A stretch of 64,000 nt of DNA from Streptomyces lonarensis (GTDB taxonomy: Bacteria; Actinomycetota; Actinomycetes; Streptomycetales; Streptomycetaceae). Under the pieces are notes generated by a model. That model was given only the letters and a program-made list of their open reading frames with translations, had not been told where the DNA came from and searched no databases. The stretch lies in contig NZ_JAAVJD010000004.1 in assembly GCF_012033735.1 (NCBI RefSeq), positions 1-64,000 of the forward strand, given 5' to 3'. The translations under genes were made by a program, and so were the position numbers. Below are positions 1-64,000 of this stretch, one piece after another (within the stretch, counting starts at the first letter, position 1; every line of letters starts with the position of its first letter).

Positions 1-305
1 CGCCGGAACCGGCCCTGCACCGGCCGGGGTCGGCGCCCGCGCCCCCGCCGCCCGTCACCGGCCGGCTCAGCGCACCCACGCCGCTCCCGGGTGCCGGTGG
101 CACGGCCGTCGGGCTGGGCAGCCACCGCACCTCCGCGGTTCCCGACCGCCCCGACCTTCCGCGGCGCAGCGCCCAGCAGCACCTCGTCCCCGAACTGCGC
201 ACCGATCCCCCCGCCTTCACCAGCGGCGGCGAGATCGCGGTGCACGACCCGGGGCTGATGGCGGCCTTCCGCCGGGGCATCAGCCTCGCCGAACCCGACG
301 CGTGA
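1..305 (+). CDS. C-terminal end of conservon sensor kinase (CvnA-like), partial
   Basis: The reading frame is open from the window edge to a TGA at 303-305. Only about 100 residues of the C-terminus are present, rich in Pro, Ala and Gly and ending in a short charged segment (GLMAAFRRGISLAEPDA). No catalytic motif is visible. The call rests on position: it is directly upstream of roadblock, DUF742 and GTPase genes, the fixed order of Streptomyces conservons, whose first gene encodes a membrane histidine-kinase-like protein with a low-complexity tail. The kinase body lies outside the window. Confidence 0.6.
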   Translation, partial: PEPALHRPGSAPAPPPPVTGRLSAPTPLPGAGGTAVGLGSHRTSAVPDRPDLPRRSAQQHLVPELRTDPPAFTSGGEIAVHDPGLMAAFRRGISLAEPDA

Positions 306-405
306 GCACCCGAACCCCCACCCCCGCACCGGGTACCGACCGCCGCGCTCGCGGCCCCTGCCACCCGGACCGACGACCAGCCCACACGAGGAGACGAAGG
401 AGACA

Positions 406-831
406 GTGGCGACGATGGTGACCGACGGCCCCAACGGCCGGCCAGCGGACCTCTCCTGGCTGCTGACCGGCCTGCTGCAGCGGGTCCCCCACGCCGACAG
501 CGCGGTTCTGCTCTCCAGCGACGGTCTGGTGAAGGCCGCCGACGGACTGGACAGCGACGCCGCGGACCACCTGGCCGCGCTCGCCTCCGGCCTGTACTCG
601 CTCGCTCGCAGCGCCGGGGTGCGCTTCGGCGACGGCGGTGAGGTCCGGCAGGTCGTGGTCGAACTCGACTCCACCCTCCTGTTCGTCGCCACCGCGGGCC
701 ACGGCGCGGTGCTCGCGGTCCTGGCGGGCCGCGAGGCCGACGCGGCGGTCCTCGGCTACGAGATGGCGATGCTCGTCAAGAGCGCCCGCCCGTCGCTGAT
801 GACCCCGGACCGCCGGTCGGCCGGGCAGTGA
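406..831 (+). CDS. cvnB: Roadblock/LC7 domain protein, conservon CvnB
   Basis: A 141-residue protein of the roadblock/LC7 fold, which in conservons partners the small GTPase CvnD at the membrane. The sequence has the family pattern: a helix (LSWLLTGLLQRVPHADSAVL), the strand turn LLSSDGLVKAADGL, a helix with AADHLAALASGLYSL, and a C-terminal strand pair around VVVELDSTLLFVATAGHGAVLAVL. The GTG start at 406 follows a GAAGGAG ribosome site. Its end overlaps the next gene by 4 nt (GTGA), so the two are probably translationally coupled. Homologous GTPase/roadblock pairs (MglA/MglB) act as switch and activator; that role here is inferred. Confidence 0.9.
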   Translation: MATMVTDGPNGRPADLSWLLTGLLQRVPHADSAVLLSSDGLVKAADGLDSDAADHLAALASGLYSLARSAGVRFGDGGEVRQVVVELDSTLLFVATAGHGAVLAVLAGREADAAVLGYEMAMLVKSARPSLMTPDRRSAGQ

Positions 832-1208
832 GGGCGGCGGCGCGCGCGCCGGAACCGGTGCTGCTCGACGACGAGGCCGGCCGGCTGATCCGCCCGTACA
901 CCGTCTGCGGCGGCCGGACCAGGCCGACCTCCGACTTCGACCTGCTCACCCTGGTGCGCGCCACCGGCCGCGGCACCCACGGCTACCTCGACCCCGACCA
1001 CAGCCAGGTGCTGCTGCTGTGCCGGGACGCGACCCCGGTCGCCGAGATCGCCGCCCACGTGCGGCTGCCCGCGACGGTGACCAAGGTGCTCCTGTCCGAC
1101 CTGGTCGATTGCGGTGCGGTCACCGTGTCCGCACCGCCCGACCCCGACGTCGACCCCGACCGACATCTGCTGGAGGCGGTCCTGCATGGACTCCGTACGC
1201 GGCTCTGA
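828..1208 (+). CDS. cvnC: DUF742 protein, conservon CvnC
   Basis: A 126-residue protein of the DUF742 family, a winged-helix-like protein found only in conservons. The diagnostic N-terminal segment is RLIRPYTVCGGRTRPTSDFDLLTLV, followed by a helical middle region (SQVLLLCRDATPVAEIAAHVRLPATVTKVLLSDLVDCGAV) that resembles a helix-turn-helix or winged helix. It starts at GTG 828, overlapping cvnB by 4 nt, and its 3' end overlaps the cvnD start. Molecular function in the conservon complex is unknown. Confidence 0.9.
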   Translation: MRAAARAPEPVLLDDEAGRLIRPYTVCGGRTRPTSDFDLLTLVRATGRGTHGYLDPDHSQVLLLCRDATPVAEIAAHVRLPATVTKVLLSDLVDCGAVTVSAPPDPDVDPDRHLLEAVLHGLRTRL

Positions 1209-1815
1209 CGCCCCACCGCGCCCCTTTCCCACACCGCTCAAGATCCTGGTGGCCGGCGGCTTCGGCGCCGGCAAGACGACCCTGGTCGGCGCCGTCAGTG
1301 AGATCGAGCCGCTCTCCACGGAGGAGCTGCTGACCCAGGTGAGCGCCGGCACCGACAGCCTGGAGGGGGTGGAGGACAAGCACACCACCACCGTGGCCAT
1401 GGACTTCGGCCGCATCACCCTCAACGACCGCCATGTGCTCTACCTGTTCGGCACGCCGGGCCAGGAGCGGTTCTGGTTCATGTGGGACGAACTCTGCGCC
1501 GGGGCGCTGGGCGCCGTCGTCGTCGCCGACACCCGCAGACTCGCCGACTGCTTCCCGGCCGTCGACTTCTTCGAGCGGCGCGACCTCGGTTTCGTCGTGG
1601 CCATCAACGAGTTCGACCAGGGCCACCGCTACAGCGCCGAGGAGATCCGGACGGCGCTCGACCTCTCGCCCACCGTGCCGGTCATCAACTGCGACGCGCG
1701 GCTCTCCTCGTCCGGCACCTCGGTTCTCGTCACCCTCGTCAAGCACCTGATCGAAACAAGGAGTGACCATGACGAGACGGTACGACCCCACGAGCCGTCT
1801 GCTGCTCACCCCTGA
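1186..1815 (+). CDS. cvnD: Small Ras-like GTPase, conservon CvnD
   Basis: A 209-residue GTP-binding protein. The P-loop is GGFGAGKTT near residue 23. The switch region is VEDKHTTTVAMDFGRI, with LFGTPGQERF as the G3 motif. A divergent G4 (AINEFDQ) replaces NKxD, as is usual in this bacterial family. The ATG at 1186 was chosen rather than earlier in-frame starts because it overlaps the cvnC end by a short distance, as in other conservons, and puts the P-loop at the usual place. CvnD proteins are thought to act as nucleotide-dependent switches with the roadblock partner. Confidence 0.92.
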   Translation: MDSVRGSDAPPRPFPTPLKILVAGGFGAGKTTLVGAVSEIEPLSTEELLTQVSAGTDSLEGVEDKHTTTVAMDFGRITLNDRHVLYLFGTPGQERFWFMWDELCAGALGAVVVADTRRLADCFPAVDFFERRDLGFVVAINEFDQGHRYSAEEIRTALDLSPTVPVINCDARLSSSGTSVLVTLVKHLIETRSDHDETVRPHEPSAAHP

Positions 1816-2341
1816 GGACCCGCACGCGGCGGCGCGGGTCGGCCGCCTCGCGGAGCTCGGTCTCGGCCCCGGGACGCGGGGCCCGCTCGACGCCTTCGAC
1901 GGGTTCGCCCGGCGCATGGCGACCGCGCTGGCGGCCCCGTACGCGATGGTCAACTTCATCGACGAGCGGCAGCAGTTCTTCGCCGGCCTCCACCGGCCCC
2001 GGGAGGGGGCGCCGGGCGCCGCTGCCGCGCCGGCCGCCCGGGACGCCGCCGTCCGGACCATGCCGCGCGGCCACGGGTACTGCCCGCACGTCGTCGTCCG
2101 ACGCGCCGCCCTGGTGCTGGAGGACGTCCTGGACTACCCGCGGTTCGCGGGGAACCCGGTGGTCGAGGAGATGGGCATCCGCGCCTACCTGGGCGCCCCG
2201 CTGCTGGAGGCGGCGGGGCCGGCGCTGGGCACGGTGTGCGTGGCCGACACCCGGCCGCGCCCCTGGGGCAGGGACGGACTGGAGACGATCAAGGGATTCG
2301 CGGGGGAGCTGACCGCGGAGCTCACCGGCGGGCGGCGCTGA
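1769..2341 (+). CDS. GAF-domain protein closing the conservon operon
   Basis: A 190-residue protein with a single GAF-type sensor fold: a hydrophobic core ATALAAPYAMVNFIDERQQFFAGLH, then RGHGYCPHVVVRRAALVLEDVLDYPRFAGNP, then AYLGAPLLEAAGPALGTVCVADT. ATG 1769 is preferred to GTG 1763 because AAGGAG sits six bases upstream. It overlaps cvnD and is probably co-transcribed. Many conservons end with a cytochrome P450; a GAF protein here suggests a signal-input or redox-sensing partner instead. The ligand is not predictable, although the Cys-Pro-His around residue 98 could bind metal or heme. Confidence 0.85.
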   Translation: MTRRYDPTSRLLLTPEDPHAAARVGRLAELGLGPGTRGPLDAFDGFARRMATALAAPYAMVNFIDERQQFFAGLHRPREGAPGAAAAPAARDAAVRTMPRGHGYCPHVVVRRAALVLEDVLDYPRFAGNPVVEEMGIRAYLGAPLLEAAGPALGTVCVADTRPRPWGRDGLETIKGFAGELTAELTGGRR

Positions 2342-2446
2342 CGCGGCGCCCGCTGTCCCCGGCGGAGAGCCGGACGGGCGGCCCGCGGTGTCCCCACCGC
2401 GGGCCGGCCGTCGTCGCGTCACGACCCGGAGGTCGCCGGCGGCCGC

Positions 2447-4165
2447 TTACTCGTCGCCGGCGCCGAACCGCTCCTTGAAGGCGTCGAGGTCGTCCTCGGT
2501 GATCTTCGCGAACAGCACCGGGGGCACCGTGAACGGGGTACCGGCCGGGACCGAGTCCAGCGCCCGCGCCTGCTCCGGCGAGACCCACGAGGCGCTGTCG
2601 CCGGGGAGGTCGAACGCCTGTCGCATGGCGCGGGCGGAGGCGGGCACGAACGGCTCCGATACCACGGAGTACAGGTGGATCAGGTTCATCGCGGTCCGCA
2701 GCGTCAGCGCCGCCGCGTCCTGGTCGGTCTTGATCTCCAGCCAGGGAGCCTTCTCCTCCAGGTAGGAGTTGCCCGCGCTCCACAGCGCCCGCAGCGCCTG
2801 CGCCGCCTTGCGGAACCGCAGCGCCTCCATGTGCTCCTCGTACTCGGCCAGCAGCCCGGCGATCTCCTCGCCCAGCTTGGCCTCCGCCTCGCCCGCGGCG
2901 GCGCCGGCCGGGACCTCGTCGCCGAACCGCTTGCGGGAGAAGGAGAGGACCCGGTTGACGAAGTTGCCGAGGATGTCCGCCAGGTCCTTGTTGACGGTCC
3001 CCGCGAACACCTCCCAGGTGAAGCTGGTGTCGTCCGACTCCGGCGCCTGGGCCATCAGGAAGTAGCGCCAGTAGTCGGCCGGCAGGATCTCCAGCGCGGC
3101 GTCGGTGAAGACGCCCCGGCGCTGCGAGGTGGAGAACTTGCCGCCGTAGTAGGTGAGCCAGTTGAACGCCTTGACCTGGTCGACCTTCTTCCACGGCTCC
3201 CGCGTGCCCAGCTGGGTCGCCGGGAACATCACCGTGTGGAACGGCACGTTGTCCTTGGCCATGAACTCGGTGTAGCGCACGTCCGCGGCGGCGTCGCCGT
3301 ACCACCACGACTGCCAGTCGCGGTCCTGCGGCGCCTGGTCCGCCCACTCCTTGGTGGCGGCGATGTACTCGATCGGCGCGTCGAACCAGACGTAGAAGAC
3401 CTTGCCCTCGGCGGCGAGCTCCGGCCAGGTGTCGGCCGGCACCGGGACGCCCCAGTCCAGGTCGCGCGTGATCGACCGGTCCTGCAGTCCCTCCGTCAGC
3501 CACTTCCGCGCGATGGAGGAGGAGAGGGTCGGCCAGCTCTCGCCGACCTCGTCGATCCAGCGCTCCACCTCGCCGGCGAGGGCCGACTGCAGCAGGAAGA
3601 GGTGCTTGGTCTCCCGCACCTCCAGGTCGCTGCTGCCGCTGATCGCGGACCGCGGCTCCACCAGGTCGGTCGGGTCCAGCACCCGGGTGCAGTTCTCGCA
3701 CTGGTCCCCGCGGGCCTTGTCGTAGCCGCAGTGCGGGCAGGTGCCCTCGATGTAGCGGTCCGGCAGGAACCGGCCGTCGGCGGGCGAGTACACCTGCCGG
3801 ACCGGGCGCTCCTCGATGAAGCCGTTGGCGTGGAGCGACCGCGCGATGCGCTGCGTGATCTCGACGTTCTGTTCGGAGGACGACCGGCCGAAGTGGTCGA
3901 ACCGGAGCCCGAACCCCTCGTAGATGGCCTTCTGCGCGTCGTGCTGGCCGGCGCAGAACGTGTCGACGGGCAGCCCGGCGGCGTTGGCGGCCAGCTCGGC
4001 GGGGGTGCCGTGCTCGTCGGTGGCGCAGATGTAGAGCGTCTCGTGGCCGCGCTGCCGCAGGTAGCGGGCGTACACGTCCGCCGGGAGCATCGAGCCGACC
4101 ATGTTCCCCAGGTGCTTGATCCCGTTGATGTACGGCAGGGCACTGGTGATGAGGTGTCGGGTCAT
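2447..4165 (-). CDS. metG: Methionyl-tRNA synthetase
   Basis: A class I aminoacyl-tRNA synthetase of 572 residues that charges tRNA-Met. The HIGH-type signature appears as [16 protein letters not shown] near the N-terminus. The zinc knuckle is [17 protein letters not shown] near residue 140. The KMSKS loop appears as GGKFSTS, an accepted variant for this branch. The C-terminal anticodon-binding helical domain is present and there is no extra tRNA-binding domain. ATG 4165 (MTRHLITS) was chosen over 4180: the family begins here and TTGGAG lies nine bases upstream. It is monocistronic on the minus strand, converging with the conservon operon. Confidence 0.96.
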
Positions 4166-4497
4166 CCTCGGATGCTCCAAATGTTCGAGTTGCGTACGGA
4201 TCGGGCCCGCGCGCGGGGTACCGGGCGGTGACGTCCGCGCCGAGCGGGCCGGTGCGCGCAGGGTGCGGGGCGGCCGGGCTCCCGGGACGGTGCGGCGCCG
4301 CCCTCATCCTAACGATCCGAGGGCGGCGCCCACCGCCGTCATCCGCAGGGTGGGCGGGACGACGGGCGGGCGGCGCGACGCGGCGGCACCGACCGCCGCG
4401 ACCGGGTCACGGTCGGTTCGTGGCGGCGCGACGCGGCGGCACCGACCGCCGCGACCGGGTCACGGTCGGTTCGCGGCCGGGGCACCCGCCCCTGCCC
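4166..4497. other. Intergenic region upstream of metG holding a tandem repeat
   Basis: About 330 bases without a convincing gene, lying between the metG start and the end of the GGDEF-EAL gene, both on the minus strand. It should contain the metG promoter; no strong -35/-10 pair was recognised. The main structure is the 52-bp tandem duplication described separately. I see no T-box features. Confidence 0.6.
4369..4473. repeat. Perfect 52-bp tandem duplication with internal hairpins
   Basis: The segment 4369-4420 is repeated exactly at 4422-4473, separated by one T. Each unit contains ACCGACCG and CGGTCGGT arms about 14 nt apart, so each copy can fold as a hairpin. It lies between the 3' end of the GGDEF-EAL gene and the metG promoter region, and could act as a double terminator for the former. 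The exact identity suggests a recent duplication. Confidence 0.85.
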
Positions 4498-6657
4498 TCA
4501 GACGGCCTCCGGCAGCCGCTCCGGCGGTCCGGGACGTGCGTAGTACCAGCCCTGCGCCGAGTCGCAGCCGAGCTCGCGCAGCCGCTCCGCCTGGTTGCAG
4601 GTCTCCACGCCCTCCACCGTGACCGACAGCTCCAGGGCGTGCGCCAGCGACACGATCCCCTCGACGATCTTCATGTCGACCGGGTCGGCCGGGTGCTGCT
4701 GGAGCCCCTCGCTGAACGATCGGTCCAGCTTGAGGGTGCTCACCGGCAGCCGTCGCAGGCTGGCCAGGTTGGAGTAGCCGGTGCCGAAGTCGTCCAGGGC
4801 GATGCCCACGCCGAGGTCGGCGAGCTGCCGCAGCGGCTTCAGCTCGTGGTCGTCGGCCCGCACCATCGCCGACTCCGTGATCTCCAGGCAGAGCGACCCC
4901 GGCGGCAGCCCGAACTCGTCGAGCACCGCGACGGTCTCGTCCACCAGGTCCGGATGGTTGAGCTGCCGGGGCGAGAGGTTGACGTTCAACCGCAGCGGCC
5001 GCGACCCGCCGATGCCCTGCACCTGCCACTCGCAGGCCTGCCGCACCGACTCCCGCAGCACCCACCTGCCGAGCGGCACGATCAGCCCGGTGTGCTCCGC
5101 GAGCGGGATGAACCGGTCCGGCCCCAGCACCCCGTGGCGGGGGTGGCTCCACCGCACCAGCGCCTCGGCCCCCTCCAGCGAGCCGTCCTCCATCCGGATC
5201 AGCGGCTGGTACTCGATGAAGAACTCCGAGCCCTTCAGCGCCGCCGGCAGGTGGTGCGTCAGGTGGTGCCGGCTGATCGCCCGGGCGTCGGAGTCCGGGT
5301 CGGCCAGCGCGTACCGGTTCCCCCCGTCCGCCTTGGCCCGGTACATCGTGATGTCGGCGCTGCGCAGGATCTCGTTGGCGTTCAGCTCCGCGGTGGGGCC
5401 CTCCACCACGCCGATGCTCGCGCGGACCATCAGCTCGCGGCCGTCGACCTCCACCGGGGTCGCCAGTTCGTCCAGCAGCGCCTGCGCGAGGTCGGTCACC
5501 GCCTTCCTCGACGGCGGGTCCACGTAGAGCGCGACGAACTCGTCGCCGCCGATGCGCGCGATCAGCTGACCCGGCTCGGCGGCGCACATGCTGAGCCGCT
5601 CACCCACGGCGATGAGCAGCCGGTCCCCGACCGCGTGCCCGAGGCTGTCGTTGACCGCCTTGAATCCGTCGAGGTCGAGGTAGCACAGCCCCACCCTGCG
5701 CCTGCCGGGGGAGGGCGCGACCGCCTGCTCCAGCCGCTCGAAGAACATCGCCCGGTTCGGCAGCTCCGTGAGCGCGTCGTGCGTCGCCTGGTAGCGCAGC
5801 CGCAGGTTGAGGAGCCGCCGCTCCGTGATGTCCTCCACCATGGCCAGCATGTACTGCGGCCGCGAGTCCGCGTCCCGCAGCAGCGAGACCGTCAGGTTGG
5901 TCCACAGCGAGGTGCCGTCCAGGCGCTGGTACGGCTTCTCCACCTGGTAGTGGTCCCGCTCGCCGCGCCGCAGCTCCGCCTGCATGCGCCACACCTCCGG
6001 ACCGTCGTCCGGGTGGGTCCAGTCCGCGATGTTGCTCGCCCGCACCTGGTGCTCCGCGATGCCCAGCATCCGGTTCATGGCCCGGTTGGTGTCCATGATG
6101 TGGCCGTCCATGTCGGCGATGCCGATGCCGACCGCCGCGTCCTCGAACACCGCGCGGAACCGCGTCTCGCTCTCGTGCAGCGCCCGCGCCACTGCCGCCT
6201 GCGCGGACAGCGTCGCCCGGGAGAGCGCCTCCTGCTCGCTGCGGGTTCGCTGCTGCAACGAGGCGGCGTAGCCGGACGCCATGGCGTGCTGGAGCCGGCC
6301 GCAGCGCACCCGGATCTCCTCGGCGTCCAGACCGCTGCCCGCGCCGCAGTACAGCGGCAGGTAGGCGTCGATGATCCCCAGGATGCGCGGCAGCGCCTCG
6401 GCGGTCGTGCAGTGGGCGTCCACCAGTGCCTCGCCCACGTGCCGGCCCGCCTCGGGGGAGAAGTGCCGGGCGTGCAGTGCGTCCGTCAGTTGTTCGGTCA
6501 GGCTCACCAGGTGGGCCTCGAACTCGTCGCGCGTCATGGAGGTCGCGGTCTCCGGATAGACGGCGCGGCACCAGATGCGGGCGAACCGCCGCGGCCCGTC
6601 ACCGCGGCGGCCGGTGTCCCCGCCGGCTGCCGGAGGCTCCTCCTGCGGGGGGTTCAC
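4498..6657 (-). CDS. PAS-GGDEF-EAL cyclic-di-GMP signalling protein
   Basis: A 719-residue cytosolic protein. A helical N-terminal region (about 40-190) is followed by a PAS domain (RFRAVFEDAAVGIGIADMDG...), a GGDEF diguanylate cyclase domain with intact IARIGGDEFVALY, and an EAL phosphodiesterase domain with EGAEALVRW, NVNLSPRQL, ALDDFGTGYSNL, KLDRSF and VEGVET. Both active sites look intact, so it could make and degrade cyclic di-GMP. No RxxD inhibitory site is seen at the usual position before GGDEF. GTG 6657 overlaps the TGA of the upstream methyltransferase by 4 nt (translational coupling); ATG 6537 is an alternative. In Streptomyces cyclic di-GMP controls development through BldD. Confidence 0.92.
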   Translation of the reverse strand: MNPPQEEPPAAGGDTGRRGDGPRRFARIWCRAVYPETATSMTRDEFEAHLVSLTEQLTDALHARHFSPEAGRHVGEALVDAHCTTAEALPRILGIIDAYLPLYCGAGSGLDAEEIRVRCGRLQHAMASGYAASLQQRTRSEQEALSRATLSAQAAVARALHESETRFRAVFEDAAVGIGIADMDGHIMDTNRAMNRMLGIAEHQVRASNIADWTHPDDGPEVWRMQAELRRGERDHYQVEKPYQRLDGTSLWTNLTVSLLRDADSRPQYMLAMVEDITERRLLNLRLRYQATHDALTELPNRAMFFERLEQAVAPSPGRRRVGLCYLDLDGFKAVNDSLGHAVGDRLLIAVGERLSMCAAEPGQLIARIGGDEFVALYVDPPSRKAVTDLAQALLDELATPVEVDGRELMVRASIGVVEGPTAELNANEILRSADITMYRAKADGGNRYALADPDSDARAISRHHLTHHLPAALKGSEFFIEYQPLIRMEDGSLEGAEALVRWSHPRHGVLGPDRFIPLAEHTGLIVPLGRWVLRESVRQACEWQVQGIGGSRPLRLNVNLSPRQLNHPDLVDETVAVLDEFGLPPGSLCLEITESAMVRADDHELKPLRQLADLGVGIALDDFGTGYSNLASLRRLPVSTLKLDRSFSEGLQQHPADPVDMKIVEGIVSLAHALELSVTVEGVETCNQAERLRELGCDSAQGWYYARPGPPERLPEAV

Positions 6658-7466
6658 GCCTTGCGCCCTGCCCCAGCGAGCCCGGTGAACGCCGCCGGGT
6701 CCTCCTTGTCGACCGGGGTGTCCGGGCGCCAGTTCGGCAGCAGGACCACCCCGGGCTCCACCAGCTCGAACCCGTCGAAGAGAGCCTCGATCTCGGCGCG
6801 GCCCCGCATCACGAAGGTCGACCCGCTCTTGCGGTAGACGTCGGTCACGGCGTCGCCCTGCTCGGAGGTGCGCGGGCCGCCGTCGGTGGAGGCGTGGCTG
6901 AGGATCAGCATGCTGCCGGGCGCGAGCCGGTCCCGGTACTCGGCGATCAGCTGCGCCGGCTTGTCGGACTCCTCGATGAAGTGCAGCAGCGCCACCAGCA
7001 TGAGCGCGACGGGCCGGTCGAAGTCCAGCAGCCGCCGGGCCTCCGGGCTGTCCAGGACCGCTCGCGGGGAGCGGAAGTCCGCGGCCACGACGCCCGTCCG
7101 CTCGTCGCCGTCGAGGACGGCCTGGCTGTGTGCGACCGCGACGGGGTCGTTGTCGACGTAGACCACCCGGGCCTCGTCGCTGGCGGCCTGCGCCACCTCG
7201 TGGACGTTGCCGAAGGTGGGTATCCCCGACCCGATGTCGAGGAACTGGGTGATGCCCTCGGAGACGGCGAACCGCACCGTGCGGCGCATGAACGCCCGGT
7301 TGGCCTGCATGATCTTCGGCAGACCCGGGAACGCGTCGACCGCCCGGCGGGCAGCCGCCCGGTCCACCTCGAAGTTGTGGGAGCCCCCGAGGTAGTAGTC
7401 GTACATGCGGGAGACACTCGGCACCGACAGGTCGACACCCTGGGGTGCCCACACGGGTCGCTCCAT
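6654..7466 (-). CDS. SAM-dependent methyltransferase (DUF574/Methyltransf_19 type)
   Basis: A 270-residue protein of the actinomycete methyltransferase family PF04672. It begins with the family hallmark VSRMYDYYLGGSHNFEVDR, then a Rossmann motif (QFLDIGSGIPT), VVYVDNDPVAVAH as the acidic loop after strand 2, and LMLVALLHFI near strand 4. ATG 7466 follows AGGAG at good spacing. It is the first gene of a two-gene unit and overlaps the GGDEF-EAL gene by 4 nt. The family is numerous in Streptomyces and substrates are unknown; the coupling suggests a link to cyclic-di-GMP signalling, but this is inference. Confidence 0.9.
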   Translation of the reverse strand: MERPVWAPQGVDLSVPSVSRMYDYYLGGSHNFEVDRAAARRAVDAFPGLPKIMQANRAFMRRTVRFAVSEGITQFLDIGSGIPTFGNVHEVAQAASDEARVVYVDNDPVAVAHSQAVLDGDERTGVVAADFRSPRAVLDSPEARRLLDFDRPVALMLVALLHFIEESDKPAQLIAEYRDRLAPGSMLILSHASTDGGPRTSEQGDAVTDVYRKSGSTFVMRGRAEIEALFDGFELVEPGVVLLPNWRPDTPVDKEDPAAFTGLAGAGRKA

Positions 7467-7813
7467 CAACAGCTCCTGATCATCAGTGAATTGGCGGCGC
7501 TTGCCAGAGCGTACTGACCATACGGGAGCGGTGGGAAGGAAGTGGCCGACCGGAGGCGCGTGACAGCCGTGTTCCGGGCATCGCGCGGACGCCGGGAGCG
7601 CGCCCCCGGGCTCCGCTTCGCCGGGGCGCGCCGACGGCAACCGTGCCGTTGTCAGCCGTGCCGTCGTCAGCTCGCGGTGGACACGGCTGGGGCGGGCGGC
7701 ACGCCACCGCGAGCGGGAGCACCGCGTCAGCCGCTCCGCCCTGCCCGCGGCTCGGCCGGCCGGGCCGCGGGCAGGGGGCGCCTACGGCTCGCGCAGCGGG
7801 GGTGTCCTCCCCC
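7467..7813. other. Intergenic region with a terminator and a short tandem repeat
   Basis: About 350 bases between two minus-strand genes. No coding sequence is supported. A perfect 11-bp inverted repeat (CTGCCCGCGGC, 7741-7751, with 7764-7774) sits just after the stop of the M23 gene and probably terminates it. A 15-bp tandem repeat (CCGTGCCGTYGTCAG at 7641-7655 and 7656-7670, one mismatch) has no evident role. The promoter of the methyltransferase operon should lie near 7480-7540. Confidence 0.6.
7741..7774 (-). terminator. Hairpin downstream of the Rpf/LysM/M23 gene
   Basis: Perfect 11-bp stem (7741-7751 and 7764-7774) with a 12-nt loop, about 40 bases past the stop codon at 7814 on the minus strand. 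There is no T-run, which is normal for actinomycete terminators. Confidence 0.6.
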
Positions 7814-9566
<1,753 letters not shown>

Positions 9567-10769
9567 GTGACCACCGCCACCAGGACCACCCCCCTCGCCC
9601 GGCTGCGGTCCGCCGCCCTGGCACTGCGCCCGGCCTCCTTCGGGGCCGAGCCCGCGGGGGAGCGCCTGGAGCGGCTGCGGCGCTCACCCCACTTCCGCGA
9701 GGGCGGGTTCCACAACGAGCGGACGATCTCCACCACCCCGAGCGGTGACGGGACCCCCTCGCTGGTGCGCGCCATGCTGCGCCGCGAGGACCGCCGCCGG
9801 CGACGCCCCGCGGGGCGGCTGCCGCTGGACCGCTCGCTGCCCGCTGTGCCGCCCGCCGGCGGTCTGCGGCTCACCTGGCTCGGCCACGCCACCGTCCTCG
9901 TGGAGATCGACGGCCACCGGGTGCTCTTCGACCCCGTCTGGGGGCGCCGCTGCTCGCCGTTCTCCTTCGCCGGGCCGGCGCGCGTCCACGCCGTGCCGGT
10001 GGACCTCGCCGACCTCGGCGCCGTCGACGTCGTGGTCATCTCCCACGACCACTACGACCACCTCGACATGCCCACCGTGCGCGCCCTGGCCGCGAGCGGC
10101 ACCCGGTTCGCCGTGCCGCTGGGTGTCGGCGCGCACCTGGAGCACTGGGGCGTTCCGGCGGAGCAGATCACCGAACTGGACTGGAACGAGTCCACCGCCG
10201 TCGGCGAACTGACGCTCACCGCCACGCCGGGCCAGCACTTCTGCGGCCGCGGCCTGCGCCGCCGGGCGCTGACCCTGTGGGCGTCCTGGGCGGTGGCGGG
10301 CCCGGAGCACCGCGTCTTCCACAGCGGTGACACCGGCTACTTCCCCGGCTTCGCCCGCATCGGCGAGGAGCACGGCCCGTTCGACGCCACCATGATGCAG
10401 ATCGGCGCCTACAGCGACTACTGGCCCGACGTCCACATGACACCCGAGGAGGGCCTGCAGGCCCACCGCGACCTCGACGGCGGGGTCCTCCTCCCCATCC
10501 ACTGGGGAACCTTCAACCTGGCTCTGCACTCCTGGGACGAGCCCGTGGAGCGGACGGTCGCCGCCGCCGAGGCGGCCGGTGTCCGCTACGCCGTGCCGGT
10601 GCCCGGCGGATCGTTCGAACCTGCCGCCGAGCTGCCGACCGCGCCCTGGTGGCGGCCGCACGCCGTCGGCGGGCCGGCGCCCGGGGCGGGCGCCGCCGGT
10701 GCCGACACCGCAGGCCGGACGCCGTCCAGCACCCACGGCGAGACGACCGGCACCGCCCCGGCCGGCTGA
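9567..10769 (+). CDS. Metallo-beta-lactamase-fold hydrolase (NAPE-PLD/UlaG-like)
   Basis: A 400-residue MBL-fold protein. Metal ligands are visible in VVISHDHYDHLDMPTV (HxHxDH), in the third-His region TATPGQHFCGR, in SGDTGYFPGF (bridging Asp) and in LPIHWGTFNLALHSWDEP near the C-terminus. This pattern matches the NAPE-PLD-like/RomA branch, which hydrolyses phosphodiester or lactone substrates. The Pro-rich C-terminal 45 residues are low complexity. GTG 9567 begins the frame. It is monocistronic, and the substrate is unknown. Confidence 0.88.
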   Translation: MTTATRTTPLARLRSAALALRPASFGAEPAGERLERLRRSPHFREGGFHNERTISTTPSGDGTPSLVRAMLRREDRRRRRPAGRLPLDRSLPAVPPAGGLRLTWLGHATVLVEIDGHRVLFDPVWGRRCSPFSFAGPARVHAVPVDLADLGAVDVVVISHDHYDHLDMPTVRALAASGTRFAVPLGVGAHLEHWGVPAEQITELDWNESTAVGELTLTATPGQHFCGRGLRRRALTLWASWAVAGPEHRVFHSGDTGYFPGFARIGEEHGPFDATMMQIGAYSDYWPDVHMTPEEGLQAHRDLDGGVLLPIHWGTFNLALHSWDEPVERTVAAAEAAGVRYAVPVPGGSFEPAAELPTAPWWRPHAVGGPAPGAGAAGADTAGRTPSSTHGETTGTAPAG

Positions 10770-10830
10770 CGCCCCGTCGCGGTCTGTCGCGGGGGCGGCG
10801 CCCGGCAGCCGGACGCCGCACCCGCGCGGC

Positions 10831-11760
10831 TCACTCCCAGCGGTGGAACCCCTGGCCGCTCTTGCGGCCCAACTCGCCCCGGGCCACCTTCTCGCGGAGC
10901 AGCCGGGGCGGGGCGAACCGCTCGCCGAGCGTGGCGTGGAGGTGGTCGGCGATGGCCAGCCGCACGTCCAGCCCCACGAGGTCGGTGAGACGCAGCGGCC
11001 CCATCGGGTGCCGGTAGCCGAGCGTCATCGCCCGGTCGATGGCCTCGGGGTCCGCCACGCCCTCCTCCACCATCCGGATCGCCTCCAGCCCCAGCGCCAC
11101 ACCGAGGCGGCTGGAGGCGAAGCCGGGGGAGTCCCGGACGACGACGTCCTCCTTGCCCAGCGCCGCGGTCCAGGCGAGGGCCGCCCGCACCACCTGGGGG
11201 TCGGTGGCCCCGGTGGTGACCAGCTCCACCAGTGCCGAGGCAGGCACCGGGTTGAAGAAGTGCATGCCGAGGAAGCGCTCGGGCCGCTGGAGCACCGTGG
11301 CCAGCTCGGTCAACGACAGCGAACTCGTGTTGGAGGCGAGCACCGCGGCCGGGCCCACCGCCTGTTCCGCCGCGGCGAGCAACCGGGCCTTGAGCGCCGC
11401 GTCCTCCGGCACCGCCTCCACCACCAGCTCCGTCTCCGCCGGAAGGCCGTCCAGCGAGACGGCGGCCGAGACCCGGTCGGCCACGCCCGCGGGCGCCTCG
11501 GTGAGGTGGCCGCGAGCGTGCGCCCTGTGCAGGCTCTCGCCGATCGACTGCACGGCCGCCGCGGCCCGGCCGCCGTCGCTCTCCACGACGACGACCCGGG
11601 AGCCCGCGGTCGCGAAGGCCTGCGCGATGCCCGCGCCCATGCGGCCCCCACCGATCACCGCGGCGAGGAGCGGCGGGGCGGTCGGGAGCGGGGGGAGGCC
11701 CCCGGTGGTGGTGCCCGCGGTGCGGTCGCTGTCGGGGGAGAGGGGCGGTCCCTGCGTCAT
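10831..11760 (-). CDS. 3-hydroxyacyl-CoA dehydrogenase
   Basis: A 309-residue NAD-dependent dehydrogenase of the FadB/HbdA type. The Rossmann motif is AAVIGGGRMGAGIAQAFATAG with VVVVES ending strand 2. The catalytic region reads LGMHFFNPVPASALVELV (His in HFFNP), followed by KEDVVVRDSPGF and the C-terminal helical domain (YRHPMGPLRLTDLVGLD). It oxidises 3-hydroxyacyl-CoA to 3-ketoacyl-CoA in fatty-acid or butanoate metabolism. ATG 11760 was chosen from the family N-terminus and a GGAG upstream. An extra Pro-rich stretch of about 25 residues precedes the Rossmann fold. Confidence 0.93.
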   Translation of the reverse strand: MTQGPPLSPDSDRTAGTTTGGLPPLPTAPPLLAAVIGGGRMGAGIAQAFATAGSRVVVVESDGGRAAAAVQSIGESLHRAHARGHLTEAPAGVADRVSAAVSLDGLPAETELVVEAVPEDAALKARLLAAAEQAVGPAAVLASNTSSLSLTELATVLQRPERFLGMHFFNPVPASALVELVTTGATDPQVVRAALAWTAALGKEDVVVRDSPGFASSRLGVALGLEAIRMVEEGVADPEAIDRAMTLGYRHPMGPLRLTDLVGLDVRLAIADHLHATLGERFAPPRLLREKVARGELGRKSGQGFHRWE

Positions 11761-11990
11761 CTCTGCTCCGTCTGATCGGTCGTCCGGTTCCCTGGCCGCT
11801 GCCACCGTGCCCGGCCGGTGACGGCGCGCCGCGGTGTGACCCGCGGCGCGGTGGTGGCCCTGCGGAGTGCCGCCGGGGCGGTCGGGCGGCGCGGCCGCCC
11901 CAGCGTAGCGCCTGAACCGAATGGTCGGTCGGGTCGTGCGCGGGGTTTCGCGGCACGCCGCCGGGCGGAGCGCGCCGGTAGAGTGCGGCC

Positions 11991-12839
11991 ATGGCAGCCG
12001 AGGACGACGCCCCACCCGCCGGTGCCGCCCCCACCGCCGACCCGGCCGCCGCCCCCGATCCGGCCGCGAGCTGGGACCGGCTGTCCGCCGTCGGCCCGTT
12101 CTTCACCCTCGGCACGGCACCGCCCCCGCCGGGCGCCGTACCGCTCGCCGCCCTGCGCGACGGGGACACCCGGCCCTGGGAACGCCGCCTCGACCACATC
12201 GCCTCCCGGCTCGGGACGGACCAGCGCCGCGTGGCCGCCTCGCTCGCCTACCAGGGGCTCGCCTCCCGGCTGTGGTCCGTCGCCCTCGCGTCGGCGTCGG
12301 TCCTGGGGGCGGTGCCCCGGCTGACGCCGGAACAGCTGTACTGGCTGCCCGAGGGCAGCACCCCGGACGACCTCTGGACGACCGAGCCGCTCCCCGCCGC
12401 CCCCGCGCCCGGGCCCTTGTCGGCGGACCCGGACGGGCCCGATCGGCCGCGCCCGACCGGCTCGGTGGCGCTGCCTCCGGCGACCGCGGCCGCCGTCCAC
12501 CGGGCCGTCCACACCGCGCACCTGGAACCCCTGGCGCACAGTCTCCGGGCCACCACTCCGATCGCGCCCGCACTGCTGCGCGGCAACTCGGCCTCCGCCC
12601 TGGCCGGCGCCGGCCGCCAACTGCTCGACTGGGCGCGGCGGGCCCGCGCGCCCCGCGCGGCCGAGCGGGCCGCCACCCTCACCGCGGCGCTGCTGCACCA
12701 CCCCGGGACGCGTCCCGAGTGGACCGAGGACTCCGGGGCGTTCCGGCGGCGCAGCTGCTGCCTGTACTACCGGGTGCCCGGGGGCGGACTCTGCGGGGAC
12801 TGCGTCCTCGACAGGCCGCCCCGCACCGGCACGGACTGA
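11991..12839 (+). CDS. FhuF-like (2Fe-2S) iron reductase family protein
   Basis: A 282-residue protein whose C-terminus carries the FhuF cluster motif CCx10Cx2C (SCCLYYRVPGGGLCGDC). Family members bind a [2Fe-2S] cluster and reduce ferric siderophores in the cytosol. The middle section has WDRLSAVGPFFTLG and RRVAASLAYQGLASRLWSVALAS, typical of the actinomycete branch. It starts at ATG 11991 and stands alone between the dehydrogenase (divergent) and a membrane-protein pair; no siderophore genes are adjacent. Confidence 0.85.
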   Translation: MAAEDDAPPAGAAPTADPAAAPDPAASWDRLSAVGPFFTLGTAPPPPGAVPLAALRDGDTRPWERRLDHIASRLGTDQRRVAASLAYQGLASRLWSVALASASVLGAVPRLTPEQLYWLPEGSTPDDLWTTEPLPAAPAPGPLSADPDGPDRPRPTGSVALPPATAAAVHRAVHTAHLEPLAHSLRATTPIAPALLRGNSASALAGAGRQLLDWARRARAPRAAERAATLTAALLHHPGTRPEWTEDSGAFRRRSCCLYYRVPGGGLCGDCVLDRPPRTGTD

Positions 12840-13052
12840 CGCGGCGTCGGCCGGACCGTCCCGGGCCTGCCCCCCCGTGGCGCAGAACAGCCCGTCGCCG
12901 TGACGCGGACGGCCGCCGGCCGCCTCCGCTGCGCTAGGGTCGCAGCTGCCCGCGCGCCCGGCTCCGGCCCCGCCCGCGGCCACCACATCCGGGGAGGGAC
13001 ACCGCGCACCGCACGCCAGTGAGGCGTGACGGCGCGGTAGGAGGGGCGGGCC

Positions 13053-13880
13053 ATGGGGACACCTCCGGGGGAGGGGCGCGCCGAACGCCCCACCGACGAC
13101 AGTCCAGCGGGGAGCAGGCCCGGCGGGCAGCAGCCACGCCCCGGTCCCGCACACACGGGAGGGGACCGCACCGCCGACCGTCCGCAGGCGGCCGAGCCCC
13201 ACGCGCCCACCGCAGCGCAGCCGCCCGCGCTGCCGCGACCGCACCGGATCGTCCTCATGGCCGCCGCAGGGGCCATGGCCCTCGGCGTGACCCTCCACAT
13301 GGGGGCCACCTTCCTGCACGTCGCGCCCGAGAACGTGCTGCGCCAGGAGCACGGGCCGGCCATCCGCGGCTATCTCTACCCCGAGTTCCGGCAGGCCTGG
13401 AACCTGTTCGCCCCCGAGCTGCCGACCAGCGACGTCACACTGCACGCCCGAGCCACCGTCCGCGACGGAGCCGGGGAGCGGACCACCACGCCCTGGACCG
13501 ACGTCTCCGCGCCCGACCTCGCCGAGCTGAGTTCGGGGCCGCTGCCCAGCCGGGGCCGCCACCAACTGCGCAAACTCTGGAGCGACATCAGAGCACTGGG
13601 CGCCCAGGACGGCCAGGTGACCGGAGCCCGCGCCGACGACCTGCGGACCGCTACGGCCCGGATCGCGCTGGACCGCCTCGACCTGCCCGAGGGCGAGATC
13701 GAGTCCGTCCAGTTCCGCACCGTCACCACCCCCATTCCCCCGCCCCGGTGGGCCGGGGGGCAGCACGCCGCCGAGCCCGAGGTCACGGAGCACGGCTGGT
13801 GGTCGCTGCCCGTCGGCGAGACGTCCGCACCGTCCGACGCGGCCCCTGAGCCGCCCGCGGGACCGGAGGTCGGACGATGA
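13053..13880 (+). CDS. DUF5819 family membrane-anchored protein
   Basis: A 275-residue protein with a disordered Pro/Gly-rich N-terminus (about 65 residues), one transmembrane helix (IVLMAAAGAMALGVTLHMGATFL) and an extracytoplasmic domain beginning YLYPEFRQAWNLFAPELPTSD, a DUF5819 hallmark. It overlaps the following HTTM gene by 4 nt (ATGA). These two families are habitually adjacent in actinomycetes and probably form one membrane complex. Function is unknown. Confidence 0.85.
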   Translation: MGTPPGEGRAERPTDDSPAGSRPGGQQPRPGPAHTGGDRTADRPQAAEPHAPTAAQPPALPRPHRIVLMAAAGAMALGVTLHMGATFLHVAPENVLRQEHGPAIRGYLYPEFRQAWNLFAPELPTSDVTLHARATVRDGAGERTTTPWTDVSAPDLAELSSGPLPSRGRHQLRKLWSDIRALGAQDGQVTGARADDLRTATARIALDRLDLPEGEIESVQFRTVTTPIPPPRWAGGQHAAEPEVTEHGWWSLPVGETSAPSDAAPEPPAGPEVGR

Positions 13881-15379
13881 GCCCCGACGAGGCGGTCGGC
13901 CCGGACCGCACACTCGCCGGCGCCGGCGCCGGGGTGCCACCTCATGCCGCCGCCCCGCAGGCGGACCGGCGGCCCGCCTCCGCCGCCTCGCACCCGCCGC
14001 CCGGCGGGCCGGGGGGCGACGGCTTCACGGGCGGCTGGACCGATCGCGCCTCGCGCCGCCCCCACGCCACGCGGCAGTCGGCCGTCGTCCGGATCGCCGT
14101 CGGCGCGATCTGGCTCGCGATCCTGCTCCGCGAATGGCCCAACCGCCACCAGATCTGGGGCCCGGACGCCCCCTGGACCCAGGACGCCGCCCGCCGCACG
14201 GTCGCCGACAGCGGCGGGTTCACCGTCCTCACCTGGGTGGACGGCTCCTGGTGGTTCGAGCTCTGCTACCTGGCGGCGATCTGCGTCGCCGTCTGCGTGG
14301 TGCTCGGCTGGCGCACCCGCGCCACCACCGTCCTGCTCGCGCTGTCCGTCATGTCCTTCCAGCACCGCAACGACTTCGTGCTCAACGCGGGCGAGAACAT
14401 CCTCCGCATCGCCGCCGTCTACCTCGTGCTCACCCGCTGCGCGCACGTCTGGTCGCTGGACGCCGCCCGCCTGCGGAGGCTCGGCGCCACGCGGTGGAGC
14501 GAGGCAGCGCGCAAGGGTGCAGCCGAGGACCGGGGCGCCGCCGTCGTCTGGATCGTCACCGGCGCACTGCTGACCGCGGCGGCACTCACCGGCAACCTCA
14601 CCCCCGCGTGGACCGTGCTGCTCGCCGGCGTCTGGGCCGCGCACGGCATCGCCGCGCGACTGCGCCTCGCGGCCTCACCGGCCACCCGGGAGACGGCGGA
14701 ACGGGTGGGCAACCTGCTCCACAACTCCGGTGTCCTGCTGCTCATGGCGCAGATCTGCCTCGTCTACGCGGCGGCCGGTTGGTACAAGATCCAGGGCAGC
14801 ACCTGGCAGGACGGCACCGCCGTCCACTGGTCGATGCACATCGGCTTCCTCCAGCCCTGGCCGGCGCTCACCGACCTCGTCACCTCCAACAGCGGCATCG
14901 TGCTGCTGCTGACGTACCTCACCGTCGCCGTGCAGGTCGCCTTCCCGTTCTGCCTGCTGAACCGGCGGGTCAAGAACGTCATGCTGTGCGTCATCGTCGC
15001 GGAGCACCTCGGCATCGCCGTGCTCATGGGCCTGCCGTTCTTCTCCCTGGCGATGATCGCGGTGGACCTGATCTTCCTCCCCACGGTCTGGCTGCTCCGG
15101 GTGGAACACCTCGCGCGGTCGGGGCGCCACCGGCTGCGCCAGTGGAGTGACACGCGACGGTGGCCCGCCGAGTCGAGGGGCGACAGTGGTGACGGCAGCG
15201 CGGGCCCTGGTCCGACGGTGCCCGACCGTGCCGCCCCGGACAGCGGCGGTTCGGTCCGCGCGGGTTCGGACGGCGCCGGTTCGGAGGCTGTCGGCCCACC
15301 GCGCGGGACCGCGCCACCGGGCGGCGTCGGAGCCGCTGCGGCACTGCCCGAGCCCCGCCGGCCCGACGGCCCGGAGTAG
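13877..15379 (+). CDS. HTTM-domain multipass membrane protein
   Basis: A 500-residue protein with several hydrophobic segments and the HTTM (vitamin-K-dependent carboxylase-related) fold: LREWPNRHQIWGPDAPWT, LSVMSFQHRNDFVLNAGENILRIAAVYLVL and AAGWYKIQGSTWQDGTAVHWSM are family blocks. Both the N-terminal 60 and the C-terminal 75 residues are low complexity. It is translationally coupled to the DUF5819 gene. HTTM proteins are proposed integral membrane enzymes or transporters; no carboxylase activity is shown for this branch. Confidence 0.88.
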   Translation: MSPDEAVGPDRTLAGAGAGVPPHAAAPQADRRPASAASHPPPGGPGGDGFTGGWTDRASRRPHATRQSAVVRIAVGAIWLAILLREWPNRHQIWGPDAPWTQDAARRTVADSGGFTVLTWVDGSWWFELCYLAAICVAVCVVLGWRTRATTVLLALSVMSFQHRNDFVLNAGENILRIAAVYLVLTRCAHVWSLDAARLRRLGATRWSEAARKGAAEDRGAAVVWIVTGALLTAAALTGNLTPAWTVLLAGVWAAHGIAARLRLAASPATRETAERVGNLLHNSGVLLLMAQICLVYAAAGWYKIQGSTWQDGTAVHWSMHIGFLQPWPALTDLVTSNSGIVLLLTYLTVAVQVAFPFCLLNRRVKNVMLCVIVAEHLGIAVLMGLPFFSLAMIAVDLIFLPTVWLLRVEHLARSGRHRLRQWSDTRRWPAESRGDSGDGSAGPGPTVPDRAAPDSGGSVRAGSDGAGSEAVGPPRGTAPPGGVGAAAALPEPRRPDGPE

Positions 15380-15459
15380 ACCCGCGGCCTGCCCGGGGGC
15401 CGCACCGTAGAGGTGGCCCGGCCGGGGAAGACAACCGTGCTCGCGGGTGTTGGCGGGAC

Positions 15460-16581
15460 ATGGACACCGACACAGCGAACGTCGTCGACAGCGAGGTCGT
15501 GGTGATCGGTGCCGGGCAGGCGGGGCTGTCCACCGCCCACCACCTCGCCCGACGCGGACTCGCCCCCGGCACCGAGCTCGTCGTGCTGGACGGCTCCCCG
15601 GCGCCGGGCGGTGCCTGGCAGCACCGCTGGCCCACGCTCACCTTCGGACAGGTCCACGGCATCCACGCCCTCCCCGGCATGGAACTGACCGGCGCCGACC
15701 CCGACCGGCCGTCGTCGGCCGTCCTCGGCGAGTACTTCGCCGACTACGAGGACCACTACGGCCTGCGGGTCCGGCGACCGGTTCGCGTGCGCCGGGTACG
15801 GGACGACGGCGCGGGCCGTCTGCTGGTCGAGACCGACCACGGGGTCTGGCGCACCCGTGCCCTCGTCAACGCCACCGGGACCTGGGAGAGCCCGTTCCGG
15901 CCGAACGTACCCGGCCACGATCGCTTCCGCGGTCGGCACCTGCACACCGCCGACTACCGGGGGCCGCAGGAGATGCGCGACGCCCGCGTCGTCGTGGTCG
16001 GCGGCGGCACCTCCGCGGTCCAGCACCTGCTGGAGATCGCGCCTCTCGCCCGTTCCACCACCTGGGTGACCCGCCGACCGCCGGTGTTCCGCAGCACGGA
16101 GTTCGATCCGGAGGAGGGGCGTCGCGCGGTCGCCCTCGTCGACCGCCGCGTCCGGGCAGGGCTGCCGCCCCGCAGCGTGGTCTCCGTGACCGGCCTGCCG
16201 ATGAACGAGGCCGTGCGCCGCGGCCGGCAGGACGGCACGCTGGACCGGTTCCCGATGTTCGACGAGATCACCCCCGACGGCGTGGCCTGGGCGGACGGCA
16301 GCACCGTGACCGCGGACGTGCTGCTCTGGGCGACCGGGTTCCGCCCCGCCGTACGCCATCTCGCCCCGCTCCGCCTCCGCGAGCCGGGCGGCGGCATCAG
16401 CATGGACGGCACCCGCGCCGTCCGTGACCCCCGCGTGCACCTCGTCGGGTACGGACCGTCCGCCTCCACCATCGGCGCCAACCGCGCGGGGCGCGCCGCC
16501 GCGCGGGAGATAGACGCGCTGCTCTACGGCGTGCGACCGGCCCGCGACGCCGACGCCAGGGCCCAACCGGTCGCCGCCTGA
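15460..16581 (+). CDS. Flavin-dependent monooxygenase/oxidoreductase
   Basis: A 373-residue protein with two dinucleotide-binding folds: FAD motif EVVVIGAGQAGLSTAHHLARRG near the N-terminus and NADPH motif VVVVGGGTSAVQHLLEIAPLA in the middle. A late ATG-type motif LLWATGFRPAVRHL is present. These mark the FMO/Baeyer-Villiger-related family (YczJ/TrkA-like). ATG 15460 is the first good start. It is monocistronic and its substrate is unknown. Confidence 0.88.
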   Translation: MDTDTANVVDSEVVVIGAGQAGLSTAHHLARRGLAPGTELVVLDGSPAPGGAWQHRWPTLTFGQVHGIHALPGMELTGADPDRPSSAVLGEYFADYEDHYGLRVRRPVRVRRVRDDGAGRLLVETDHGVWRTRALVNATGTWESPFRPNVPGHDRFRGRHLHTADYRGPQEMRDARVVVVGGGTSAVQHLLEIAPLARSTTWVTRRPPVFRSTEFDPEEGRRAVALVDRRVRAGLPPRSVVSVTGLPMNEAVRRGRQDGTLDRFPMFDEITPDGVAWADGSTVTADVLLWATGFRPAVRHLAPLRLREPGGGISMDGTRAVRDPRVHLVGYGPSASTIGANRAGRAAAREIDALLYGVRPARDADARAQPVAA

Positions 16582-16670
16582 CCCCGGCCCGGAGCCGCGC
16601 GGAACCGGAGTGTGACTCCACCGCGCACCGTCCGAACCGGGACCCGCTCGCGCGACGGCAGTCGCGCGGG

Positions 16671-17687
16671 TCAGGCGTCCCGCGCCCGGCTGGGCTGGAC
16701 CCGCTTCGGCTCGCCCGGCATCTTCGGGTGGTCCGGCGGGTAGGGCAGATCCCCGAGCCCGCGGTCCCGGGCGTCCCGCTCCGCCTGCTCCAGCACCCGC
16801 TCCAAGCGGCCCGGCTCCTCCGCCATCCCCGCGTGCACGTCCCCGACCGACGCGAAACGCTCCCGCATCGTCATGATGTCGAAGTCGCCCGGAGCGACCC
16901 GCGGCACCTCGTCCCACCGCAGCGGGGCCGAGACCGGTGCGTGCGAACGGGGCCGCACCGAGTAAGCCCCCGCCATCGTCCGGTCGCGCGCCGTCTGGTT
17001 GAAGTCCACGAAGATGCGCTCCCCGCGTTCCTCCTTCCACCACGACGTCGTCACCCGGTCCGGCTCACGACGCTCCAGCTCCCGGCCGAGCGTGATCACC
17101 GCCCGGCGCACCTCCACGAACGACCACTCGGGGGCGATCGGCACGAAGACGTGCAGCCCGCGCCCGCCGGACGTCTTCGGCCACCCCGTCAACCCGAAGT
17201 CCGCCAGCACCTCCCGCAGCACCGGCGCCACCCGGGCGGCGTCGGAGAAGTCCGTGCCGGGCTGCGGGTCCAGGTCGATCCGCATCTCGTCCGGCCGGTC
17301 GGGGGATTCCCGCCGCACCGGCCACGGGTGGAACGTCAGCGTCCCCAGGTTCGCCGCCCACAGCACGGCCGCGGCGTCCTCCGGGCAGAACTCGTGCGCC
17401 GTGCGCCCGCTGGGGAAGGTCACCTGCCCGGTGGGGATCCAGTCGGGCAGGTTGCGCGGCGCCCGCTTCTGGTAGAACGACTCGCCGTCCACCCCGTCGG
17501 GGAAGCGCTCCAGGGTGGTGGGACGCCCCCGCAGCGCCCGCGCGACGCCGTCACCGACCGCCAGGTAGTACTCCACCAGGTCCCGCTTGGTCCACCCGCG
17601 CGCGGGAAAGAACGGCTTCTCCGGGCTGGTCACCCGCACCGTGCGGTCCCCCACGGTCAGCTCCAGCGGATCTCCGTAGCGCGCCAT
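16671..17687 (-). CDS. LigD-type polymerase (primase) domain, NHEJ
   Basis: A 338-residue archaeo-eukaryotic primase-family polymerase for end repair in non-homologous end joining. Visible family blocks are SPEKPFFPARGWTKRDLVEYY, RPTTLERFPDGVDGESFYQKRAP, MRIDLDPQPGTDF (the catalytic DxD as DLDP), KTSGGRGLHVFVPI and FVDFNQTARDRTMAGAYSVR. It lacks ligase and nuclease domains, so it is a free-standing version of what is one domain in Mycobacterium LigD. It is divergent from the ligase gene at 17869 and the two probably work together with a Ku protein not in this window. ATG 17687 is chosen by homology. Confidence 0.93.
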   Translation of the reverse strand: MARYGDPLELTVGDRTVRVTSPEKPFFPARGWTKRDLVEYYLAVGDGVARALRGRPTTLERFPDGVDGESFYQKRAPRNLPDWIPTGQVTFPSGRTAHEFCPEDAAAVLWAANLGTLTFHPWPVRRESPDRPDEMRIDLDPQPGTDFSDAARVAPVLREVLADFGLTGWPKTSGGRGLHVFVPIAPEWSFVEVRRAVITLGRELERREPDRVTTSWWKEERGERIFVDFNQTARDRTMAGAYSVRPRSHAPVSAPLRWDEVPRVAPGDFDIMTMRERFASVGDVHAGMAEEPGRLERVLEQAERDARDRGLGDLPYPPDHPKMPGEPKRVQPSRARDA

Positions 17688-17868
17688 GGCCTCACGGTAA
17701 GCGCGCCCTCTGCCTGCCGCCTCCGGACGACGTCGGGCAGCCTCGGGGGCGGATGTCCGGCGGCGGGTGTCGGGAGGCGGGTGTCGGGAGGCCGCCCTCG
17801 GCGGGGCCCGCTCCCACGACCGCGCCTCGCCGCGCGGGGCAGCCGCCCCGCGCGCACAATCAACCGGT

Positions 17869-18930
17869 ATGGACCTACCGGTGATGCCCCCCGTCCTCCC
17901 GATGCTCGCCCGCGCAGCCGACCGCATCCCCCCGGGGCTGAGCTACGAGGCCAAATGGGACGGCTACCGGGCCCTCGTCTTCCGCGACGGCGACGAGATC
18001 GAGATCGGCAGCCGCACCGGCAAGTCCCTCGCCCGCTACTTCCCCGAACTCCTCCCCGCCCTGCGCGACAACCTGCCGCGCCGCTGCGTCACGGACGGCG
18101 AGATCGTCGTCGCCCGCGACGGCCACCTCGACTTCGACGCCCTCCAGGAGCGCATCCACCCGGCCGACTCCCGGGTACGGCGGCTGGCGGCGGAGATCCC
18201 CGCCGCCTATGTGGCGTTCGACCTGCTCGCCCTCGACCGCAGCGACCTCCTCGGGGCGCCCTTCCGCGAGCGCCGCGCCCTGCTGGCCGAGGCGCTGGGC
18301 GAGGCGTCGCCGCCCGTGCACCTCGCGCCCGCCACCGACGACCACCGGCTGGCGGCGCGCTGGTTCGACGAGTTCGAGGGAGCCGGCCTCGACGGGATCG
18401 TCGCGAAACGCCCCGACGCCCCCTACCGCCCGGGCGAGCGCACCATGATCAAGATCAAGCACGAACGGACCGCTGACTGTGTCGTGGCGGGCATCCGACT
18501 GCACAAGAGCGGCCCCGTCGTGGGCTCCCTGCTGCTCGGACTGTACGACGACCGCGGCAGACTCCAGCAGGTCGGCGCCTGCGGAGCGTTTCCCATGCGC
18601 CGCCGCGCGGAGCTCATGGACGAACTACGGCCGCTGCTGATGGACGAGGACCCCGCCGGCCACCCGTGGGCCGACTGGCGCAACGCGGACGCCCACACCG
18701 AGAACCGCATGCCCGGCACCCCCCACCGCTGGAGCGGCCAGAAGGACGCCGACTGGTTGCCGCTGCGCCCCGACCGTGTCTGCGAGGTGGCCTACGACCA
18801 CCTCCAGGGCGACCGGTTCCGACACACCGCCCAGTTCCGCCGCTGGCGGGAGGACCGCACCCCGCAGAGCTGCACCTACGCCCAGCTCGACCGTCCCACC
18901 GGCCCCGACCTCGGAACCGTGCTGCGCTGA
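17869..18930 (+). CDS. ATP-dependent DNA ligase (LigC/LigD ligase domain)
   Basis: A 353-residue ATP-dependent ligase that seals nicks during end joining. Motif I is YEAKWDGYRALV (adenylated Lys). Others are GSRTGKSLARYFPE, DGEIVV, AFDLLALDRSDL, DGIVAKRPDAPYRPG and MIKIKHERTADCV (motif V), followed by an OB-fold domain. It is a separate gene, divergent from the polymerase gene. ATG 17869 starts just before the typical MLA segment (PPVLPMLARA). Confidence 0.94.
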   Translation: MDLPVMPPVLPMLARAADRIPPGLSYEAKWDGYRALVFRDGDEIEIGSRTGKSLARYFPELLPALRDNLPRRCVTDGEIVVARDGHLDFDALQERIHPADSRVRRLAAEIPAAYVAFDLLALDRSDLLGAPFRERRALLAEALGEASPPVHLAPATDDHRLAARWFDEFEGAGLDGIVAKRPDAPYRPGERTMIKIKHERTADCVVAGIRLHKSGPVVGSLLLGLYDDRGRLQQVGACGAFPMRRRAELMDELRPLLMDEDPAGHPWADWRNADAHTENRMPGTPHRWSGQKDADWLPLRPDRVCEVAYDHLQGDRFRHTAQFRRWREDRTPQSCTYAQLDRPTGPDLGTVLR

Positions 18931-19033
18931 ACCGTCCCCGGACACGGTCGGCGCCGTCCGCTCCTCCGACCACCTCCGGCCGCCCGTCCCGCCGGCCCTC
19001 CCGGGGAGGTGCGCCGAGCCGTAGGGTTGCCGC

Positions 19034-19438
19034 ATGAGCGACGGCCCGGATTCACACAGCGGCGAACTGGAACGACTCGACGCCGGCAAGTACGTGCTGG
19101 TCACCACCTACCGCCGGGACGGACGCACCGTCCCCACCCCGGTCTGGAAGGTGCGCGACGGTGACGCGCTCGGTGTCTGGACCAACGCCGGCTCCGGCAA
19201 GGTCAAACGCATCCGCAACCGCGGCGACGTCCTGCTCGCCCCCTGCGACGTGCGCGGCCGCCCCACGGGCCCGGAGGTCCGCGGTCACGCCGAGCTCCTC
19301 GACGACGAGGGCAACCGCCGCTACCGGCGGCTGATCGCCCGCCGCTACCGGCTCACCGGCCCACTCGTCCTGCTCGGCAGCCGCCTCCGCCACGGGGTGC
19401 GCGGCACGGTGGGCATCCGCATCACCGTCGCCGAGTAG
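19034..19438 (+). CDS. PPOX-class, probably F420-dependent, oxidoreductase
   Basis: A 134-residue split-barrel protein of the pyridoxamine-5'-phosphate-oxidase fold. GKYVLVTTYRRDGRTVPTPVWKVRDGD, VWTNAGSGKVKRIRNRGDVLLAPCDVRGRP and VRGHAELLDDEGNRR match the actinomycete PPOX-class F420-dependent family (Rv1155-like). Cofactor and substrate are inferred from family only. It ends about 140 bases before the tRNA that is the prophage integration site. Confidence 0.85.
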   Translation: MSDGPDSHSGELERLDAGKYVLVTTYRRDGRTVPTPVWKVRDGDALGVWTNAGSGKVKRIRNRGDVLLAPCDVRGRPTGPEVRGHAELLDDEGNRRYRRLIARRYRLTGPLVLLGSRLRHGVRGTVGIRITVAE

Positions 19439-19581
19439 CGAGTCCTCACGGCTCGCCCCGAACGCGCCCCCGGACCACGGTCCACCAGCCGCCGACCCAC
19501 CCCGGGGGTGTGCGCGGGCCACCACCGGAGTGGGGTATTGTTCTTTGTGCACGGAGCGCCGGGGGACCGGCGGGACGAGCA

Positions 19582-19656
<75 letters not shown>

Positions 19657-19675
19657 ACTGTAGTAGCAGGTCGGA

Positions 19676-19701
19676 GGGCTCTCACCGGAAGGTGAGGGCC
19701 C
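19676..19701 (+). terminator. Terminator of tRNA-Pro
   Basis: GGGCTCTCACC (19676-19686) pairs with GGTGAGGGCCC (19691-19701) around a GGAA loop, with one G-T pair, followed by TTTCT. This is a classical intrinsic terminator just after the tRNA. Confidence 0.8.
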
Positions 19702-19720
19702 TTTCTCGTGCCCGGGCACG

Positions 19721-19776
19721 GCTCCTGGGTCAGCTCCTGGGTCAACAGCTTCCCGCCTGACCCGCTACTGACCCAG
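19721..19776. repeat. Direct and inverted CTGGGTCA repeats beside attL
   Basis: GCTCCTGGGTCA occurs twice in perfect tandem (19721-19732 and 19733-19744), and the inverted TGACCCAG lies at 19769-19776 over the integrase stop codon. Such repeats beside an att core are candidate arm-type binding sites for the integrase or excisionase. The assignment is inferred from position. Confidence 0.5.
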
Positions 19777-21303
19777 CAGGCGATCCAGCGTGGACACCGG
19801 TGACCGCGGATGCATCGCGCGCCGCGCGGCGAGGGACTCCTCCCACTGCTCCGTGAGCACCCTCAGCAGGAACTCGCGCATGTCATCGGTGACGTGCGCA
19901 TACTGCGCCGACACCGAGCTGTCGGCGTGCCCCATCCGCTGATCGACCAGCACCTTCCGCACCCCGAGCTGCTCCATCAGCGTCCGGTGCGCGTGTCGCA
20001 GGCCGTGCCGGGTCAGCCGCTCCTGCACCGGTAGCCAACTCGCCGTCGCGCGCCCCTCCGCTCCCCGTCCGTGCACCGGCAGCCCGGGGTAGAGCCGAGC
20101 GTCCACCGGCACCGGCCGGCGCGGCTGCGGGGCCTTCGGCGGATACCAGCCGGTCGCCGCCGGGGTGAAGACCCAGGTGGCGAAGCCGGACCGGCGCCAG
20201 TGGTCCGTCGACCCCTCCGGACCCGCGCCGCGCCCCGCAGCGTCCAGCTCCGCCGTGGCCTTCTCGACTCGGGCGAGCGTCTCGGCGCGGACCTTCTCGG
20301 GCCGGCGCCGGGCGTTCGAGACGGTCTGCACCGAGACGCCCGCCACGGCGGCGACCTCCTTCATCGTCGGCCCGGCACCGGAGCCGGCTCCCGCGCCGCC
20401 GCGGAACACCCACCGCTCTCCGTGGCACTGGCAGGGCTGCCTCCTGGACCGAGCCACCTGCTCGGCGAGGAGCCGCGTCAGCCACGGCGGAGCGTCGAGG
20501 GTGCGGTAGGAGTCGTCCTTCGGCGGGCACTGCTCCCAGGTCCCGTCCTCCAGCTCGTACAGCTGCTGCTCCACGCGGACCTCGCCCGCTCGCGCGTACT
20601 TGGGGGTCAGCCCAACCACCTCGCCCCACCGCATGCCGGTGTACCCGGTGAGGATCACCGCGGTGAACTCGTCATCGCGGCCGGAGAGAAGAGCCGCTCG
20701 CTCGGCCAGTAGCAGGATGCCGAGGGAGTCGGTGACCGCCTTCTCCGGACCGCGAGAGGAGGAGCGGCCAGCCCGCTTCCCCCGCCCCCGGCGCTGCTTC
20801 GCAGGGTTCGACTGGAGGATGCCGTCCTCCACCGCGTCCTCCAGGACGAGGTGGAGCATCCGCCGATACGTTGCCGCGGACACCGGCGAGCCGGCGCTCT
20901 TCTTCTGCTTCTCCCAGGCAGTGATCTGCTCGGGCCTGATGTCGCCGAGCACCGTGTCGCCGAACCTCTGCTCGGCGTGCCGGAGGTGGTTGCGGTAGTT
21001 CTGCTCGGTCGAAGCGGCGAGCTCGTGACGGGAGAGCCACCCACCCTCTCCGGCCGGGCCGTGCAGGTACTCAGAGAGGGTCACCAACCCCTCTTCCGGG
21101 GCGACCCACCGGCCGCGCTTCGCTGCCGCGTCGGCGGCGTCCTGTGCGGCTCGCGCGGCCTTCTTCGCGGTGAGCTTGGTCGGGTACTCAATCGCCTTCC
21201 CGTCCGAGCCCTTCACCGTGGCCTTCTTGCCGTCGGGCCGGATGTACCGGGCCCGGTAGTAGGTACGGCCGATCCGGTCGGTCCGCTTCTCCGCGCTGGC
21301 CAC
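19765..21303 (-). CDS. int: Tyrosine integrase with inserted LacI-type helix-turn-helix
   Basis: A 512-residue site-specific recombinase that integrates the phage at tRNA-Pro. An N-terminal arm-binding region (IGRTYYRARYIRPDGKKATV) is followed by a core-binding SAM-like domain (about 74-165) and a catalytic domain with Arg in GYTGMRWGE (R225), Lys in PPKDDSYRTLD, HxxR in TRHGLRHAH (H433, R436), His in RMGHADSS and the nucleophile Tyr in SAQYAHV (Y468). Unusually, residues about 314-352 (MKEVAAVAGVSVQTVSNARR..) form a LacI-family helix-turn-helix inside the catalytic domain, flanked by a Gly-rich linker. GTG 21303 follows GAGGAGG. Confidence 0.95.
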   Translation of the reverse strand: MASAEKRTDRIGRTYYRARYIRPDGKKATVKGSDGKAIEYPTKLTAKKAARAAQDAADAAAKRGRWVAPEEGLVTLSEYLHGPAGEGGWLSRHELAASTEQNYRNHLRHAEQRFGDTVLGDIRPEQITAWEKQKKSAGSPVSAATYRRMLHLVLEDAVEDGILQSNPAKQRRGRGKRAGRSSSRGPEKAVTDSLGILLLAERAALLSGRDDEFTAVILTGYTGMRWGEVVGLTPKYARAGEVRVEQQLYELEDGTWEQCPPKDDSYRTLDAPPWLTRLLAEQVARSRRQPCQCHGERWVFRGGAGAGSGAGPTMKEVAAVAGVSVQTVSNARRRPEKVRAETLARVEKATAELDAAGRGAGPEGSTDHWRRSGFATWVFTPAATGWYPPKAPQPRRPVPVDARLYPGLPVHGRGAEGRATASWLPVQERLTRHGLRHAHRTLMEQLGVRKVLVDQRMGHADSSVSAQYAHVTDDMREFLLRVLTEQWEESLAARRAMHPRSPVSTLDRLLGQ

Positions 21304-21321
21304 GGGGCCTCCTCGCACATG

Positions 21322-21358
21322 AGTCGCGCCACCTACCGGTCCAGTAGGTGGCGCGACT
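21322..21358 (-). terminator. Perfect 15-bp hairpin just upstream of the integrase start
   Basis: AGTCGCGCCACCTAC (21322-21336) is exactly complementary to GTAGGTGGCGCGACT (21344-21358), with a 7-nt loop. It sits between the small upstream ORF and the integrase ribosome site on the minus strand, ending about 19 bases before the GTG. It may terminate readthrough from the small gene, attenuate int, or be a protein-binding site; there is no T-run. Confidence 0.65.
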
Positions 21359-21371
21359 TGATCGGGCTCGC

Positions 21372-21560
21372 TCAGGCGAGCAGCTGGTCCAGGGCGGACG
21401 CAAGATCCGCCCCCGGCGCCCGCAGCGCCGCCTCGATGATGTCCCTCTGCCCGGGGGAGATGCACTGCGCACTCACCCGCACGACACCCTCGTCCAGGTC
21501 GTGCCAGTACCGCACTCCGCGCGGCAACTCTTCCACCAGCAGAACCCTTGTGACGGACAC
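21372..21560 (-). CDS. Small hypothetical protein upstream of int
   Basis: Start GTG 21560 (VSVTRVLLVEELPRGVRYWH) after a G-rich ribosome site gives 62 residues; a longer frame to 21638 exists but its extra part has no convincing start. The protein is acidic and ends in a helical segment, GQRDIIEAALRAPGADLASALDQLLA. It lies between the regulator at 21696 and int on the same strand. No family was recognised. Confidence 0.55.
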   Translation of the reverse strand: MSVTRVLLVEELPRGVRYWHDLDEGVVRVSAQCISPGQRDIIEAALRAPGADLASALDQLLA

Positions 21561-21695
21561 GGGTCCCCCCTTCGCCCAGATGAGTGTGGCCCCCTCGACT
21601 GGTCCAGACATGCAACCACAGGCGCATGCGTTCTGCACACAGTTCGCACAAGGGTGCGTACTGGGCTCAGGGTATCGGGCGGATCGGACAGAGCG

Positions 21696-22166
21696 TCAGC
21701 TTCGGTCGTCGTGTAGCGCCCGCTCTCGGTCGCGCCACTCCTCCAGGGCGGCCTGCAGTTCCTCGGGCGAGGCGTCCTCATCGCCCCGGACCACGATCGC
21801 GGCGCGCAGCCGACCGCCGGGGGTGTGCAGGGTGACCACCTGGCTGTCCACCAGAGGGCCCTCGCGTAGCGCCTCGATGACCCGGAGGGACAAGTCGCCG
21901 ACATCCACGGAGGGCGCCTTCCTCTCGTCGGCCAGCGTCGGCTCGCCGCCTCGAAGCACCGCCTCCACCGACCCCGAGGTCCAGCCGACGAGCTGGGCGT
22001 AGGCCCGCAGGGTGTCGGAGACGACCTTGATGTCGCCGCGGTCGATCCGCGCCACCTGCGCGCGCCCGGATAGCCCGAGCCGCTCCGCGACGGCCGGCTG
22101 GCTGAGGCCCTGCGCCTTGCGCGCGCTACGGAGTAGGTCGCCTAGGCGCGCCCATTCAGTGTCCAT
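21696..22166 (-). CDS. XRE-family regulator, probable prophage repressor
   Basis: A 156-residue protein with an N-terminal XRE helix-turn-helix (LGDLLRSARKAQGLSQPAVAERLGLSGRAQVARIDRG) and a C-terminal region without a recognised family. It is leftward and divergent from the XRE gene at 22389, across a 220-bp operator-rich gap. This is the layout of a lysogeny switch, so it is the best repressor candidate. ATG 22166 (MDTEWARL) is preferred; no strong ribosome site is visible, so the transcript may be leaderless. Confidence 0.8.
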   Translation of the reverse strand: MDTEWARLGDLLRSARKAQGLSQPAVAERLGLSGRAQVARIDRGDIKVVSDTLRAYAQLVGWTSGSVEAVLRGGEPTLADERKAPSVDVGDLSLRVIEALREGPLVDSQVVTLHTPGGRLRAAIVVRGDEDASPEELQAALEEWRDRERALHDDRS

Positions 22167-22175
22167 GGGGCTCAC

Positions 22176-22388
22176 TATGCCGCAACGCGATGCAACCCCA
22201 CCAGTTCAGAAATGGGACCTGTCCTGCACGTGAGGTGCGCTGGGGTTGCACAGCGGGGCGCACGGTGTCTGACCTGTGACAGCAGGTTGCCTGGATCTCG
22301 GGCCGCATCTTGATGCGTAGCCTTTACGTAGCGTTGGCGTAGCCCAAACGGTTGCGTCACGTAGCGTCTTGTGTGTAGCGTCATAGGC
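22176..22388. promoter_or_regulatory. Immunity-type operator region between divergent regulators
   Basis: The gap holds CGTAGC at 22316-22321, 22327-22332, 22338-22343 and 22360-22365, plus TGTAGC at 22374-22379. The first three are exactly 11 bp apart and the fourth is 22 bp on, so they lie on one face of the helix. Separately, TGCAACCCCA (22191-22200) is inverted as TGGGGTTGCA (22241-22250). The CGTAGC set lies next to the rightward gene and the inverted pair next to the leftward repressor, fitting two promoters with separate operators. Confidence 0.7.
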
Positions 22389-22598
22389 GTGAAACCGAAC
22401 GGCACAGCCATCCGGGCCATACGTCTCATGCGCGAGATCAGCCTCCGTCAGCTCGCCGAATCCACCGGCTACGACCGCGGCTACCTCTCACGCCTGGAGC
22501 GGAACGAGGCCGGCGCCAAGCCGGACACCCTCCGCTGCATCGCAACGGTGCTGGCCGTGCCGCCAGCCGACATCACTCGAGGAGACCCCTGTGAATGA
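22389..22598 (+). CDS. Small XRE-family regulator (Cro-like)
   Basis: Start GTG 22389 (VKPNGTAIRAIRLMREIS) gives a 69-residue protein that is almost entirely one helix-turn-helix domain: LRQLAESTGYDRGYLSRLERNEAGAKPDTLRCIATVLAVPPADI. Its size, position and divergence from the putative repressor suggest a Cro-like or early-promoter regulator. It overlaps the next gene by 8 nt and should be co-transcribed with it. Confidence 0.82.
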   Translation: MKPNGTAIRAIRLMREISLRQLAESTGYDRGYLSRLERNEAGAKPDTLRCIATVLAVPPADITRGDPCE

Positions 22599-22818
22599 CC
22601 TGCCGAGCCCCTTCGCCCCGGAGGGAGAGCTGCACCTCTACACCCCCGCGCAGGCCGCGAAGTGGCTGCCCTGGACCGCCCGGACGCTGAAGGAGAAGGC
22701 GTACCGCCGGGAGATCGTCCACAGCCGCGGCAGTCGCAACAGCGTGCAGTTCAGCGGCGCCGACATCCGCGATGTCCTCCGCGCCCAGCGCGAGCCGGTC
22801 CTCCCCGCCGCCGCCTGA
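22591..22818 (+). CDS. Excisionase-like / MerR-type helix-turn-helix protein
   Basis: A 75-residue protein with a winged-helix motif, LYTPAQAAKWLPWTARTLKEKAYRREIVHSRG, followed by a short VQFSGADIRDVL segment. This is the arrangement of phage excisionases and Xis-like proteins. GTG 22591 lies inside the end of the preceding XRE gene. It probably assists the integrase in excision; it is about 3 kb from attL, so a purely regulatory role is also possible. Confidence 0.72.
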   Translation: MNDLPSPFAPEGELHLYTPAQAAKWLPWTARTLKEKAYRREIVHSRGSRNSVQFSGADIRDVLRAQREPVLPAAA

Positions 22819-22931
22819 CCCCCGACGCAGATCGGCCCCGCAGCGGGCTCTCACACACCGCCGCAGGGCCAGAGGGGCCGCCGACGGCGACCCCGGACCC
22901 ACCTTCACCACACAGGAAGAGAGGCAGGCCG

Positions 22932-23564
22932 ATGACCGAGCCTACCGAACAGACCACCGAGCCCACCCCCGCAGTCAATGACTGCCCCGGGTGCGGGCTG
23001 ATCGACCCGGCCGGCGTGCACGACGGCACGTGCGAGATCGCCGCTGAGGAGGCAGCCGCGCTCCAGCTCGTACTCGCAGGCCAGCGGGAGCTCCGCATTG
23101 CGGGACTGATCGTCGAGGTGCAGCAGCTCCGGGAACGTGTCGCGACCCTCACCGAGCTGACTCGCCGCTGGGATGAGATGGCCAGTGCCACTCTCGGGTC
23201 CACCGGCGACGACTGGTCGCCGGTAGCCGCGGGGCGACGGGCCCGGGCCTGGACGTACCAGCGGGCCGCCGAAGACGTCCGCGATGTCCTTCGCGTCGGT
23301 CACTTGCCGCACGGCCTCATGACCGACGCCGAGCTGGACGCCGCCACCGAGGGCGTCGCGGAGCTGGAGGCCCGGCCGCCCCGCGCCCGCCGTAGCCGCA
23401 TCGAGCTGTCCGAGCGGGACGCTGAGACCGTCGCCTTCGCCCGGACCACCTGGGCCGAGACCGACGCGGAGCAGGGCGACTTCCCGGTGCGCCTGGGCCG
23501 CATGCTCGCGGCGACCAAGATGCTGCTCGACGTCGTCGACGGCCCCGAGGGCGGTGCCCGATGA
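22932..23564 (+). CDS. Hypothetical early phage protein
   Basis: A 210-residue protein starting at ATG 22932. The N-terminus has CPGCGLIDPAGVHDGTC, a possible metal site. The rest is helical, with a heptad-like stretch (LIVEVQQLRERVATLTELTRRWDEM). Position at the head of the recombination operon is its only context. No family was recognised. Its stop overlaps the next start (ATGA). Confidence 0.75.
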   Translation: MTEPTEQTTEPTPAVNDCPGCGLIDPAGVHDGTCEIAAEEAAALQLVLAGQRELRIAGLIVEVQQLRERVATLTELTRRWDEMASATLGSTGDDWSPVAAGRRARAWTYQRAAEDVRDVLRVGHLPHGLMTDAELDAATEGVAELEARPPRARRSRIELSERDAETVAFARTTWAETDAEQGDFPVRLGRMLAATKMLLDVVDGPEGGAR

Positions 23565-23728
23565 GCGCCCCGACCCGCGCCGACCTCGCCCGGCGCCACG
23601 CTGAGATCAGCGAGCTCTTCTTCCGCGCGGCCGCCGCCGCGGACGCCGGTGACACCGCCGCCGCGGAAGCGCTCGCCGACCAGGCGCGGCAGCTGGCCGA
23701 GGCGATCCCGACGGGCGGTGCCCGATGA
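23561..23728 (+). CDS. Small hypothetical protein
   Basis: A 55-residue Ala-rich helical protein (MSAPTRADLARRHAEISELF...LAEAIPTGGAR) starting at ATG 23561, with 4-nt overlaps to genes on both sides (ATGA at each end). The chain of overlaps makes it a credible member of the operon. Its C-terminal GGAR matches the C-terminus of the preceding protein, as if both ends came from a small duplication. Confidence 0.7.
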   Translation: MSAPTRADLARRHAEISELFFRAAAAADAGDTAAAEALADQARQLAEAIPTGGAR

Positions 23729-24012
23729 GTGCCGTCGCTGACTCGCCGATGTCGCTCGCCGACGGCGACTGGGTGCTGCACAACGTCCTGCCGCCGATGT
23801 GGCGGTGCGCACAGGGTGCGGAGGAGCTGCGCACGTGCCTCTGCCTGGCCGACCCCAGCGACTGGCTGGGAGGAGTCACCGCGGCAGCGGCTCGACTCTG
23901 GGACCGGGACGGCCGAAGCATTGCATACGCCGACGGACGCGGGATCGTCACGTTCTACGAGGTCGACCGCATTTGCCGCCGACGGACCCGCACCCCTGGC
24001 GGTGCGGCGTGA
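23725..24012 (+). CDS. Hypothetical early phage protein
   Basis: A 95-residue protein beginning MSAVADSPMSLADGDWVLHN. It has three cysteines in WRCAQGAEELRTCLCLADP and a basic tail. It overlaps its neighbours on both sides by 4 nt and sits directly before the exonuclease gene. No family was recognised. Confidence 0.7.
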   Translation: MSAVADSPMSLADGDWVLHNVLPPMWRCAQGAEELRTCLCLADPSDWLGGVTAAAARLWDRDGRSIAYADGRGIVTFYEVDRICRRRTRTPGGAA

Positions 24013-24905
24013 CGACGGCGATCCACCTCGGGTTCCCGGTGCCCGGCACCCCGGAGTGGGAGGCGGCCCGGTCCGGCCTGTGCATCACCGCCACGGAGAT
24101 CGCCGCCGTCGTCGGCCTCTCCCCCTGGCAGAGCAGGTTCACCCTGTGGCACAAGAAGGCCGGCCTCCCCACCGCCCCGTTCGAGCCGTCGCCGCAGATG
24201 GAGTGGGGCAACCGCTTGGAGTCGGCCGTCGCCACCAAGTGGCAGGAAGGGGCTCCGGACCGCTGGCTGGAGACGGCCGGGACGTGGCAGCACTCCGAGC
24301 GGGACTGGCAGCGGGCTACCCCCGACCGGCTCGTCTACGAGGAGCCGGTCGACTGGCCCGACACCCTCCTCCCGGTCCCGCCCACTGCCCTTCTGGAGGT
24401 CAAGACCAGCCCGACCGGGGACGCCTGGGCCGACGGCATCCCCATCTACTACCAGTGCCAGATCCAGTGGCAGCTCGACACCCTCGGGCTCCAGGTATGC
24501 CACCTCGCGCTCCTCGTCGGCGGCCACGACTACCGCGAGTTCGTCATCGAGTACGACGCGGACGACGCGCAGTACCTCCGTCGCGAAGCCCGAGCCTTCC
24601 TCGACACGGTGGAGGCCGGGGAGCGGCCCCCGATCGACGACTCCGACTCCACCTACGACACCGTCCGCGCCCAGCACGAGAGCCGCGACGACGTCGAAGT
24701 GGAGATCCCCGCCGCCCTCGCCGACCGGTACGAGGCCGCCGGCGCCGCGAAGCGCAAGGCCGATGCCGCCCGGCAGCAGGCGTCCGCCGAGGTCATGGAC
24801 GCCATCGGCGAAGGCCGGTGGGCCACCGTCGCCGGCCGCCGTATCGCGCAGCGCACCACCAAGAACGCACTCCAGCCCTGCAAGCAGAAGGCGAGCACCA
24901 CGTGA
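24009..24905 (+). CDS. YqaJ-type viral recombinase exonuclease
   Basis: A 298-residue 5'-3' exonuclease of the lambda-exonuclease/YqaJ fold, which resects double-strand ends for the annealase encoded next. Family blocks are GTPEWEAARSGLCITATEIAAVVGLSPW, MEWGNRLESAVATKW (catalytic Glu), PTALLEVKTSP (the ExK motif) and IYYQCQIQWQLDTLG. GTG 24009 overlaps the previous stop. The C-terminal helical tail (KRKADAARQQASAEVM) may contact RecT. Gene order and overlap give a standard recombination pair. Confidence 0.93.
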   Translation: MTTAIHLGFPVPGTPEWEAARSGLCITATEIAAVVGLSPWQSRFTLWHKKAGLPTAPFEPSPQMEWGNRLESAVATKWQEGAPDRWLETAGTWQHSERDWQRATPDRLVYEEPVDWPDTLLPVPPTALLEVKTSPTGDAWADGIPIYYQCQIQWQLDTLGLQVCHLALLVGGHDYREFVIEYDADDAQYLRREARAFLDTVEAGERPPIDDSDSTYDTVRAQHESRDDVEVEIPAALADRYEAAGAAKRKADAARQQASAEVMDAIGEGRWATVAGRRIAQRTTKNALQPCKQKASTT

Positions 24906-25705
24906 GCCAGATCAGCACCGCCGTCGCCAAGCGGGACAGCGGACCCAGCGCCATGGTCCAGCAGTACAAGGGCGACCTCGCACAGGTCATGCCGCAGCAC
25001 GTGCGGCCCGACGTCTTCGTCCGCGTCGCCATCGGAGCCCTCCGCCGCGACAAGGACCTCGCGGAGGCCGCCACCGCCAGCCCGGCCACCCTGATGTCGG
25101 CCCTCATGACCGCCGCCCGCCTCGGGCTGGAGCCCGGCAGCGAGCAGTTCTACCTCGTCCCCCGCAAGCGGAAGGGCGTCCCTGAGGTCCAGGGCATCGT
25201 CGGCTACCAGGGCATCGTCGAGATGATCTACAACGCCGGCGCCGCGCAGTCGGTGGTCGTCGAAGTGGTCCGCGCTGCCGATCACTTCGTCTGGCGGCCC
25301 GGCGCTATGGAGCGCCCGGAGCACACTGCCGACTGGTTCGGTGACCGCGGCGACCTGGTCGGCGTCTACGCCTACGCCGTGATGCAGGGAGGCGCGACCA
25401 GCAAGGTTGTCGTCCTGAACCGCCAGCACATCGCCGCCGCCAAGGCCAAGTCGGACGGGGTCCGCAGCCCCTACAGCCCGTGGAACACCAACGAGGAAGC
25501 GATGTGGCTGAAGACCGCGGCGCGGCGCCTCGGGAAGTGGGTGCCCACCTCGGCTGAGAAGTACTCGGTGACGATCGAGCGGGCTGAGCCGGGCGCCTCC
25601 GTGCCCGTCGGGGTGCTGGACGAGGCCGACCCGCTGCCCCCGGTCGACGAGGACACGGGCGAGGTCATCGAGGGCGAGATCGTCCCGGACGGAGCGGACC
25701 GGTGA
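24902..25705 (+). CDS. recT: RecT single-strand annealing protein
   Basis: A 267-residue RecT/Bet-type annealase that pairs single strands made by the upstream exonuclease. Recognisable parts are LRRDKDLAEAATASPATLMSALMTAARLGLEPG, YLVPRKRKGVPEVQGIVGYQGIVEMIYN and MWLKTAARRLGKWVPTSAE. The acidic tail (DEDTGEVIEGEIV) is usual and may bind SSB or the exonuclease. GTG 24902 overlaps the exonuclease stop by 4 nt. Confidence 0.94.
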   Translation: MSQISTAVAKRDSGPSAMVQQYKGDLAQVMPQHVRPDVFVRVAIGALRRDKDLAEAATASPATLMSALMTAARLGLEPGSEQFYLVPRKRKGVPEVQGIVGYQGIVEMIYNAGAAQSVVVEVVRAADHFVWRPGAMERPEHTADWFGDRGDLVGVYAYAVMQGGATSKVVVLNRQHIAAAKAKSDGVRSPYSPWNTNEEAMWLKTAARRLGKWVPTSAEKYSVTIERAEPGASVPVGVLDEADPLPPVDEDTGEVIEGEIVPDGADR

Positions 25706-26154
25706 CCCGCCGCCGGGAGCTGGAGCAGCAGGTCGCCGGCCTGGAGACCGCCCGCCGGCTGGCGCAGGAGCGGGTCGACGAGCTGACGGAGTCGCTGCGG
25801 ATCTCCCGCCACCAGCACCAGCAGGCATCCGAGCGGGCCGTCGACCTGGAGCGCCAGCTGGCCGCCCTCCAGGCCCGCTACGACGCCGCGGTTGAGCTGG
25901 ACCACCCGGACATCGCCGCCGCCGGCGCGCGGTACCAGGAGTGCCGCGCGACGGTGACGACGCTGCAGGAACGCGGCCCCGAGCAGGGGGCGCTGCCGAG
26001 GCGGACGCCCGGCGTGACGGTCGACGAGGTCGCCGACAACGCGGCGCGCTTCGCCGAGGCCATGCGCGCCGCCGAAGAACTCCCCACGCCGCGCGAGGTG
26101 TACGAGGCGCAGGTCCGCGCCGTCACCGACAGCGCGCTCCGCAACTCCGCCTGA
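25702..26154 (+). CDS. Coiled-coil hypothetical protein
   Basis: A 150-residue protein overlapping recT by 4 nt. Residues about 3-60 form a coiled coil (RELEQQVAGLETARRLAQERVDEL...VDLERQLAALQARY), followed by a shorter helical region. It may be an accessory to recombination by position alone. No family was recognised. Confidence 0.75.
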   Translation: MTRRRELEQQVAGLETARRLAQERVDELTESLRISRHQHQQASERAVDLERQLAALQARYDAAVELDHPDIAAAGARYQECRATVTTLQERGPEQGALPRRTPGVTVDEVADNAARFAEAMRAAEELPTPREVYEAQVRAVTDSALRNSA

Positions 26155-26199
26155 CCCCAGCCTCCGGCCGCCGGGCGACCGCACCCCGGCCGCCGGAAC

Positions 26200-26230
26200 G
26201 CCGCCCCGCCCACCACACGGGCGGGGCGGC
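26200..26230. terminator. GC-rich intercistronic hairpin
   Basis: GCCGCCCCGCCC (26200-26211) and GGGCGGGGCGGC (26219-26230) form a perfect 12-bp stem with a 7-nt loop. It lies between two rightward genes of the early operon, so it may be a partial terminator or an mRNA-stability element. Confidence 0.6.
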
Positions 26231-26258
26231 ACCCAACCAGCTACCCCCAGGAGGGGAC

Positions 26259-26594
26259 ATGACCATCTCGCTCTGCAAGCACAGCTTCTCCGTCCTCCAG
26301 CCGTACTCCCTCTTCCGCCCCAGCCCCTGCATCCACTGCAACCTGACCCACGCCGACCGCGAAGAGGAGCTGCAGCAGCAGAAGCTCGCGCTCATCCACG
26401 GCACGGCCCACGACGGAAAGTGCGGCCACTGCGGGCAGACCCGCCGCCTCTACCGCTGGCAGCCCGCCGAGCAGCCCTGGCACGAGGTCGGCGTCGAACT
26501 GCCCGTCAGCTTCCTGTGCATCGAGGGCTGGAACGCCGCTGAGGAGCAGCAGGCGCTCGAGGTCAACGCGATCTTCGTCGCCGCCACCCGATGA
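26259..26594 (+). CDS. Zinc-ribbon-like hypothetical protein
   Basis: A 111-residue protein from ATG 26259 with a strong GGAGGGG ribosome site. Cysteine pairs in PCIHCNLTHADREEEL and GKCGHCGQTRRLYRW suggest one or two zinc sites, with a helical hinge between them. Its ribosome-binding leader is duplicated before the next gene. No family was recognised. Confidence 0.72.
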   Translation: MTISLCKHSFSVLQPYSLFRPSPCIHCNLTHADREEELQQQKLALIHGTAHDGKCGHCGQTRRLYRWQPAEQPWHEVGVELPVSFLCIEGWNAAEEQQALEVNAIFVAATR

Positions 26595-26626
26595 CCACCC
26601 ACTCAGCAACCACCCCAGGAGGGGAC

Positions 26627-26956
26627 ATGACCACCGACATGACCACCGACCAGACCATCGCCGCCATCACCGACGACAGCCAGCTCTCCATGGAGGAGCG
26701 CGTCAAGGTCCCGGGCCTTGCCGTCCACATGATCGAGCAGATGACCGACATCGCGAAGGTGAAGCGCCTCGCACAGACCCTCCGAGACGCGCTCAGCGCG
26801 AACCTCAACCTGCAGAACCACCACCTGGCCCTCGTCGGCGGCTGGGAGTCGTGCGGGCCTTGCGAGAAGGCGGCTGCCGAGTGCGACCAGTCGGCCATCT
26901 GCGAGCAGGCGAAGCGGTGGCAAGCCGAGGTCGACGCCGCGTGGAAGGTCTCGTGA
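26627..26956 (+). CDS. Hypothetical early phage protein
   Basis: A 109-residue protein from ATG 26627 (MTTDMTTDQTIAAITDD), chosen because GGAGGGG sits directly upstream; ATG 26591, which overlaps the previous gene, is an alternative. The middle is helical (VKRLAQTLRDALSANLNLQ) and the C-terminus has CGPCEKAAAECDQSAICEQA. No family was recognised. Confidence 0.7.
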   Translation: MTTDMTTDQTIAAITDDSQLSMEERVKVPGLAVHMIEQMTDIAKVKRLAQTLRDALSANLNLQNHHLALVGGWESCGPCEKAAAECDQSAICEQAKRWQAEVDAAWKVS

Positions 26957-27057
26957 CCGCCGTCCTCACCGCCGCCGCCGTGTGGCTCGCGGCCAGCATC
27001 CTCACCGCCGCCGCCTGGAGCGGCTGGCAGACCCGCCAACGGCGCCACGGGCGCTGA
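26953..27057 (+). CDS. Tiny single-helix membrane protein
   Basis: A 34-residue protein with one hydrophobic helix (VLTAAAVWLAASILTAAAW) and a basic C-terminus (QTRQRRHGR). GTG 26953 overlaps the preceding stop by 4 nt. Size and topology would suit a small phage membrane protein; function is unknown. Confidence 0.5.
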   Translation: MTAVLTAAAVWLAASILTAAAWSGWQTRQRRHGR

Positions 27058-27065
27058 CAGCACAG

Positions 27066-27096
27066 CCGCCCCCGGCAGACGAAGTGCCGGGGGCGG
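27066..27096. terminator. GC-rich intercistronic hairpin
   Basis: CCGCCCCCGGCA (27066-27077) pairs perfectly with TGCCGGGGGCGG (27085-27096), loop GACGAAG. It follows the tiny membrane-protein gene and precedes another rightward gene. Confidence 0.65.
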
Positions 27097-27135
27097 TGCC
27101 CACACCGTACCGAACCCCACCGACAGGAGAAGCCC

Positions 27136-27306
27136 GTGATCCGCGACCCCAAGATCGTCGCCGCCAACCAGCGCCGCTACCCGATCGAAGACCCGCCCGC
27201 GTGCGAGCGCACCGGCTGCGGCCACGACTTCGGCCTCCACCGGGACAGCGGCCCGTGCGCCGTCTGCCCCTGCCCCGGCCCGCTGTACCCCGCCCCGACC
27301 GCCTGA
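27136..27306 (+). CDS. Small cysteine-rich protein
   Basis: A 56-residue protein from GTG 27136, with AGGAGAAG upstream. The pattern CERTGCGHDFGLHRDSGPC followed by AVCPCPGP gives five cysteines and two histidines, consistent with a zinc-binding fold. It stands between two hairpins. No family was recognised. Confidence 0.65.
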   Translation: MIRDPKIVAANQRRYPIEDPPACERTGCGHDFGLHRDSGPCAVCPCPGPLYPAPTA

Positions 27307-27314
27307 CCCCGACC

Positions 27315-27339
27315 GGGCCGCCCCACCCAGGGGCGGCCC
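27315..27339. terminator. GC-rich intercistronic hairpin
   Basis: GGGCCGCCCC (27315-27324) pairs with GGGGCGGCCC (27330-27339). It is the third such element in 1.2 kb, each placed in a short gap between rightward genes. Confidence 0.6.
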
Positions 27340-27354
27340 CGACAGGAGACCGCC

Positions 27355-27708
27355 ATGCAGATGCACCTCCCGATCCACGCCCCCGACGGCACGGTCGACC
27401 TCGCCGCCGCACGGGCCGCCCGCGACGCCGCGCTCGACAACGTCGCCGACGCCACCCCCGATGACTGGGCCACCCGCTGCCAGCAGGCCATAGCCACCCT
27501 CGCCGCGACGGGCCGCCCGTTCCAGGCCGCCGACCTCGTCGAGCAGCAGCTCGTCGACGAACCGGCCGATCACCACCAGTGGGGCGCCCAGCTCCGTGCC
27601 GCCGCCCGCGCCGGGGTCATCCTCCCCGCCGGCTACGCACCCAGCCGCCGCGCCACCACCCGCGGCAGCGCCTGCCGCCAGTGGGTCGGGGCGGGGGTGG
27701 CGGCATGA
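27355..27708 (+). CDS. Hypothetical early phage protein
   Basis: A 117-residue protein from ATG 27355 (CAGGAGACC upstream). The C-terminal half (HHQWGAQLRAAARAGVILPAGYAPSRRATTRGSACRQWVG) resembles a winged-helix or zinc-free domain common in actinophage small proteins. It overlaps the next gene by 4 nt. Confidence 0.7.
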   Translation: MQMHLPIHAPDGTVDLAAARAARDAALDNVADATPDDWATRCQQAIATLAATGRPFQAADLVEQQLVDEPADHHQWGAQLRAAARAGVILPAGYAPSRRATTRGSACRQWVGAGVAA

Positions 27709-28541
27709 CCCGGCCCCTCCCGCCGCACGGCGAGCGCGCCCGGTACCTCCGCGGCTGCCGCTGCCAGCCCTGCTCCCAGGGCCACTACCGCTGGATGTCC
27801 CGATGGCGCCTCGACGTCGAGCGCGGCACTCCCCGCCGGGTCCCCGCTGGGCCCGCCCAGGACCACGTCGCCGCCCTCCTCGCCGCCGGCTGGTGTCAGG
27901 CGTCGATCTCCAGGGCGTCCGGCGTCGCCCCGAAGTCCGTCTACGAGACGGCCGTGCGGCGGAACCCGACGATCGCCCGGGCGCTGGCCGACCGCATCTT
28001 GTCCGTTCCGATCGGCACTCCGCCGGCCGCCGGGAAGTACGTGTCGGCGGCCGGGACTTGCCGCCGCGTCCGCGCCCTCATGGCCATCGGGTACCCCGCG
28101 CAGCAGCTGGCTGCCGACCTCGGCATCTCGATCGGGGCCCTCAGCAACATCCTGAACGAGCGTCGGCCCGCCGTCCTGCGGCCGACCGCGGATGCGACGG
28201 CCGCCCTCTACCGGCAGCTCGCCCTCCGCCCCGGACCGTCGCGGCGAGCCCGCGTCATCGCACAGAACCGCGGCTGGCACGGCCCGCTGGCCTGGGGCGA
28301 CGACATCGACGACCCCGCCGCCGAGCCCGAGGTCGACGAGGCCACGCCGCTCAACACGCACGAGGTCGCCGCCCTTCGCGCCGAGGAGATCCGGCACCTA
28401 GGTGAAGCCGGCGTCCCCGCCCACGAGATCGCCGCCCGGGTCGGTCGATCCGTCAGCTACGTCCGGGAGATCCTCACCGATCGCCGCGGCCCTGGCTGGC
28501 GAGAGCAGCAGCGCCAGCAGCAGTACAAGGAGGCCGCGTGA
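27705..28541 (+). CDS. Helix-turn-helix protein with several DNA-binding repeats
   Basis: A 278-residue protein. The N-terminus RYLRGCRCQPCSQGHYRWMSRWR is a Cys-containing motif common in actinophage regulators. Three HTH-like units follow: AALLAAGWCQASISRASGVAPKSVYE, ALMAIGYPAQQLAADLGISIGALSNIL and HLGEAGVPAHEIAARVGRSVSYVREIL. The repeated small HTH design suggests a transcriptional regulator of the early or late operon. ATG 27705. It overlaps the WhiB gene by 4 nt. Confidence 0.78.
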   Translation: MTRPLPPHGERARYLRGCRCQPCSQGHYRWMSRWRLDVERGTPRRVPAGPAQDHVAALLAAGWCQASISRASGVAPKSVYETAVRRNPTIARALADRILSVPIGTPPAAGKYVSAAGTCRRVRALMAIGYPAQQLAADLGISIGALSNILNERRPAVLRPTADATAALYRQLALRPGPSRRARVIAQNRGWHGPLAWGDDIDDPAAEPEVDEATPLNTHEVAALRAEEIRHLGEAGVPAHEIAARVGRSVSYVREILTDRRGPGWREQQRQQQYKEAA

Positions 28542-28786
28542 CCGCCGCCGACGGCCCCTGGCAGACCGCCGCGCTCTGCGCGCAGTCGGACCCCGAGATG
28601 TGGTTCTCGGAGACGGACTACTACCGGGCCGCGGCGATCTGCCGCACCTGCCCCGTGCTCGCGGAGTGCGCCGAGGAGACCGCCCGCGACGAGGCCGGCC
28701 GCGTGCCCGCCTACATCCAGGGCGTCCGCGCCGGCCTCCTCCCCGGGGCCCGACGCCGCGCCGCCGCCACGGCCACCGCGGCCTGA
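28538..28786 (+). CDS. Phage WhiB-family iron-sulfur regulator
   Basis: An 82-residue Wbl protein. The four cluster cysteines are visible: ALCAQSDPEMWF, then AAICRTCPVLAEC, giving C...CxxCx5C, which binds a [4Fe-4S] cluster. The usual G[VI]WGG turn is replaced by YIQGVRAGLLPG. Wbl proteins contact the primary sigma factor. Phage copies such as WhiBTM4 downregulate host whiB2, so a role in reprogramming host transcription or development is likely but inferred. Confidence 0.9.
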   Translation: MTAADGPWQTAALCAQSDPEMWFSETDYYRAAAICRTCPVLAECAEETARDEAGRVPAYIQGVRAGLLPGARRRAAATATAA

Positions 28787-28794
28787 CGCACAAC

Positions 28795-28817
28795 GGCCCC
28801 GCCCATCGGGCGGGGCC
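28795..28817. terminator. Bidirectional terminator between convergent genes
   Basis: GGCCCCGCCC (28795-28804) pairs perfectly with GGGCGGGGCC (28808-28817) around ATC. It lies exactly between the WhiB gene (rightward) and the small regulator (leftward). Confidence 0.75.
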
Positions 28818-28835
28818 AGGAAGGAGGGGGAGGTG

Positions 28836-29084
28836 TCAGGAACCCGAGCCGGTGACGCGGCGCTTCAGCGCGGCCTGGCGGGCAGCCTGCTTCGGATCGG
28901 GCGCGATCTTCGCGACCCACTCGCGGGTGAAGCCGGTCAGCTTGGCCATGTGCGAGGGGCCCAGGCCCGCCGCCCGGCCGGCGACCAGCAACTCTCGCAG
29001 CTCGCGATCCGCCGATTGGAACTCCAGCTCAGCGCTGGTCCGCTTCTGCGCCGCAGCCTCGATCCGCTCGTCCAGGTCATCCAT
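28836..29084 (-). CDS. Small leftward coiled-coil/HTH regulator
   Basis: An 82-residue protein: an N-terminal coiled coil (DLDERIEAAAQKRTSAELEFQSADRELRELL) followed by a helix-turn-helix (GLGPSHMAKLTGFTREWVAKI). It is the only leftward gene in this part of the early region and is divergent from the replication gene, so it probably controls that promoter. It has the same layout as the small leftward gene at 38136. ATG 29084. Confidence 0.75.
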   Translation of the reverse strand: MDDLDERIEAAAQKRTSAELEFQSADRELRELLVAGRAAGLGPSHMAKLTGFTREWVAKIAPDPKQAARQAALKRRVTGSGS

Positions 29085-29250
29085 GCGTCACATAGTGCCA
29101 CGGCTAACGGCGGTCGCGCCACATCTTCGCGAAGAGTGGTCGCGAACGGCGACCGCGAACGCTATTCTCATCTCAGGACCGCAAGGGACCGGCAACGGCC
29201 TTGAGCCGTGACCAGCCCTGCCCTGCCCAGACCGACCGGAAGAAGAACTC
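29085..29250 (+). promoter_or_regulatory. Promoter/operator of the replication operon
   Basis: The divergent gap contains GGTCGC-GAACG-GCGACC (29138-29154), direct repeats CGCGAACG at 29141-29148 and 29154-29161, and the palindrome CTTCGCGAAG at 29125-29134. A TATTCT element at 29163-29168 is a plausible -10 for the rightward replication gene. The operators overlap where a -35 would be, fitting repression by the divergent regulator. Confidence 0.6.
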
Positions 29251-30099
29251 GTGGGGACTCGCCTGTACATCGAGGTGCTGGACTACGCGCCGGCCACCCT
29301 CACTCACCGGGAGAAGCTCCTCCTGGCGGTGCTCGGGCTGGACGCCGACGAGAAGACGCGCACCACCTGGGGCAGCGTCGAGTCACCCGAGATCCTGCGG
29401 CGCGCCAAGGTCAGCCGCTCCCAGCTCTACGCCGTTATCAAGCAGCTTCTCGACAAGGGGGCCCTGGAGCGCACTCTTGCGGGCCAGAAGAACGCCGCGG
29501 CGAAGTACAAGATCCCTCGCCTGGCGCCGGAAGGGGCCCTCCTCAGTGTCCCGGATTCCGGGACACTGACCTGCCCTCAGTGTCAGCAGAACCGGGACAC
29601 TGAGAATCCTCAGTGTCCCGGTTTCCGGGACACTGACCGAGAGCCTCAGTGTCCCGAGAATGCGGACACTGAACCCCCTCAGTGTCCCGGTTCTGCTGAC
29701 ACTGAACCGGTTCTCAGTGTCCCGGATTCCGGGACACCTAGCTTGCTTAAGCAAGCTAGCCAGCAGGACGGTCCGCCCGAGAGCCTTGGTCGCTACCCCG
29801 AGGCCGTCCGCCCGCTGATGCACGCAATGAGCGCCAGCGGAGTCGACGTCAGCTGGCCCTTCAAGGGCGACGCCTGGGCCCCCGTCATCACCCTCATCGA
29901 GACGGTCGGCATCGACGCGATGGTCAGCTACGCGGTCCGCGCGAGCGCTCGCACCGCGGTCTTCTCGGCCCGCTACTTCGTCGCGGGCTGGACCGAACTT
30001 CCCCCGAAGCCCCCCGAGGGCACGCCTGACCACAGGCCACGGCTTCGCGCCGTGGGTGGCCAGCACTACATCAGCCCCGAAGAGCGAGGAATCTTCTGA
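29251..30099 (+). CDS. Replication initiator-like protein with embedded origin
   Basis: A 282-residue protein. The N-terminus is a winged helix (LTHREKLLLAVLGLDADEKTRTTWGSVESPEILRRAKVSRSQLYAVIKQLLDKGALERT), the C-terminus a helical domain (EAVRPLMHAMSASGVDVSWPF...AVFSARYFVAGW). Between them, residues about 98-165 are a low-complexity Cys/Pro/Asp-rich linker, encoded by alternating copies of TCAGTGTC. The same arrangement, with initiator binding sites inside the initiator gene, is found in lambda O. It directly precedes and overlaps the helicase gene, so it likely binds the origin and loads the helicase. GTG 29251. Confidence 0.8.
   Translation: MGTRLYIEVLDYAPATLTHREKLLLAVLGLDADEKTRTTWGSVESPEILRRAKVSRSQLYAVIKQLLDKGALERTLAGQKNAAAKYKIPRLAPEGALLSVPDSGTLTCPQCQQNRDTENPQCPGFRDTDREPQCPENADTEPPQCPGSADTEPVLSVPDSGTPSLLKQASQQDGPPESLGRYPEAVRPLMHAMSASGVDVSWPFKGDAWAPVITLIETVGIDAMVSYAVRASARTAVFSARYFVAGWTELPPKPPEGTPDHRPRLRAVGGQHYISPEERGIF
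29543..29759. other. Candidate replication origin: TCAGTGTC iterons and palindrome
   Basis: TCAGTGTC lies at 29543, 29577, 29610, 29646, 29679 and 29714 on the plus strand. Its inverse GACACTGA lies at 29562, 29596, 29629, 29665 and 29698, with a decayed sixth inverse near 29733. Sites alternate strictly and same-strand sites are 33-36 bp apart. A 22-bp perfect palindrome (29738-29759, CTAGCTTGCTT and its complement) follows and is notably AT-richer than the surroundings, a possible unwinding element. All lie inside the initiator-like gene. Confidence 0.85.
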
Positions 30100-31424
30100 T
30101 GACCGAGGCACCACCGTGGACCGAGGACCCCGTAGGGGCCATCGCTCGCGTCCAGCCCCACGACGAGGCAGCCGAGATGGCCACGCTCGGGGCCTGCTTG
30201 ATCTCCCCTCGCGCCGCACGAGAGGTCGTCGACTTCCTCGACCCCCGGTCGTTCTACGCCCCCCGGCACTCCGAGATCTTCTACGCGATCTGCCGAATGC
30301 ACGCCCTCCGGCAGCCGATCGACCCCATCACCGTCGCCAAGCACCTCGCCGACCTCGGCCGGCTCCAGGCAGTCGGCGGCGCCGGCTACATTCAGGGCCT
30401 CGCCAACGCGGTCCCGACCGCGGGGAACGCCGAGTACTACGCGGAGATCATCGAGGACCGGTACCTGCGGCGCTCGATCATCGAGCACGGCACCCGCTGT
30501 GTCGAGGCAGGCTTCAAGCAGGACCGCGAGTCCACCGACCTCGTCGAGTGGGCCGTCGCCTCCGCCCGTGAGATCCGCGACCGCGGCGTCGCGACCGAGG
30601 ACTCCCCGACCGAGGACATCCTCGACTTCATCCAGCACGAGGACACCTACGACTGGATCGTCCCCGGGCTCCTGGAGCACGGCGACCGGCTGATCCTCAC
30701 CGCGTCCGAAGGCGGCGGCAAGTCAACTCTGCTGCGGCAGATGGCCGTCTGCCTCGCCGCCGGGCTGCACCCCCTGGACCCCGGCAAGCACACCGAGCCG
30801 AAGCGAGTCCTCGTCCTCGACTGCGAGAACGGCGAGCCCGCCAGCCGTCGGAAGTACCGCCCGCTGCTCAACTCCGCTGAGCGCGCGAAGCGCGGCATGC
30901 GCCGCGGGCAGTTCGACATCCGCTGCCGGCCCGAGGGCGTCGACCTGACCCGGCCTGCCGACCGGGCGTGGGTGATGCGGCGGGTGGAGCGCATCAAGCC
31001 GGACGTGCTGATCATCGGCCCGGTGTACCGGCTGCACGCCGGCAACCCCAACGACGAGGAGTTGGCGCGCAAGGTCAGCGCGGTCATCGACGAGGCCCGG
31101 GCGACCGCCAACTGCGCCGTGCTGATGGAAGCCCACTCGCCGCACGGCGGACCGATGGGCCCCCGCTCGCTGCGCCCCCTCGGCAGCTCCCTGTGGATGC
31201 GCTGGCCCGAGTTCGGATTCGGACTCCGGCCAGTGGAGGACGAGAAGTCCGCCGCCAACGCGCCGGGCGCCCGAGGGCGGCGGGTCCTGCCGTGGCGCGG
31301 GATGCGCGACGAGCGCGACTGGCCTCCGTTCATCCGGGCCGGCGACGACTGGCCCTGGGTTCCGTACAAGCCCATCGACGCTGACCCGTTCAGCGGCCAC
31401 TCCGAGACAGGAGCCATCTGGTGA
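30099..31424 (+). CDS. Replicative helicase-like ATPase (DnaB N-domain plus RepA-type core)
   Basis: A 441-residue protein. The N-terminal domain matches DnaB-N (PHDEAAEMATLGACLISPRAAREVVDFLDPRSFYAPRHSEIFYAI). The C-terminal RecA-like core has Walker A ASEGGGKSTLL and a Walker B-type VLIIGPVYRL, then EAHSPHGG. The core resembles RepA/AAA_25 hexameric helicases rather than full DnaB. It should unwind DNA at the origin in the preceding gene. ATG 30099 overlaps the initiator stop by one base. Confidence 0.9.
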   Translation: MTEAPPWTEDPVGAIARVQPHDEAAEMATLGACLISPRAAREVVDFLDPRSFYAPRHSEIFYAICRMHALRQPIDPITVAKHLADLGRLQAVGGAGYIQGLANAVPTAGNAEYYAEIIEDRYLRRSIIEHGTRCVEAGFKQDRESTDLVEWAVASAREIRDRGVATEDSPTEDILDFIQHEDTYDWIVPGLLEHGDRLILTASEGGGKSTLLRQMAVCLAAGLHPLDPGKHTEPKRVLVLDCENGEPASRRKYRPLLNSAERAKRGMRRGQFDIRCRPEGVDLTRPADRAWVMRRVERIKPDVLIIGPVYRLHAGNPNDEELARKVSAVIDEARATANCAVLMEAHSPHGGPMGPRSLRPLGSSLWMRWPEFGFGLRPVEDEKSAANAPGARGRRVLPWRGMRDERDWPPFIRAGDDWPWVPYKPIDADPFSGHSETGAIW

Positions 31425-31612
31425 CCGACTTCCCGCGCCGCATCCGCCTGTACGGCGGCCGGCTGGTGCACGCCGCCACCGCCGCCGAGGAGATCGCCTG
31501 CAAGGCCCACTACGTCGGGCCCGGCGACCACCGCCTGCCGCTCGCCACCGCCGTCACCTGCCGGGCGTGCGAGCGCCGCCTGTCCGCGAACACCCCGAAG
31601 GAGAACCGATGA
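31421..31612 (+). CDS. Small hypothetical protein with CxxC
   Basis: A 63-residue protein from GTG 31421, overlapping the helicase stop and, at its end, the methyltransferase start by 4 nt each. TAVTCRACERRLSAN is a CxxC motif; an IACKAH cysteine lies earlier. It is probably a small zinc-binding protein of the replication operon. No family was recognised. Confidence 0.65.
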   Translation: MTDFPRRIRLYGGRLVHAATAAEEIACKAHYVGPGDHRLPLATAVTCRACERRLSANTPKENR

Positions 31613-32373
31613 CCGCCCCGTACTACGCCGACGATCAGGTGGCCCTGTACCTGGGCGACTGCCGGGAGGTCCTGCCCGCCCTGGGCCTCACCGCAGACCT
31701 CGTGCTGACCGACCCGCCCTACGGGGACACGGCGCTGGCGTGGGACCGGTGGCCAGTGGGCTGGGTCGCCGCGGTAACGCCGCTGGCGAGGTCGATGTGG
31801 TGCTTCGGCAGCATGCGGATGTGGCTCACCCGCGCCGGCGAGCTGGAGGCGGCCGGCTGGCAGATGAGCCACGACGTCGTCTGGGAGAAGCACAACGGCA
31901 GCGGCTTCGCCGCCGACCGCTTCCGCCGGGTCCATGAGCACGCCCTGCACTGGTACCGCGGGCCGTGGCGGGAGGTGCACCGCGAGGTGCCGCGCCTGCC
32001 CGCCCAGTACAGCGCCAAGGGCCGGACCGTCAGCCAGCGGCAGTCCCGGACTCCGCACGCCGGCGAGATCGGCGCCGCCACCTACATCGACGACGGCCTC
32101 CGCCTCGCCCGATCGGTGCTCCCCGCGAGGTCCATGCACCGCGCGGCGATCCACCCCACCGAGAAGCCCGTCACCGGCCTGCTGGAGCACCTGATCGCCT
32201 ACGGCTGCCCGGTGGGCGGGACCGTGCTGGACGTCTTCGCCGGCTCCGGTTCCACGCTCGACGCGGCCCGGCAGTCCGGGCGCCGCGCCATCGGTATCGA
32301 GGCGGACGAGCGGTACGCGGAGGCCGCTGCCCGCCGACTGTCCGCCGCGCCCCTGCCGCTGGACGCGGCGTGA
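31609..32373 (+). CDS. Site-specific DNA methyltransferase (DPPY type)
   Basis: A 254-residue beta-class amino-methyltransferase that methylates N6-adenine or N4-cytosine. The catalytic motif is LVLTDPPYGDTALAWDRW; the SAM motif is VLDVFAGSGSTLDAA near the C-terminus, preceded by HPTEKPVTGLLEHLI. A target-recognition region lies between them. There is no partner nuclease nearby, so it probably protects phage DNA against host restriction. ATG 31609 follows AAGGAG. Confidence 0.93.
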   Translation: MTAPYYADDQVALYLGDCREVLPALGLTADLVLTDPPYGDTALAWDRWPVGWVAAVTPLARSMWCFGSMRMWLTRAGELEAAGWQMSHDVVWEKHNGSGFAADRFRRVHEHALHWYRGPWREVHREVPRLPAQYSAKGRTVSQRQSRTPHAGEIGAATYIDDGLRLARSVLPARSMHRAAIHPTEKPVTGLLEHLIAYGCPVGGTVLDVFAGSGSTLDAARQSGRRAIGIEADERYAEAAARRLSAAPLPLDAA

Positions 32374-32410
32374 CCCCACGCACGAACCCCGCCCCCTTCA
32401 GGAGGTCTTG

Positions 32411-33226
32411 ATGTCCGTCAGAGTGATCAGCTTCGGAGGCGGTCAGCAGTCGACTGCGCTCCTCGTCCTCGCCGCACAGGGCGAGATCGACTTCCGCACC
32501 TTCGTCTTCGCCAATGTCGGCGACGACAGCGAGCACCCCGACACGCTGCAGTACATCGCCGAGAACGCCCGCCCCTATGCGGAGCGGCACGGGCTGGAGC
32601 TGGTGGAGCTGCAACGCGTCGGCCAGGCCGGACCCCGCCGAGGGGAAGCCCGCACCCTGCTGGCCGACCTGCTGCGGCCTGAGTCCCGCAGCATCCCCAT
32701 CCCGGTCCACATGGCCGGCGGCGGACCCGGCACACGGCAGTGCACCGACCGCTACAAGATCGCCCTCATCGCCGCGGAGACAGCGCGCCGCGGAGCGACC
32801 GAGGACAATCCGGCGACCGTCGGGATCGGCATCAGCCTGGACGAGATCCACCGGGCGAGCAGCCGCCGCCGCAACCCGCACGAGGTCGCGACCTACCCGC
32901 TGCTGGACCTGGGCCTGCGCCGCACCGACTGCCAGCGCATCATCCGCAAGGCCGGGCTCCCCGTCCCGCCCAAGTCGGCGTGCTGGTTCTGCCCGATGAA
33001 GCGGCCCACGGAGTGGCACGAGCTGCGGCGCGAGCACCCGCGGCTGTTCGGGCTGGCGTGCGAGCTGGAGGCGACGCTCGTCGAGCGGCGGGAGCGACTC
33101 GGGCGGGACCCCGCGTACCTGACCGGCCTCGGCAGGCCTCTTGCGCAGGCGATCCCTGACGGGGTGGACCTGCTGCCGCTGGCGGAGGAGGACGCCGGCT
33201 GCGACTCCGGCTACTGCATGACATGA
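32411..33226 (+). CDS. PAPS-reductase-like / adenine nucleotide alpha-hydrolase protein
   Basis: A 271-residue protein of the PP-loop superfamily: SFGGGQQSTALL replaces SGGxDS at the N-terminus. Cysteines in TRQCTDRYK, SACWFCPMK and the C-terminal GCDSGYC could hold an Fe-S cluster or sulfur intermediate. Relatives include PAPS reductase, DndC and tRNA thiolases. It lies between two DNA methyltransferase genes, which raises the possibility of nucleic-acid modification, but the chemistry is not known. ATG 32411 follows AGGAGG. Confidence 0.8.
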   Translation: MSVRVISFGGGQQSTALLVLAAQGEIDFRTFVFANVGDDSEHPDTLQYIAENARPYAERHGLELVELQRVGQAGPRRGEARTLLADLLRPESRSIPIPVHMAGGGPGTRQCTDRYKIALIAAETARRGATEDNPATVGIGISLDEIHRASSRRRNPHEVATYPLLDLGLRRTDCQRIIRKAGLPVPPKSACWFCPMKRPTEWHELRREHPRLFGLACELEATLVERRERLGRDPAYLTGLGRPLAQAIPDGVDLLPLAEEDAGCDSGYCMT

Positions 33227-33309
33227 CCAGCGCCCCACGCACGAACCCCGTCCCCGGCGCTGGACCCGCCGGGGCCGGGGCCCACCACACCGTACCCCTG
33301 GAGGGGATC

Positions 33310-34605
33310 GTGACCGCACCACCGCCGCTGCGCCTCGGCAGCCTGTGCACCGGCTATGCCGGCCTTGACGAGGCCGTCACCGCCGCGCTCGCCCAGCGCG
33401 GCATCCCGACCGTCACCGAGTGGGTGGCCGACCCCGACCCCGGGGCGTCCGCGATCCTCGCCCACCGCATGCCCGGCGTCCCGAACCTCGGGGACATCAC
33501 GGCGGTGGACTGGGCCGACGTTCCGCCGGTCGACGTCCTCGCCGGTGGCTTTCCCTGCCAGGACGTGTCAGCCGCTGGCGCCCGAGCCGGGATCGCCCCC
33601 GGCACCCGCTCCGGCCTGTGGGCCACCTTCGCTCACGCCATCCACTCCCTCCGACCCCAGATCGTGGTGATCGAGAATGTCCGCGGCCTCCTCTCAGCCT
33701 CAGCCGATCGCGGTGTGGGACCCGACGGCACGCCTCTGGCGACGTCCATCCCCGGACCTCTTCGGGCAGTCGGAGCCGTACTCGGAGACCTGGCCAGCCT
33801 CGGGCTCGATGCGGAGTGGGTCAGCGTCCGTGCGTCCGATGTCGGCGCCCCGCACCGCAGGGAGCGGGTCTTCCTCCTCGCATGGCCTGCTGCTGAAGAC
33901 GCCGACGGCTCAGCTTGCGGTGAACGGCGGCAGCCAGCACCCGGACAAGCGGCGGGCTGGGGGCCACGGCCCGACGCTCGCGGACGAGGTGGAGCACCTG
34001 CTGCCGACGCCGATGGCGGCCGACGGGGACCGGGCGTCCGCGACCTACTCCAGGGGGAATCCGACGCTCGCCGGGGCGGTGCAGGAACCGCGCCTGCTGC
34101 CGACGCCGACCGCGACGCCCTACGGCAACAACCAGTCGGCCAGCCCGGGGGCGGCCGGGCGGCCGTCGCTCGACTCGCTGGCGCCGATGCTGCTTCCGAC
34201 GCCGACGACCGAGCCGTCCGCACGGTGCCGGACGGCGGGACGGCGAGCACCGAAGCCGACCACGAGCACCACCGGGTCGACCTTGCTGGACGCGTTCTGG
34301 CCGACCGCTGGGGCGCTTACGCCCCCGCCGTCCACCGGTGGGAGCGAGTCACCGGCCGGCCAGCTCCCGCTCCCACTGAGCCCGGACGCACCGGACAGCC
34401 CCGCCTGAGCCCGGCGTTCGTCGAGTGGCTGATGGGCCTGCCGGCGGGCTGGGTGACGGACGTCCCCGGCCTGTCGCGGACGCAGCGGCTCCACGCCCTC
34501 GGCAACGGGGTCGTCCCGCAGCAGGGGGCGGCGGCGCTCGGGCTGCTGCTGGACAGGGCGGGGCTGGACCTCGCCCCGGCGCGGGCGCTGGAGGTGGCCT
34601 CGTGA
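33310..34605 (+). CDS. Cytosine-5 DNA methyltransferase
   Basis: A C5-methyltransferase of 431 residues. Motif I is LGSLCTGYAGLDEA, motif IV the catalytic GGFPCQDVSAAG, motif VI VVIENVRGLL, motif VIII APHRRERVFLLAW, and motifs IX-X RLSPAFVEWLMGLPAGW and ALGNGVVPQQGAAAL. The target-recognition region (about 33.9-34.38 kb) is Ala/Asp/Gly-rich and has a poor third-base pattern because another ORF occupies a different frame there. GTG 33310 has GGAGGGG upstream; ATG 33223, overlapping the previous stop, is an alternative. Confidence 0.9.
   Translation: MTAPPPLRLGSLCTGYAGLDEAVTAALAQRGIPTVTEWVADPDPGASAILAHRMPGVPNLGDITAVDWADVPPVDVLAGGFPCQDVSAAGARAGIAPGTRSGLWATFAHAIHSLRPQIVVIENVRGLLSASADRGVGPDGTPLATSIPGPLRAVGAVLGDLASLGLDAEWVSVRASDVGAPHRRERVFLLAWPAAEDADGSACGERRQPAPGQAAGWGPRPDARGRGGAPAADADGGRRGPGVRDLLQGESDARRGGAGTAPAADADRDALRQQPVGQPGGGRAAVARLAGADAASDADDRAVRTVPDGGTASTEADHEHHRVDLAGRVLADRWGAYAPAVHRWERVTGRPAPAPTEPGRTGQPRLSPAFVEWLMGLPAGWVTDVPGLSRTQRLHALGNGVVPQQGAAALGLLLDRAGLDLAPARALEVAS
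33677..34408 (+). CDS. ORF nested in the methyltransferase gene, alternative frame
   Basis: A 243-residue frame, +1 relative to the methyltransferase, beginning MSAASSQPQPIAVWDP. It carries ETWPASGSMRSG and repeated LLPTP segments (LLPTPMAADGD, LLPTPTATPYGNN, LLPTPTTEP), a pattern I recognise from proteins annotated beside phage methyltransferases. By hand count over 34022-34200, about 3 of 60 codons end in A/T in this frame against about 19 of 59 in the methyltransferase frame. So the nested frame looks like the better-used one here, although the outer frame keeps its conserved ends. It may be a true overprinted gene or an artefact of conserved DNA. Confidence 0.4.
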   Translation: MSAASSQPQPIAVWDPTARLWRRPSPDLFGQSEPYSETWPASGSMRSGSASVRPMSAPRTAGSGSSSSHGLLLKTPTAQLAVNGGSQHPDKRRAGGHGPTLADEVEHLLPTPMAADGDRASATYSRGNPTLAGAVQEPRLLPTPTATPYGNNQSASPGAAGRPSLDSLAPMLLPTPTTEPSARCRTAGRRAPKPTTSTTGSTLLDAFWPTAGALTPPPSTGGSESPAGQLPLPLSPDAPDSPA

Positions 34606-34835
34606 TCCTCCTGCCGCTGTTCCCCGCCCCGCCTGCTGTCTCGCTGCCGGCCCCGCGGTGCGCCGCCTGCGCCCGTCCGCTGCGTGCGGCTGGGTCTCGG
34701 GCGGCGGGCCTGGGGCCGGTGTGCGCGGCCCGCCTGGCGCCCCGCCCGTCCCACGGCGGCCACATGCCGCCGCCGGTGGGGCCGGTGGACGGCCAGGAGC
34801 CACTGCCGACGCCCGATACCTGCACCCCCGCCTGA
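34602..34835 (+). CDS. Small zinc-binding protein (DUF6011-like)
   Basis: A 77-residue protein from GTG 34602, overlapping the methyltransferase stop. RCAACARPLRAAGSRAAGLGPVCAARL has the CxxC...GxGPxCA pattern of DUF6011-type small proteins common in actinophages; the family name is from memory. The C-terminus is Pro-rich. Confidence 0.65.
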   Translation: MILLPLFPAPPAVSLPAPRCAACARPLRAAGSRAAGLGPVCAARLAPRPSHGGHMPPPVGPVDGQEPLPTPDTCTPA

Positions 34836-34849
34836 CCGACCACTACCAC

Positions 34850-34873
34850 GGGGGCCGCCCACCGGCGGCCCCC
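34850..34873. terminator. GC-rich intercistronic hairpin
   Basis: GGGGGCCGCC (34850-34859) pairs with GGCGGCCCCC (34864-34873) around a CACC loop, in the 53-bp gap before the next gene. Confidence 0.6.
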
Positions 34874-34888
34874 ACTGAGGAGGACCCG

Positions 34889-35251
34889 ATGACCGATCTG
34901 ACCCCGGCGGAGGCTGCGCTCCTGCGGCTGGCCGTCGACCGTCTGCGCCAGCCGGTGTCGCCGGACGCGCCCGCCCTGGTGGCGCCGGCGCTGCTGGAGC
35001 CGCTCGCCGCGTGGCTGGAGGGCGCCGCCGACCACGTGGACGTGCTGTGCCGGGTGGCCGCCGGCTACTGGCCCGGCGACGCCGTGGCCGCCGGTGGGTT
35101 CGTCACAAGGAGCCTGGACGGCCGGGCACTGGACATGGCCCGCGCGATCCTCGCCCCCGCCGCGGGGCCTGAGCGGCCCTCTGGCGGCCCCGGGGCCGTC
35201 CCGGGGGGCTCGGCGATCCGGGGGCGTGACGGGCCCTCAGCGCCCGCCTGA
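34889..35251 (+). CDS. Hypothetical early phage protein
   Basis: A 120-residue protein from ATG 34889 (GAGGAGG upstream). The N-terminal 90 residues are helical (LTPAEAALLRLAVDRLRQ...LLEPLAAWLEGAADHVDVL), the tail Gly/Pro-rich. It overlaps the start of the next small gene by 26 nt. No family was recognised. Confidence 0.7.
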   Translation: MTDLTPAEAALLRLAVDRLRQPVSPDAPALVAPALLEPLAAWLEGAADHVDVLCRVAAGYWPGDAVAAGGFVTRSLDGRALDMARAILAPAAGPERPSGGPGAVPGGSAIRGRDGPSAPA

Positions 35252-35420
35252 GGGCCGCAAGGGCGAGCGCGTCGAGGGAGCGTGTCCCTCCTGCGGAGCC
35301 GAGGCCCTGTTCCTTGCCGCCGGGAAGCTCGTCACCTGCGCACGGATCGGCTGCCCCGACCCGTGCGCCAGCGACGCCCTGCCCGGCGGCGGCCACCCGG
35401 CCCCCGAGGCCCCGCGGTGA
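35226..35420 (+). CDS. Small zinc-ribbon protein (DUF6085-like)
   Basis: A 64-residue protein from GTG 35226. EGACPSCGAEALFLAAGKLVTCARIGCPDP has the CPxCG...LFL...VTC...CPxP pattern of a small actinophage zinc-ribbon family (DUF6085 as I recall it). It overlaps genes on both sides, as usual in this operon. Confidence 0.7.
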   Translation: MTGPQRPPEGRKGERVEGACPSCGAEALFLAAGKLVTCARIGCPDPCASDALPGGGHPAPEAPR

Positions 35421-35647
35421 GCACGCCGTCCGCGCTGGGGCAGCCGCTGACGCCCACCCAGCTGGAGTGCCTGACCGGTGTCGCACGGGGCGAGACGAGC
35501 CCGGAGATCGCCGCCCGCACCTACCGCGCGCGGGACACCGTCGACGACGCGATCCGCCACGCCTGCACCCGCCTCGGAGCCCGCACCCGGGCCCACGCCG
35601 TCGCCCTCGGCATCACCCGAGGGCTCATCAACCTGGAGGACGCGTGA
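35417..35647 (+). CDS. LuxR-type helix-turn-helix protein
   Basis: A 76-residue protein consisting of a single GerE/LuxR C-terminal DNA-binding domain: LTPTQLECLTGVARGETSPEIAARTYRARDTVDDAIRHACTRLGARTRAHAVALGITRGLI. No receiver or sensor domain is present, so it may act as a stand-alone regulator. GTG 35417 overlaps the previous stop by 4 nt, and its stop overlaps the next start. Confidence 0.85.
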   Translation: MSTPSALGQPLTPTQLECLTGVARGETSPEIAARTYRARDTVDDAIRHACTRLGARTRAHAVALGITRGLINLEDA

Positions 35648-36030
35648 GTTACCTGACCGCCTGCGTCAAGTGCGGCAGCAGCAACGTCGACAAGAACGGC
35701 TGCTGGCCGTGCGCTGCGCGGATGCACGGCGAGCGGGCGTGCCTGCTGGCTGTGTTCGAGCAAAGCCGAGGCAGCATCCGTGGCCACGCTCCGCACTTCC
35801 TGGAGGTCGTTGACCTGGTCTGCCTGGGGGTCCCCGCCATGAGCGAAGGCGAGCTACGCGACCGCGTCGAGGCGCTGGAGAAGGTCGCTCGCGGGAACCG
35901 CCACCACGCCGAACTGCTCGCTGGGATGGCTGCCCGCGCCTACGCCGTGCTCGACAACCGCCCCGAGAGCGAGACCGCCGACGAACTGGCGGCGCGCCTT
36001 CGTGCCGCCCTCGACGAGCCGTCCGCCTGA
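35644..36030 (+). CDS. Zinc-ribbon/helical hypothetical protein
   Basis: A 128-residue protein with an N-terminal zinc ribbon (TACVKCGSSNVDKNGCWPCAAR) and a helical C-terminal part with LRDRVEALEKVARGNRHHAELLAGMAARA. GTG 35644 overlaps the LuxR-type gene by 4 nt. No further family was recognised. Confidence 0.7.
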   Translation: MSYLTACVKCGSSNVDKNGCWPCAARMHGERACLLAVFEQSRGSIRGHAPHFLEVVDLVCLGVPAMSEGELRDRVEALEKVARGNRHHAELLAGMAARAYAVLDNRPESETADELAARLRAALDEPSA

Positions 36031-36105
36031 CCCCCACGCCTCACCCTTCGGGGGCGTCGCCCAGCCCGGCGCCCCCGCCTGCACAGCACAGCACTGGAGG
36101 ACCCC

Positions 36106-36744
36106 GTGGAGACCGTCCACCCCACCTGCGTGACCTGCCGCCGCCCGCTGCCCGGTACGGACCTGCCGCGGTACGCGTGCTCGGTGTGCCAGGCCGCCGC
36201 CGCCCGGATGCTGGCGGACCTGCCCGCCCTGTACCTGTCCCTGTCGTGGCCCGCACGCCGAGGCGACGTGGAAGCGTCCCGGGGCGCGGCGTTCGGTTCG
36301 CGCCCGCCGATCTCGCTCGCGGCCCTGGACGCCACCGCGCGGGGCAGCCTCGCGCTGCAGGCGCTCACCGGCTGGGTCCGCGACTGGGCAGAGACCCTGA
36401 GCACCGAAACTCGGGAGATCGCCGAGCCCGAGTGGCCCGAGGGGCACGCCGGCCAGGTCGTCACCGCCTGCCGGTGGCTGCGCTGGCATCTGGACGCCGC
36501 CTGCCGTTCGCACGCCGCGATCGACGAGGCGCTGGCCGAGATCCGCGACGCCTACCGCGAGGTCGCCGCCGCCGCCGGTGAGCCCGGGCCCCGGGTCGTG
36601 CGACTGCTGTGCCCCTGCGGCGGAGTCCTGACGGCGGACGCCACGACGCGCGGGGTGCTCTGCCGGGGCTGCGGGAAGGAGCACGGGCGGGCCGCGCTCG
36701 GTGGGCTGCAGCGGGCGCCCCGGTCCGGGGGTGTCGCGGCGTAG
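36106..36744 (+). CDS. Hypothetical protein with two zinc sites
   Basis: A 212-residue protein from GTG 36106. The N-terminus has PTCVTCRRPLPG...YACSVCQAAA (two CxxC pairs) and the C-terminus LLCPCGGVLTADATTRGVLCRGCGKEHG (another CxC and CxxC pair). The centre is helical. This layout is frequent in Streptomyces prophages near WhiB and HTH genes. It is the last rightward gene before a terminator. Confidence 0.72.
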   Translation: METVHPTCVTCRRPLPGTDLPRYACSVCQAAAARMLADLPALYLSLSWPARRGDVEASRGAAFGSRPPISLAALDATARGSLALQALTGWVRDWAETLSTETREIAEPEWPEGHAGQVVTACRWLRWHLDAACRSHAAIDEALAEIRDAYREVAAAAGEPGPRVVRLLCPCGGVLTADATTRGVLCRGCGKEHGRAALGGLQRAPRSGGVAA

Positions 36745-36751
36745 GACGGAC

Positions 36752-36790
36752 ACGAAGGCGCCCCGCCCGGGATGGGTGGGGCGCCTTCGT
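36752..36790. terminator. Bidirectional terminator closing the early operon
   Basis: ACGAAGGCGCCCC (36752-36764) and GGGGCGCCTTCGT (36778-36790) are exact complements, 13 bp, with a 13-nt loop. It lies between convergent genes ending at 36744 and 36799. Confidence 0.8.
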
Positions 36791-36798
36791 CGTGCCGG

Positions 36799-38004
36799 TC
36801 AGCCGATGGCCCGGATCGCCTCGCGGAGGTCGTCGGCGGCCGTCCCCCCGCGGAATCGCGGCGCGGCGAGAAGTGCCCCGACGCGGGCGGCGCGCTTCCC
36901 GATCCAGGAGATCTGCGCGTCCTCCGGCAGGGTGAGGATCGGCGCCATCGCCGCGGTGGCCCCTTCGACGTCGCCCTGCTGGACCCGGGCGGTCGCCACG
37001 TACACGTGGGCGAGCCGCTCGTCGTCGAGCGATCGCTCCCCGGCGGGCATGGCCTGCCACTGGGTGATCGCTGCGCCGGCCTCCCGCTCAGCCCGCGCGG
37101 CGTCACCCTGTCCGCCCGGCCAGATGAGACTGGACCCGGCGTAGTAGGCGCGCTTCGTCGGGCTGAAGGCGAAGAGCCCGGCCACCGAATCCGGGACCAC
37201 CGCCGCGTCGTGCGCGCGCTCCGCCAGGTCCAGCGTCGCGTGCGTTCCCGGCGAGTCGCCCAGGTTCGCGAGGCACTGCGCCCGACCCGACAGCAGCCGC
37301 GCCATGCCCGTCCCCGGGACGCCCGGGCCGCCCCGCCCGATGCCGTCCTCCACGAAGTCCAGCGCCGCCTCGTAGTCCCCGGCGAACCGGCTGATGAGCG
37401 ACTGGGTGCCGCGGACCCACAGCAGCAGCTCCAGGTCCCCGGCGAGCTGCGCGCACCGGCCTGCCGCGTAGGCGTGCTCGTGCGCGGCGTCCGCGTCTCC
37501 GAGGTCCAGCGCGGCGTAGGCCAGTACGCCGGACAGGCGGCCGACGGTCACCAGCAGGTCGCCGCGCTCGCCCGGCCCGTGCCGGTGATCCCGCAGCCGC
37601 TCCAGCCCGACGTCCCGCAGTGCGTGGGCGCGCTGCAGCATCGGCGCGGGCGGCGATGACAGGTAGTCGACGGCGGTTTCCGCGGCGCCGGAGGCGAGGT
37701 CGTCCAGCTCCAGCTCGGCGAGTGCCGCGAGGTCCCGGGACGCCGCGAGGGACGCGGCGAGGGTGCGGCGGGTCCGGGCGTCGGCCTGCCGCACGGCATC
37801 CTCCCGCTCCTGCGCGGCGACGAGAGAGCCGCCGGCCCCGAGTGCGGCGTCCGCCACGGCTGCGAACTCCGGGCTGGGAGCCCGGCGGCCGGCCTCCAGG
37901 TGCGCGATGTGGGACCGGTCCCAGTGGGTGAGGTCCGCGAGCTGGCCGTAGGAGTAGCCGGCGGTCCGGCGGTGGTGGCGGAGGAGATCGGAGAAGGCCG
38001 TCAT
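36799..38004 (-). CDS. XRE regulator with TPR-like C-terminal domain
   Basis: A 401-residue protein. The N-terminal HTH is FSDLLRHHRRTAGYSYGQLADLTHWDRSHIAHLEAGRR. The remaining 320 residues are helical repeats of the TPR/NsdA type (LLVTVGRLSGVLAYAALDLGDADAAHEHAYAAGRCAQL..., ARLLSGRAQCLANLGDSPGTHATLDLAERA). Many Streptomyces regulators with this layout respond to peptide or small-molecule signals. It is leftward, at the edge of the transfer-like module, so it could be the module's repressor, analogous to KorSA of pSAM2. ATG 38004. Confidence 0.88.
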   Translation of the reverse strand: MTAFSDLLRHHRRTAGYSYGQLADLTHWDRSHIAHLEAGRRAPSPEFAAVADAALGAGGSLVAAQEREDAVRQADARTRRTLAASLAASRDLAALAELELDDLASGAAETAVDYLSSPPAPMLQRAHALRDVGLERLRDHRHGPGERGDLLVTVGRLSGVLAYAALDLGDADAAHEHAYAAGRCAQLAGDLELLLWVRGTQSLISRFAGDYEAALDFVEDGIGRGGPGVPGTGMARLLSGRAQCLANLGDSPGTHATLDLAERAHDAAVVPDSVAGLFAFSPTKRAYYAGSSLIWPGGQGDAARAEREAGAAITQWQAMPAGERSLDDERLAHVYVATARVQQGDVEGATAAMAPILTLPEDAQISWIGKRAARVGALLAAPRFRGGTAADDLREAIRAIG

Positions 38005-38135
38005 GTCGTCATCCTGCTCCCGCTCGGGGCCGGTTGGAGGGGGCCGGGTGTTGTCAGATCCGGCCGGAGCGGGGTGACAACACGCACCCCATTGGCCCCG
38101 CGGCGCGGGGCGCCGACGGTGGGGTCATGACGAAC

Positions 38136-38405
38136 TCACTCGCCCTTGTCGGCCGCTCGCGCTCGGGGCTCGCGGACCGGCGGCACGCCTGCCGCCTTCG
38201 CCAGGCCGCGCACGTAGTTGCGGTCGTAGGGCGTGTGGCGGCTGACGACCGACGGCTTCGCGTTCTGCTCGCGGAGGTGGCGAACGATCCCTTCGTGCAG
38301 GGCATCTCGTGCCCTGTCGAGGCTGCGCTCCGCCCGGTGGAAGGCGGCGGTGAGCTTGTCGAGCTCCTTCGTGGCGGTGGTCTCCCGCTCGGTGTCGTCG
38401 GCCAT
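38136..38405 (-). CDS. Small leftward coiled-coil/HTH regulator
   Basis: An 89-residue protein from ATG 38405. An N-terminal coiled coil (KELDKLTAAFHRAERSLDRARDALHEGIV) is followed by an HTH-like segment (KPSVVSRHTPYDRNYVRGLAKAAGVPP). It has the same plan as the 28836 gene and is likewise divergent from a rightward operon, so it probably represses that operon. Confidence 0.72.
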   Translation of the reverse strand: MADDTERETTATKELDKLTAAFHRAERSLDRARDALHEGIVRHLREQNAKPSVVSRHTPYDRNYVRGLAKAAGVPPVREPRARAADKGE

Positions 38406-38660
38406 GAAGCCATGTTGCCATACGACATTGCATCTGACACGAGCCCGGGGGCGCACTCCGTCGCACTCACCAAGTTGCCGAGTCGTATTGCAATGTGGGT
38501 CAGCGTCTGCGTAGGCTGGTGCTGCACCGCCCGGAGGACTCCACCCTCCAGGCAGGGCCGTGCCGACTCCACCGGTGCGCCCACAAATACAGACGGGCCG
38601 GACGCAGCGACTCCACCGCTGGCCGGCCCTCACCACCAGGTCTCTTGGAAGGAACTCCTG
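38406..38660. promoter_or_regulatory. Divergent operator region with ACATTGCA sites
   Basis: The 255-bp gap contains ACATTGCA (38425-38432) and its inverse TGCAATGT (38489-38496), together with ATACGAC (38420-38426) and its inverse GTCGTAT (38482-38488). These form two mirrored half-sites about 60 bp apart. The same TGCAATGT word occurs upstream of the ribbon-helix-helix gene at 46.8 kb. Promoters for both directions should lie here. Confidence 0.65.
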
Positions 38661-38945
38661 ATGGCTGCGCAGAACTCTACCCTCCACCTGTTGGACGCGC
38701 TGTCCGACGGTGACGCCGCGACCGCCTCGCCCCGTGCGGCGGCGCGGCGGGAGCTGACGGTCGCCGAGGCGAACGCCACCTACCGCGCCGAGCTCGTCAC
38801 CGAGTTCGTGACCGCGACCGACTGGGCCGACGAGCTGCGGCTCCTCGCCGACGCCACCCGCTACGACCAGGCGAACCCCGACGAGGACAGCCTCTTCGAC
38901 GAGCTCAACGCCACCCGCATCGGCGACCTGGCGGTGGCGGCATGA
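38661..38945 (+). CDS. Hypothetical phage protein
   Basis: A 94-residue acidic protein from ATG 38661 with GGAAGGAAC upstream. It is helical (ELTVAEANATYRAELVTEFVTATDWADELRLL). It opens the rightward operon that leads to the transfer-like genes. No family was recognised. Confidence 0.72.
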   Translation: MAAQNSTLHLLDALSDGDAATASPRAAARRELTVAEANATYRAELVTEFVTATDWADELRLLADATRYDQANPDEDSLFDELNATRIGDLAVAA

Positions 38946-39397
38946 GGACCCTCACCCCCACCACCGCCGAGCGGGAGTTCCTCGCCACCTGCGAGGCGGC
39001 GCCGCTGCCCGAGATCACCGGCCCGATCCTCGCGCAGGTCCTGCGCCTGCCGGTCCTCCCCGGCGAGGACATCGTCACCATCCTGGGTGCCGCCCACGGG
39101 CTGCTGTCCGAGGCGGGCGTCATCCGGTCCCGTCGCACCCCGCCGCCCGCCGGTGGTATCGAGCCGTTCGACGCGATCCGCGAGGCCGTCACCGGCCGCA
39201 TGCAGGTCGACGAGGCGGCCGACTGGCGGCTGGAGGACGCGGCGGAGATCGCTCTCGACGCCGCCGTCGCCGACCTCGGGCAGCCCGGTGAGGACTTCGG
39301 CGACTACGTCCGTCGGATCGACGTGTCCGACGCGGACGTCCTGCGGGCGTTCGTGACCGCCGGGCGGATCGCCCTGGAGTACGGGGGCGAGTCGTGA
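38942..39397 (+). CDS. Hypothetical phage protein
   Basis: A 151-residue acidic protein. The first 60 residues look like a small helical domain (LPEITGPILAQVLRLPVLPGEDIVTILGAAHGLLSEAGVI), the rest is rich in Asp/Glu. It overlaps its neighbours by 4 nt. No family was recognised. Confidence 0.7.
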   Translation: MRTLTPTTAEREFLATCEAAPLPEITGPILAQVLRLPVLPGEDIVTILGAAHGLLSEAGVIRSRRTPPPAGGIEPFDAIREAVTGRMQVDEAADWRLEDAAEIALDAAVADLGQPGEDFGDYVRRIDVSDADVLRAFVTAGRIALEYGGES

Positions 39398-39582
39398 GCG
39401 GGCGCCCGACGACCGCGGAGCGGCGGCAGATCGCCGCCGAGATGCTGATCGAGGCCGGGTACGACTGGGAGGCCCCCGGGGACGCGGTCGACAAAGCGTG
39501 CGAGCTCGCCGGCCTCCCCCGGCCGGAGTCGACCGCGGACCGCATGCCGATCTGGGACCTCCTGCCGGTGGACCCCGAGTGA
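39394..39582 (+). CDS. Small hypothetical protein
   Basis: A 62-residue protein from GTG 39394 (VSGRPTTAERRQIAAEMLIEAGYDWE). It overlaps both neighbours by 4 nt. It shares with the next protein a short AGYD/AGYGPD-like helix end, so the pair may be duplicates. Confidence 0.6.
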   Translation: MSGRPTTAERRQIAAEMLIEAGYDWEAPGDAVDKACELAGLPRPESTADRMPIWDLLPVDPE

Positions 39583-39776
39583 GCGCCGCCGGCGCCCAGG
39601 AGATCGCGGTGGCGATCCTCTGGGCGGGCTACGGCCCCGACGGTGTCGACCAGCTCAGCCCCAAGGCCTTCGAGGGCCTCCTCGAGGCTCTCGCCGACCG
39701 GGAGTGGATCGCGCCGGCCGACGGTGTCGACCGCGACGCGGTCCGGGCCGCGATGCGCAAGCAGGTCGCCGCGTGA
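39579..39776 (+). CDS. Small hypothetical protein
   Basis: A 65-residue protein from GTG 39579 (VSAAGAQEIAVAILWAGYGPD...AVRAAMRKQVAA). Helical, no recognised family, 4-nt overlaps on both sides. Confidence 0.6.
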   Translation: MSAAGAQEIAVAILWAGYGPDGVDQLSPKAFEGLLEALADREWIAPADGVDRDAVRAAMRKQVAA

Positions 39777-39937
39777 GCCCCACGACCGTCGACATCGACG
39801 GCGCCGAGGTCGAGGTCATCGGCCGCGGCGGGGGCGACGCCTCCCGCTGCCCGGTCCGGCTCGACCTGCCCTGCCCCGCCGGATGCGGCTGGTACGGCCC
39901 CGCCGGTACCGCCCACATCTGCACCGTCAGCAACTGA
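39773..39937 (+). CDS. Small cysteine-containing protein
   Basis: A 54-residue protein from GTG 39773. SRCPVRLDLPCPAGCGWYGPAGTAHIC has four cysteines and a histidine and may bind zinc. It overlaps the previous gene by 4 nt and is followed by a short hairpin (39961-39984). Confidence 0.6.
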   Translation: MSPTTVDIDGAEVEVIGRGGGDASRCPVRLDLPCPAGCGWYGPAGTAHICTVSN

Positions 39938-39960
39938 CCCACCCCGCCGCCGGCCTCCAC

Positions 39961-39984
39961 CGCCCGGGCCCGTCACCCCGGGCG
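39961..39984. terminator. Short GC-rich intercistronic hairpin
   Basis: CGCCCGGG (39961-39968) pairs with CCCGGGCG (39977-39984). It separates the small-gene cluster from the membrane-protein/translocase cluster. Confidence 0.5.
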
Positions 39985-40021
39985 GCGGAGGACCGGCCAC
40001 CAACCGCCCCTGGAGGGCCCC

Positions 40022-40486
40022 GTGACCACTCCCGCTCTGCCCGCCTTCCCCGAGTCGTCCCGGCTCCGTCGCCTGCCCGGCTCAGTCCTGACGTGGCTGC
40101 GGACGCAGCCCGTATCGGTCGGCACCGCGACCGCGGTGCCGACGGCTGGGACGGCGTCGCTGCACGGCAGCCCCGGCGAGGTGTTGGTCGCGGTGTTCGC
40201 CGCATTCGGCGCCGCCTGGCTCGCCTCCGGCCTGGTCACCCGCATGACCTCGCCGCAGCCGGCCGAGGAGGTCGCCGAGCTCACCGAGGCCCTCGTCCGG
40301 GTCGCAGCCTGCGCATCGAGCGGCCGGGCGGGCGAGGCACTCGTCGCCCTACGGGAGGAGGAGACCGTCCTGATGGTCGGGGACCTCCTGGAGGTGCTGG
40401 CGGACTACCTGCCACACCAGGCCCCGGCGCTGCTGGACGCCGCCGACCGCGTCAACGCCGCCGCCCACAACCTCGACACCCCCTGA
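40022..40486 (+). CDS. Membrane-associated protein of the transfer-like module
   Basis: A 154-residue protein from GTG 40022. A hydrophobic helix (GEVLVAVFAAFGAAWLASGLV) follows a basic N-terminus; the C-terminal half is helical and acidic (EEVAELTEALVRVAACASS...LMVGDLLEVLADYL). It begins the cluster that leads to the DUF2637 and FtsK-like genes. It may be a spread-type (Spd) protein; that is inferred from context. Confidence 0.68.
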   Translation: MTTPALPAFPESSRLRRLPGSVLTWLRTQPVSVGTATAVPTAGTASLHGSPGEVLVAVFAAFGAAWLASGLVTRMTSPQPAEEVAELTEALVRVAACASSGRAGEALVALREEETVLMVGDLLEVLADYLPHQAPALLDAADRVNAAAHNLDTP

Positions 40487-40497
40487 TGGAGGCCCCG

Positions 40498-40755
40498 ATG
40501 ACCCGCCCCGACCCCACCGCCGTGGTCGCGGCCTTAGCGGCCCAGCTGCGGGGCGTGCACCCGCTGATGCTCGCCCCCGTCGCCTGCCTGTACCTGCTGA
40601 TCATCACCCTCTACGCGGTCGGCGCGCTGGCCGTCCTCGCCGCCGCCGCGGTGACCGCCGGCGCCACCGTCACCGCCATGTGCCTGACCCAGGCACTGTC
40701 CCTCGCCGCCACCTGGCGGCCCACGCCCCGCACGAAGAAGGAGGTCACGCGGTGA
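40498..40755 (+). CDS. Small membrane protein (Spd-like)
   Basis: An 85-residue protein from ATG 40498 (TGGAGG upstream); ATG 40486, overlapping the previous stop, is an alternative. Two hydrophobic helices, HPLMLAPVACLYLLIITLYAVGALAVLAAAAV and AGATVTAMCLTQALSLAA, are followed by a basic tail. It overlaps the DUF2637 gene by 4 nt. Confidence 0.7.
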   Translation: MTRPDPTAVVAALAAQLRGVHPLMLAPVACLYLLIITLYAVGALAVLAAAAVTAGATVTAMCLTQALSLAATWRPTPRTKKEVTR

Positions 40756-41981
40756 CCACGTTCGCTGAGCCCGAGACCGAGCCGCAGCACGACATGGCCG
40801 CCTACGCCCTGGCCGCCGCTGAGGCCGATGCGATCCGCACGGCCGCTGAGGCCGAGGCCGAGGCCAAGCGGATCAAGGCCGCCGAGGAAGCCCGCCGGCA
40901 GGCCATCGCGAATGACCGGGCCGAGCTGAAGCTCCAGCAGGAGCGGGCCCGCCACGAGGAGGTCCAGGCCGAGCGCGCCCGGAAGCGGGCCGCGGAGGAG
41001 AAGGCCCGCGCCGCCGAGGCGAAGGCCGCCGCCGCGGAGGCAGAGGCCGGGGCCGCGCAGGAGCAGCGGGTCGGCAAGTCCGCCACCCGGTGGCGCCGGA
41101 CCGCGATGGCCTTCTACGTCCTGTGCGCCGCAGTGGCCCTGCCGCTGCAGATCAGCTTCTTCTACACGCCGGAGCGTCCGTACCTGGCGCTGGCACCGGT
41201 ACTGATCGAGGTGTCCGCGCTGGTGCTCCTGATCGGTGCCGCCGCCGCGGTGACCGCCGGTCGGGCGCACTGGCACTACCGGCTGATCGCCTGGGGCTGC
41301 GCCTTCGTGGCCGCCGCGATCAACATCACGCACGGGCTGGACGCCTTCGACACCGCGACCGCGATCGGTACCGCGCTGGCGTCGGTCGCCGGTCCCGGAG
41401 TGTGGGACCTTCACGAGCACGGCCGCATCGCCCGCAAGGAGGGTCGTCGCACGCTCCGGCAGCGCGCCGCGGACCGCCGTGCGGCGAAGCGGGCCGCTGC
41501 GGAGAAGGCCGCCGCCGAGGTGGCGGCCGCTGCCGAGAAGGCCGCCCGCGACGCCGAGGTGGCGGCCCGTGTCGAAGCCCTCGCGAAGCAGCGCGCCGAG
41601 CTGTATCCGGAGGTGTGGGCGCACGCCCTGCGACTGGCCGCGGCGCTCGGGCAGGAGGCCGTCACCGAGGAGGTGTGGCGGCAGGCCCACGTCAACGTCG
41701 AGGGCGCCGAGCCGGGTGAGGACGCGGGCACGCTGCGGACCCGGAACGCGGCCGCGCGGCGCGTGATGGCGGCCCGCTCGGAGGCCCCCGGTGAGCGCCC
41801 CGTGAAGATCACGAACGCGCAGGTCGTCCCGCAAATCCCCCGGGGTCCGCGACAGGGCACCGGAAGGGGCGCCAGGGGTGGCCCGCCGGTCCGTGGAGTC
41901 CGCCGCAAGGGGGACACCGCTCCCTACTCCACCGGAGCCCGCAAGGCCGCCTCGGAGACCGCCAAGAAGGCGGCCTCCTGA
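40752..41981 (+). CDS. DUF2637/SpdB-like membrane protein
   Basis: A 409-residue protein. The N-terminal 110 residues are a highly charged coiled coil (AEAEAEAKRIKAAEEARRQAIANDRAELKLQQ). Four transmembrane helices of the DUF2637 type follow (AMAFYVLCAAVALPLQISFF, LALAPVLIEVSALVLLIGAAAAV, LIAWGCAFVAAAINITHGLDAF, ATAIGTALASVAGPG). A second coiled coil and a basic disordered tail end it. DUF2637 occurs in Spd proteins of Streptomyces conjugative plasmids and AICEs, which spread DNA through the mycelium with TraB. GTG 40752. Confidence 0.85.
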   Translation: MTTFAEPETEPQHDMAAYALAAAEADAIRTAAEAEAEAKRIKAAEEARRQAIANDRAELKLQQERARHEEVQAERARKRAAEEKARAAEAKAAAAEAEAGAAQEQRVGKSATRWRRTAMAFYVLCAAVALPLQISFFYTPERPYLALAPVLIEVSALVLLIGAAAAVTAGRAHWHYRLIAWGCAFVAAAINITHGLDAFDTATAIGTALASVAGPGVWDLHEHGRIARKEGRRTLRQRAADRRAAKRAAAEKAAAEVAAAAEKAARDAEVAARVEALAKQRAELYPEVWAHALRLAAALGQEAVTEEVWRQAHVNVEGAEPGEDAGTLRTRNAAARRVMAARSEAPGERPVKITNAQVVPQIPRGPRQGTGRGARGGPPVRGVRRKGDTAPYSTGARKAASETAKKAAS

Positions 41982-42166
41982 TGGCCGCGAAGAGCGCCCG
42001 CGCGTGGGCCCCGCCGACCCTGATCCTCGCCTGCCCCGCCGCCGTGCTGTGCCTCCTGCTCATCCCCGGGCAGCACGGCTGGCGGGCCGCCCTCCTCGCC
42101 GCCGGCCTCGTCCTCGCCGCCGCCCTCGCTGCCCCGCCCGTCGCGAAGCTCACCCGCAAGCTCTGA
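41981..42166 (+). CDS. Small two-helix membrane protein
   Basis: A 61-residue protein, ATG 41981, overlapping the previous stop by one base. Two hydrophobic helices (PTLILACPAAVLCLLLIP and AALLAAGLVLAAALAAPP) end in a basic tail. It lies directly before the translocase gene and could be an accessory membrane component. Confidence 0.68.
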   Translation: MAAKSARAWAPPTLILACPAAVLCLLLIPGQHGWRAALLAAGLVLAAALAAPPVAKLTRKL

Positions 42167-42184
42167 CCCTCCTGGAGTGCTGCC

Positions 42185-44338
42185 ATGTCTCAGGCCACCG
42201 CCACCGCCGACGTCATCGACCTCACCGACCGGCTTGCGAAGCGCGGCGCACCCGCCGCCGCCCGGGCCGCCGTTCAGGCCACCGAGGCCGGTGCGGCAGA
42301 CGCCCAGACCGGGACGCTTGTCGTCGAGCGGCCCACTCGGAGCCTCGGGCAGCGGGCGCTCCCCGCCTGGGCCGTGGTCCGCACCTCCGCCATCGGCTTC
42401 ATCGCGCTCGGGCAGAAGGTCTGGGACTACCAGCAGGGCGGCGAGTGGGCCCGGCAGATCCACCGGGCCCGCCTCCTGGAGGCCCGCGGCGAGATCGACG
42501 AGACCGAGGGTGAGGCCCTGGTCGTCCAGTTCCGTGCCGACCGGCGCGAGGCGCGGTACGAGCGGCACCGGGAGCCCGCCACGATCCTCGGCGCGTCCGG
42601 TGCGACGTCCTACGTGGCACTGCTGCTGGGAGTCGCCGCCCTGTGGGGCGCGATCGGCGCCGGCATCGTCCTCGCCCCGCTGTGGGGAGTGCTTTACGTC
42701 GCCGGCCGCCGGGAGCTCGCCGACCGGGAAGAGCGCGCCGCGATCCCGGGCCAGGGCGTCGAGGCGGTTGAGGCGGCCCCGGCCCCGTCCGGGGAGCCGG
42801 AGTTCCGCCTCGGGATGACGGTGGAGATCTTCGAGGACATGGTCCGCCGCGCGCTGACCGAGGACCTGAAGGTTGCACTGACCTCACTTCAGGCCGCGCC
42901 GCACGAGTGGGGCTTCGAGATCGACGTCGTGCTCTCCCGCATGACGCCCGAGACGATCAGCAGGGGCCTGGACCTGCTGGAAGCCTGCCTGCCGGGAGTG
43001 CGTACCGGATCGATCCTCATGCAGCAGTCCATGGCGGCCCGAAACCGGTGCGTGATCCGCGTGCCGGGCCCGAACCCCTGGCGCGCGGTGCCCCCGCTGC
43101 CCGCCAGGGCCCCGAAGTCGCTGAGCGTCGCCGAGGTCGGTGGGGCGCTGATCGGCGCGGACATGTCCGCCCGTCCGCTGGCCCTGCCGGTGCACCGCAC
43201 CAACATCAACGTCGTCGGGAAGTCTCGCTCGGGGAAGTCGACGCTGCTGCGGGCGCTGCTGGACGCGATCACCGCCACCCGCGATCAGATCGTCATCGGT
43301 GTCGACCTGGGGTCCGCTGGCTCCGGGTTCGGCGGTCTCCGGCGCGGCATGCACGCCGTCGCCACCACCGCGGAGGACGCGAGCCTCGTTCTGCGGTGGG
43401 CGCTCGACGTCGGCAAGGGCCGACCCGCACTGTTCGACCAGCTTGGCATGGGCGAGAACTGGCAGTCGAGCGAGAAGCGGCCCGGCGTCACGATCGTCGT
43501 GGACGAGTTCCCCGCGCTGGTCAGGGAGTCACGGAAGGGCTACACCGACGAGGAGACCGGTCGCACCACGTCCTGGGATCTGGACGGGATGCTTGCGGAG
43601 CTGGCCATCACCAGCGCCAAGTCCGACGTCACGATCGTCATTGCCGGCCAGGGCGTTACCCGCGAGAAGATCAAGGACAACACCTGGGTGGTGGAGCTGC
43701 CGGTGCAGGTCATGGCCGCGTGTGACGCCGACGACGTCAAGCAGATCATGGGCGGCGGCGCCATGGCTCAGGGCTGGCGCCCCGACCGCCTCATGCCCGC
43801 CATGGGCGAGGCCCTCAACGACGCCTCGGTGGTGTACGTCATGGCTGGCGCGCAGTACGCCGAGCCGATCCCGTACCGGGCCTGCTACGCGCCGGACGAG
43901 GAGCTGATCCGCCGCGGCACCGAGCGTGCCGAAGCTGGCCTCGTCGACATCGACACGGAGTCCGCCGCGCTGTCGGAGACGTCGATGGACGTGATCCTCT
44001 CGATCGGTCAGCGCCGCGCCGCACGCGGTGTAAGCGGGTTGACCGTCCCGGCGCTGATCCTCGCGATCCGCCGTCTGTTCGCGGCCGCGGGGGACCCGGC
44101 GGGCATGTCCCGGGAGGAGCTGGCGGAGGCCCTGGCCGGGGAAGACCCGGCGCGGTGGGCCCTTGCTCAGCACGCCGACGAGGCCGCCCGCGCCGATGCC
44201 CTTCGCGACGCGATTGCCGACGCGCTGGCACCCGAGGGCAAGGCGTGGCCGCTGGAGAAGTACCGCAAGGACACCCCGCGCGGCTACCGCCTCCGGGACC
44301 TCCGCGCCCTCGTCGGCGAGCACGTAGACGGCTCCTGA
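42185..44338 (+). CDS. FtsK/SpoIIIE-type DNA translocase (TraB/TraSA-like)
   Basis: A 717-residue motor protein. Hydrophobic segments near residues 65-75 and 140-173 (SYVALLLGVAALWGAIGAGIVLAPLWGVLYVA) should anchor it. The RecA-like motor has Walker A VGKSRSGKSTLLRAL (about 345-355) and Walker B GVTIVVDEFPAL (about 437-448). The C-terminus (PEGKAWPLEKYRKDTPRGYRLRDLRALV) could be a small DNA-binding winged helix like that of TraB. In Streptomyces, such proteins pump double-stranded DNA between hyphae after binding repeats at clt; a repeat array follows this gene directly. Confidence 0.92.
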   Translation: MSQATATADVIDLTDRLAKRGAPAAARAAVQATEAGAADAQTGTLVVERPTRSLGQRALPAWAVVRTSAIGFIALGQKVWDYQQGGEWARQIHRARLLEARGEIDETEGEALVVQFRADRREARYERHREPATILGASGATSYVALLLGVAALWGAIGAGIVLAPLWGVLYVAGRRELADREERAAIPGQGVEAVEAAPAPSGEPEFRLGMTVEIFEDMVRRALTEDLKVALTSLQAAPHEWGFEIDVVLSRMTPETISRGLDLLEACLPGVRTGSILMQQSMAARNRCVIRVPGPNPWRAVPPLPARAPKSLSVAEVGGALIGADMSARPLALPVHRTNINVVGKSRSGKSTLLRALLDAITATRDQIVIGVDLGSAGSGFGGLRRGMHAVATTAEDASLVLRWALDVGKGRPALFDQLGMGENWQSSEKRPGVTIVVDEFPALVRESRKGYTDEETGRTTSWDLDGMLAELAITSAKSDVTIVIAGQGVTREKIKDNTWVVELPVQVMAACDADDVKQIMGGGAMAQGWRPDRLMPAMGEALNDASVVYVMAGAQYAEPIPYRACYAPDEELIRRGTERAEAGLVDIDTESAALSETSMDVILSIGQRRAARGVSGLTVPALILAIRRLFAAAGDPAGMSREELAEALAGEDPARWALAQHADEAARADALRDAIADALAPEGKAWPLEKYRKDTPRGYRLRDLRALVGEHVDGS

Positions 44339-44344
44339 CGCCCC

Positions 44345-44501
44345 GGAACCCCTGTGGAACCGCAGGTCAGCGGACCGGAACTCTCACGGAACCGCCCGGA
44401 ACCGGCCCCGGTGACAGGAACTCGGTTCCGGCCCGCGCCCCGGGTTCCGGCCCGGTTCCGCCGCCCTGGCCTGCGGTTCCATCCGGCCCGAAGCCGGTTC
44501 C
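44345..44501. promoter_or_regulatory. Phased GGAAC/GTTCC array, candidate clt transfer locus
   Basis: GGAAC starts at 44345, 44356, 44377, 44388, 44398 and 44417. GTTCC starts at 44425, 44444, 44455, 44476 and 44497. The extended consensus is about CGGAACCG. Neighbouring sites, apart from the central pair, are 10-11 or 19-21 bp apart, so they face one side of the helix, with six sites in one direction and five in the other about a centre near 44423. The segment is a 200-bp non-coding gap in a tightly packed operon, directly after the translocase gene. This is the place and design of TraB-recognition repeats. Confidence 0.8.
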
Positions 44502-44540
44502 GGCCTCCCATACCACCACATACCGCCACCGGAGATGACC

Positions 44541-45023
44541 ATGGATCACCTGACGCCCAGCTACCAGATCCACCGCCCCGACCGCCCGGAGACCGCCCGT
44601 CAGGGCGTCGTCGTGCCGACCCCTGCGGCGAGCGACTCGATCGTCTACGTGCCCGGCCCCGGAGGGCTCGTCGGGGTGCCGAGATCGTCGCTGCCGCCGG
44701 AGTTCTTCGACTACACGCCGACCGCGGTCGACCCGGCGCCGGCCCCCCGTCAGGGCATCGACCCGCGGGCCCAGGTACTCGTCGCGGGCGGCGTCGGAAT
44801 CGGCGCGGCCGGCTGGGGCCTTGGGCAGCTCGTCACCGCCGTCGCCGGGATCGGAGCGGCCGGGCTGCTGGCGATCGCCCTCGCGATCCTCGCGCTCCGG
44901 ATGCCCCGCCCCGGAACCGCCCCGGCGACCGACCAGCCCGCCCCCGCCGGTTCTCCCGGTAGCGGCACCACCGTCCACATCCACCGCGGCGGCCGAGTCA
45001 AGGCACGCCACATCCACCTCTGA
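44541..45023 (+). CDS. Membrane protein downstream of the translocase
   Basis: A 160-residue protein from ATG 44541 (GGAG seven bases upstream). The N-terminal half is soluble (IVYVPGPGGLVGVPRSSLPPEFFDYTPT), then two hydrophobic helices (AQVLVAGGVGIGAAGWGLGQLV and VAGIGAAGLLAIALAILAL), then a short VHIHRGGRVKARHIHL tail. Small proteins with this layout follow traSA in Streptomyces elements; the Spd-like role is inferred. Confidence 0.72.
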   Translation: MDHLTPSYQIHRPDRPETARQGVVVPTPAASDSIVYVPGPGGLVGVPRSSLPPEFFDYTPTAVDPAPAPRQGIDPRAQVLVAGGVGIGAAGWGLGQLVTAVAGIGAAGLLAIALAILALRMPRPGTAPATDQPAPAGSPGSGTTVHIHRGGRVKARHIHL

Positions 45024-45032
45024 GGAGACAGC

Positions 45033-45587
45033 ATGATCCCCTGGATGCACCTCCGCGACCGCCGCACCTGGCGGGGCGCGACCCCCGAGACGGTCGGTCC
45101 GCTGATGGCCCGCTGGCTGGAGGGCGACCTCCGGTCCCGGCCCGGCTACGAGCCGCGGTGCGGCCCGGACCCCGAGAGCGGCCCGCTGGTGCCGACCCTG
45201 GCGCGGATGTGCCGCGCCGGTCTCGTCACCGTCACCTCCCAGCCGGGCGAGGACGCCCCCGGCTGGACGCAGCGGTCCGGCGTCGAAGCCGTCGCCGTCG
45301 ACAAGGCGGCCGCGGGCCGGCTTGCCAAGGCCGCCCGCCGCGAAGGGCTGCTCGTCGACCCGCGCGGCGGTGAGGTCGTCAGCCTCCAGGACGGGAAGCC
45401 GTTCACCCGCTTCGGGGCGCCGCGCGGCCTGGCGAGCCGCGAGATCGAGTGGCACGGGCTCGCCCCTGCGACCGTCGCCCGGATGGCCGACCTGCCCATC
45501 CTGACCATCATCGCTCCCGAGTGGGGGCCGGACGGCGACCGCATGTGGGGCGTCATCGACCGCGCGCTCGCAGGGGTGGCGGCATGA
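45033..45587 (+). CDS. DUF6919-like protein
   Basis: A 184-residue protein from ATG 45033. It has WRGATPETVGPLMARWLEGDLRSRPGYEPRCGPDPESG at the N-terminus and two-layer alpha/beta character after that. It resembles a Streptomyces family I recall as DUF6919, often encoded beside mobile-element transfer genes. Function is unknown. Its stop overlaps the next start. Confidence 0.65.
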   Translation: MIPWMHLRDRRTWRGATPETVGPLMARWLEGDLRSRPGYEPRCGPDPESGPLVPTLARMCRAGLVTVTSQPGEDAPGWTQRSGVEAVAVDKAAAGRLAKAARREGLLVDPRGGEVVSLQDGKPFTRFGAPRGLASREIEWHGLAPATVARMADLPILTIIAPEWGPDGDRMWGVIDRALAGVAA

Positions 45588-46336
45588 GCGACCAGGCGAA
45601 GTCGGTCCGGATCTCCGGTCCCGGCATGGGGCGGGCCATCACCGTCGCCGGCGCCCCGGTCCGCTGCCCCGGCTCCGGGGTCGGCGGCGCGGCCACCGGC
45701 CTGACGCTCATCGTCACCGGCGCGACCGTGCGGGCCACCTGCGGCGGGAAGCACGGCGGCGTCAAGTGCTGGTGGAAGGCGGACCAGTTCGCCGCCGCCG
45801 ACGTGGCGGCGCTCGCCACCCGCAGCGGCCGGGTGAAGGCCAGGGTGCGTGGCGGCGAGTTGGAGGCGTCCGTTGCGCGGGCGGCGAAGCCCGGCGGGAT
45901 GTTCGGGCGGCTCCTCGGGGCCCGGGCGGCGGCCGCAGCGGCCCCGGCTGCGGCCCCTGCCGCCCGGTCGGCCCCGGCGCGCGGTTCCGGTGGGACGGGC
46001 GCTGCGGCGTTCGGGGCGCTGGCGGCGATCGCCTCCGCGGCGGGTCAAGTCGCTGGCGCCACCGGGCAGGTCGCCGGGGCCACGGCCTCCATCGCCAGCT
46101 CCGGCGCCGCCGTCACCAGAGACGGCATCGGGCTCGCCCGCCGCGGAATGGACGTGGTCGACGACCACGCCGCGAGGCGGTTCACGGCCCTCAACCCGCC
46201 CCCGGCGGCGCCCGCGACCCCGGCCAAGCCGGTGAAGAAGACGGCGCCGGTCAAGCCGTCCGCCAGGAAGAAGACGGCCCCGAAGAAGGCCGCGCCAGCC
46301 AAGAAGGCCGCACCGAAGAAGGAGGCGAAGCCGTGA
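45584..46336 (+). CDS. Lys/Ala/Pro-tailed hypothetical protein
   Basis: A 250-residue protein. The N-terminus has a small domain with PVRCPGSGVGGAATGLTLIVTGATVRATCGG...KCWWKADQF. A Gly/Ala-rich weakly hydrophobic middle (GAAAFGALAAIASAAGQVAGATGQVAGATASIAS) follows. It ends in a histone-like tail rich in KKTAPKKAAPAKK. The basic tail may bind DNA. It is possibly a nucleoid-like accessory of transfer, by position only. Confidence 0.65.
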   Translation: MSDQAKSVRISGPGMGRAITVAGAPVRCPGSGVGGAATGLTLIVTGATVRATCGGKHGGVKCWWKADQFAAADVAALATRSGRVKARVRGGELEASVARAAKPGGMFGRLLGARAAAAAAPAAAPAARSAPARGSGGTGAAAFGALAAIASAAGQVAGATGQVAGATASIASSGAAVTRDGIGLARRGMDVVDDHAARRFTALNPPPAAPATPAKPVKKTAPVKPSARKKTAPKKAAPAKKAAPKKEAKP

Positions 46337-46527
46337 GCTTCAAGGGCGGCGAGCGAGTGCGGATCGTGCGGTGCGAGGACGACCCGCGGGCCGTCGGGCG
46401 GGAGGGAGTCGTCCTGGACCAGGTCCCGCCGGGGCCGCTCACCGGCGGCCGGTGGACGGTGTCGATCGGAGCGCTGCTCATCCGGGACCCGCTGTGCCAC
46501 ACGTCGGAGCTGCAGCGGATCGGCTGA
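46333..46527 (+). CDS. Small beta-barrel-like protein
   Basis: A 64-residue protein from GTG 46333, overlapping the previous stop by 4 nt. SFKGGERVRIVRCEDDPRAVGREGVVLDQ resembles an SH3/KOW-like small barrel. It is the last gene before a terminator. Confidence 0.65.
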   Translation: MSFKGGERVRIVRCEDDPRAVGREGVVLDQVPPGPLTGGRWTVSIGALLIRDPLCHTSELQRIG

Positions 46528-46536
46528 GACGAGAAC

Positions 46537-46558
46537 GCCCCGCTGCTGACAGCGGGGC
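46537..46558. terminator. Bidirectional terminator closing the transfer-like operon
   Basis: GCCCCGCTG (46537-46545) pairs with CAGCGGGGC (46550-46558) around CTGA, between convergent genes. Confidence 0.75.
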
Positions 46559-46565
46559 GGTCGCG

Positions 46566-46787
46566 TCACTCTTCGGCCGGTGGTCCCGGGTCGGGGATGT
46601 CGTTTCGGAGGAACCACTCGTCCAGGGCGGCCTCGATGACGCCCTGGACGTTGAGGCCGGTGCGCTCGACGGCGGCGGTGAGCTGCCGGTCGTGGCTGGC
46701 CAGGATGCGGACGGTGGTCTGTCTGCGGGGAGGCCCCTTGGGTCTGCCGGTTCGTCGGGCGGGGGTGGTGCCTCTTTCGGGTGTCAT
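46566..46787 (-). CDS. Ribbon-helix-helix protein
   Basis: A 73-residue protein from ATG 46787 (GCAGGA directly upstream). After a basic arm (ARRTGRPKGPPRR) comes QTTVRILASHDRQLTAAVERTGLNVQGVIEAALDEWFLRND, a typical ribbon-helix-helix (Arc/CopG) fold. It is leftward, and TGCAATGT (46791-46798) lies immediately upstream of its start, a word also found in the 38.4-kb operator. It probably represses its own promoter and perhaps that one. Confidence 0.82.
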   Translation of the reverse strand: MTPERGTTPARRTGRPKGPPRRQTTVRILASHDRQLTAAVERTGLNVQGVIEAALDEWFLRNDIPDPGPPAEE

Positions 46788-46968
46788 TCCTGCAATGTAA
46801 TTCACGTCACCCGCCGGGCGCGAGTAGCCCGCAACAGCATCGCCTGACCTGCTGATTCGCTCGCCACGTAGCAACGCTGCGTCGACACGTCGGGCACTCG
46901 GAGTGGACACGGTGGCCCACCCCATGGCAGTGTTCCCGGTGTCAGAAACGACAGCGAAAAGAGGCATC
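46788..46968. promoter_or_regulatory. Divergent intergenic region before the late-side genes
   Basis: The 180-bp gap between the ribbon-helix-helix gene and the DUF3307 gene should hold both promoters. Apart from TGCAATGT at 46791-46798 no operator was recognised. Confidence 0.45.
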
Positions 46969-47361
46969 ATGTTCGCAGAGCTCTTCATCCTCCTGTACGC
47001 GGCGCACATCGCCGCCGACTACCCGCTCCAGACCGACCACCAGGCCAAACACAAGGCCGGAGGGGGCCGCTGCGGCTGGACCGCCTCCGCCGCCCACGCC
47101 GGAACCCACCTCGTGGCCATGGCCGCAGCCGTCGCCCTCGGGGCGCTCCTCCTCGACTGGGACCTCCCTCTCCTTCCCGCCGGCTTCGCACTCGTCGCAG
47201 TCGCCGCAGCCCACGCGCTCATCGACCGGCGCTGGCCCGTCCAGGCCTGGATGCGGATCGCCCGGCAGGAGAAGTGGGCCCAGCACGGTGGCGCCGCCCA
47301 CGTCGACCAGGCCGCGCACGTACTGACGCTCGTCGCCGCCGCCCTCGCCATCGCGGCCTGA
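46969..47361 (+). CDS. DUF3307-like membrane protein
   Basis: A 130-residue membrane protein from ATG 46969. It has the family's N-terminal motif LLYAAHIAADYPLQTDHQAKHKAGG and three or four hydrophobic helices (THLVAMAAAVALGALLL, LPAGFALVAVAAAHALID, AAHVLTLVAAALAIAA). DUF3307 proteins are conserved, mostly uncharacterised membrane proteins. In a prophage it may be lysogeny cargo acting at the host membrane. Confidence 0.78.
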   Translation: MFAELFILLYAAHIAADYPLQTDHQAKHKAGGGRCGWTASAAHAGTHLVAMAAAVALGALLLDWDLPLLPAGFALVAVAAAHALIDRRWPVQAWMRIARQEKWAQHGGAAHVDQAAHVLTLVAAALAIAA

Positions 47362-47430
47362 CAGCTGCCCGTGCCGCCCCACGGGGCGCTGCGGGGAGCC
47401 GGACAGTCCGGACCCAGAGAGGAGCACGAC

Positions 47431-47595
47431 ATGGCCAAGTTCAAGGGCACCAACGGCGCGATCGTCGAGACCAGCGAGAACCGGCGCGGATGGATCTCGA
47501 AGTGCAGCTGCGGATGGAGCTCACAGCAGGCCAACCAGCGGGAGGCCATCTCCGCCGCGAACTCCCACGCGGGGAGCTGCCGGGCCCTGCGGTGA
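47431..47595 (+). CDS. Small hypothetical protein with CxC
   Basis: A 54-residue protein from ATG 47431 (GAGAGGAGC upstream). KFKGTNGAIVETSENRRGW is followed by ISKCSCGWSS, a helix (ANQREAISAANSHA) and a final Cys. It looks like a compact metal-binding protein. No family was recognised. Confidence 0.7.
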   Translation: MAKFKGTNGAIVETSENRRGWISKCSCGWSSQQANQREAISAANSHAGSCRALR

Positions 47596-47606
47596 CCCCG
47601 CCGCGC

Positions 47607-47637
47607 AGCCCCCGACGCCACTCCGGCGCCGGGGGCT
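47607..47637 (+). terminator. Terminator after the small CxC gene
   Basis: AGCCCCCG (47607-47614) pairs with CGGGGGCT (47630-47637), extended by CGCC/GGCG after one mismatch, and followed by TT. Confidence 0.65.
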
Positions 47638-47691
47638 GTTGCGCGCGGGCGCTCGCGAGCGCATAATGCCACCGGGACAGCTGTGTCAACG

Positions 47692-47712
47692 GGCCGCCGA
47701 GAGGCGGCCTTT
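47692..47712 (+). terminator. Hairpin with short T-run
   Basis: GGCCGCC (47692-47698) pairs with GGCGGCC (47703-47709) around GAGA, followed by TTT. It lies 25 bases before the MerR-like gene, so it may be an attenuator of that gene rather than a terminator of the previous one. Confidence 0.55.
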
Positions 47713-47734
47713 CGCATGTCACGGGGGTGATCAC

Positions 47735-47959
47735 ATGGCCTCGGTGATGGTCGACCAGCACGCGGCCGCGCACTACGCCGGCGTCTCCGCCAGCGCCATC
47801 CGTCGCTGGGCCGCCGAAGGCCTCATCGGCAAGGAAGGCGTTGGCCGCGGGCAGGTCAGATACGACGCGCTCGACATCGAGCCGGCCGTCCGCTGCGAAC
47901 TCACCGACGAGGTGCTGGAGCGAGGCAGGCCGGTCGCCCGAGAGCTGGTCGCGGCGTGA
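47735..47959 (+). CDS. MerR-type helix-turn-helix protein
   Basis: A 74-residue protein from ATG 47735: VDQHAAAHYAGVSASAIRRWAAEGLIGKEGVGRGQVRYDALDIEPAV is a MerR-like winged helix-turn-helix of the short phage type. It could be an excisionase-like or regulatory protein. It stands alone between terminator-like hairpins and the lipoprotein gene. Confidence 0.75.
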   Translation: MASVMVDQHAAAHYAGVSASAIRRWAAEGLIGKEGVGRGQVRYDALDIEPAVRCELTDEVLERGRPVARELVAA

Positions 47960-48016
47960 CGGTCACGGTCCGGTGACAACGCCCCGCGCCGCGGCGGCCC
48001 CCGGCAGGCTGACGGC

Positions 48017-48427
48017 ATGACACGCACGCGCGCCGCCATCGCGGCCACCACGCTCCTCGCCGCCCTGGCCCTCACCGCCTGCGGAGGCGACACCGAGCCG
48101 GAACCGGCAGAGGCCGGCGACTCGCTCACGGCCCAGCAGCTCGCAGACGAGCTCGGTGAGGTCACCACGCTCACGGACCCCCGCGACAACACGGGCTTCT
48201 GCAACACGGCCGACCACGGCGACCGGGCCTGCGAGCAGATGATCACCAGCGAGGAGCTGTCGGTCTACCAGCTCCCCAGCGAGGACGTCGCCACGCAGTA
48301 CGCGGACACCCAGGGCGAGAGGTCCACGCAGATCGGGGCGTTCGTCCTCGCCTGGAACGACGACGGGGTCGACGACGAGACGCGCGCGGCCGTCGAGGAG
48401 CGGGCCCGGGAGCTGATCTCCGAATAG
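48017..48427 (+). CDS. Prophage-encoded lipoprotein
   Basis: A 136-residue protein with a lipoprotein signal (basic MTRTRAAI, hydrophobic core, lipobox LTAC at Cys21-22). The mature part is acidic, with GFCNTADHGDRACEQM holding two cysteines that may form a disulfide. It is set apart from the early and late operons, as is typical for genes expressed in lysogens. Small prophage lipoproteins in other Gram-positives block superinfecting phage DNA entry; that role is only a possibility here. Confidence 0.8.
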   Translation: MTRTRAAIAATTLLAALALTACGGDTEPEPAEAGDSLTAQQLADELGEVTTLTDPRDNTGFCNTADHGDRACEQMITSEELSVYQLPSEDVATQYADTQGERSTQIGAFVLAWNDDGVDDETRAAVEERARELISE

Positions 48428-48434
48428 GCCCCGC

Positions 48435-48452
48435 GCCGGATGGATGTCCGGC
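48435..48452 (+). terminator. Short hairpin after the lipoprotein gene
   Basis: GCCGGA (48435-48440) and TCCGGC (48447-48452) flank TGGATG, eight bases past the lipoprotein stop. Confidence 0.45.
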
Positions 48453-48501
48453 ACACTGACCACACGGCCCCGCTGGCCCCCATCGCCGGCGGGGCCGACC
48501 C

Positions 48502-48945
48502 ATGTCCCGGGGGGTGGCTGTGCCCAGTCGTCCTCCGCGGATCTGCTCTGGGTGCCGGGCCCCTGCCCCCGCCACCTCCGCCTGCCCCCAGTGCGCCCCC
48601 CGGCAGGCCCGGGAGGTCGACCGTCGCCGCGGCAGCTCCACTCAGCGCGGGTACGGCAGCCTGCACCGGAAGCGGTTCCGGCCCGCGGTGCTCGCCCGGG
48701 ATGAGACCTGCACCTGCCCCGAGGGGTGCGTCGGCCCGGACGGCCGGCCCGAGCACGACCCCGGGGACTGCCCCGCCCTGTCGACGGTGGCCGACCACTG
48801 GCCGCTGACCGTTCGCCAGCTGCGAGCGCAAGGGCTTGAGCCGAGCGATCCGCAGCACGGACGAGGTCTGTGCAAGGCGTGCCACGACCGTCACACGGCG
48901 CGCTCGTCGCCGGGTGGCTGGGCCGCTCGGGGCCGGCGGGGGTAG
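48502..48945 (+). CDS. HNH endonuclease
   Basis: A 147-residue protein. Two N-terminal zinc pairs (CSGCRAPAPATSACPQC) precede RGYGSLHRKRFRPAVLARDETCTC and the HNH core ADHWPLTVRQLRAQG...HGRGLCKACHDRHTA. HNH proteins encoded next to terminase genes in HK97-like phages are required for cos cleavage with the large terminase. ATG 48502; GTG 48514 is an alternative. Confidence 0.88.
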   Translation: MSRGVAVPSRPPRICSGCRAPAPATSACPQCAPRQAREVDRRRGSSTQRGYGSLHRKRFRPAVLARDETCTCPEGCVGPDGRPEHDPGDCPALSTVADHWPLTVRQLRAQGLEPSDPQHGRGLCKACHDRHTARSSPGGWAARGRRG

Positions 48946-49052
48946 GGGCGTCGCCATCGCCAAACCGGACATACCGGGCGACCGCCCGGGTGCTGATTTG
49001 GCTGTCGCGGGGGGTTTCCCCCTTATGTGATAGAGAGTGACGGGAGGTCACC
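48946..49052. other. Gap before terminase, candidate packaging (cos) site
   Basis: A 107-bp non-coding gap between the HNH and small-terminase genes. It includes a GGGGG-TTT-CCCCC element (about 49010-49022) and a locally AT-rich stretch (TTATGTGATAGAGAGTGA). In HK97-type phages the cohesive-end site commonly lies here. The nick positions cannot be read from the prophage sequence. Confidence 0.45.
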
Positions 49053-49514
49053 ATGGGTAGTCGGGGTCCTCTCAAGATCCCCAAACACCTCCAGGCCGTC
49101 CCCGAGCCGGGGGCGACCGCCGCTGGCTCGATGGCCGAACGCGTCGCCCCGTCCGCCCCCGATCGGCCGCCCGGCTTCCCGGTCGACGACCGGGAGATGT
49201 GCGAGCTGTGGGACGCGATGGTCCCCGAGCTCGATCGGGCTGGCCTCCTCACCCGAGCGGACGGCCCGACCGTCGAGCTCGCCCTGCGCCACTTCCTCGC
49301 CGCCCGGCAGGCCGGCAACGCCCTGCAGGAAGGGGAGGTCGTGGTGGGCGACGCGGCGCACGGCCACTCCGTGAAGAAGAACCCGGCCGGCGCCGAGATG
49401 CGCAGCCAGTCGCAGCTGTTCCTGGAGTACGCCAAGCAGTTGGGCATGTCGTTCGCGGCCCGAGCGCGGATGCCGGCCGCGGACGAGGCGGCGGAGGCGA
49501 ACCCCTTCGCCTGA
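49053..49514 (+). CDS. Terminase small subunit (P27 family)
   Basis: A 153-residue protein that recognises phage DNA for packaging. GSRGPLKIPKHLQAVPEPG, APDRPPGFPVDDREMCELWDAMVPELDRAGLLTRADGPTVELALRHFLAARQA and KKNPAGAEMRSQSQLFLEYAKQLGMSFAARARM are the blocks of the P27-type family. ATG 49053 follows GGGAGG. It directly precedes the large subunit. Confidence 0.92.
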   Translation: MGSRGPLKIPKHLQAVPEPGATAAGSMAERVAPSAPDRPPGFPVDDREMCELWDAMVPELDRAGLLTRADGPTVELALRHFLAARQAGNALQEGEVVVGDAAHGHSVKKNPAGAEMRSQSQLFLEYAKQLGMSFAARARMPAADEAAEANPFA

Positions 49515-49525
49515 GGGGGTGAGCT

Positions 49526-51250
49526 GTGCCGGTCAAGGTGCCCGGGAAGCGGGAGCTGGCCCGGCTCAAGCTCAGCCCCGAGGTGGCGTGGTACTTGCTG
49601 GACCGCGGGTACGAGCTGCCGGACTGCCCGCCTCGCTGGAAGACGCCGGAGCCGCGCGAGGTCGCCGGCGCCTACTTCGACCCGGCGCGCGTCGACCGGG
49701 TGATCGACGCCTTCGGTCGGCTCCGGCACACGCAGGGGAAGTGGGCGGGGCGCCCGATCACGCTGCGAGCGTGGCAGGTTGCCCACCTGATCGGCCCCAC
49801 CTATGGCTGGGTGCGGCCGACTGCTGACGGCCGCACCGCTCGCATCATCCAGACCCAGTACCTCGACATCCCGCGGAAGAACGCCAAGACCACCATCGGC
49901 GGCGGGCAGTGCATCTACCTCACCTGCGCTGACGGGGAGCAGGGCGCGCAGGTCTTCGCGCTGGCGACCCGGAAGGATCAGGCGCGCCTGTGCTTCGACC
50001 CGGTGCGGCTGCTGGCGCTGCATGCCCCGGATCTCAAGGGGCACGTCAAGCCACTGAAGGACAAGATCCTCCACCCCCGGAGCGGCTCGAGCTTCAGCGT
50101 GATGTCGTCGGCTGGCGACGCGATGCACGGCACCTCGCCGCATGCTGCGTTCGTCGACGAGGTGCACCTGCACAAGACCCGCGACCTGATCGAGGCAGTC
50201 GAGACCGGCACTGGCGCGCGCGAGCAGCCGCTCATCATGTATGCCACCACGGCTGACGCAGGCTCGCCCTTCTCTCCCTACGCGGAGATCCGGGAGTACA
50301 CGGAGAAGCTCTGCCGCGGCGTACTCGTCGACCCGACCTTCTACGGCGTCGTTTTTGCTGCGGAGCGGGAGGATGACCCCTTCGACCCGGCAACGTGGCT
50401 GAAGGCCAACCCGGGCCTGGCTGCCGGCGACAGCCCGACGATGGAGTCGATGGAGAAGGCCGCGGCGAAGGCCCGGCAGAACCCCGTCGAACTCGCCTCC
50501 TTCCTCCGGCTGCGGCTGGGGGTGCGCACCCGCCAGGAGACGAAGTACATCAGCCTGGAGGAGTGGGACCGCAACGCCGGCATGGGCGTCGACCCCAAGA
50601 CACTGAAGGGCCGCGCGTGCTTTGGCGGCCTGGACCTCGCCGCGACGAGCGACCTGTCCGCGCTGTGCCTCCTCTTTCCCGAGGAGGAGGGCGGCTATCA
50701 GGCGCTGTGGCGGCTGTGGACGCCCGAGGCGAACATGCAGCGACTCCGGGACCGTACCGCCGGCGCCGCCGACGTGTGGGTTCGCGACGGCTGGCTGACC
50801 GTCACCGACGGCGACGTCATGGACTACGGCCACATCCGGGCCGCGGTCCAGGCCGACATGGACTACTTCGACCTGCGGGAGATCGCCTACGACCCGTGGA
50901 ACGCCACGCAGCTCGTGACCGACCTGCTGGCGGATGGGGTGCCGCTGGCGGAGATGCGGCAGGGCTACCGGAGTATGTCGCCCCCACTGAAGGAGCTGGC
51001 TCGCCTCGTCCGCCAGGGCTCCCCGAAGCGGCCGATGGTGCGGCACGGCGGGAACCCCGCGATGCGCTGGCAGGTGGACAACCTGGCGGTGGCCACCGAC
51101 CCGTCGGACAACGTCAAGCCCGACAAGCGGCACTCCGCCGACAAGATCGACGGCGTCGTCGCCCTGATCATGGCGCTCGACCGGGCGGTCCACGGGGCCC
51201 CTGCCGAGGCGCCGTCCGCCTACGAAGACCGTGGACTGGAGGTCGTGTGA
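49526..51250 (+). CDS. Terminase large subunit
   Basis: A 574-residue packaging motor with ATPase and nuclease domains. The Walker A variant is DIPRKNAKTTIGGG, Walker B with catalytic Glu is AAFVDEVHLH, and the coupling motif region is MYATTADAGS. The C-terminal nuclease shows GGLDLAATSDLSALCLL and EIAYDPWNATQL with the final acidic residue near HSADKIDGVVALIMALDRA. It belongs to the HK97-type Terminase_1 family, fitting cos packaging. GTG 49526. Confidence 0.95.
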   Translation: MPVKVPGKRELARLKLSPEVAWYLLDRGYELPDCPPRWKTPEPREVAGAYFDPARVDRVIDAFGRLRHTQGKWAGRPITLRAWQVAHLIGPTYGWVRPTADGRTARIIQTQYLDIPRKNAKTTIGGGQCIYLTCADGEQGAQVFALATRKDQARLCFDPVRLLALHAPDLKGHVKPLKDKILHPRSGSSFSVMSSAGDAMHGTSPHAAFVDEVHLHKTRDLIEAVETGTGAREQPLIMYATTADAGSPFSPYAEIREYTEKLCRGVLVDPTFYGVVFAAEREDDPFDPATWLKANPGLAAGDSPTMESMEKAAAKARQNPVELASFLRLRLGVRTRQETKYISLEEWDRNAGMGVDPKTLKGRACFGGLDLAATSDLSALCLLFPEEEGGYQALWRLWTPEANMQRLRDRTAGAADVWVRDGWLTVTDGDVMDYGHIRAAVQADMDYFDLREIAYDPWNATQLVTDLLADGVPLAEMRQGYRSMSPPLKELARLVRQGSPKRPMVRHGGNPAMRWQVDNLAVATDPSDNVKPDKRHSADKIDGVVALIMALDRAVHGAPAEAPSAYEDRGLEVV

Positions 51251-51525
51251 TCGTCGTCCTCTCCGTGGCCCTCGGGGTCCTGGTCGTCACCGCGCTGGCG
51301 CTGGCCTGGCTCGTCGTCGCCGAGGCGCGAGTCGCCGTGAAGCGCCGCGTGGTCGTCGCACTCGTCGACGGCACCGGCATCGACGGGGTCCTCCTGAGGC
51401 GCCACCGCACCCTGCTGGTCCTCGCCGACGCGACGATCCTCTCGACGGACTCGGAGCCCACCCGAGCGGACGGCCAGCTCGTGATCGAGCGGTCCCGCGT
51501 CCTCTACGTGCAGGACGTGAGGTGA
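51247..51525 (+). CDS. Small membrane-anchored head-region protein
   Basis: A 92-residue protein between terminase and portal genes, overlapping the terminase stop by 4 nt. One N-terminal transmembrane helix (VIVVLSVALGVLVVTALALAWLVV) precedes a small beta-rich domain (DGVLLRRHRTLLVLADATILS). Equivalent small genes in this spot occur in related siphoviruses; the role is unknown. Confidence 0.75.
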   Translation: MIVVLSVALGVLVVTALALAWLVVAEARVAVKRRVVVALVDGTGIDGVLLRRHRTLLVLADATILSTDSEPTRADGQLVIERSRVLYVQDVR

Positions 51526-51529
51526 CATC

Positions 51530-52876
51530 ATGGTCTGGGCAGTGAGTGCCGGACAGCTCGCACGGATCGACCGCCGGCCGACCGCGATGGCGCCACCGGA
51601 GGTCCGCCTCGCCGACGGCGTGGCCATGTCCTACTCCGCCATCTACCGCTCGCAGCCGCACGTGCGGACCGTCATCGACTTCCTCGGCCGCAACATCGCC
51701 CAGCTGGGCCTGCATGTCTACCGCCGGGTGTCGGACACCGACCGCGAGCGCCTCGCCGACCACCCGCTGGCCCGCCTGCTGTCGCGACCGAACCCCGCGA
51801 CGACCCGCTACCGCCTGATCAACGCGCTCGTCCAGGACATCGCGACCTACGACATGGCGGTCCTGGCCCGGATCAGGCCTGAGGACGCAGGCAACGACAT
51901 CGGAGGCCTGGTGCGGCTCCCGCCTTCCCGGGTGCGCCTCGTCGACGGCGACTGGATGGAGCCCGGTGCGTTCGAGGTAACGGGGAGAGCGGGGAAGTTC
52001 ATCGTCCCCCGGGACCGGGCCGTGTACCTGCGGGGCTACAACCCGGACGGGGACCGCGACGGCCTTTCGCCGATGGAGACCCTGCGCGGGACTCTGGCGG
52101 AGGGCTACAGCTCCCAGCAGTACCGAGAGCAGCTGTGGCGCAACGGGGCTCGAATGGCGGGCTGGATTAGCCGCCCGGCGGAGGCTCGTGCCTGGTCGGA
52201 CAAGGCCCGCGAGCGGTTCCGTGCCGACTGGCGCGGCCTGTACACCGGCACCGGGACCGCAGCTGGCGGGACTCCGATCCTTGAGGACGGCATGGAGTGG
52301 CACGCCGGCGGCATGACGCCGGAGCAGGCCCAGTACCTGGAGACACGCAAGCTGACCCGCGAGGAGGTCGCCGCCGCCTACCACATCCCGCTGCCCATGG
52401 TCGGGATCCTGGACCACGCCACCTTCAGCAACATCAGGGAGCAGCACCGGCAGCTGTACCAGGACACCCTGGGGCCGTGGCTGGTTTGGCTTGCGGAGGA
52501 GATCGAACTGCAGATCCTGTCCGACCTTCCGGACAGCGAGGGCGTCTACTGCGAGTTCAACATCGCGGCGAAGATGGCCGGCTCCTTCGAGGAGCAGGCC
52601 GCGGCGATGTCGACGATGGTCGGCGGCCCAGTGATGACGCGGAACGAGGGCCGCGCGCGGGTGAACCTGCCGCGGCTCGACGGCGGCGACGAGCTGATCG
52701 TCCCGCTGAACGTCACAGAGGGTGGGCAGGCGAGCCCCCGGGACTCCGCTCCGCCATCGGTGGAGCCGTCGGAGTCTGCTCCCCGGGAGGCGTCGGCGGT
52801 GGTGCGGGGAAAACGGCAACCCGGGCCGGACCCGTCCGCGCGGACGAGTACGAGGCCCGGTATGAAGCGGCTCTGA
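51530..52876 (+). CDS. HK97-family portal protein
   Basis: A 448-residue portal, the dodecameric ring through which DNA enters the head. Family features include VRTVIDFLGRNIAQLGLHVYRRVSDTDRERLADHPLARLLSRPNP, MAVLARIRPEDAG, FIVPRDRAVYLRGYNPDGDRDGLSPMETLRGTL and EEVAAAYHIPLPMVGILDHATFSNIREQHRQLYQDTLGPWLVWLAEEIE. The last 50 residues are disordered. Near the end, G GGA AAA at 52807-52813 in frame is a -1 slippery heptamer that would lead into the downstream frame. ATG 51530. Confidence 0.95.
   Translation: MVWAVSAGQLARIDRRPTAMAPPEVRLADGVAMSYSAIYRSQPHVRTVIDFLGRNIAQLGLHVYRRVSDTDRERLADHPLARLLSRPNPATTRYRLINALVQDIATYDMAVLARIRPEDAGNDIGGLVRLPPSRVRLVDGDWMEPGAFEVTGRAGKFIVPRDRAVYLRGYNPDGDRDGLSPMETLRGTLAEGYSSQQYREQLWRNGARMAGWISRPAEARAWSDKARERFRADWRGLYTGTGTAAGGTPILEDGMEWHAGGMTPEQAQYLETRKLTREEVAAAYHIPLPMVGILDHATFSNIREQHRQLYQDTLGPWLVWLAEEIELQILSDLPDSEGVYCEFNIAAKMAGSFEEQAAAMSTMVGGPVMTRNEGRARVNLPRLDGGDELIVPLNVTEGGQASPRDSAPPSVEPSESAPREASAVVRGKRQPGPDPSARTSTRPGMKRL
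52807..52813 (+). promoter_or_regulatory. Candidate -1 ribosomal slippery site GGGAAAA
   Basis: In portal frame the codons are CGG GGA AAA CGG, which fit X XXY YYZ exactly. Slipping back one base keeps full pairing (GGG, AAA) and enters the MuF-like frame. Runs of four A are rare in DNA of this composition. Confidence 0.7.
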
Positions 52877-53538
52877 ACCGGTGGTTCGCCGACTTCGAGC
52901 GGGGCTTGCTCGCGGGCCACGAGGCGAAGGCGACGCGGGCTCGTCTCAAGTCCGCGGCCGACTGGGTCGATCGCGACGAGTGGCAGGCATCGCTGGCCGC
53001 GCTGCTGCTGCAGCTCGGGCTCGCCACGTCCACTGCGGCTGCGGTCGCACTGCTGGAACAGCTCGGGTTCCCGCCGGAGGACTACAACGGGGCGGCGACG
53101 GTCGCGTGGCTGACGGCCGCGGCCGAGGGGATGGCCGAGGGGATCGTCGGCGCGACGCTCGCCGAGGTCGATGAGGCTCTCGCGGAGCCGGACCCGGTCG
53201 ATGAGGACGGGCAGTCGATGGCGCCTGCTGCGGTGATCGCCGCCGCGCTGGCTACGGCCCGCGCGGTGCGGTCCTCGGAGATCGCGGAGAGCAGCGTCAC
53301 CGCGATGTCCGGCTTTGGCCAGACGGAGGCGGCGAGGGGTGCGGTCGGCACGGAGGGCGTCACGAAGACCTGGCTCACCAGGTCGCCGAACCCCCGCGCC
53401 AGCCACCGGCGGATGAGCGGCCAGACCGTCGGCCTGGACGACACCTTCAGCAATGGGGCCCGCTGGCCCGGCGACTCCTCTCTGCGCGACTCGGAGCGGG
53501 CGCGCTGCAAGTGCGCCCTGGAAATCACAGTCGAGTAG
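52813..53538 (+). CDS. MuF-like extension, probably reached by -1 frameshift from portal
   Basis: An open frame, -1 relative to the portal, overlaps its 3' end and runs to TAG at 53538. From the slip site it encodes about 241 residues (TATRAGPVRADEYEARYEAALNRWF...GARWPGDSSLRDSERARCKCALEITVE). The ending ARCKCALEI is typical of phage minor-head (MuF/SPP1 gp7-like) proteins. I find no ATG or GTG in this frame between 52660 and 52920, nor a ribosome site. With G GGA AAA at 52807-52813, the simplest reading is a portal-MuF fusion of about 669 residues made by frameshifting. A TTG or CTG start is the alternative. Confidence 0.75.
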   Translation, partial: TATRAGPVRADEYEARYEAALNRWFADFERGLLAGHEAKATRARLKSAADWVDRDEWQASLAALLLQLGLATSTAAAVALLEQLGFPPEDYNGAATVAWLTAAAEGMAEGIVGATLAEVDEALAEPDPVDEDGQSMAPAAVIAAALATARAVRSSEIAESSVTAMSGFGQTEAARGAVGTEGVTKTWLTRSPNPRASHRRMSGQTVGLDDTFSNGARWPGDSSLRDSERARCKCALEITVE

Positions 53539-53548
53539 GGGGTGAACC

Positions 53549-54853
53549 GTGCCGGTCACCGTGGTGGTCGGCCCGCCGTGCGCGGGCAAGACCACGCTGA
53601 TTGCCGACCAGCGATCTCCCGACGACGTCGTCGTCGACTACGACGCGCTGGCCCGCGCGCTCGGGTCTGAGCAGCCGCATGCGGCCCCGCCGGCGATCGC
53701 CGAAGCCGCCCACGCGGCGCGGCGCGGCGCGATCGGCCGAATCCTCGCCGGGCTCCCCGAGGGGACCTCCGCGTGGATCATCCACACCCGGCCATCGCCG
53801 GCTCAGCTCGCGAGCTACGAAGCGGCCGGCGCCGACCTGATCACCCTGGACCCGGGCCTCGATGAATGCGTCGCCCGAGCCCAGGCCGATGCCCGACCAG
53901 AGGGCACCGAAGCTGCGATCCGGCAGTGGTACGAGGACCCGCCGGACCTGACCCGTAAGAGCGGGAGGAGAGCTGTGCGAATCAAGTCCTGCCCGGTGCA
54001 GGTCAAGGCGGCCGGCGCGCACGAGGGAACCGAGGACGGCGTCTTCGAGGCCATCGTCGCCGCCTACAACACCGACAGCGTCGGCGACCGCATCACTCCC
54101 GGCGCGTTCGCCGAGACGCTCGCCGAATGGAAGGGCCGCGGGAACCCGATTCCGGTGCTGTGGTCTCACATGAGCCACGACCCCGACTACCACATCGGCG
54201 AAGTCCTGGAGGCGGAGGAGCGCCCCGAAGGGCTGTGGGTGCGAGCCCGTATCGACCTCGACGCCCCCAAGGCGGCTCAGGTCTACCGGCTCCTCAAGGG
54301 CCGCCGCGTCACCCAGTTCTCCTTCGCCTACGACGTCTCGGAGGGCTCGTGGGTCGACCAGAAGGACGGCGAGTCCTACTACGAGCTGCGGCGACTCAAG
54401 CTCTACGAGGTCGGCCCCACCCTGATCGGCGCCAACCAGGCCACGGAGCTGCTGGACGTGAAGTCCGGCGACCGCTCCCTCCGCCTCGCGCTCGAAGGCG
54501 CCGCGCCCGCCGAGGCCGCCGCCATCCGCACGGCCGTCGAGGCCGCACTCGGAGCCAAGGCCGGCCGCGCGCTCAGCGCGAAGAACGAAACGACCCTGAA
54601 GTCGGCCCGGGACGCCCTCCGCAAGGCCGCCGACGACATCGACAACGTCCTCTCCGTCGTATCCGGCGACGAAGAGGAGACCGAAGACGAAGACGAGAAG
54701 AGCGCCACCGGCGCCCCGCCCTCCACTCCCTCCGCGCAGCCCGCGCCCAAGGGAGCCGAGCCCGCCGGGCCCCACCCCGCCTCACGCCGTCTGCGCACCG
54801 ACCTCGCGCTACTCGACGCCGAGGTATCCCTGCTCACGGATGAGGAGAAGTGA
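53549..54853 (+). CDS. P-loop kinase-like domain fused to HK97 prohead protease
   Basis: A 434-residue protein with two parts. Residues 1-130 form a P-loop nucleotide-binding domain (TVVVGPPCAGKTTLIADQR, then VVVDYDALARAL, AWIIHTRPS). Residues about 145-300 are the prohead protease: FEAIVAAYNTDSVGDRITPGAF, the catalytic His in IPVLWSHMSHDPDYHIGEV, and Ser in TQFSFAYDV. A disordered acidic tail follows. The protease cuts scaffold delta domains in HK97-type heads. An internal GTG at 53975 with GGGAGGAG upstream could yield the protease alone. GTG 53549. Confidence 0.92.
   Translation: MPVTVVVGPPCAGKTTLIADQRSPDDVVVDYDALARALGSEQPHAAPPAIAEAAHAARRGAIGRILAGLPEGTSAWIIHTRPSPAQLASYEAAGADLITLDPGLDECVARAQADARPEGTEAAIRQWYEDPPDLTRKSGRRAVRIKSCPVQVKAAGAHEGTEDGVFEAIVAAYNTDSVGDRITPGAFAETLAEWKGRGNPIPVLWSHMSHDPDYHIGEVLEAEERPEGLWVRARIDLDAPKAAQVYRLLKGRRVTQFSFAYDVSEGSWVDQKDGESYYELRRLKLYEVGPTLIGANQATELLDVKSGDRSLRLALEGAAPAEAAAIRTAVEAALGAKAGRALSAKNETTLKSARDALRKAADDIDNVLSVVSGDEEETEDEDEKSATGAPPSTPSAQPAPKGAEPAGPHPASRRLRTDLALLDAEVSLLTDEEK
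53975..54853 (+). CDS. Prohead protease from internal start (alternative product)
   Basis: The GTG at 53975 (VRIKSCPVQVKAAG) lies at the junction of the P-loop and protease domains, and has a near-perfect GGGAGGAG ribosome site four bases upstream. Initiation there gives a 292-residue protein with exactly the usual prohead-protease boundaries. It may be the main product, with the longer fusion made in smaller amount, or the remains of two once-separate genes. Confidence 0.6.
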   Translation: MRIKSCPVQVKAAGAHEGTEDGVFEAIVAAYNTDSVGDRITPGAFAETLAEWKGRGNPIPVLWSHMSHDPDYHIGEVLEAEERPEGLWVRARIDLDAPKAAQVYRLLKGRRVTQFSFAYDVSEGSWVDQKDGESYYELRRLKLYEVGPTLIGANQATELLDVKSGDRSLRLALEGAAPAEAAAIRTAVEAALGAKAGRALSAKNETTLKSARDALRKAADDIDNVLSVVSGDEEETEDEDEKSATGAPPSTPSAQPAPKGAEPAGPHPASRRLRTDLALLDAEVSLLTDEEK

Positions 54854-56166
54854 TGAGCAAGACCGACGAACTGGTCAACCAGATCACTGCCGCGCTGAAG
54901 GCCGCCCGCGACATCGCCGAGCGCGCCGAGAAGGACGGCGACCGGGATTTCACCGACGCCGAGCGCGCCGAGGTCCAGGCCAAGATGAACGAGGCCGGCG
55001 ACCTCAAGAAGCGCCTGGAGAAGGCGCGGGCCGACGCCAAGATGCGCGACGCGATCGCCGACCTCGGCGAAGGCGTCGGCGTCGTGGAAGGCAAGGGCGC
55101 CAAGCGGACCCCGGCCGGGCTCGTGGTGCCCGACGGGCGAACCATCGGCGAGCACTTCGTCGCCAGCCAGGAGTACAAGGACCTCCTCGCCTCCGCCCCC
55201 AACGGGGTCTTCGGCAAGGACCACCGCGTCCAGGGTCGGCCGGTCGGCTTCGAGCGGCTCCTCGGGGCCGGCGGCCAGAAGGACCTGATCACCGGCGGGT
55301 CCGACACGTCCGCGGGTGCCTTCGTCCAGGATGACCGGCGCGGCCTGCAGGTCGGCATGGACATCTTCCAGCGCCCCCTGACGCTGCGAGACCTCGTCAC
55401 GTCTGGCACGACCACCTCGGACACCATCGAGTACGTCCGCATGACGGGCATCACCAACAACGCGGCACCCGTGCCGGAAGCCACCGCCACCGGCGGCGCG
55501 TCCGGCGTCAAGCCCGAGTCGGCCCTGACTGCGGCCAAGGTCACCACCCCGGTGCGGACCATTGCCCACTGGATCCCCGTCACCAAGCGGGCCCTGTCCG
55601 ACGCCGCCCAGATCCGGACCCTGATCGACGCCTTCCTCCAGTACGGCCTGGAGGAAGAGCTCGAAGACCAGATGGTCTCGGGCGACGGCACCGGTGAGAA
55701 CTTCGAGGGCATCGCCAACGTCTCCGGCATCCAGTCGCAGGCGTGGGACACCGACCTGCTCACCACGACCCGCAAGGCGAAGACGCTGGTCCGCACGGTC
55801 GGGCGCTCCGTCCCGACGGGCTACGTCCTCAACCCCTACGACGTCGAGGCCCTGGATCTCCTCCAGGACAACGAGGGCCGCTACTACTTCGGCGGGCCCT
55901 CCGGCTCCGGGATGGGGTACAGCGGCACCGCGCCGCTGTGGAGCCTGCCTGTCATCCAGTCCGAGGCTGTGCCTCAGGGCACCGCCTACGTCGGTGACTG
56001 GCGCAAGGCGATCCTCTGGGACCGCGAGCAGGCGTCCGTGACGGTCAGCGACTCCCACGCGGACTTCTTCATCCGCAACATGGTCGCGATCCTCGCCGAG
56101 ATGCGGGCCGCATTCGGCGTGCTGCAGCCCAGCGCGTTCGTCGAGATCGAACTGGAGGAGGCGTAA
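54853..56166 (+). CDS. Major capsid protein (HK97 fold)
   Basis: A 437-residue capsid protein. The N-terminal 90 residues form a helical delta/scaffold domain (LVNQITAALKAARDIAERAEKDGDRDFTDAERAEVQAKMNEAGDLKKRLEKA), which the protease would remove. The HK97 fold follows: FVQDDRRGLQVGMDIFQRPLTLRDLVTSGTTTSDTIEYVR, APVPEATATGG, IAHWIPVTKRALSDAAQIRTLIDAFLQYGLEEELEDQMVSGDGTGENFEGI and VLNPYDVEALDLLQD. ATG 54853 follows GAGGAG. Confidence 0.96.
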   Translation: MSKTDELVNQITAALKAARDIAERAEKDGDRDFTDAERAEVQAKMNEAGDLKKRLEKARADAKMRDAIADLGEGVGVVEGKGAKRTPAGLVVPDGRTIGEHFVASQEYKDLLASAPNGVFGKDHRVQGRPVGFERLLGAGGQKDLITGGSDTSAGAFVQDDRRGLQVGMDIFQRPLTLRDLVTSGTTTSDTIEYVRMTGITNNAAPVPEATATGGASGVKPESALTAAKVTTPVRTIAHWIPVTKRALSDAAQIRTLIDAFLQYGLEEELEDQMVSGDGTGENFEGIANVSGIQSQAWDTDLLTTTRKAKTLVRTVGRSVPTGYVLNPYDVEALDLLQDNEGRYYFGGPSGSGMGYSGTAPLWSLPVIQSEAVPQGTAYVGDWRKAILWDREQASVTVSDSHADFFIRNMVAILAEMRAAFGVLQPSAFVEIELEEA

Positions 56167-56525
56167 TGGCGTACCTGAACCCCGACAAGGGAGCACTCAG
56201 GGAAGCGGGCCTCTCCGAGGTCGGCGGCGGCCAGGGAGGTGAACCGCCCGCGGGGTCGGTCGGCACCGAGCAGCTCGCGGACGGGGCGGTGACGGCGGCG
56301 AAGCTCGCCTCCGGCGCGGTCCCGTCCGGGGCCGCCGCCGGAACGCCGTCTCTGCGCGCTCTCGGCACGTCCGCCACGCAGGCCGCCGCGGGGAACCACA
56401 CCCACGCGGGTCTGCTCGCCGGCAGCGCATCTGCTGTCGCGAACGCGACCGACGAAGCGTCGGCCGTGACGCAGCTGAACGCCCTACTGGCCGTGCTGCG
56501 GACTCGGGGGGTGATCTCCACGTGA
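56166..56525 (+). CDS. Head fiber/decoration-like protein
   Basis: A 119-residue protein directly after the capsid gene. GSVGTEQLADGAVTAAKLASGAV and PSLRALGTSATQAAAGNHTHAG are repeats typical of phage head-fiber and fiber-base proteins. It probably decorates the capsid surface. ATG 56166 overlaps the capsid stop. Confidence 0.82.
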   Translation: MAYLNPDKGALREAGLSEVGGGQGGEPPAGSVGTEQLADGAVTAAKLASGAVPSGAAAGTPSLRALGTSATQAAAGNHTHAGLLAGSASAVANATDEASAVTQLNALLAVLRTRGVIST

Positions 56526-56794
56526 CGGCTGCTCCGAAGTGCGGGGTGTGCGGAGCCGAGTGCAGCTCCTGTGGCACGGCCGGATCCGGCGGGCCAGGGC
56601 TCTCCATGGCTCCCGCGTCGACCGGCCCGGTCCGGCTGTACGAGTACACGGAGGGCGGTCGCACGCACCGCGCGAAGCTCAACGCCGCGGACGCCGCGCG
56701 CCTTGGTGCGACTCCGGTCGGCGAAGGCGACGTCAAGGCGACGGGCGCGCTGGACAAGGCCGCCCGTCGCCCCGCGAACAAGGGGGGCAAGTGA
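56522..56794 (+). CDS. Small head-region protein with CxxC pairs
   Basis: A 90-residue protein from GTG 56522. The N-terminus has KCGVCGAECSSCGTAG (two CxxC pairs), followed by a small domain VRLYEYTEGGRTHRAKLNAADAARLGA. It overlaps neighbours by 4 nt and could be a minor head component. Confidence 0.72.
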   Translation: MTAAPKCGVCGAECSSCGTAGSGGPGLSMAPASTGPVRLYEYTEGGRTHRAKLNAADAARLGATPVGEGDVKATGALDKAARRPANKGGK

Positions 56795-56994
56795 TCGACA
56801 TCCCGGTCCGGTTCCGCGTCGGGGACGGGCCCGAGCGGTGCCTCGGCACGCTCGACCACCCCGACGCGCTGCCGGATCTCCTGCGACAGATGGCCGACTA
56901 CGTCGAGCAGGAGGTGCTACGTGACGGAGGAGGAGCTGCGGGACCGACTGATGCGCCGCCCCGGGATGTCGCACCTGACGGCGGTACAGGCTGA
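56791..56994 (+). CDS. Small hypothetical head-region protein
   Basis: A 67-residue protein from GTG 56791 (VIDIPVRFRVGDGPERCLGTLDHPDALPDLLRQMADYVEQEVL). It overlaps the head-tail connector gene by 74 nt, so the two are read in different frames there. Confidence 0.65.
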   Translation: MIDIPVRFRVGDGPERCLGTLDHPDALPDLLRQMADYVEQEVLRDGGGAAGPTDAPPRDVAPDGGTG

Positions 56995-57481
56995 GGACCT
57001 GCTGTTGGAGGCGGCCGACGTGGTCCGCGACCACGTCGGCTGGCACCTGTGGCCGTCGCGGGAGGAGACCATCACGGTCGACGCCCGCGGCGGCACCACC
57101 GTGCCGCTTCCCACGCTGCACCTGACCGACCTCACCTCGGTGGCGACCGCGCGAGGCGAGGAGTGGGTGGATGTCGAGGGTGTCGCCTGGTCGGAGGGCG
57201 GCTGGCTGCTGCGTCACGGCTGCTGGCCGGATGGCCCGCGGTCGGTGCGGGCCTCGATCGTCCACGGGTACGCCGGCCCGCCTGGCGCGGTGCCGTCGGT
57301 CCTGATCGGGCTGGCGGCCCGCACAGCGACCGCTCCGGCCGGTGTCAGCAGCGAGCAGTCGGGCGGGGAGAGCCTTTCCTACGCGACGGCTGCCGCGTCG
57401 GACTACGCCGGTGGTCCGGGCCTGCTCTCTCCTGCGGAGATGCGGGTCCTGGATCGCTACCGGATCGGGGCCGCCCCGTGA
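56921..57481 (+). CDS. Head-tail connector (gp6/adaptor-like)
   Basis: A 186-residue protein from GTG 56921. EEELRDRLMRRPGMSHLTAVQAEDLLLEAADVVRDHVGWHLWPSREETITVDARGG and LPTLHLTDLTSVATARGEEW are the pattern of adaptor proteins that bind under the portal. The C-terminal AEMRVLDRYRIG is typical. It precedes the head-closure gene with a 4-nt overlap. Confidence 0.85.
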   Translation: MTEEELRDRLMRRPGMSHLTAVQAEDLLLEAADVVRDHVGWHLWPSREETITVDARGGTTVPLPTLHLTDLTSVATARGEEWVDVEGVAWSEGGWLLRHGCWPDGPRSVRASIVHGYAGPPGAVPSVLIGLAARTATAPAGVSSEQSGGESLSYATAAASDYAGGPGLLSPAEMRVLDRYRIGAAP

Positions 57482-57837
57482 GCCCCGGAGTGTTCGGCTG
57501 GCACCGCGACACCCTCACCCGGCTCCGAGCGCCGGAGACCACCGACACCTACGGCAACCCCACGCGGGACTGGTCGGCTGCTGGCCGACTGGAGATGCCG
57601 GGGTGGCGGGTCCAGCCCATGCAGGGCTCCCGCGCGACCGCGGCGGAGACGATCCCCCGTGAGGGTCTGGCACGGATGCGTCGCTGCTTCGGCCCGCCCG
57701 GGGCCGACGTGCTCACCACCGACCGCGTCGAGTGGCAGGGCGAGACCTGGCGCATCGAGGGCGACGTCGACCTCTGGCGATCCCCGACCGGACGCCTGGA
57801 CCACACGGAGCTGATCATCAGCAGGATGGAGGGCTGA
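57478..57837 (+). CDS. Head-closure protein (stopper-like)
   Basis: A 119-residue protein from GTG 57478. HRDTLTRLRAPETTDTYGNPTRDWSAAGRLEMPGWRVQPMQG and VEWQGETWRIEGDVDLWRSPTGRLDHTELIISR fit the small beta-barrel head-closure family (SPP1 gp16-like). It would seal the head and bind the tail terminator. Confidence 0.8.
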   Translation: MSPGVFGWHRDTLTRLRAPETTDTYGNPTRDWSAAGRLEMPGWRVQPMQGSRATAAETIPREGLARMRRCFGPPGADVLTTDRVEWQGETWRIEGDVDLWRSPTGRLDHTELIISRMEG

Positions 57838-57840
57838 CCT

Positions 57841-58122
57841 GTGGCGCGAGCGAAGATCCGAGTCGAGTCGTCCTTCGGCGGGATCGGGCAGCTGGCCCGC
57901 GGTGGCCGGCTCCAGGGCGAGATGGAGCGTCGCGCCGCCCGCGTGCGGGACGCCGCCCGGTCGGCCGCCCCCGAGATGCAGGAGGGCGAGATCCGGGTGG
58001 AGTCCCGCGGCAGCCCGGCCCCCCGGCGGGCCCGAGCTGTCGTCACCGCCACCCACGCCGGCGTGCTGCACGCGGAGGCGAAGTACGCGTTCCTGCGCCG
58101 GTCGATGGACGCGGCCGGATGA
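57841..58122 (+). CDS. Neck/tail-completion protein (gp10-like)
   Basis: A 93-residue protein from GTG 57841. GEMERRAARVRDAARSAAPEMQEGEIRVESRGSPAPRRARAVV followed by AGVLHAEAKYAFLRRSMDAAG resembles the HK97 gp10-type neck protein, shortened. It overlaps the next gene by 4 nt. Confidence 0.75.
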   Translation: MARAKIRVESSFGGIGQLARGGRLQGEMERRAARVRDAARSAAPEMQEGEIRVESRGSPAPRRARAVVTATHAGVLHAEAKYAFLRRSMDAAG

Positions 58123-58511
58123 GCGGCCCCCCGCACCGGTTCCCCGACGCAGCGCTGCTGGCGACGGGGTACCTCCGTCCGCTCCTCCCCGGGGTGCATG
58201 TGGGCACGGCGGTGCCGCGTCCGCGGCTGCCGGAGATGGTGCTGCTGCGGCGAATCGGCGGCACCCAGCGCAACGCCGGGGTCGACGACGCGCGGATCGA
58301 TATCCAGGTGTGGGCACCAACGGACGACCGCGCGACCGAGCTCGCCGAGGACACCCGCGCACACCTCGCCGCCATCGGCCAGCACCGACCCGAGGTGCGG
58401 CAGGTCGACACCAGCACCGGGCCGACGCTCATCCCCGACGCGCCCGCGGACGTACCCCGGGCACTCATGACCATCACCCTGTCGGTCCGCGGAGTCGCGG
58501 TCCCGGCGTAG
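58119..58511 (+). CDS. Tail terminator-like protein
   Basis: A 130-residue protein from ATG 58119. LLPGVHVGTAVPRPRLPEMVLLRRIGG...DDARIDIQVWAPTDDRATELAEDTRAHLAAI resembles tail-terminator/minor-capsid proteins (DUF3168-like), which end the tail tube at the head side. Its position between neck protein and tail tube supports this. Confidence 0.8.
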   Translation: MSGPPHRFPDAALLATGYLRPLLPGVHVGTAVPRPRLPEMVLLRRIGGTQRNAGVDDARIDIQVWAPTDDRATELAEDTRAHLAAIGQHRPEVRQVDTSTGPTLIPDAPADVPRALMTITLSVRGVAVPA

Positions 58512-58526
58512 AGAGGAGACGCCGCG

Positions 58527-59216
58527 ATGGCGAAGAACAGCGACAACGCCAGGGCCTGGTACGGGCACGACTCCGGGCTGTGGGTGACGCTCCCCGGGCA
58601 GCCGGTGGCCGCCGAGCCGGTCCCGATGTACGACGAGAACGGCGCCTTCCAGGCGCCGGGAGACGCCTGGTACGAGTTGGGGTGGCTCTCCGAGGACGGA
58701 CCCACGCAGGGCCGGAACCGAACCACCGAGCGGTACAGGGCTTGGCAGGGCAACAGCATCGTCCGCACGGCGGTCACCGAAGACGACCACACCGTCAGCA
58801 TCCAGGCGCTGGAGGGCAACTGGGTGGTACAGCAGCTCCGATACCCCAACTCTCCCATCACGACCACCGGTGACCTGACGAAGACCATCGTCACCGGTCA
58901 GTCCGGCGAGGACGTCCGATCGGGCGTCCTGGACCTGGCGGACGGGTCCGTGTGGAAGCGGATCTTCTTCCCCCGGTTGGTGGTCGACGAGCTCGGAGAT
59001 GTCGCCCACTCGGTCGGCGACCTGACCTTCTACGAGATGACGCTGCTGGCGATGCCGCACGTCATGACCGTGGACGACTTCACCGGGCCGGTGAGCCTGG
59101 TGGAGGTCACCAACGCCGCGGGGATGCGCATCCCCGCGCCCGGCGAGGCCATGTCGATCATGGCGAAGGCCGCCGCGGGGAAGCGCCCGACGGCCGACCG
59201 GCCGACCGCGGCCTGA
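58527..59216 (+). CDS. Major tail tube protein
   Basis: A 229-residue protein from ATG 58527 (GAGAGGAG upstream). WYELGWLSEDGPTQGRNRTTERYRAWQGNSIVRTAVTEDDHTVSIQALEGN is the core of actinophage major tail proteins. The C-terminus is disordered (AAAGKRPTADRPTAA). It forms the hexameric rings of the tail tube. A strong terminator follows. Confidence 0.9.
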   Translation: MAKNSDNARAWYGHDSGLWVTLPGQPVAAEPVPMYDENGAFQAPGDAWYELGWLSEDGPTQGRNRTTERYRAWQGNSIVRTAVTEDDHTVSIQALEGNWVVQQLRYPNSPITTTGDLTKTIVTGQSGEDVRSGVLDLADGSVWKRIFFPRLVVDELGDVAHSVGDLTFYEMTLLAMPHVMTVDDFTGPVSLVEVTNAAGMRIPAPGEAMSIMAKAAAGKRPTADRPTAA

Positions 59217-59233
59217 GCCGCCGGCCCACAGAC

Positions 59234-59269
59234 AGGGGCGCCCCGCCATGCGCGGTCCGGGGCGCCCCT
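59234..59269 (+). terminator. Terminator after the tail tube gene
   Basis: AGGGGCGCCCCG (59234-59245) and CGGGGCGCCCCT (59258-59269) form a 12-bp stem with a 12-nt loop. It would lower expression of the downstream chaperones relative to the tail tube, a common siphovirus device. Confidence 0.75.
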
Positions 59270-59298
59270 TCCCATGCCCAGACCGCGCAAGGAGCGGC

Positions 59299-59778
59299 AT
59301 GCGCCTACATAACGACGGCCACGCCATCAGCGAGGAGTGCTTCGACGCGGACCACGCCACGTGCTACTGGCCCACTAGCCCGCGCTTCAAGATCCACTGC
59401 TCGTGCGACTGCCACGACGACGCACGAGCGCACTGCACCGAGGAGAGACCGCGCATGTCCCAGAAGACCAGCTACGACCTTGCCGACCTGCGGCGTCGAG
59501 CCGCTCAGCGGAAGGGCGGCGACACCCTGTCCATCACCGTGGGCGGGCGCTCCTACTCCATGCCGATGCCGGGCTTCTGGCCGGACCACCTGAAGGAGGC
59601 CCTGCGACGCGTCGCCGACACCGGCGACGTCGTCTTCGCGCAGACGCTCCTCGGCAAGGAGGAGTACGCCAAGTTCGTCGAGGCCGGCGGTCGGGCCGAC
59701 GATCTGATGCTCCTGATCCAGGAGCACAGGGAGGACCAGGGAGCCGACCTGGGGGAATCTTCGCCCTCGCCGAACTGA
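59299..59778 (+). CDS. Tail assembly chaperone, long form with Cys/His-rich N-terminus
   Basis: A 159-residue frame from ATG 59299, which has AAGGAG at ideal spacing. The first 52 residues (MRLHNDGHAISEECFDADHATC..., IHCSCDCHDDARAHC) are rich in Cys and His and may bind metal. The remaining 107 residues are the chaperone G protein, which has its own ATG at 59455 after GAGGAGAG. So either two products share an end, or the Cys-rich segment is an N-terminal fusion. Confidence 0.6.
   Translation: MRLHNDGHAISEECFDADHATCYWPTSPRFKIHCSCDCHDDARAHCTEERPRMSQKTSYDLADLRRRAAQRKGGDTLSITVGGRSYSMPMPGFWPDHLKEALRRVADTGDVVFAQTLLGKEEYAKFVEAGGRADDLMLLIQEHREDQGADLGESSPSPN
59455..59778 (+). CDS. Tail assembly chaperone G
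   Basis: A 107-residue protein (MSQKTSYDLADLRRRAAQRK...MPGFWPDHLKEALRRVADTGDVVFAQTLLGKEEYAKFVEAGG) from ATG 59455. It lies between tail tube and tape measure, the fixed place of gpG-type chaperones that coat the tape measure before tail assembly. Near its 3' end CTG GGG GAA is a -1 slip site leading into the T frame. Confidence 0.88.
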   Translation: MSQKTSYDLADLRRRAAQRKGGDTLSITVGGRSYSMPMPGFWPDHLKEALRRVADTGDVVFAQTLLGKEEYAKFVEAGGRADDLMLLIQEHREDQGADLGESSPSPN

Positions 59779-60164
59779 TCGAGGAGTACGGCGGGGAGAT
59801 CGAGCACGACCTCCTCCTGATGGGGCTGGACCTGGACGACATCGGGTCGCCCCGCCTGACGTGGGGCCGCCTGTGGCGGCTGATCCACGTCATGCCCCGG
59901 ACGTCCCGGTCGGCCTACGCCTGGGCGAAGACGGCCGAGGGCGGGGCCTGGCCGATCGACATCGAGCTGCTCGCCGGGTCGGTCGACGCACTGAGCGTCG
60001 CGAACTGGCAGCGCAGCAAGAAGGCCAGCCAGGCGAGTTCCGCGCCGAAGCCGATCAAACGCCCCAGTAAGACCGAGGCCCTCCGGGGCGGGGCGCGAGA
60101 CGAGCTGGAGGCCCGTGGGCGGCGGCTGCTGGAGCGGCAGCGGTCACGGCCCGTCGGCGTGTAG
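59754..60164 (+). CDS. Tail assembly chaperone T domain, reached by -1 frameshift
   Basis: The frame after the slip encodes GIFALAELIEEYGGEIEHDLLLMGLDLDDIGSPRLTWGRLWRLIHVMP...YAWAKTAEGGAWPIDIELLAGSVDALSVANWQRSKKASQ, the conserved second chaperone domain (IEHDLLLMGL... is typical). It lacks a plausible start. Slipping on GGGGGAA (59751-59757) joins it to G as a G-T fusion of about 237 residues from ATG 59455, as in lambda gpG-T and most siphoviruses. Confidence 0.88.
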   Translation, partial: GIFALAELIEEYGGEIEHDLLLMGLDLDDIGSPRLTWGRLWRLIHVMPRTSRSAYAWAKTAEGGAWPIDIELLAGSVDALSVANWQRSKKASQASSAPKPIKRPSKTEALRGGARDELEARGRRLLERQRSRPVGV

Positions 60165-60178
60165 GAGAGGAGGGGGCG

Positions 60179-62485
60179 ATGGCGACCGGACCGCAGGTAG
60201 GAACGGCCTGGGTGGCCATCGTCCCCTCCTTCTCCGGCTTCGCGAGCAGCATCGAATCGGAGCTGTCCCGGGCAGCGGCAACCGCGGCGCGGGCAGCGGC
60301 GGCGGAGGCGGCGAAAGAGTTCCAGGAGGAGTTCGAGCGCACTTCGTCCTCCAGCCCGCCAGAGCCCAAGTGGGACATGGGCGGCGTCGGCATGGCGGCC
60401 GGCGCGGTCGCGGCCGGCGGGCTCGCTCTCGGGATGCAGGCCGCGATGGACATCTCCGGGGCAACCAGCCAGATCACGGCCCAGCTTGGGCTGACCGAGG
60501 CAGAGGCCGCCCGGGTCGGCGACGCTGCGGGCGATCTCTTCACCTCTGGGTGGGGCGAGTCGATGGGTGATGCGACGCAGGCCGTCGGTGCCGTCATCAC
60601 GAGCATCGGCGACCTCGGGGACTTCACCGACGCCGAGCTGAGCAGCATGACCAAGTCGGCCATGGGCCTTGCCGACGCCTTCGAGCTGGACGTGATGGAG
60701 TCGACCCACGCGGTGGGGCAGCTCATCAAGACCGGCCTGGTCAGCGACGCGGAGCAGGGCTTCGACCTCATCGCCGCGACGATGCAGCAGATCCCGGCAG
60801 GGCTCCGGGATGACGTGCTGCCGACGATCGCGGAGTACGGCACGCAGTTCAGGAACTTGGGCCTGACCGGCGAGCAGGCCATGGCGCTGATGTCGCAGGG
60901 CGTGCAGGCCGGTGCTCGCGACGTGGACGTCGTCGCGGACACCCTGAAGGAATTCAGCATCGAGGCGGTAGCCGGGTCCGAGGACATGGCGGAAGCCTGG
61001 GACGAGCTGGGGATCAGCTCCGACGACATGTTCGCGAAGCTCGGTGAAGGCGGCAGTTCGGCCACCGAGGTCCTCGGGATCACCCTGGACGCGCTGAGGG
61101 GCATCGAGGACCCCATCGAGCGCAATGCCATGGCGATCGAGTTCTTCGGGACCAAGGCGGAAGACATGGGTGACGCGCTCTACGCGCTGGACCCGACCAC
61201 GGCAGTCCTGGAGGACATGGCCGGAGCCAGCGCGGAGCTGAACGAGACGCTGGAGGCCGACGCGGGCCGCCAGTTCAGCAACGTCATGCGCGACCTCACG
61301 ACCCAGCTCGGCACGGCGCTACTGCCGGTCATGACGCTGGTGGCAGGGGTCGTCGGCGACAACTCGGAGCTGTTCGTCGGACTGGGCCTCGCGCTGGGCG
61401 TGATCGCCGCGGCGGTGACCGCCGTGTCCTTTGCCACGAAGGCGTGGACCGCCGCGCTGGTCATCGTGAAGCTGGCGACAGCCGCGTGGACCATCGCCCA
61501 GGTCGCGCTGAACTTGGCGCTCTGGGCGAACCCGATCGGCCTGATCATCCTGGCGATCGTCGCCATCATCGCGATCATCGTGGTGGCGATCGTCTACTGG
61601 GACGAGATCGCCGCGGCCATCTCGGCTGCGTGGTCGTGGATCGTCGACGCGACGTCCGCGGCCTGGACGTGGCTGGTCGCAGCGCTGGGGCAGCTCTGGG
61701 CCTGGGTATCGGCGGCTGCGGTCGCTGCCTGGCGGGCGGTGTCCGATGCCGTGTCCGCGGGCTGGCGGTGGATCACCGCCACGGTGTCCGCCGGGTGGCG
61801 ATGGCTGACCAGGACCCTGGGCCAGCTCTGGTCCACCGTGACCGGGGCGGCCGGGGCGGCCTGGCGGTGGGTGTCCTCGCTGATCTCGTCCGCCTGGACG
61901 AGCATCACCGGCGCCGTGTCCCGAGCCGCATCGAGCCTGTCGGGGCTGCTGTCCCGCACCTGGTCGTCGATCCGGTCCAGCGTCTCGTCCGCCTGGACGA
62001 GGGTGCGCACGGCGATCACCGACGCCATCAGTGGAGCGGTGACACGAGTCCGAGGCATGCTGTGGCGCTTCGTCAACATCGGCCGGGACATCATCACCGG
62101 CATGGCCCGAGGGGTCCGCAACGCGGCGAGCTTCGTCGCCGACGCAGCGCGAAACGCCGCGCGGGGCGCCCTGAACGCCGCGAAGTCCTTCCTGGGAATC
62201 GGCTCGCCGTCGAAGCTGTTCGCGGCCGAGGTCGGCCAGTGGATCCCGGCCGGCGTCGAAGTCGGGATCGAGGGCGGCCAGCGGGATCTCACCCGGCGCA
62301 TCGACGCCATGGTGCAGGTGCCTGATGTGCCAGTCGTCCGCGCCACGGTGGCCACCGGGCAGGCCGCGGCGCCGGCGCCGCTGGTGATCCGCGCGGACGG
62401 GACGCGCGCTTCCCGTGCGCTGGTGGAGGTCCTGCGGCACAGCGTCCGCACCGATCTGGGCGGGGACCTGTCCCGCCTGACCTGA
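60179..62485 (+). CDS. Tape measure protein
   Basis: A 768-residue protein that sets tail length. The N-terminus VGTAWVAIVPSFSGFASSIESELSRAAATAA is the actinophage tape-measure start. Helical and hydrophobic regions follow (LALGVIAAAVTAVSF, NPIGLIILAIVAIIAIIVVAIVYW). Around residues 475-600 tryptophans recur in an 11-residue register (AAWTWLVAALGQLW, AAWRAVSDAVSAGWRWITATVSAGWRW). The C-terminus has AAKSFLGIGSPSKLFAAEVGQWIPAGVEVGI, typical of the family. At about 0.15 nm per residue this predicts a tail near 115 nm. Confidence 0.94.
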   Translation: MATGPQVGTAWVAIVPSFSGFASSIESELSRAAATAARAAAAEAAKEFQEEFERTSSSSPPEPKWDMGGVGMAAGAVAAGGLALGMQAAMDISGATSQITAQLGLTEAEAARVGDAAGDLFTSGWGESMGDATQAVGAVITSIGDLGDFTDAELSSMTKSAMGLADAFELDVMESTHAVGQLIKTGLVSDAEQGFDLIAATMQQIPAGLRDDVLPTIAEYGTQFRNLGLTGEQAMALMSQGVQAGARDVDVVADTLKEFSIEAVAGSEDMAEAWDELGISSDDMFAKLGEGGSSATEVLGITLDALRGIEDPIERNAMAIEFFGTKAEDMGDALYALDPTTAVLEDMAGASAELNETLEADAGRQFSNVMRDLTTQLGTALLPVMTLVAGVVGDNSELFVGLGLALGVIAAAVTAVSFATKAWTAALVIVKLATAAWTIAQVALNLALWANPIGLIILAIVAIIAIIVVAIVYWDEIAAAISAAWSWIVDATSAAWTWLVAALGQLWAWVSAAAVAAWRAVSDAVSAGWRWITATVSAGWRWLTRTLGQLWSTVTGAAGAAWRWVSSLISSAWTSITGAVSRAASSLSGLLSRTWSSIRSSVSSAWTRVRTAITDAISGAVTRVRGMLWRFVNIGRDIITGMARGVRNAASFVADAARNAARGALNAAKSFLGIGSPSKLFAAEVGQWIPAGVEVGIEGGQRDLTRRIDAMVQVPDVPVVRATVATGQAAAPAPLVIRADGTRASRALVEVLRHSVRTDLGGDLSRLT

Positions 62486-62496
62486 CAGGAGACCAC

Positions 62497-64000
62497 GTGC
62501 CCGACATTCGGCTGGAGCTGGCGCTGGGGGCCAACCCCGACTCGGAGCCGTCCACCTGGACGTGGACCGATGTGACGCCCCGGGTCGGCGCCCAGGAGGT
62601 GTCCGTCGCGGTCGGACGTCCGGAGGGCGATACCGACCCGACCCCCGCGAGCGCGACCATCACCCTGGACAACCGTGACGGGGCACTCACCCCCGACCAT
62701 GCCGGTTCGCCGTACTACCCGCACGTCCGCCTGGGCACCCCCGCGCGACTGTGGGTGCGGGCCGGGGAGCGGCATCTCCTCGTGCCCAACCGGGTCGGCG
62801 CGCGCGCCCGGGTGGACGACGTGCCCGAGCTGCGGATCACCGGCGACCTGGACGTGCGCGTGGAGGTGGCGCTGGACCGGGTGCCGGCGCAGTGGGCGAC
62901 GCCCGCGCCGGAGACGTACCTGCCGCACGACGCGACCAGCCAAGAGCTGATCGGCAGGTACTACCTTACGGAGACCGGCAGGTCGTGGCGCCTCCTGGTC
63001 GACGAGATCGGCTGCCTGCGCCTTGCGTGGTCGCGCGACGGCACGGCCTCCACCTTCACCGAGGTGGCGAGCACGGACGCGATCCCCTACGGCTCCGGGG
63101 AGCGGTGCGCCCTGCGCGCGACACTGGATGTGGCAGACGGCAGCGGCGGGCACGCCATCAGCTTCTACACCGCCCGCTCAATCTCCGGCCCGTGGCGGCG
63201 CCTTGGTGCGCCGGTGGCTCTGCCGGGGAGCACGCAGATCCACCCCGCCGTCGGGACGCCGCTGGACCTGGGGGACATCGCGCAGCTGGGCTTCGCTCGC
63301 GGGGCGGGCCGCTGGTACCGGGCCCAGGTCCGCGCTGGGATCGACGGCGAGCTGGTGGCGGACGCCGACTTCACGGCGCGTCCGCTCGGCTACCCGACGA
63401 GCTGGGTCGACTCGGTCGGCCGCAGCTGGCTCGCCGGGAACGGCGCGGAAATCGTCGACTGGCAGCGGCGCCTCGCCGGGGAGATCGCCGAGATCGCCCC
63501 GGAATGGCCGCACGGCGATCTCTCCGATCCGGACGCCGGCTACGAGGGCGAGTCAACGGTCACGCTGACCATCGCCGGGGTGCTGCGGCGCCTCGGCGCC
63601 GGACAGCCCCCGCTCCAGTCGACGCTCCGGCGCCGCATCCCGGCTGATCAGCCCGCCGGGTACTGGCCGCTGGAGGACGGGCCGCAGGCCACGCAGGGCG
63701 CCAGCGCGGTGGATGGGGTCAGGTCGATGACGTGGCGTGGGGCGGTCCGTCCCTCGCAGGGCACCCCACCGCCGGGAGCCGCCAGCGTGGTGACCCTGGA
63801 TCAGGGCGCCTCGTGGGCGGCCACGCCCCGGCGGCTGACCCCGGGGCAGTGGCGGATCGAGTTCCTCTACAACTTCGGGTCGACGATGCCGAGCACGACG
63901 GCCTTGCAGGAGGTCGTGGTCGCGCACACGACCGGCACCTGGTCGCGCCTCGCGGTGTACCTCACGTCCGTCTCGATCCAGCTGCGTGGCTGGCGGGCCC
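62497..64000 (+). CDS. Minor tail protein, 5' part (runs off the window)
   Basis: From GTG 62497 the frame stays open to the window end (501 residues seen). The start VPDIRLELALGANPDSEPSTWTWTDVTPRV...VGRPEGDTDPTPASATITLDNRDGALTPDHAGSPYYPHVRLGTPARLWVRAG is the typical N-terminal domain of Streptomyces phage minor tail/tip proteins. Later, ADQPAGYWPLEDGPQATQGASAVDG begins a LamG/concanavalin-like region, possibly for host binding. It directly follows the tape measure, where distal tail and tip proteins lie. It is outside any completed frame because no stop occurs before 64000. Confidence 0.88.
   Translation, partial: MPDIRLELALGANPDSEPSTWTWTDVTPRVGAQEVSVAVGRPEGDTDPTPASATITLDNRDGALTPDHAGSPYYPHVRLGTPARLWVRAGERHLLVPNRVGARARVDDVPELRITGDLDVRVEVALDRVPAQWATPAPETYLPHDATSQELIGRYYLTETGRSWRLLVDEIGCLRLAWSRDGTASTFTEVASTDAIPYGSGERCALRATLDVADGSGGHAISFYTARSISGPWRRLGAPVALPGSTQIHPAVGTPLDLGDIAQLGFARGAGRWYRAQVRAGIDGELVADADFTARPLGYPTSWVDSVGRSWLAGNGAEIVDWQRRLAGEIAEIAPEWPHGDLSDPDAGYEGESTVTLTIAGVLRRLGAGQPPLQSTLRRRIPADQPAGYWPLEDGPQATQGASAVDGVRSMTWRGAVRPSQGTPPPGAASVVTLDQGASWAATPRRLTPGQWRIEFLYNFGSTMPSTTALQEVVVAHTTGTWSRLAVYLTSVSIQLRGWRA

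Follow-up and report, generated by a model that had tools for sequence, protein, structure and literature searches.

A temperate siphovirus prophage was found to carry a DNA-transfer module resembling those of theta plasmids, with a 202-bp repeat array directly 3′ of an FtsK/TraB-type translocase gene. The array and its matching to the translocase class form our main new result; the combination of phage and conjugation has a precedent in pZL12. Phages and conjugative elements are usually seen as separate routes of gene spread; in the present prophage, a full set of capsid genes is accompanied by a transfer module of plasmid kind whose cis site is matched to its own translocase.

Prophage boundaries and gene content

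The 54-kb element was bounded by two identical tRNA-Pro copies (Table 1). Our search for attR extended past the window, the 64,000-nt stretch of DNA analyzed as a whole, to the contig end at 75,900, and the right-hand copy confirmed the proposal of the first-pass annotation that a single element continues past position 64,000. Integrase, att sites, terminase, portal, HK97 capsid, tail, and lysis genes gave the gene set of a temperate siphovirus, in which the terminase, portal, HK97 capsid, and tape measure named at first reading were all recovered. By its gene content, the element is a complete-looking temperate siphovirus prophage. The iterons inside the replication-initiator gene were distinct in kind from the array behind the translocase gene. 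No match to RepSA, RepAM, or Prim-Pol was obtained for the genes of at least 250 aa in 19765-48427, which were scanned against Pfam (the 29251 gene against PHROGs only); among the scanned proteins there was likewise no ParA or ParB, the 27705 gene giving just a weak match to RepB (E 0.039). One related phage, NZ_CP108596.1, is a circular plasmid record, the present element being instead integrated in tRNA-Pro.

Table 1. Features of the prophage and its transfer module (window positions unless marked as contig)
Feature	Position	Strand	Remarks
attL	19571-19656	+	tRNA-Pro(ggg) 19582-19656 plus 11 bp upstream; same 86 bp as attR
Arm-type-like 21-bp repeat	19725-19745; contig 73554-73574	.	just inside both ends
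Tyrosine integrase 1	19765-21303	-	512 aa; LacI-type HTH match at residues 313-354
RecE-like exonuclease, RecT annealing protein	24009-25705	+	phage early genes
O-like replication initiator	29251-30099	+	weak PHROG matches; six palindromic iterons within gene (29540-29742)
DnaB-like helicase	30099-31424	+	
NsdA-type HTH regulator	36799-38004	-	divergent from module
Small genes leading into module	38661-40755	+	two with hydrophobic segment (40022-40486, 40498-40755)
DUF2637-like membrane partner	40752-41981	+	409 aa; two hydrophobic segments called
61-aa protein	41981-42166	+	two hydrophobic segments (hydropathy script)
FtsK/TraB-type dsDNA translocase	42185-44338	+	717 aa; intact
clt-like array	44339-44540	.	
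160-aa protein after array	44541-45023	+	one hydrophobic segment (hydropathy script)
DUF6919 protein, two hypothetical genes	45033-46527	+	end of 38661-46527 interval
Terminase, portal, protease, HK97 capsid, connector, tail tube, tape measure	49053-62485	+	TerS 49053; TerL 49526; portal 51530; protease 53549; HK97 capsid 54853; tail tube 58527; tape measure 60179
Endolysin (lysis gene)	contig 66735-67706		
Second integrase (int2)	contig 69262-70329		past tail genes
attR	contig 73697-73782		86-bp exact repeat of attL; second full tRNA-Pro; beyond the window

A transfer module of theta-plasmid type

The membrane protein, translocase, and array were placed between the early (replication) and late (capsid) genes. 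The same succession of small genes, DUF2637-type gene, translocase, and array gap was observed in pFP1 (NC_006912), pRVR1 (NZ_AP018366), NZ_CP115453, and NZ_CP107912, with a gap of about 200 bp behind the translocase gene that holds a dyad repeat array, as here; the word GGAAC is common to the last three and the present array. Judged by its order of parts (regulator, small genes, DUF2637-like gene, translocase, 3′ array), the module is of the theta-plasmid type as in pFP1 and pRVR1. The plasmid modules differ in that the present one sits in a capsid-bearing phage, in that pRVR1 and NZ_CP115453 have an annotated RRQRL zinc protein in place of the 61-aa hydrophobic protein, and in that the regulator is GntR in pFP1 and NsdA-type here. 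The regulator slot is filled by GntR-UTRA in pFP1 and several relatives. Of nine loci tested from phages or viral contigs, six had this gene upstream on the opposite strand, as did pFP1, and two had a NUDIX gene. The slot after the array held a protein of similar size, likewise with hydrophobic segments, in the relatives G226 and G042, and the several small membrane proteins of the first-pass annotation were borne out by a hydropathy script, with segments called in the genes at 40022, 40498, 41981, and 44541. The module, likened to those of AICEs at first reading, is not of the AICE kind. The definition of an AICE rests on Int, Rep, and Tra (PMC3218068), and AICEs such as pSAM2 have tRNA integration, a tyrosine integrase, and an FtsK-type Tra in common with the present element, which differs in its phage replication and virion genes, RepSA and Prim-Pol not being found among the genes scanned.

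The translocase had its Walker A motif, GKSRSGKS, at residue 345 and its Walker B motif, IVVDE, at residue 437, and it matched PHROG FtsK/SpoIIIE-like proteins (E 7e-38) and Pfam FtsK_SpoIIIE (23.7 bits for the protein against a cut-off of 24; 25.0 bits in a genome search). Its FtsK-like motor (about 201-607) had a predicted fold close to FtsK (Z 29.5) and to the conjugation protein TcpA (Z 23), preceded by a possible transmembrane hairpin (134-173) in a low-confidence part of the model and followed by a C-terminal domain (about 600-717), for which a separate model of 598-717 was weakly winged-helix-like (Z ≤5.9). FtsK_gamma was not found in this protein and was present in 2 of 32 alignment members. 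Six plasmid translocases were 50-65% identical to it over 71-73% of its length, and it formed a clade with plasmid translocases (SH-aLRT 100), apart from the host's own FtsK; the identification as an FtsK/TraB-type translocase stood, and a grouping with non-conjugative segregation proteins, the outcome named beforehand as adverse, was not seen in the tree. Host FtsK and two EccC-type proteins fell on the far side of a starred branch, and the EccC-type protein L285 and pIJ101 Tra fell on the module side, all outgroups being long branches for which the names host FtsK and EccC were assigned from length and score. Likeness to the classic TraB family (pIJ101, pSVH1) was weak: pIJ101 Tra gave no match with default filters, 66.5 bits (bias 14.7) with filters off, and a blastp E of 0.07.

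The membrane partner had been called DUF2637/Spd-like at first reading; the name DUF2637-like is retained for its adjacency to the translocase gene and for the match of a profile built from it to plasmid proteins annotated as DUF2637 by NCBI, although Pfam DUF2637 itself did not reach it. Its Ala/Glu-rich flanks look like coiled coil on inspection of the sequence. A homologue was present in 49 of 52 relative loci, and three partner proteins of the module type had zero matches among 50,697 phage records. The translocase and array group with plasmids, whereas the affinity of the partner is to phage loci.

Four of nine related prophages had the same module at the same place, and a fifth, G370, had a gene in that slot followed by a TGCTA array. 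The partner-translocase module was absent at that place in the other four (G116, G350, G108, and G386b), indicating that the phage does not need it. The module also recurred in other Streptomyces prophages with different terminases, and the translocase of prophage G386a was 50% identical to that of pFP1 over 57% of its length. On this distribution, related phages carry the module repeatedly, and it is no peculiarity of the present one.

The repeat array and the translocase class

The clt-like repeat array, proposed at first reading without coordinates, was located in the gap behind the translocase gene and comprised six forward copies of GGAAC followed by five inverted ones (11 GGAAC/GTTCC in total), with GCAGGTCA at 44362 and TGGCCTGC (one mismatch) 105 bp away at 44467. 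The 6-mer GGAACC occurred nine times, whereas shuffled sequences averaged 3.7 (0 of 200 shuffles), and the best 200-bp stretch elsewhere on the contig held two in the same inverted arrangement. Arrays of this kind stood directly behind the translocase gene in most of the phage and plasmid relatives tested. They consist of some ten 5-6-mers, specific to the clade and set as two inverted half-sites with helical-turn spacing, together with a nearly invariant GCAGGTCA/TGACCTGC pair. The GCAGGTCA pair was found in 57 of 59 dereplicated gaps, spaced by 84/85, 95/96, or 105/106 bp in 56 of the 57, and 207 of 321 repeat spacings lay within 1.25 bp of a multiple of 10.5, about 76 being expected if evenly spread. 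An inverted-array test was positive in 57 of 72 gaps behind translocase genes, near copies included, compared with 3 of 120 sampled control gaps; seven GGAAC relatives were among the 15 gaps negative under this strict test. The GGAAC clade is made up of the present phage, plasmid records, and contigs of unsettled nature.

The translocase tree required 9 changes of the repeat word and the partner tree 21, against a shuffled mean of 26 on both; the word thus follows the former far better. Since none of 100 shuffles gave fewer than 23 changes, the value of 21 means that the partner, too, is not fully independent of the array class; the array adjoins the translocase gene, so linkage accounts for part of their co-inheritance, and the partner gene, equally adjacent, is a control for linkage in part only. 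As these trees read, array class and translocase class remain together through exchanges of the partner gene, and the array looks as would be expected of a clt read by its own translocase. In the published description (PMC3583192), pWTY27 has a 688-aa translocase, TraA, with two N-terminal transmembrane segments, and its clt (the last 16 bp of traA plus 159 bp 3′, with direct and inverted repeats) is bound by TraA and required for transfer. By that description, the clt lies immediately 3′ of the translocase gene as the present array does, although TGACACC, its repeat, is given there as direct repeats, unlike the inverted half-sites here.

Possible roles of the module

The reading that we favour, with moderate confidence, is that the prophage uses its theta-plasmid-type module to pump its own dsDNA between hyphae, a non-lytic route beside the virion. 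The prophage would excise and circularise, several translocase subunits would load on the array, and the translocase, tethered at the membrane via its own hydrophobic hairpin and the DUF2637-like partner, would pump the phage's double-stranded circle through a septum, or where hyphae touch, so that it enters the next compartment or a recipient hypha, as in the TraB-clt system of plasmids. On this reading, a conjugal, plasmid-like spread of the phage that leaves the cell alive is likely, and other prophages with the module may have it too. Phage and conjugative functions are united in pZL12, a Streptomyces plasmid-phage whose transfer is reported to need a major tra and two adjacent genes, and in the related pSLE1; both are extrachromosomal plasmids, differing from the present element with its integration in tRNA-Pro, and our translocase and partner profiles matched nothing in the first 50 kb of pSLE1 (86 kb in all). 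It is possible, though doubtful, that a large proportion of Streptomyces temperate siphophages are dual-mode, forming virions and driving clt-dependent dsDNA transfer through hyphae, with translocase-array specificity classes shared with plasmids and, within a class, cross-mobilisation between phages and plasmids. Were this so, the absence of the partner from phage records would reflect phages that seldom need plaques. The array gives a readable code, the class of the translocase being matched by the repeat word; recognition, phage-plasmid cross-mobilisation, and virion-free spread are therefore each testable.

The same machine could act more narrowly, spreading phage DNA within one mycelium, through cross-walls or into spores, with no true inter-strain transfer, such that all compartments of a lysogen or infected hypha would carry it; we consider this rather unlikely. 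An FtsK motor with a membrane partner would fit it, and the cis array beside the translocase gene indicates the element's own DNA as the substrate. The septate growth of Streptomyces, and the Spd genes with which its plasmids spread inside a mycelium, are in keeping with such a role; the closest relatives are, however, plasmid modules, and pFP1 traB is reportedly functional in transfer between strains.

A role in the lytic cycle (DNA entry, concatemers, procapsid pumping, or host takeover), with the array as a loading or pause site, is decidedly unlikely. A translocase relative occurs in about 90 phage records, of which 89 are from Streptomyces phages (those listed being 120-134 kb), and the terminase genes of the present element follow downstream of the module. 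Large Streptomyces phages (Coruscant, Tomas, Karimac, and others) possess a homologous motor, 26-29% identical to ours, without the partner or array, and FtsK-type proteins can thus serve phages otherwise. Yet the three partner proteins lack matches in the phage records, the two large phages examined have no gap behind the translocase gene, close relatives dispense with the module (four of nine), and plasmids share its gene order and array grammar with no annotated terminase or capsid in the stretches examined.

A function of the array in transcription or as an RNA element, such as an operator or terminator, in place of a translocase site appears very improbable, even though it lies between two co-directional genes and its RNA folds better than shuffles (z -3.7; 0 of 200). 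Dyad complementarity was confined largely to the motifs (22 of 24 motif positions compared with 16 of 55 others in the array), one word is common to all copies of an array and follows the translocase clade, and the repeats are spaced by the helical turn. Two nested elements, an AICE or plasmid inserted in the prophage, are scarcely credible despite the two tyrosine recombinase genes: the arm-like and 86-bp repeats were found at the two outer ends only, no second integrase/att pair split the transfer genes from the morphogenesis genes, and a nested AICE was rejected on finding the same module at the same place in some related prophages. Int2 does not part the transfer from the capsid genes, because it lies beyond the tail genes and its homologues occupy the equivalent far-end place in G226 and G380.

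One prophage with a transfer module

The contig that carries the window measures 75,900 bp, and the first-pass annotation was right to look for attR beyond position 64,000: an exact copy of the 86-bp stretch with tRNA-Pro lies there, and no internal copy of this att repeat was found. The 54-kb stretch between the repeats is a single element, as that annotation had supposed, and its set of siphovirus genes looks complete. An AICE nested in the prophage was ruled out because no internal att copy was found, the module keeps its place in related prophages, and integrase 2 is resident, with homologues (40%) at the far end of two of these, G226 and G380. Integrase 1 contains a LacI-type HTH match (residues 313-354) within the tyrosine recombinase, possibly making it a self-regulating integrase. 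The six palindromic iterons, which lie within the O-like initiator gene, are likely a lambda O-type origin of the phage; as a clt, this array was ruled out by its position in the initiator gene upstream of DnaB. The tRNA-Pro(ggg) gene looks like an accretion site, since three relatives (G004, G006, and G011) have additional copies of it, either full or 3' copies of 43 bp, within one region.

Features of the prophage and its module (hydrophobic segments from a hydropathy script)
Feature	Coordinates	Remark
tRNA-Pro(ggg), complete, in 86-bp stretch	19571-19656	exact second copy 73697-73782
21-bp arm-like repeat	19725-19745; 73554-73574	just within each end
Integrase 1	19765-21303	minus strand
RecE/RecT, then O-like initiator, DnaB-like helicase, methyltransferase		ahead of module
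Six palindromic iterons	29540-29742	inside initiator gene
NsdA-type regulator	36799-38004	divergent; small genes next downstream toward module
DUF2637-like membrane protein (partner)	40752-41981	
61-aa protein		two hydrophobic segments; between partner and translocase genes
Translocase	42185-44338	
Non-coding gap with array, 202 bp	44339-44540	directly behind translocase gene
GCAGGTCA/TGACCTGC pair	44362-44369; 44467-44474	within the gap
160-aa protein		one hydrophobic segment; after gap
Terminase, portal, protease, HK97 capsid, tail tube, tape measure, endolysin		after module
Integrase 2 (second tyrosine recombinase)	69262-70329	

The Walker A and Walker B motifs of the translocase are intact. 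In its structural model (mean pLDDT 78), residues 201-607 matched the FtsK motor with a Z of 29.5 (342 residues, rmsd 2.8); for the conjugation protein TcpA, Z was 23. The C-terminal domain, modelled separately, showed a weak winged-helix likeness (Z at most 5.9); a Pfam scan of this domain returned nothing reliable, and its profile comparison with the C-terminus of the pFP1 protein gave no match. A fold search of a viral library returned FtsK-like matches, mostly nameless, and a PDB profile search from the translocase alignment returned weak P-loop matches only. FtsK_gamma was found in 2 of 32 members of one alignment (best E 7e-20); some GGAAC-class plasmid-type translocases (L010, L011, L066, and L068) carry an N-terminal extension, in which our reading of an alignment places FtsK_gamma.

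Upstream of the module, a GntR-UTRA gene on the opposite strand was present in six of the nine tested phage or viral-contig loci, as it is in pFP1, and a NUDIX gene in two (L082, 4862-5500; L102, 4650-5276), with a weak HTH match in the protein of L082 only, not L102. Since the transfer-immunity factor of pSAM2, Pif, which prevents redundant transfer, belongs to the NUDIX proteins, these two genes could by analogy be transfer-immunity genes. One of the nine loci, the G386a prophage (L048, 16777-18270), has an HTH_31-peptide deformylase fusion at this side of the module.

Recurrence of the module in related prophages

A search for the capsid in 392 genus genomes (E 1e-60) matched nine genomes, including our own, and gave nine loci outside our own genome, around each of which 40 to 60 kb was inspected. 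Four of these prophages (G226, G042, G386a, and G380) carry a homologue of the partner (33-54% identity) and, after it, a translocase in the same place, between a 36106-type gene and terminase; in four others (G116, G350, G108, and G386b) no such module was seen at that place. In G370, the best-scoring capsid locus, the slot is occupied by a 580-aa gene outside the reach of the translocase profile, and an array pattern with nine TGCTA begins 47 bp behind it. In a related phage recorded as a 51.8-kb circular plasmid (NZ_CP108596.1), a DUF2637 gene is present and the terminase shares 55.6% identity with that of our phage; at this locus (L119), the gene picked by the translocase profile has no gap behind it, forms a very long branch in the tree, and is perhaps not the right one. 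On these comparisons, the module belongs to the phage.

Translocase relatives were found in 16 of 150 genus genomes (E 1e-10; our own included), in 35 records of a viral-contig scan, and at 17 loci of a species-genome scan. The partner is present in 49 of the 52 scanned loci, and the remaining three end at a contig edge. Terminase or portal was detected in 19 of the 35 viral records (including L083, L085-L089, L115, and L106), while 12, several of them short, gave neither; the terminase profile was applied to the viral records other than L092, L097, L105, and L109. More distant terminases, outside the reach of our phage-group profile, lie downstream in L073, L074, L084, L098, L099, and L116, and therefore the module is not tied to one phage type. 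Translocase relatives also occur in six plasmid records (50-65% identity) and in 90 phage records (89 from Streptomyces; about 28% identity among the matches listed). Three different partner proteins gave no match against 50,697 phage records, and two large Streptomyces phages, on inspection, had no gap behind the translocase gene.

The repeat array and its co-variation with the translocase

The clt-like array of the first-pass annotation is present directly 3' of the translocase gene, with six forward copies of GGAAC followed by five inverted ones. Our data do not favor reading it as an RNA hairpin: the array RNA folds with a z of -3.7, but cross-dyad complementarity is concentrated in motif positions (22/24, versus 16/55 of the other positions), which speaks for a DNA motif over an RNA stem. 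The pSVH1 repeat GACCCGGA was rejected as the clt word, its three forward and two inverted copies being unclustered and scattered across the element.

An over-represented 6-mer (at most 10 of 200 shuffles) was found in 58 of 61 post-translocase gaps, near copies included, and the strict inverted half-array test was passed by 57 of 72 such gaps versus 3 of 120 control gaps (a sample of the 253 available at these loci); one passing control gap adjoins the L075 array. Seven of the ten GGAAC relatives (L010, L065, L066, L067, L068, L070, and L071) failed the strict test, probably because base composition recreates the word in shuffles, the one-word test against Markov shuffles being conservative for GGAAC arrays. 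L103, L108, and L111 have no clear array. The words by class are GGAAC (our phage and pRVR1-type plasmids), TGCTC, GTGAC, TGACA, and TGCTA, with CTCTAC in pFP1. The array pattern alone pointed to three more distant translocases, with the words CGGGA in L127 and CGGAC in L213 and no clear array in L152.

Across the 49 loci in which both genes are present and the word is clear, array class changes 9 times on the translocase tree versus 21 on the partner tree, whereas 100 shuffles gave about 26 changes on either tree (minimum 22 and 23, respectively). Rows without a clear word were excluded from these counts, before which several labels were set by hand: GTGAC for L073, L082, L083, L085, L087, and L090, TGCTC for L112, TGTGC for G226, and CGGAC for L213. 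The partner is thus also associated with array class to some extent, but far less than the translocase. Its gene adjoins the translocase gene 5' as the array does 3', so closeness alone is not a full explanation; a site read by its own translocase would explain the co-variation best.

An inverted pair, GCAGGTCA and TGACCTGC, with at most one mismatch each, is present in 57 of 59 dereplicated gaps; those of G226 and G042 lack it. Start-to-start distances of 84/85 (29 gaps), 95/96 (15), 105/106 (12), and 73 (1) step by about one helical turn. Where one gap held several GCAGGTCA-like pairs, the distance nearest 84.5, 96, or 105.5 was chosen; choosing the best-matching sites instead gave the same three distances in nearly all rows, with odd distances in L079, L095, L096, L097, L103, and L105. 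Of 321 spacings between like-oriented repeats, 207 deviated by no more than 1.25 bp from a multiple of 10.5 (about 76 if evenly spread), although these spacings are inherited and hence non-independent. The pair is constant across translocase classes, and since it does not change with them, a constant factor, perhaps a host protein, may read it. As a genome-wide detector, the DNA-only pattern (GCAGGTCA, 76-98 bases, TGACCTGC) failed: it matched 121 of 392 genus genomes, but its backwards control also matched many of the genomes listed, and our own genome was missed because its right-hand site has one mismatch. Among at least 149 loci with the exact pattern, a translocase ends 26-63 bp upstream in at least 17.

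Ancestry and possible function

Both the translocase profile and the partner profile were obtained iteratively, starting from the proteins of our phage, and the translocase tree comprised 60 dereplicated sequences after 13 of 73 were removed as near copies. Our translocase falls in a ten-member clade (SH-aLRT 100) that also includes three plasmids (L010, L011, and L012) and named Streptomyces contigs (L065-L070); flanks of L065-L071 showed no terminase of our phage's type within the available sequence. Grouping with non-conjugative segregation proteins, the outcome against which the first-pass annotation had set its proposal, was not recovered: the protein stayed with plasmid translocases even after host FtsK, EccC-type proteins (both names being our own labels), and pIJ101 Tra were added. 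At the deepest starred branch, one EccC-type protein and pIJ101 Tra lay on the same side as the module, and each of these outgroups had a long branch; blastp of our translocase against host FtsK gave no match at E 10. The partner protein forms a clade with L102, L075, L083, and G380, and terminase is present in L083, L102, and G380. Since the translocase groups with plasmids and the partner with phage loci, the module is chimeric: its partner is of phage type, and the translocase and array that follow are of plasmid type.

Together, the parts would make up an FtsK-type pump that is tethered at the membrane, has a loading site of its own, and would move the phage's own double-stranded circle; we infer binding, excision, and transfer alike. 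Such transfer is the most likely function, and we favor it with modest confidence. Over 57% of its length, the translocase of the G386a prophage shares 50% identity with that of pFP1, whose traB is reportedly functional in transfer. According to PMC3583192, the clt of pWTY27, which spans the traA end and the following 159 bp, is required for transfer and is a target of TraA binding, and thus has the same position as the array here, directly behind the translocase gene; the same paper describes a C-terminal winged helix of pSVH1 TraB that reads 8-bp repeats. Spread within one mycelium ranks second and is rather unlikely, and a lytic role ranks third and is more doubtful still.

A conjugative plasmid-phage, pZL12, is already known, as are FtsK-like genes in actinophages; among open-licence papers, judged by title and opening abstract lines, no report of the module in integrated Streptomyces prophages, nor of the array, was found. 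Two things thus appear to be new: that the plasmid module recurs as a component of integrated Streptomyces siphoprophages, and the helically phased, translocase-specific array with its invariant pair.
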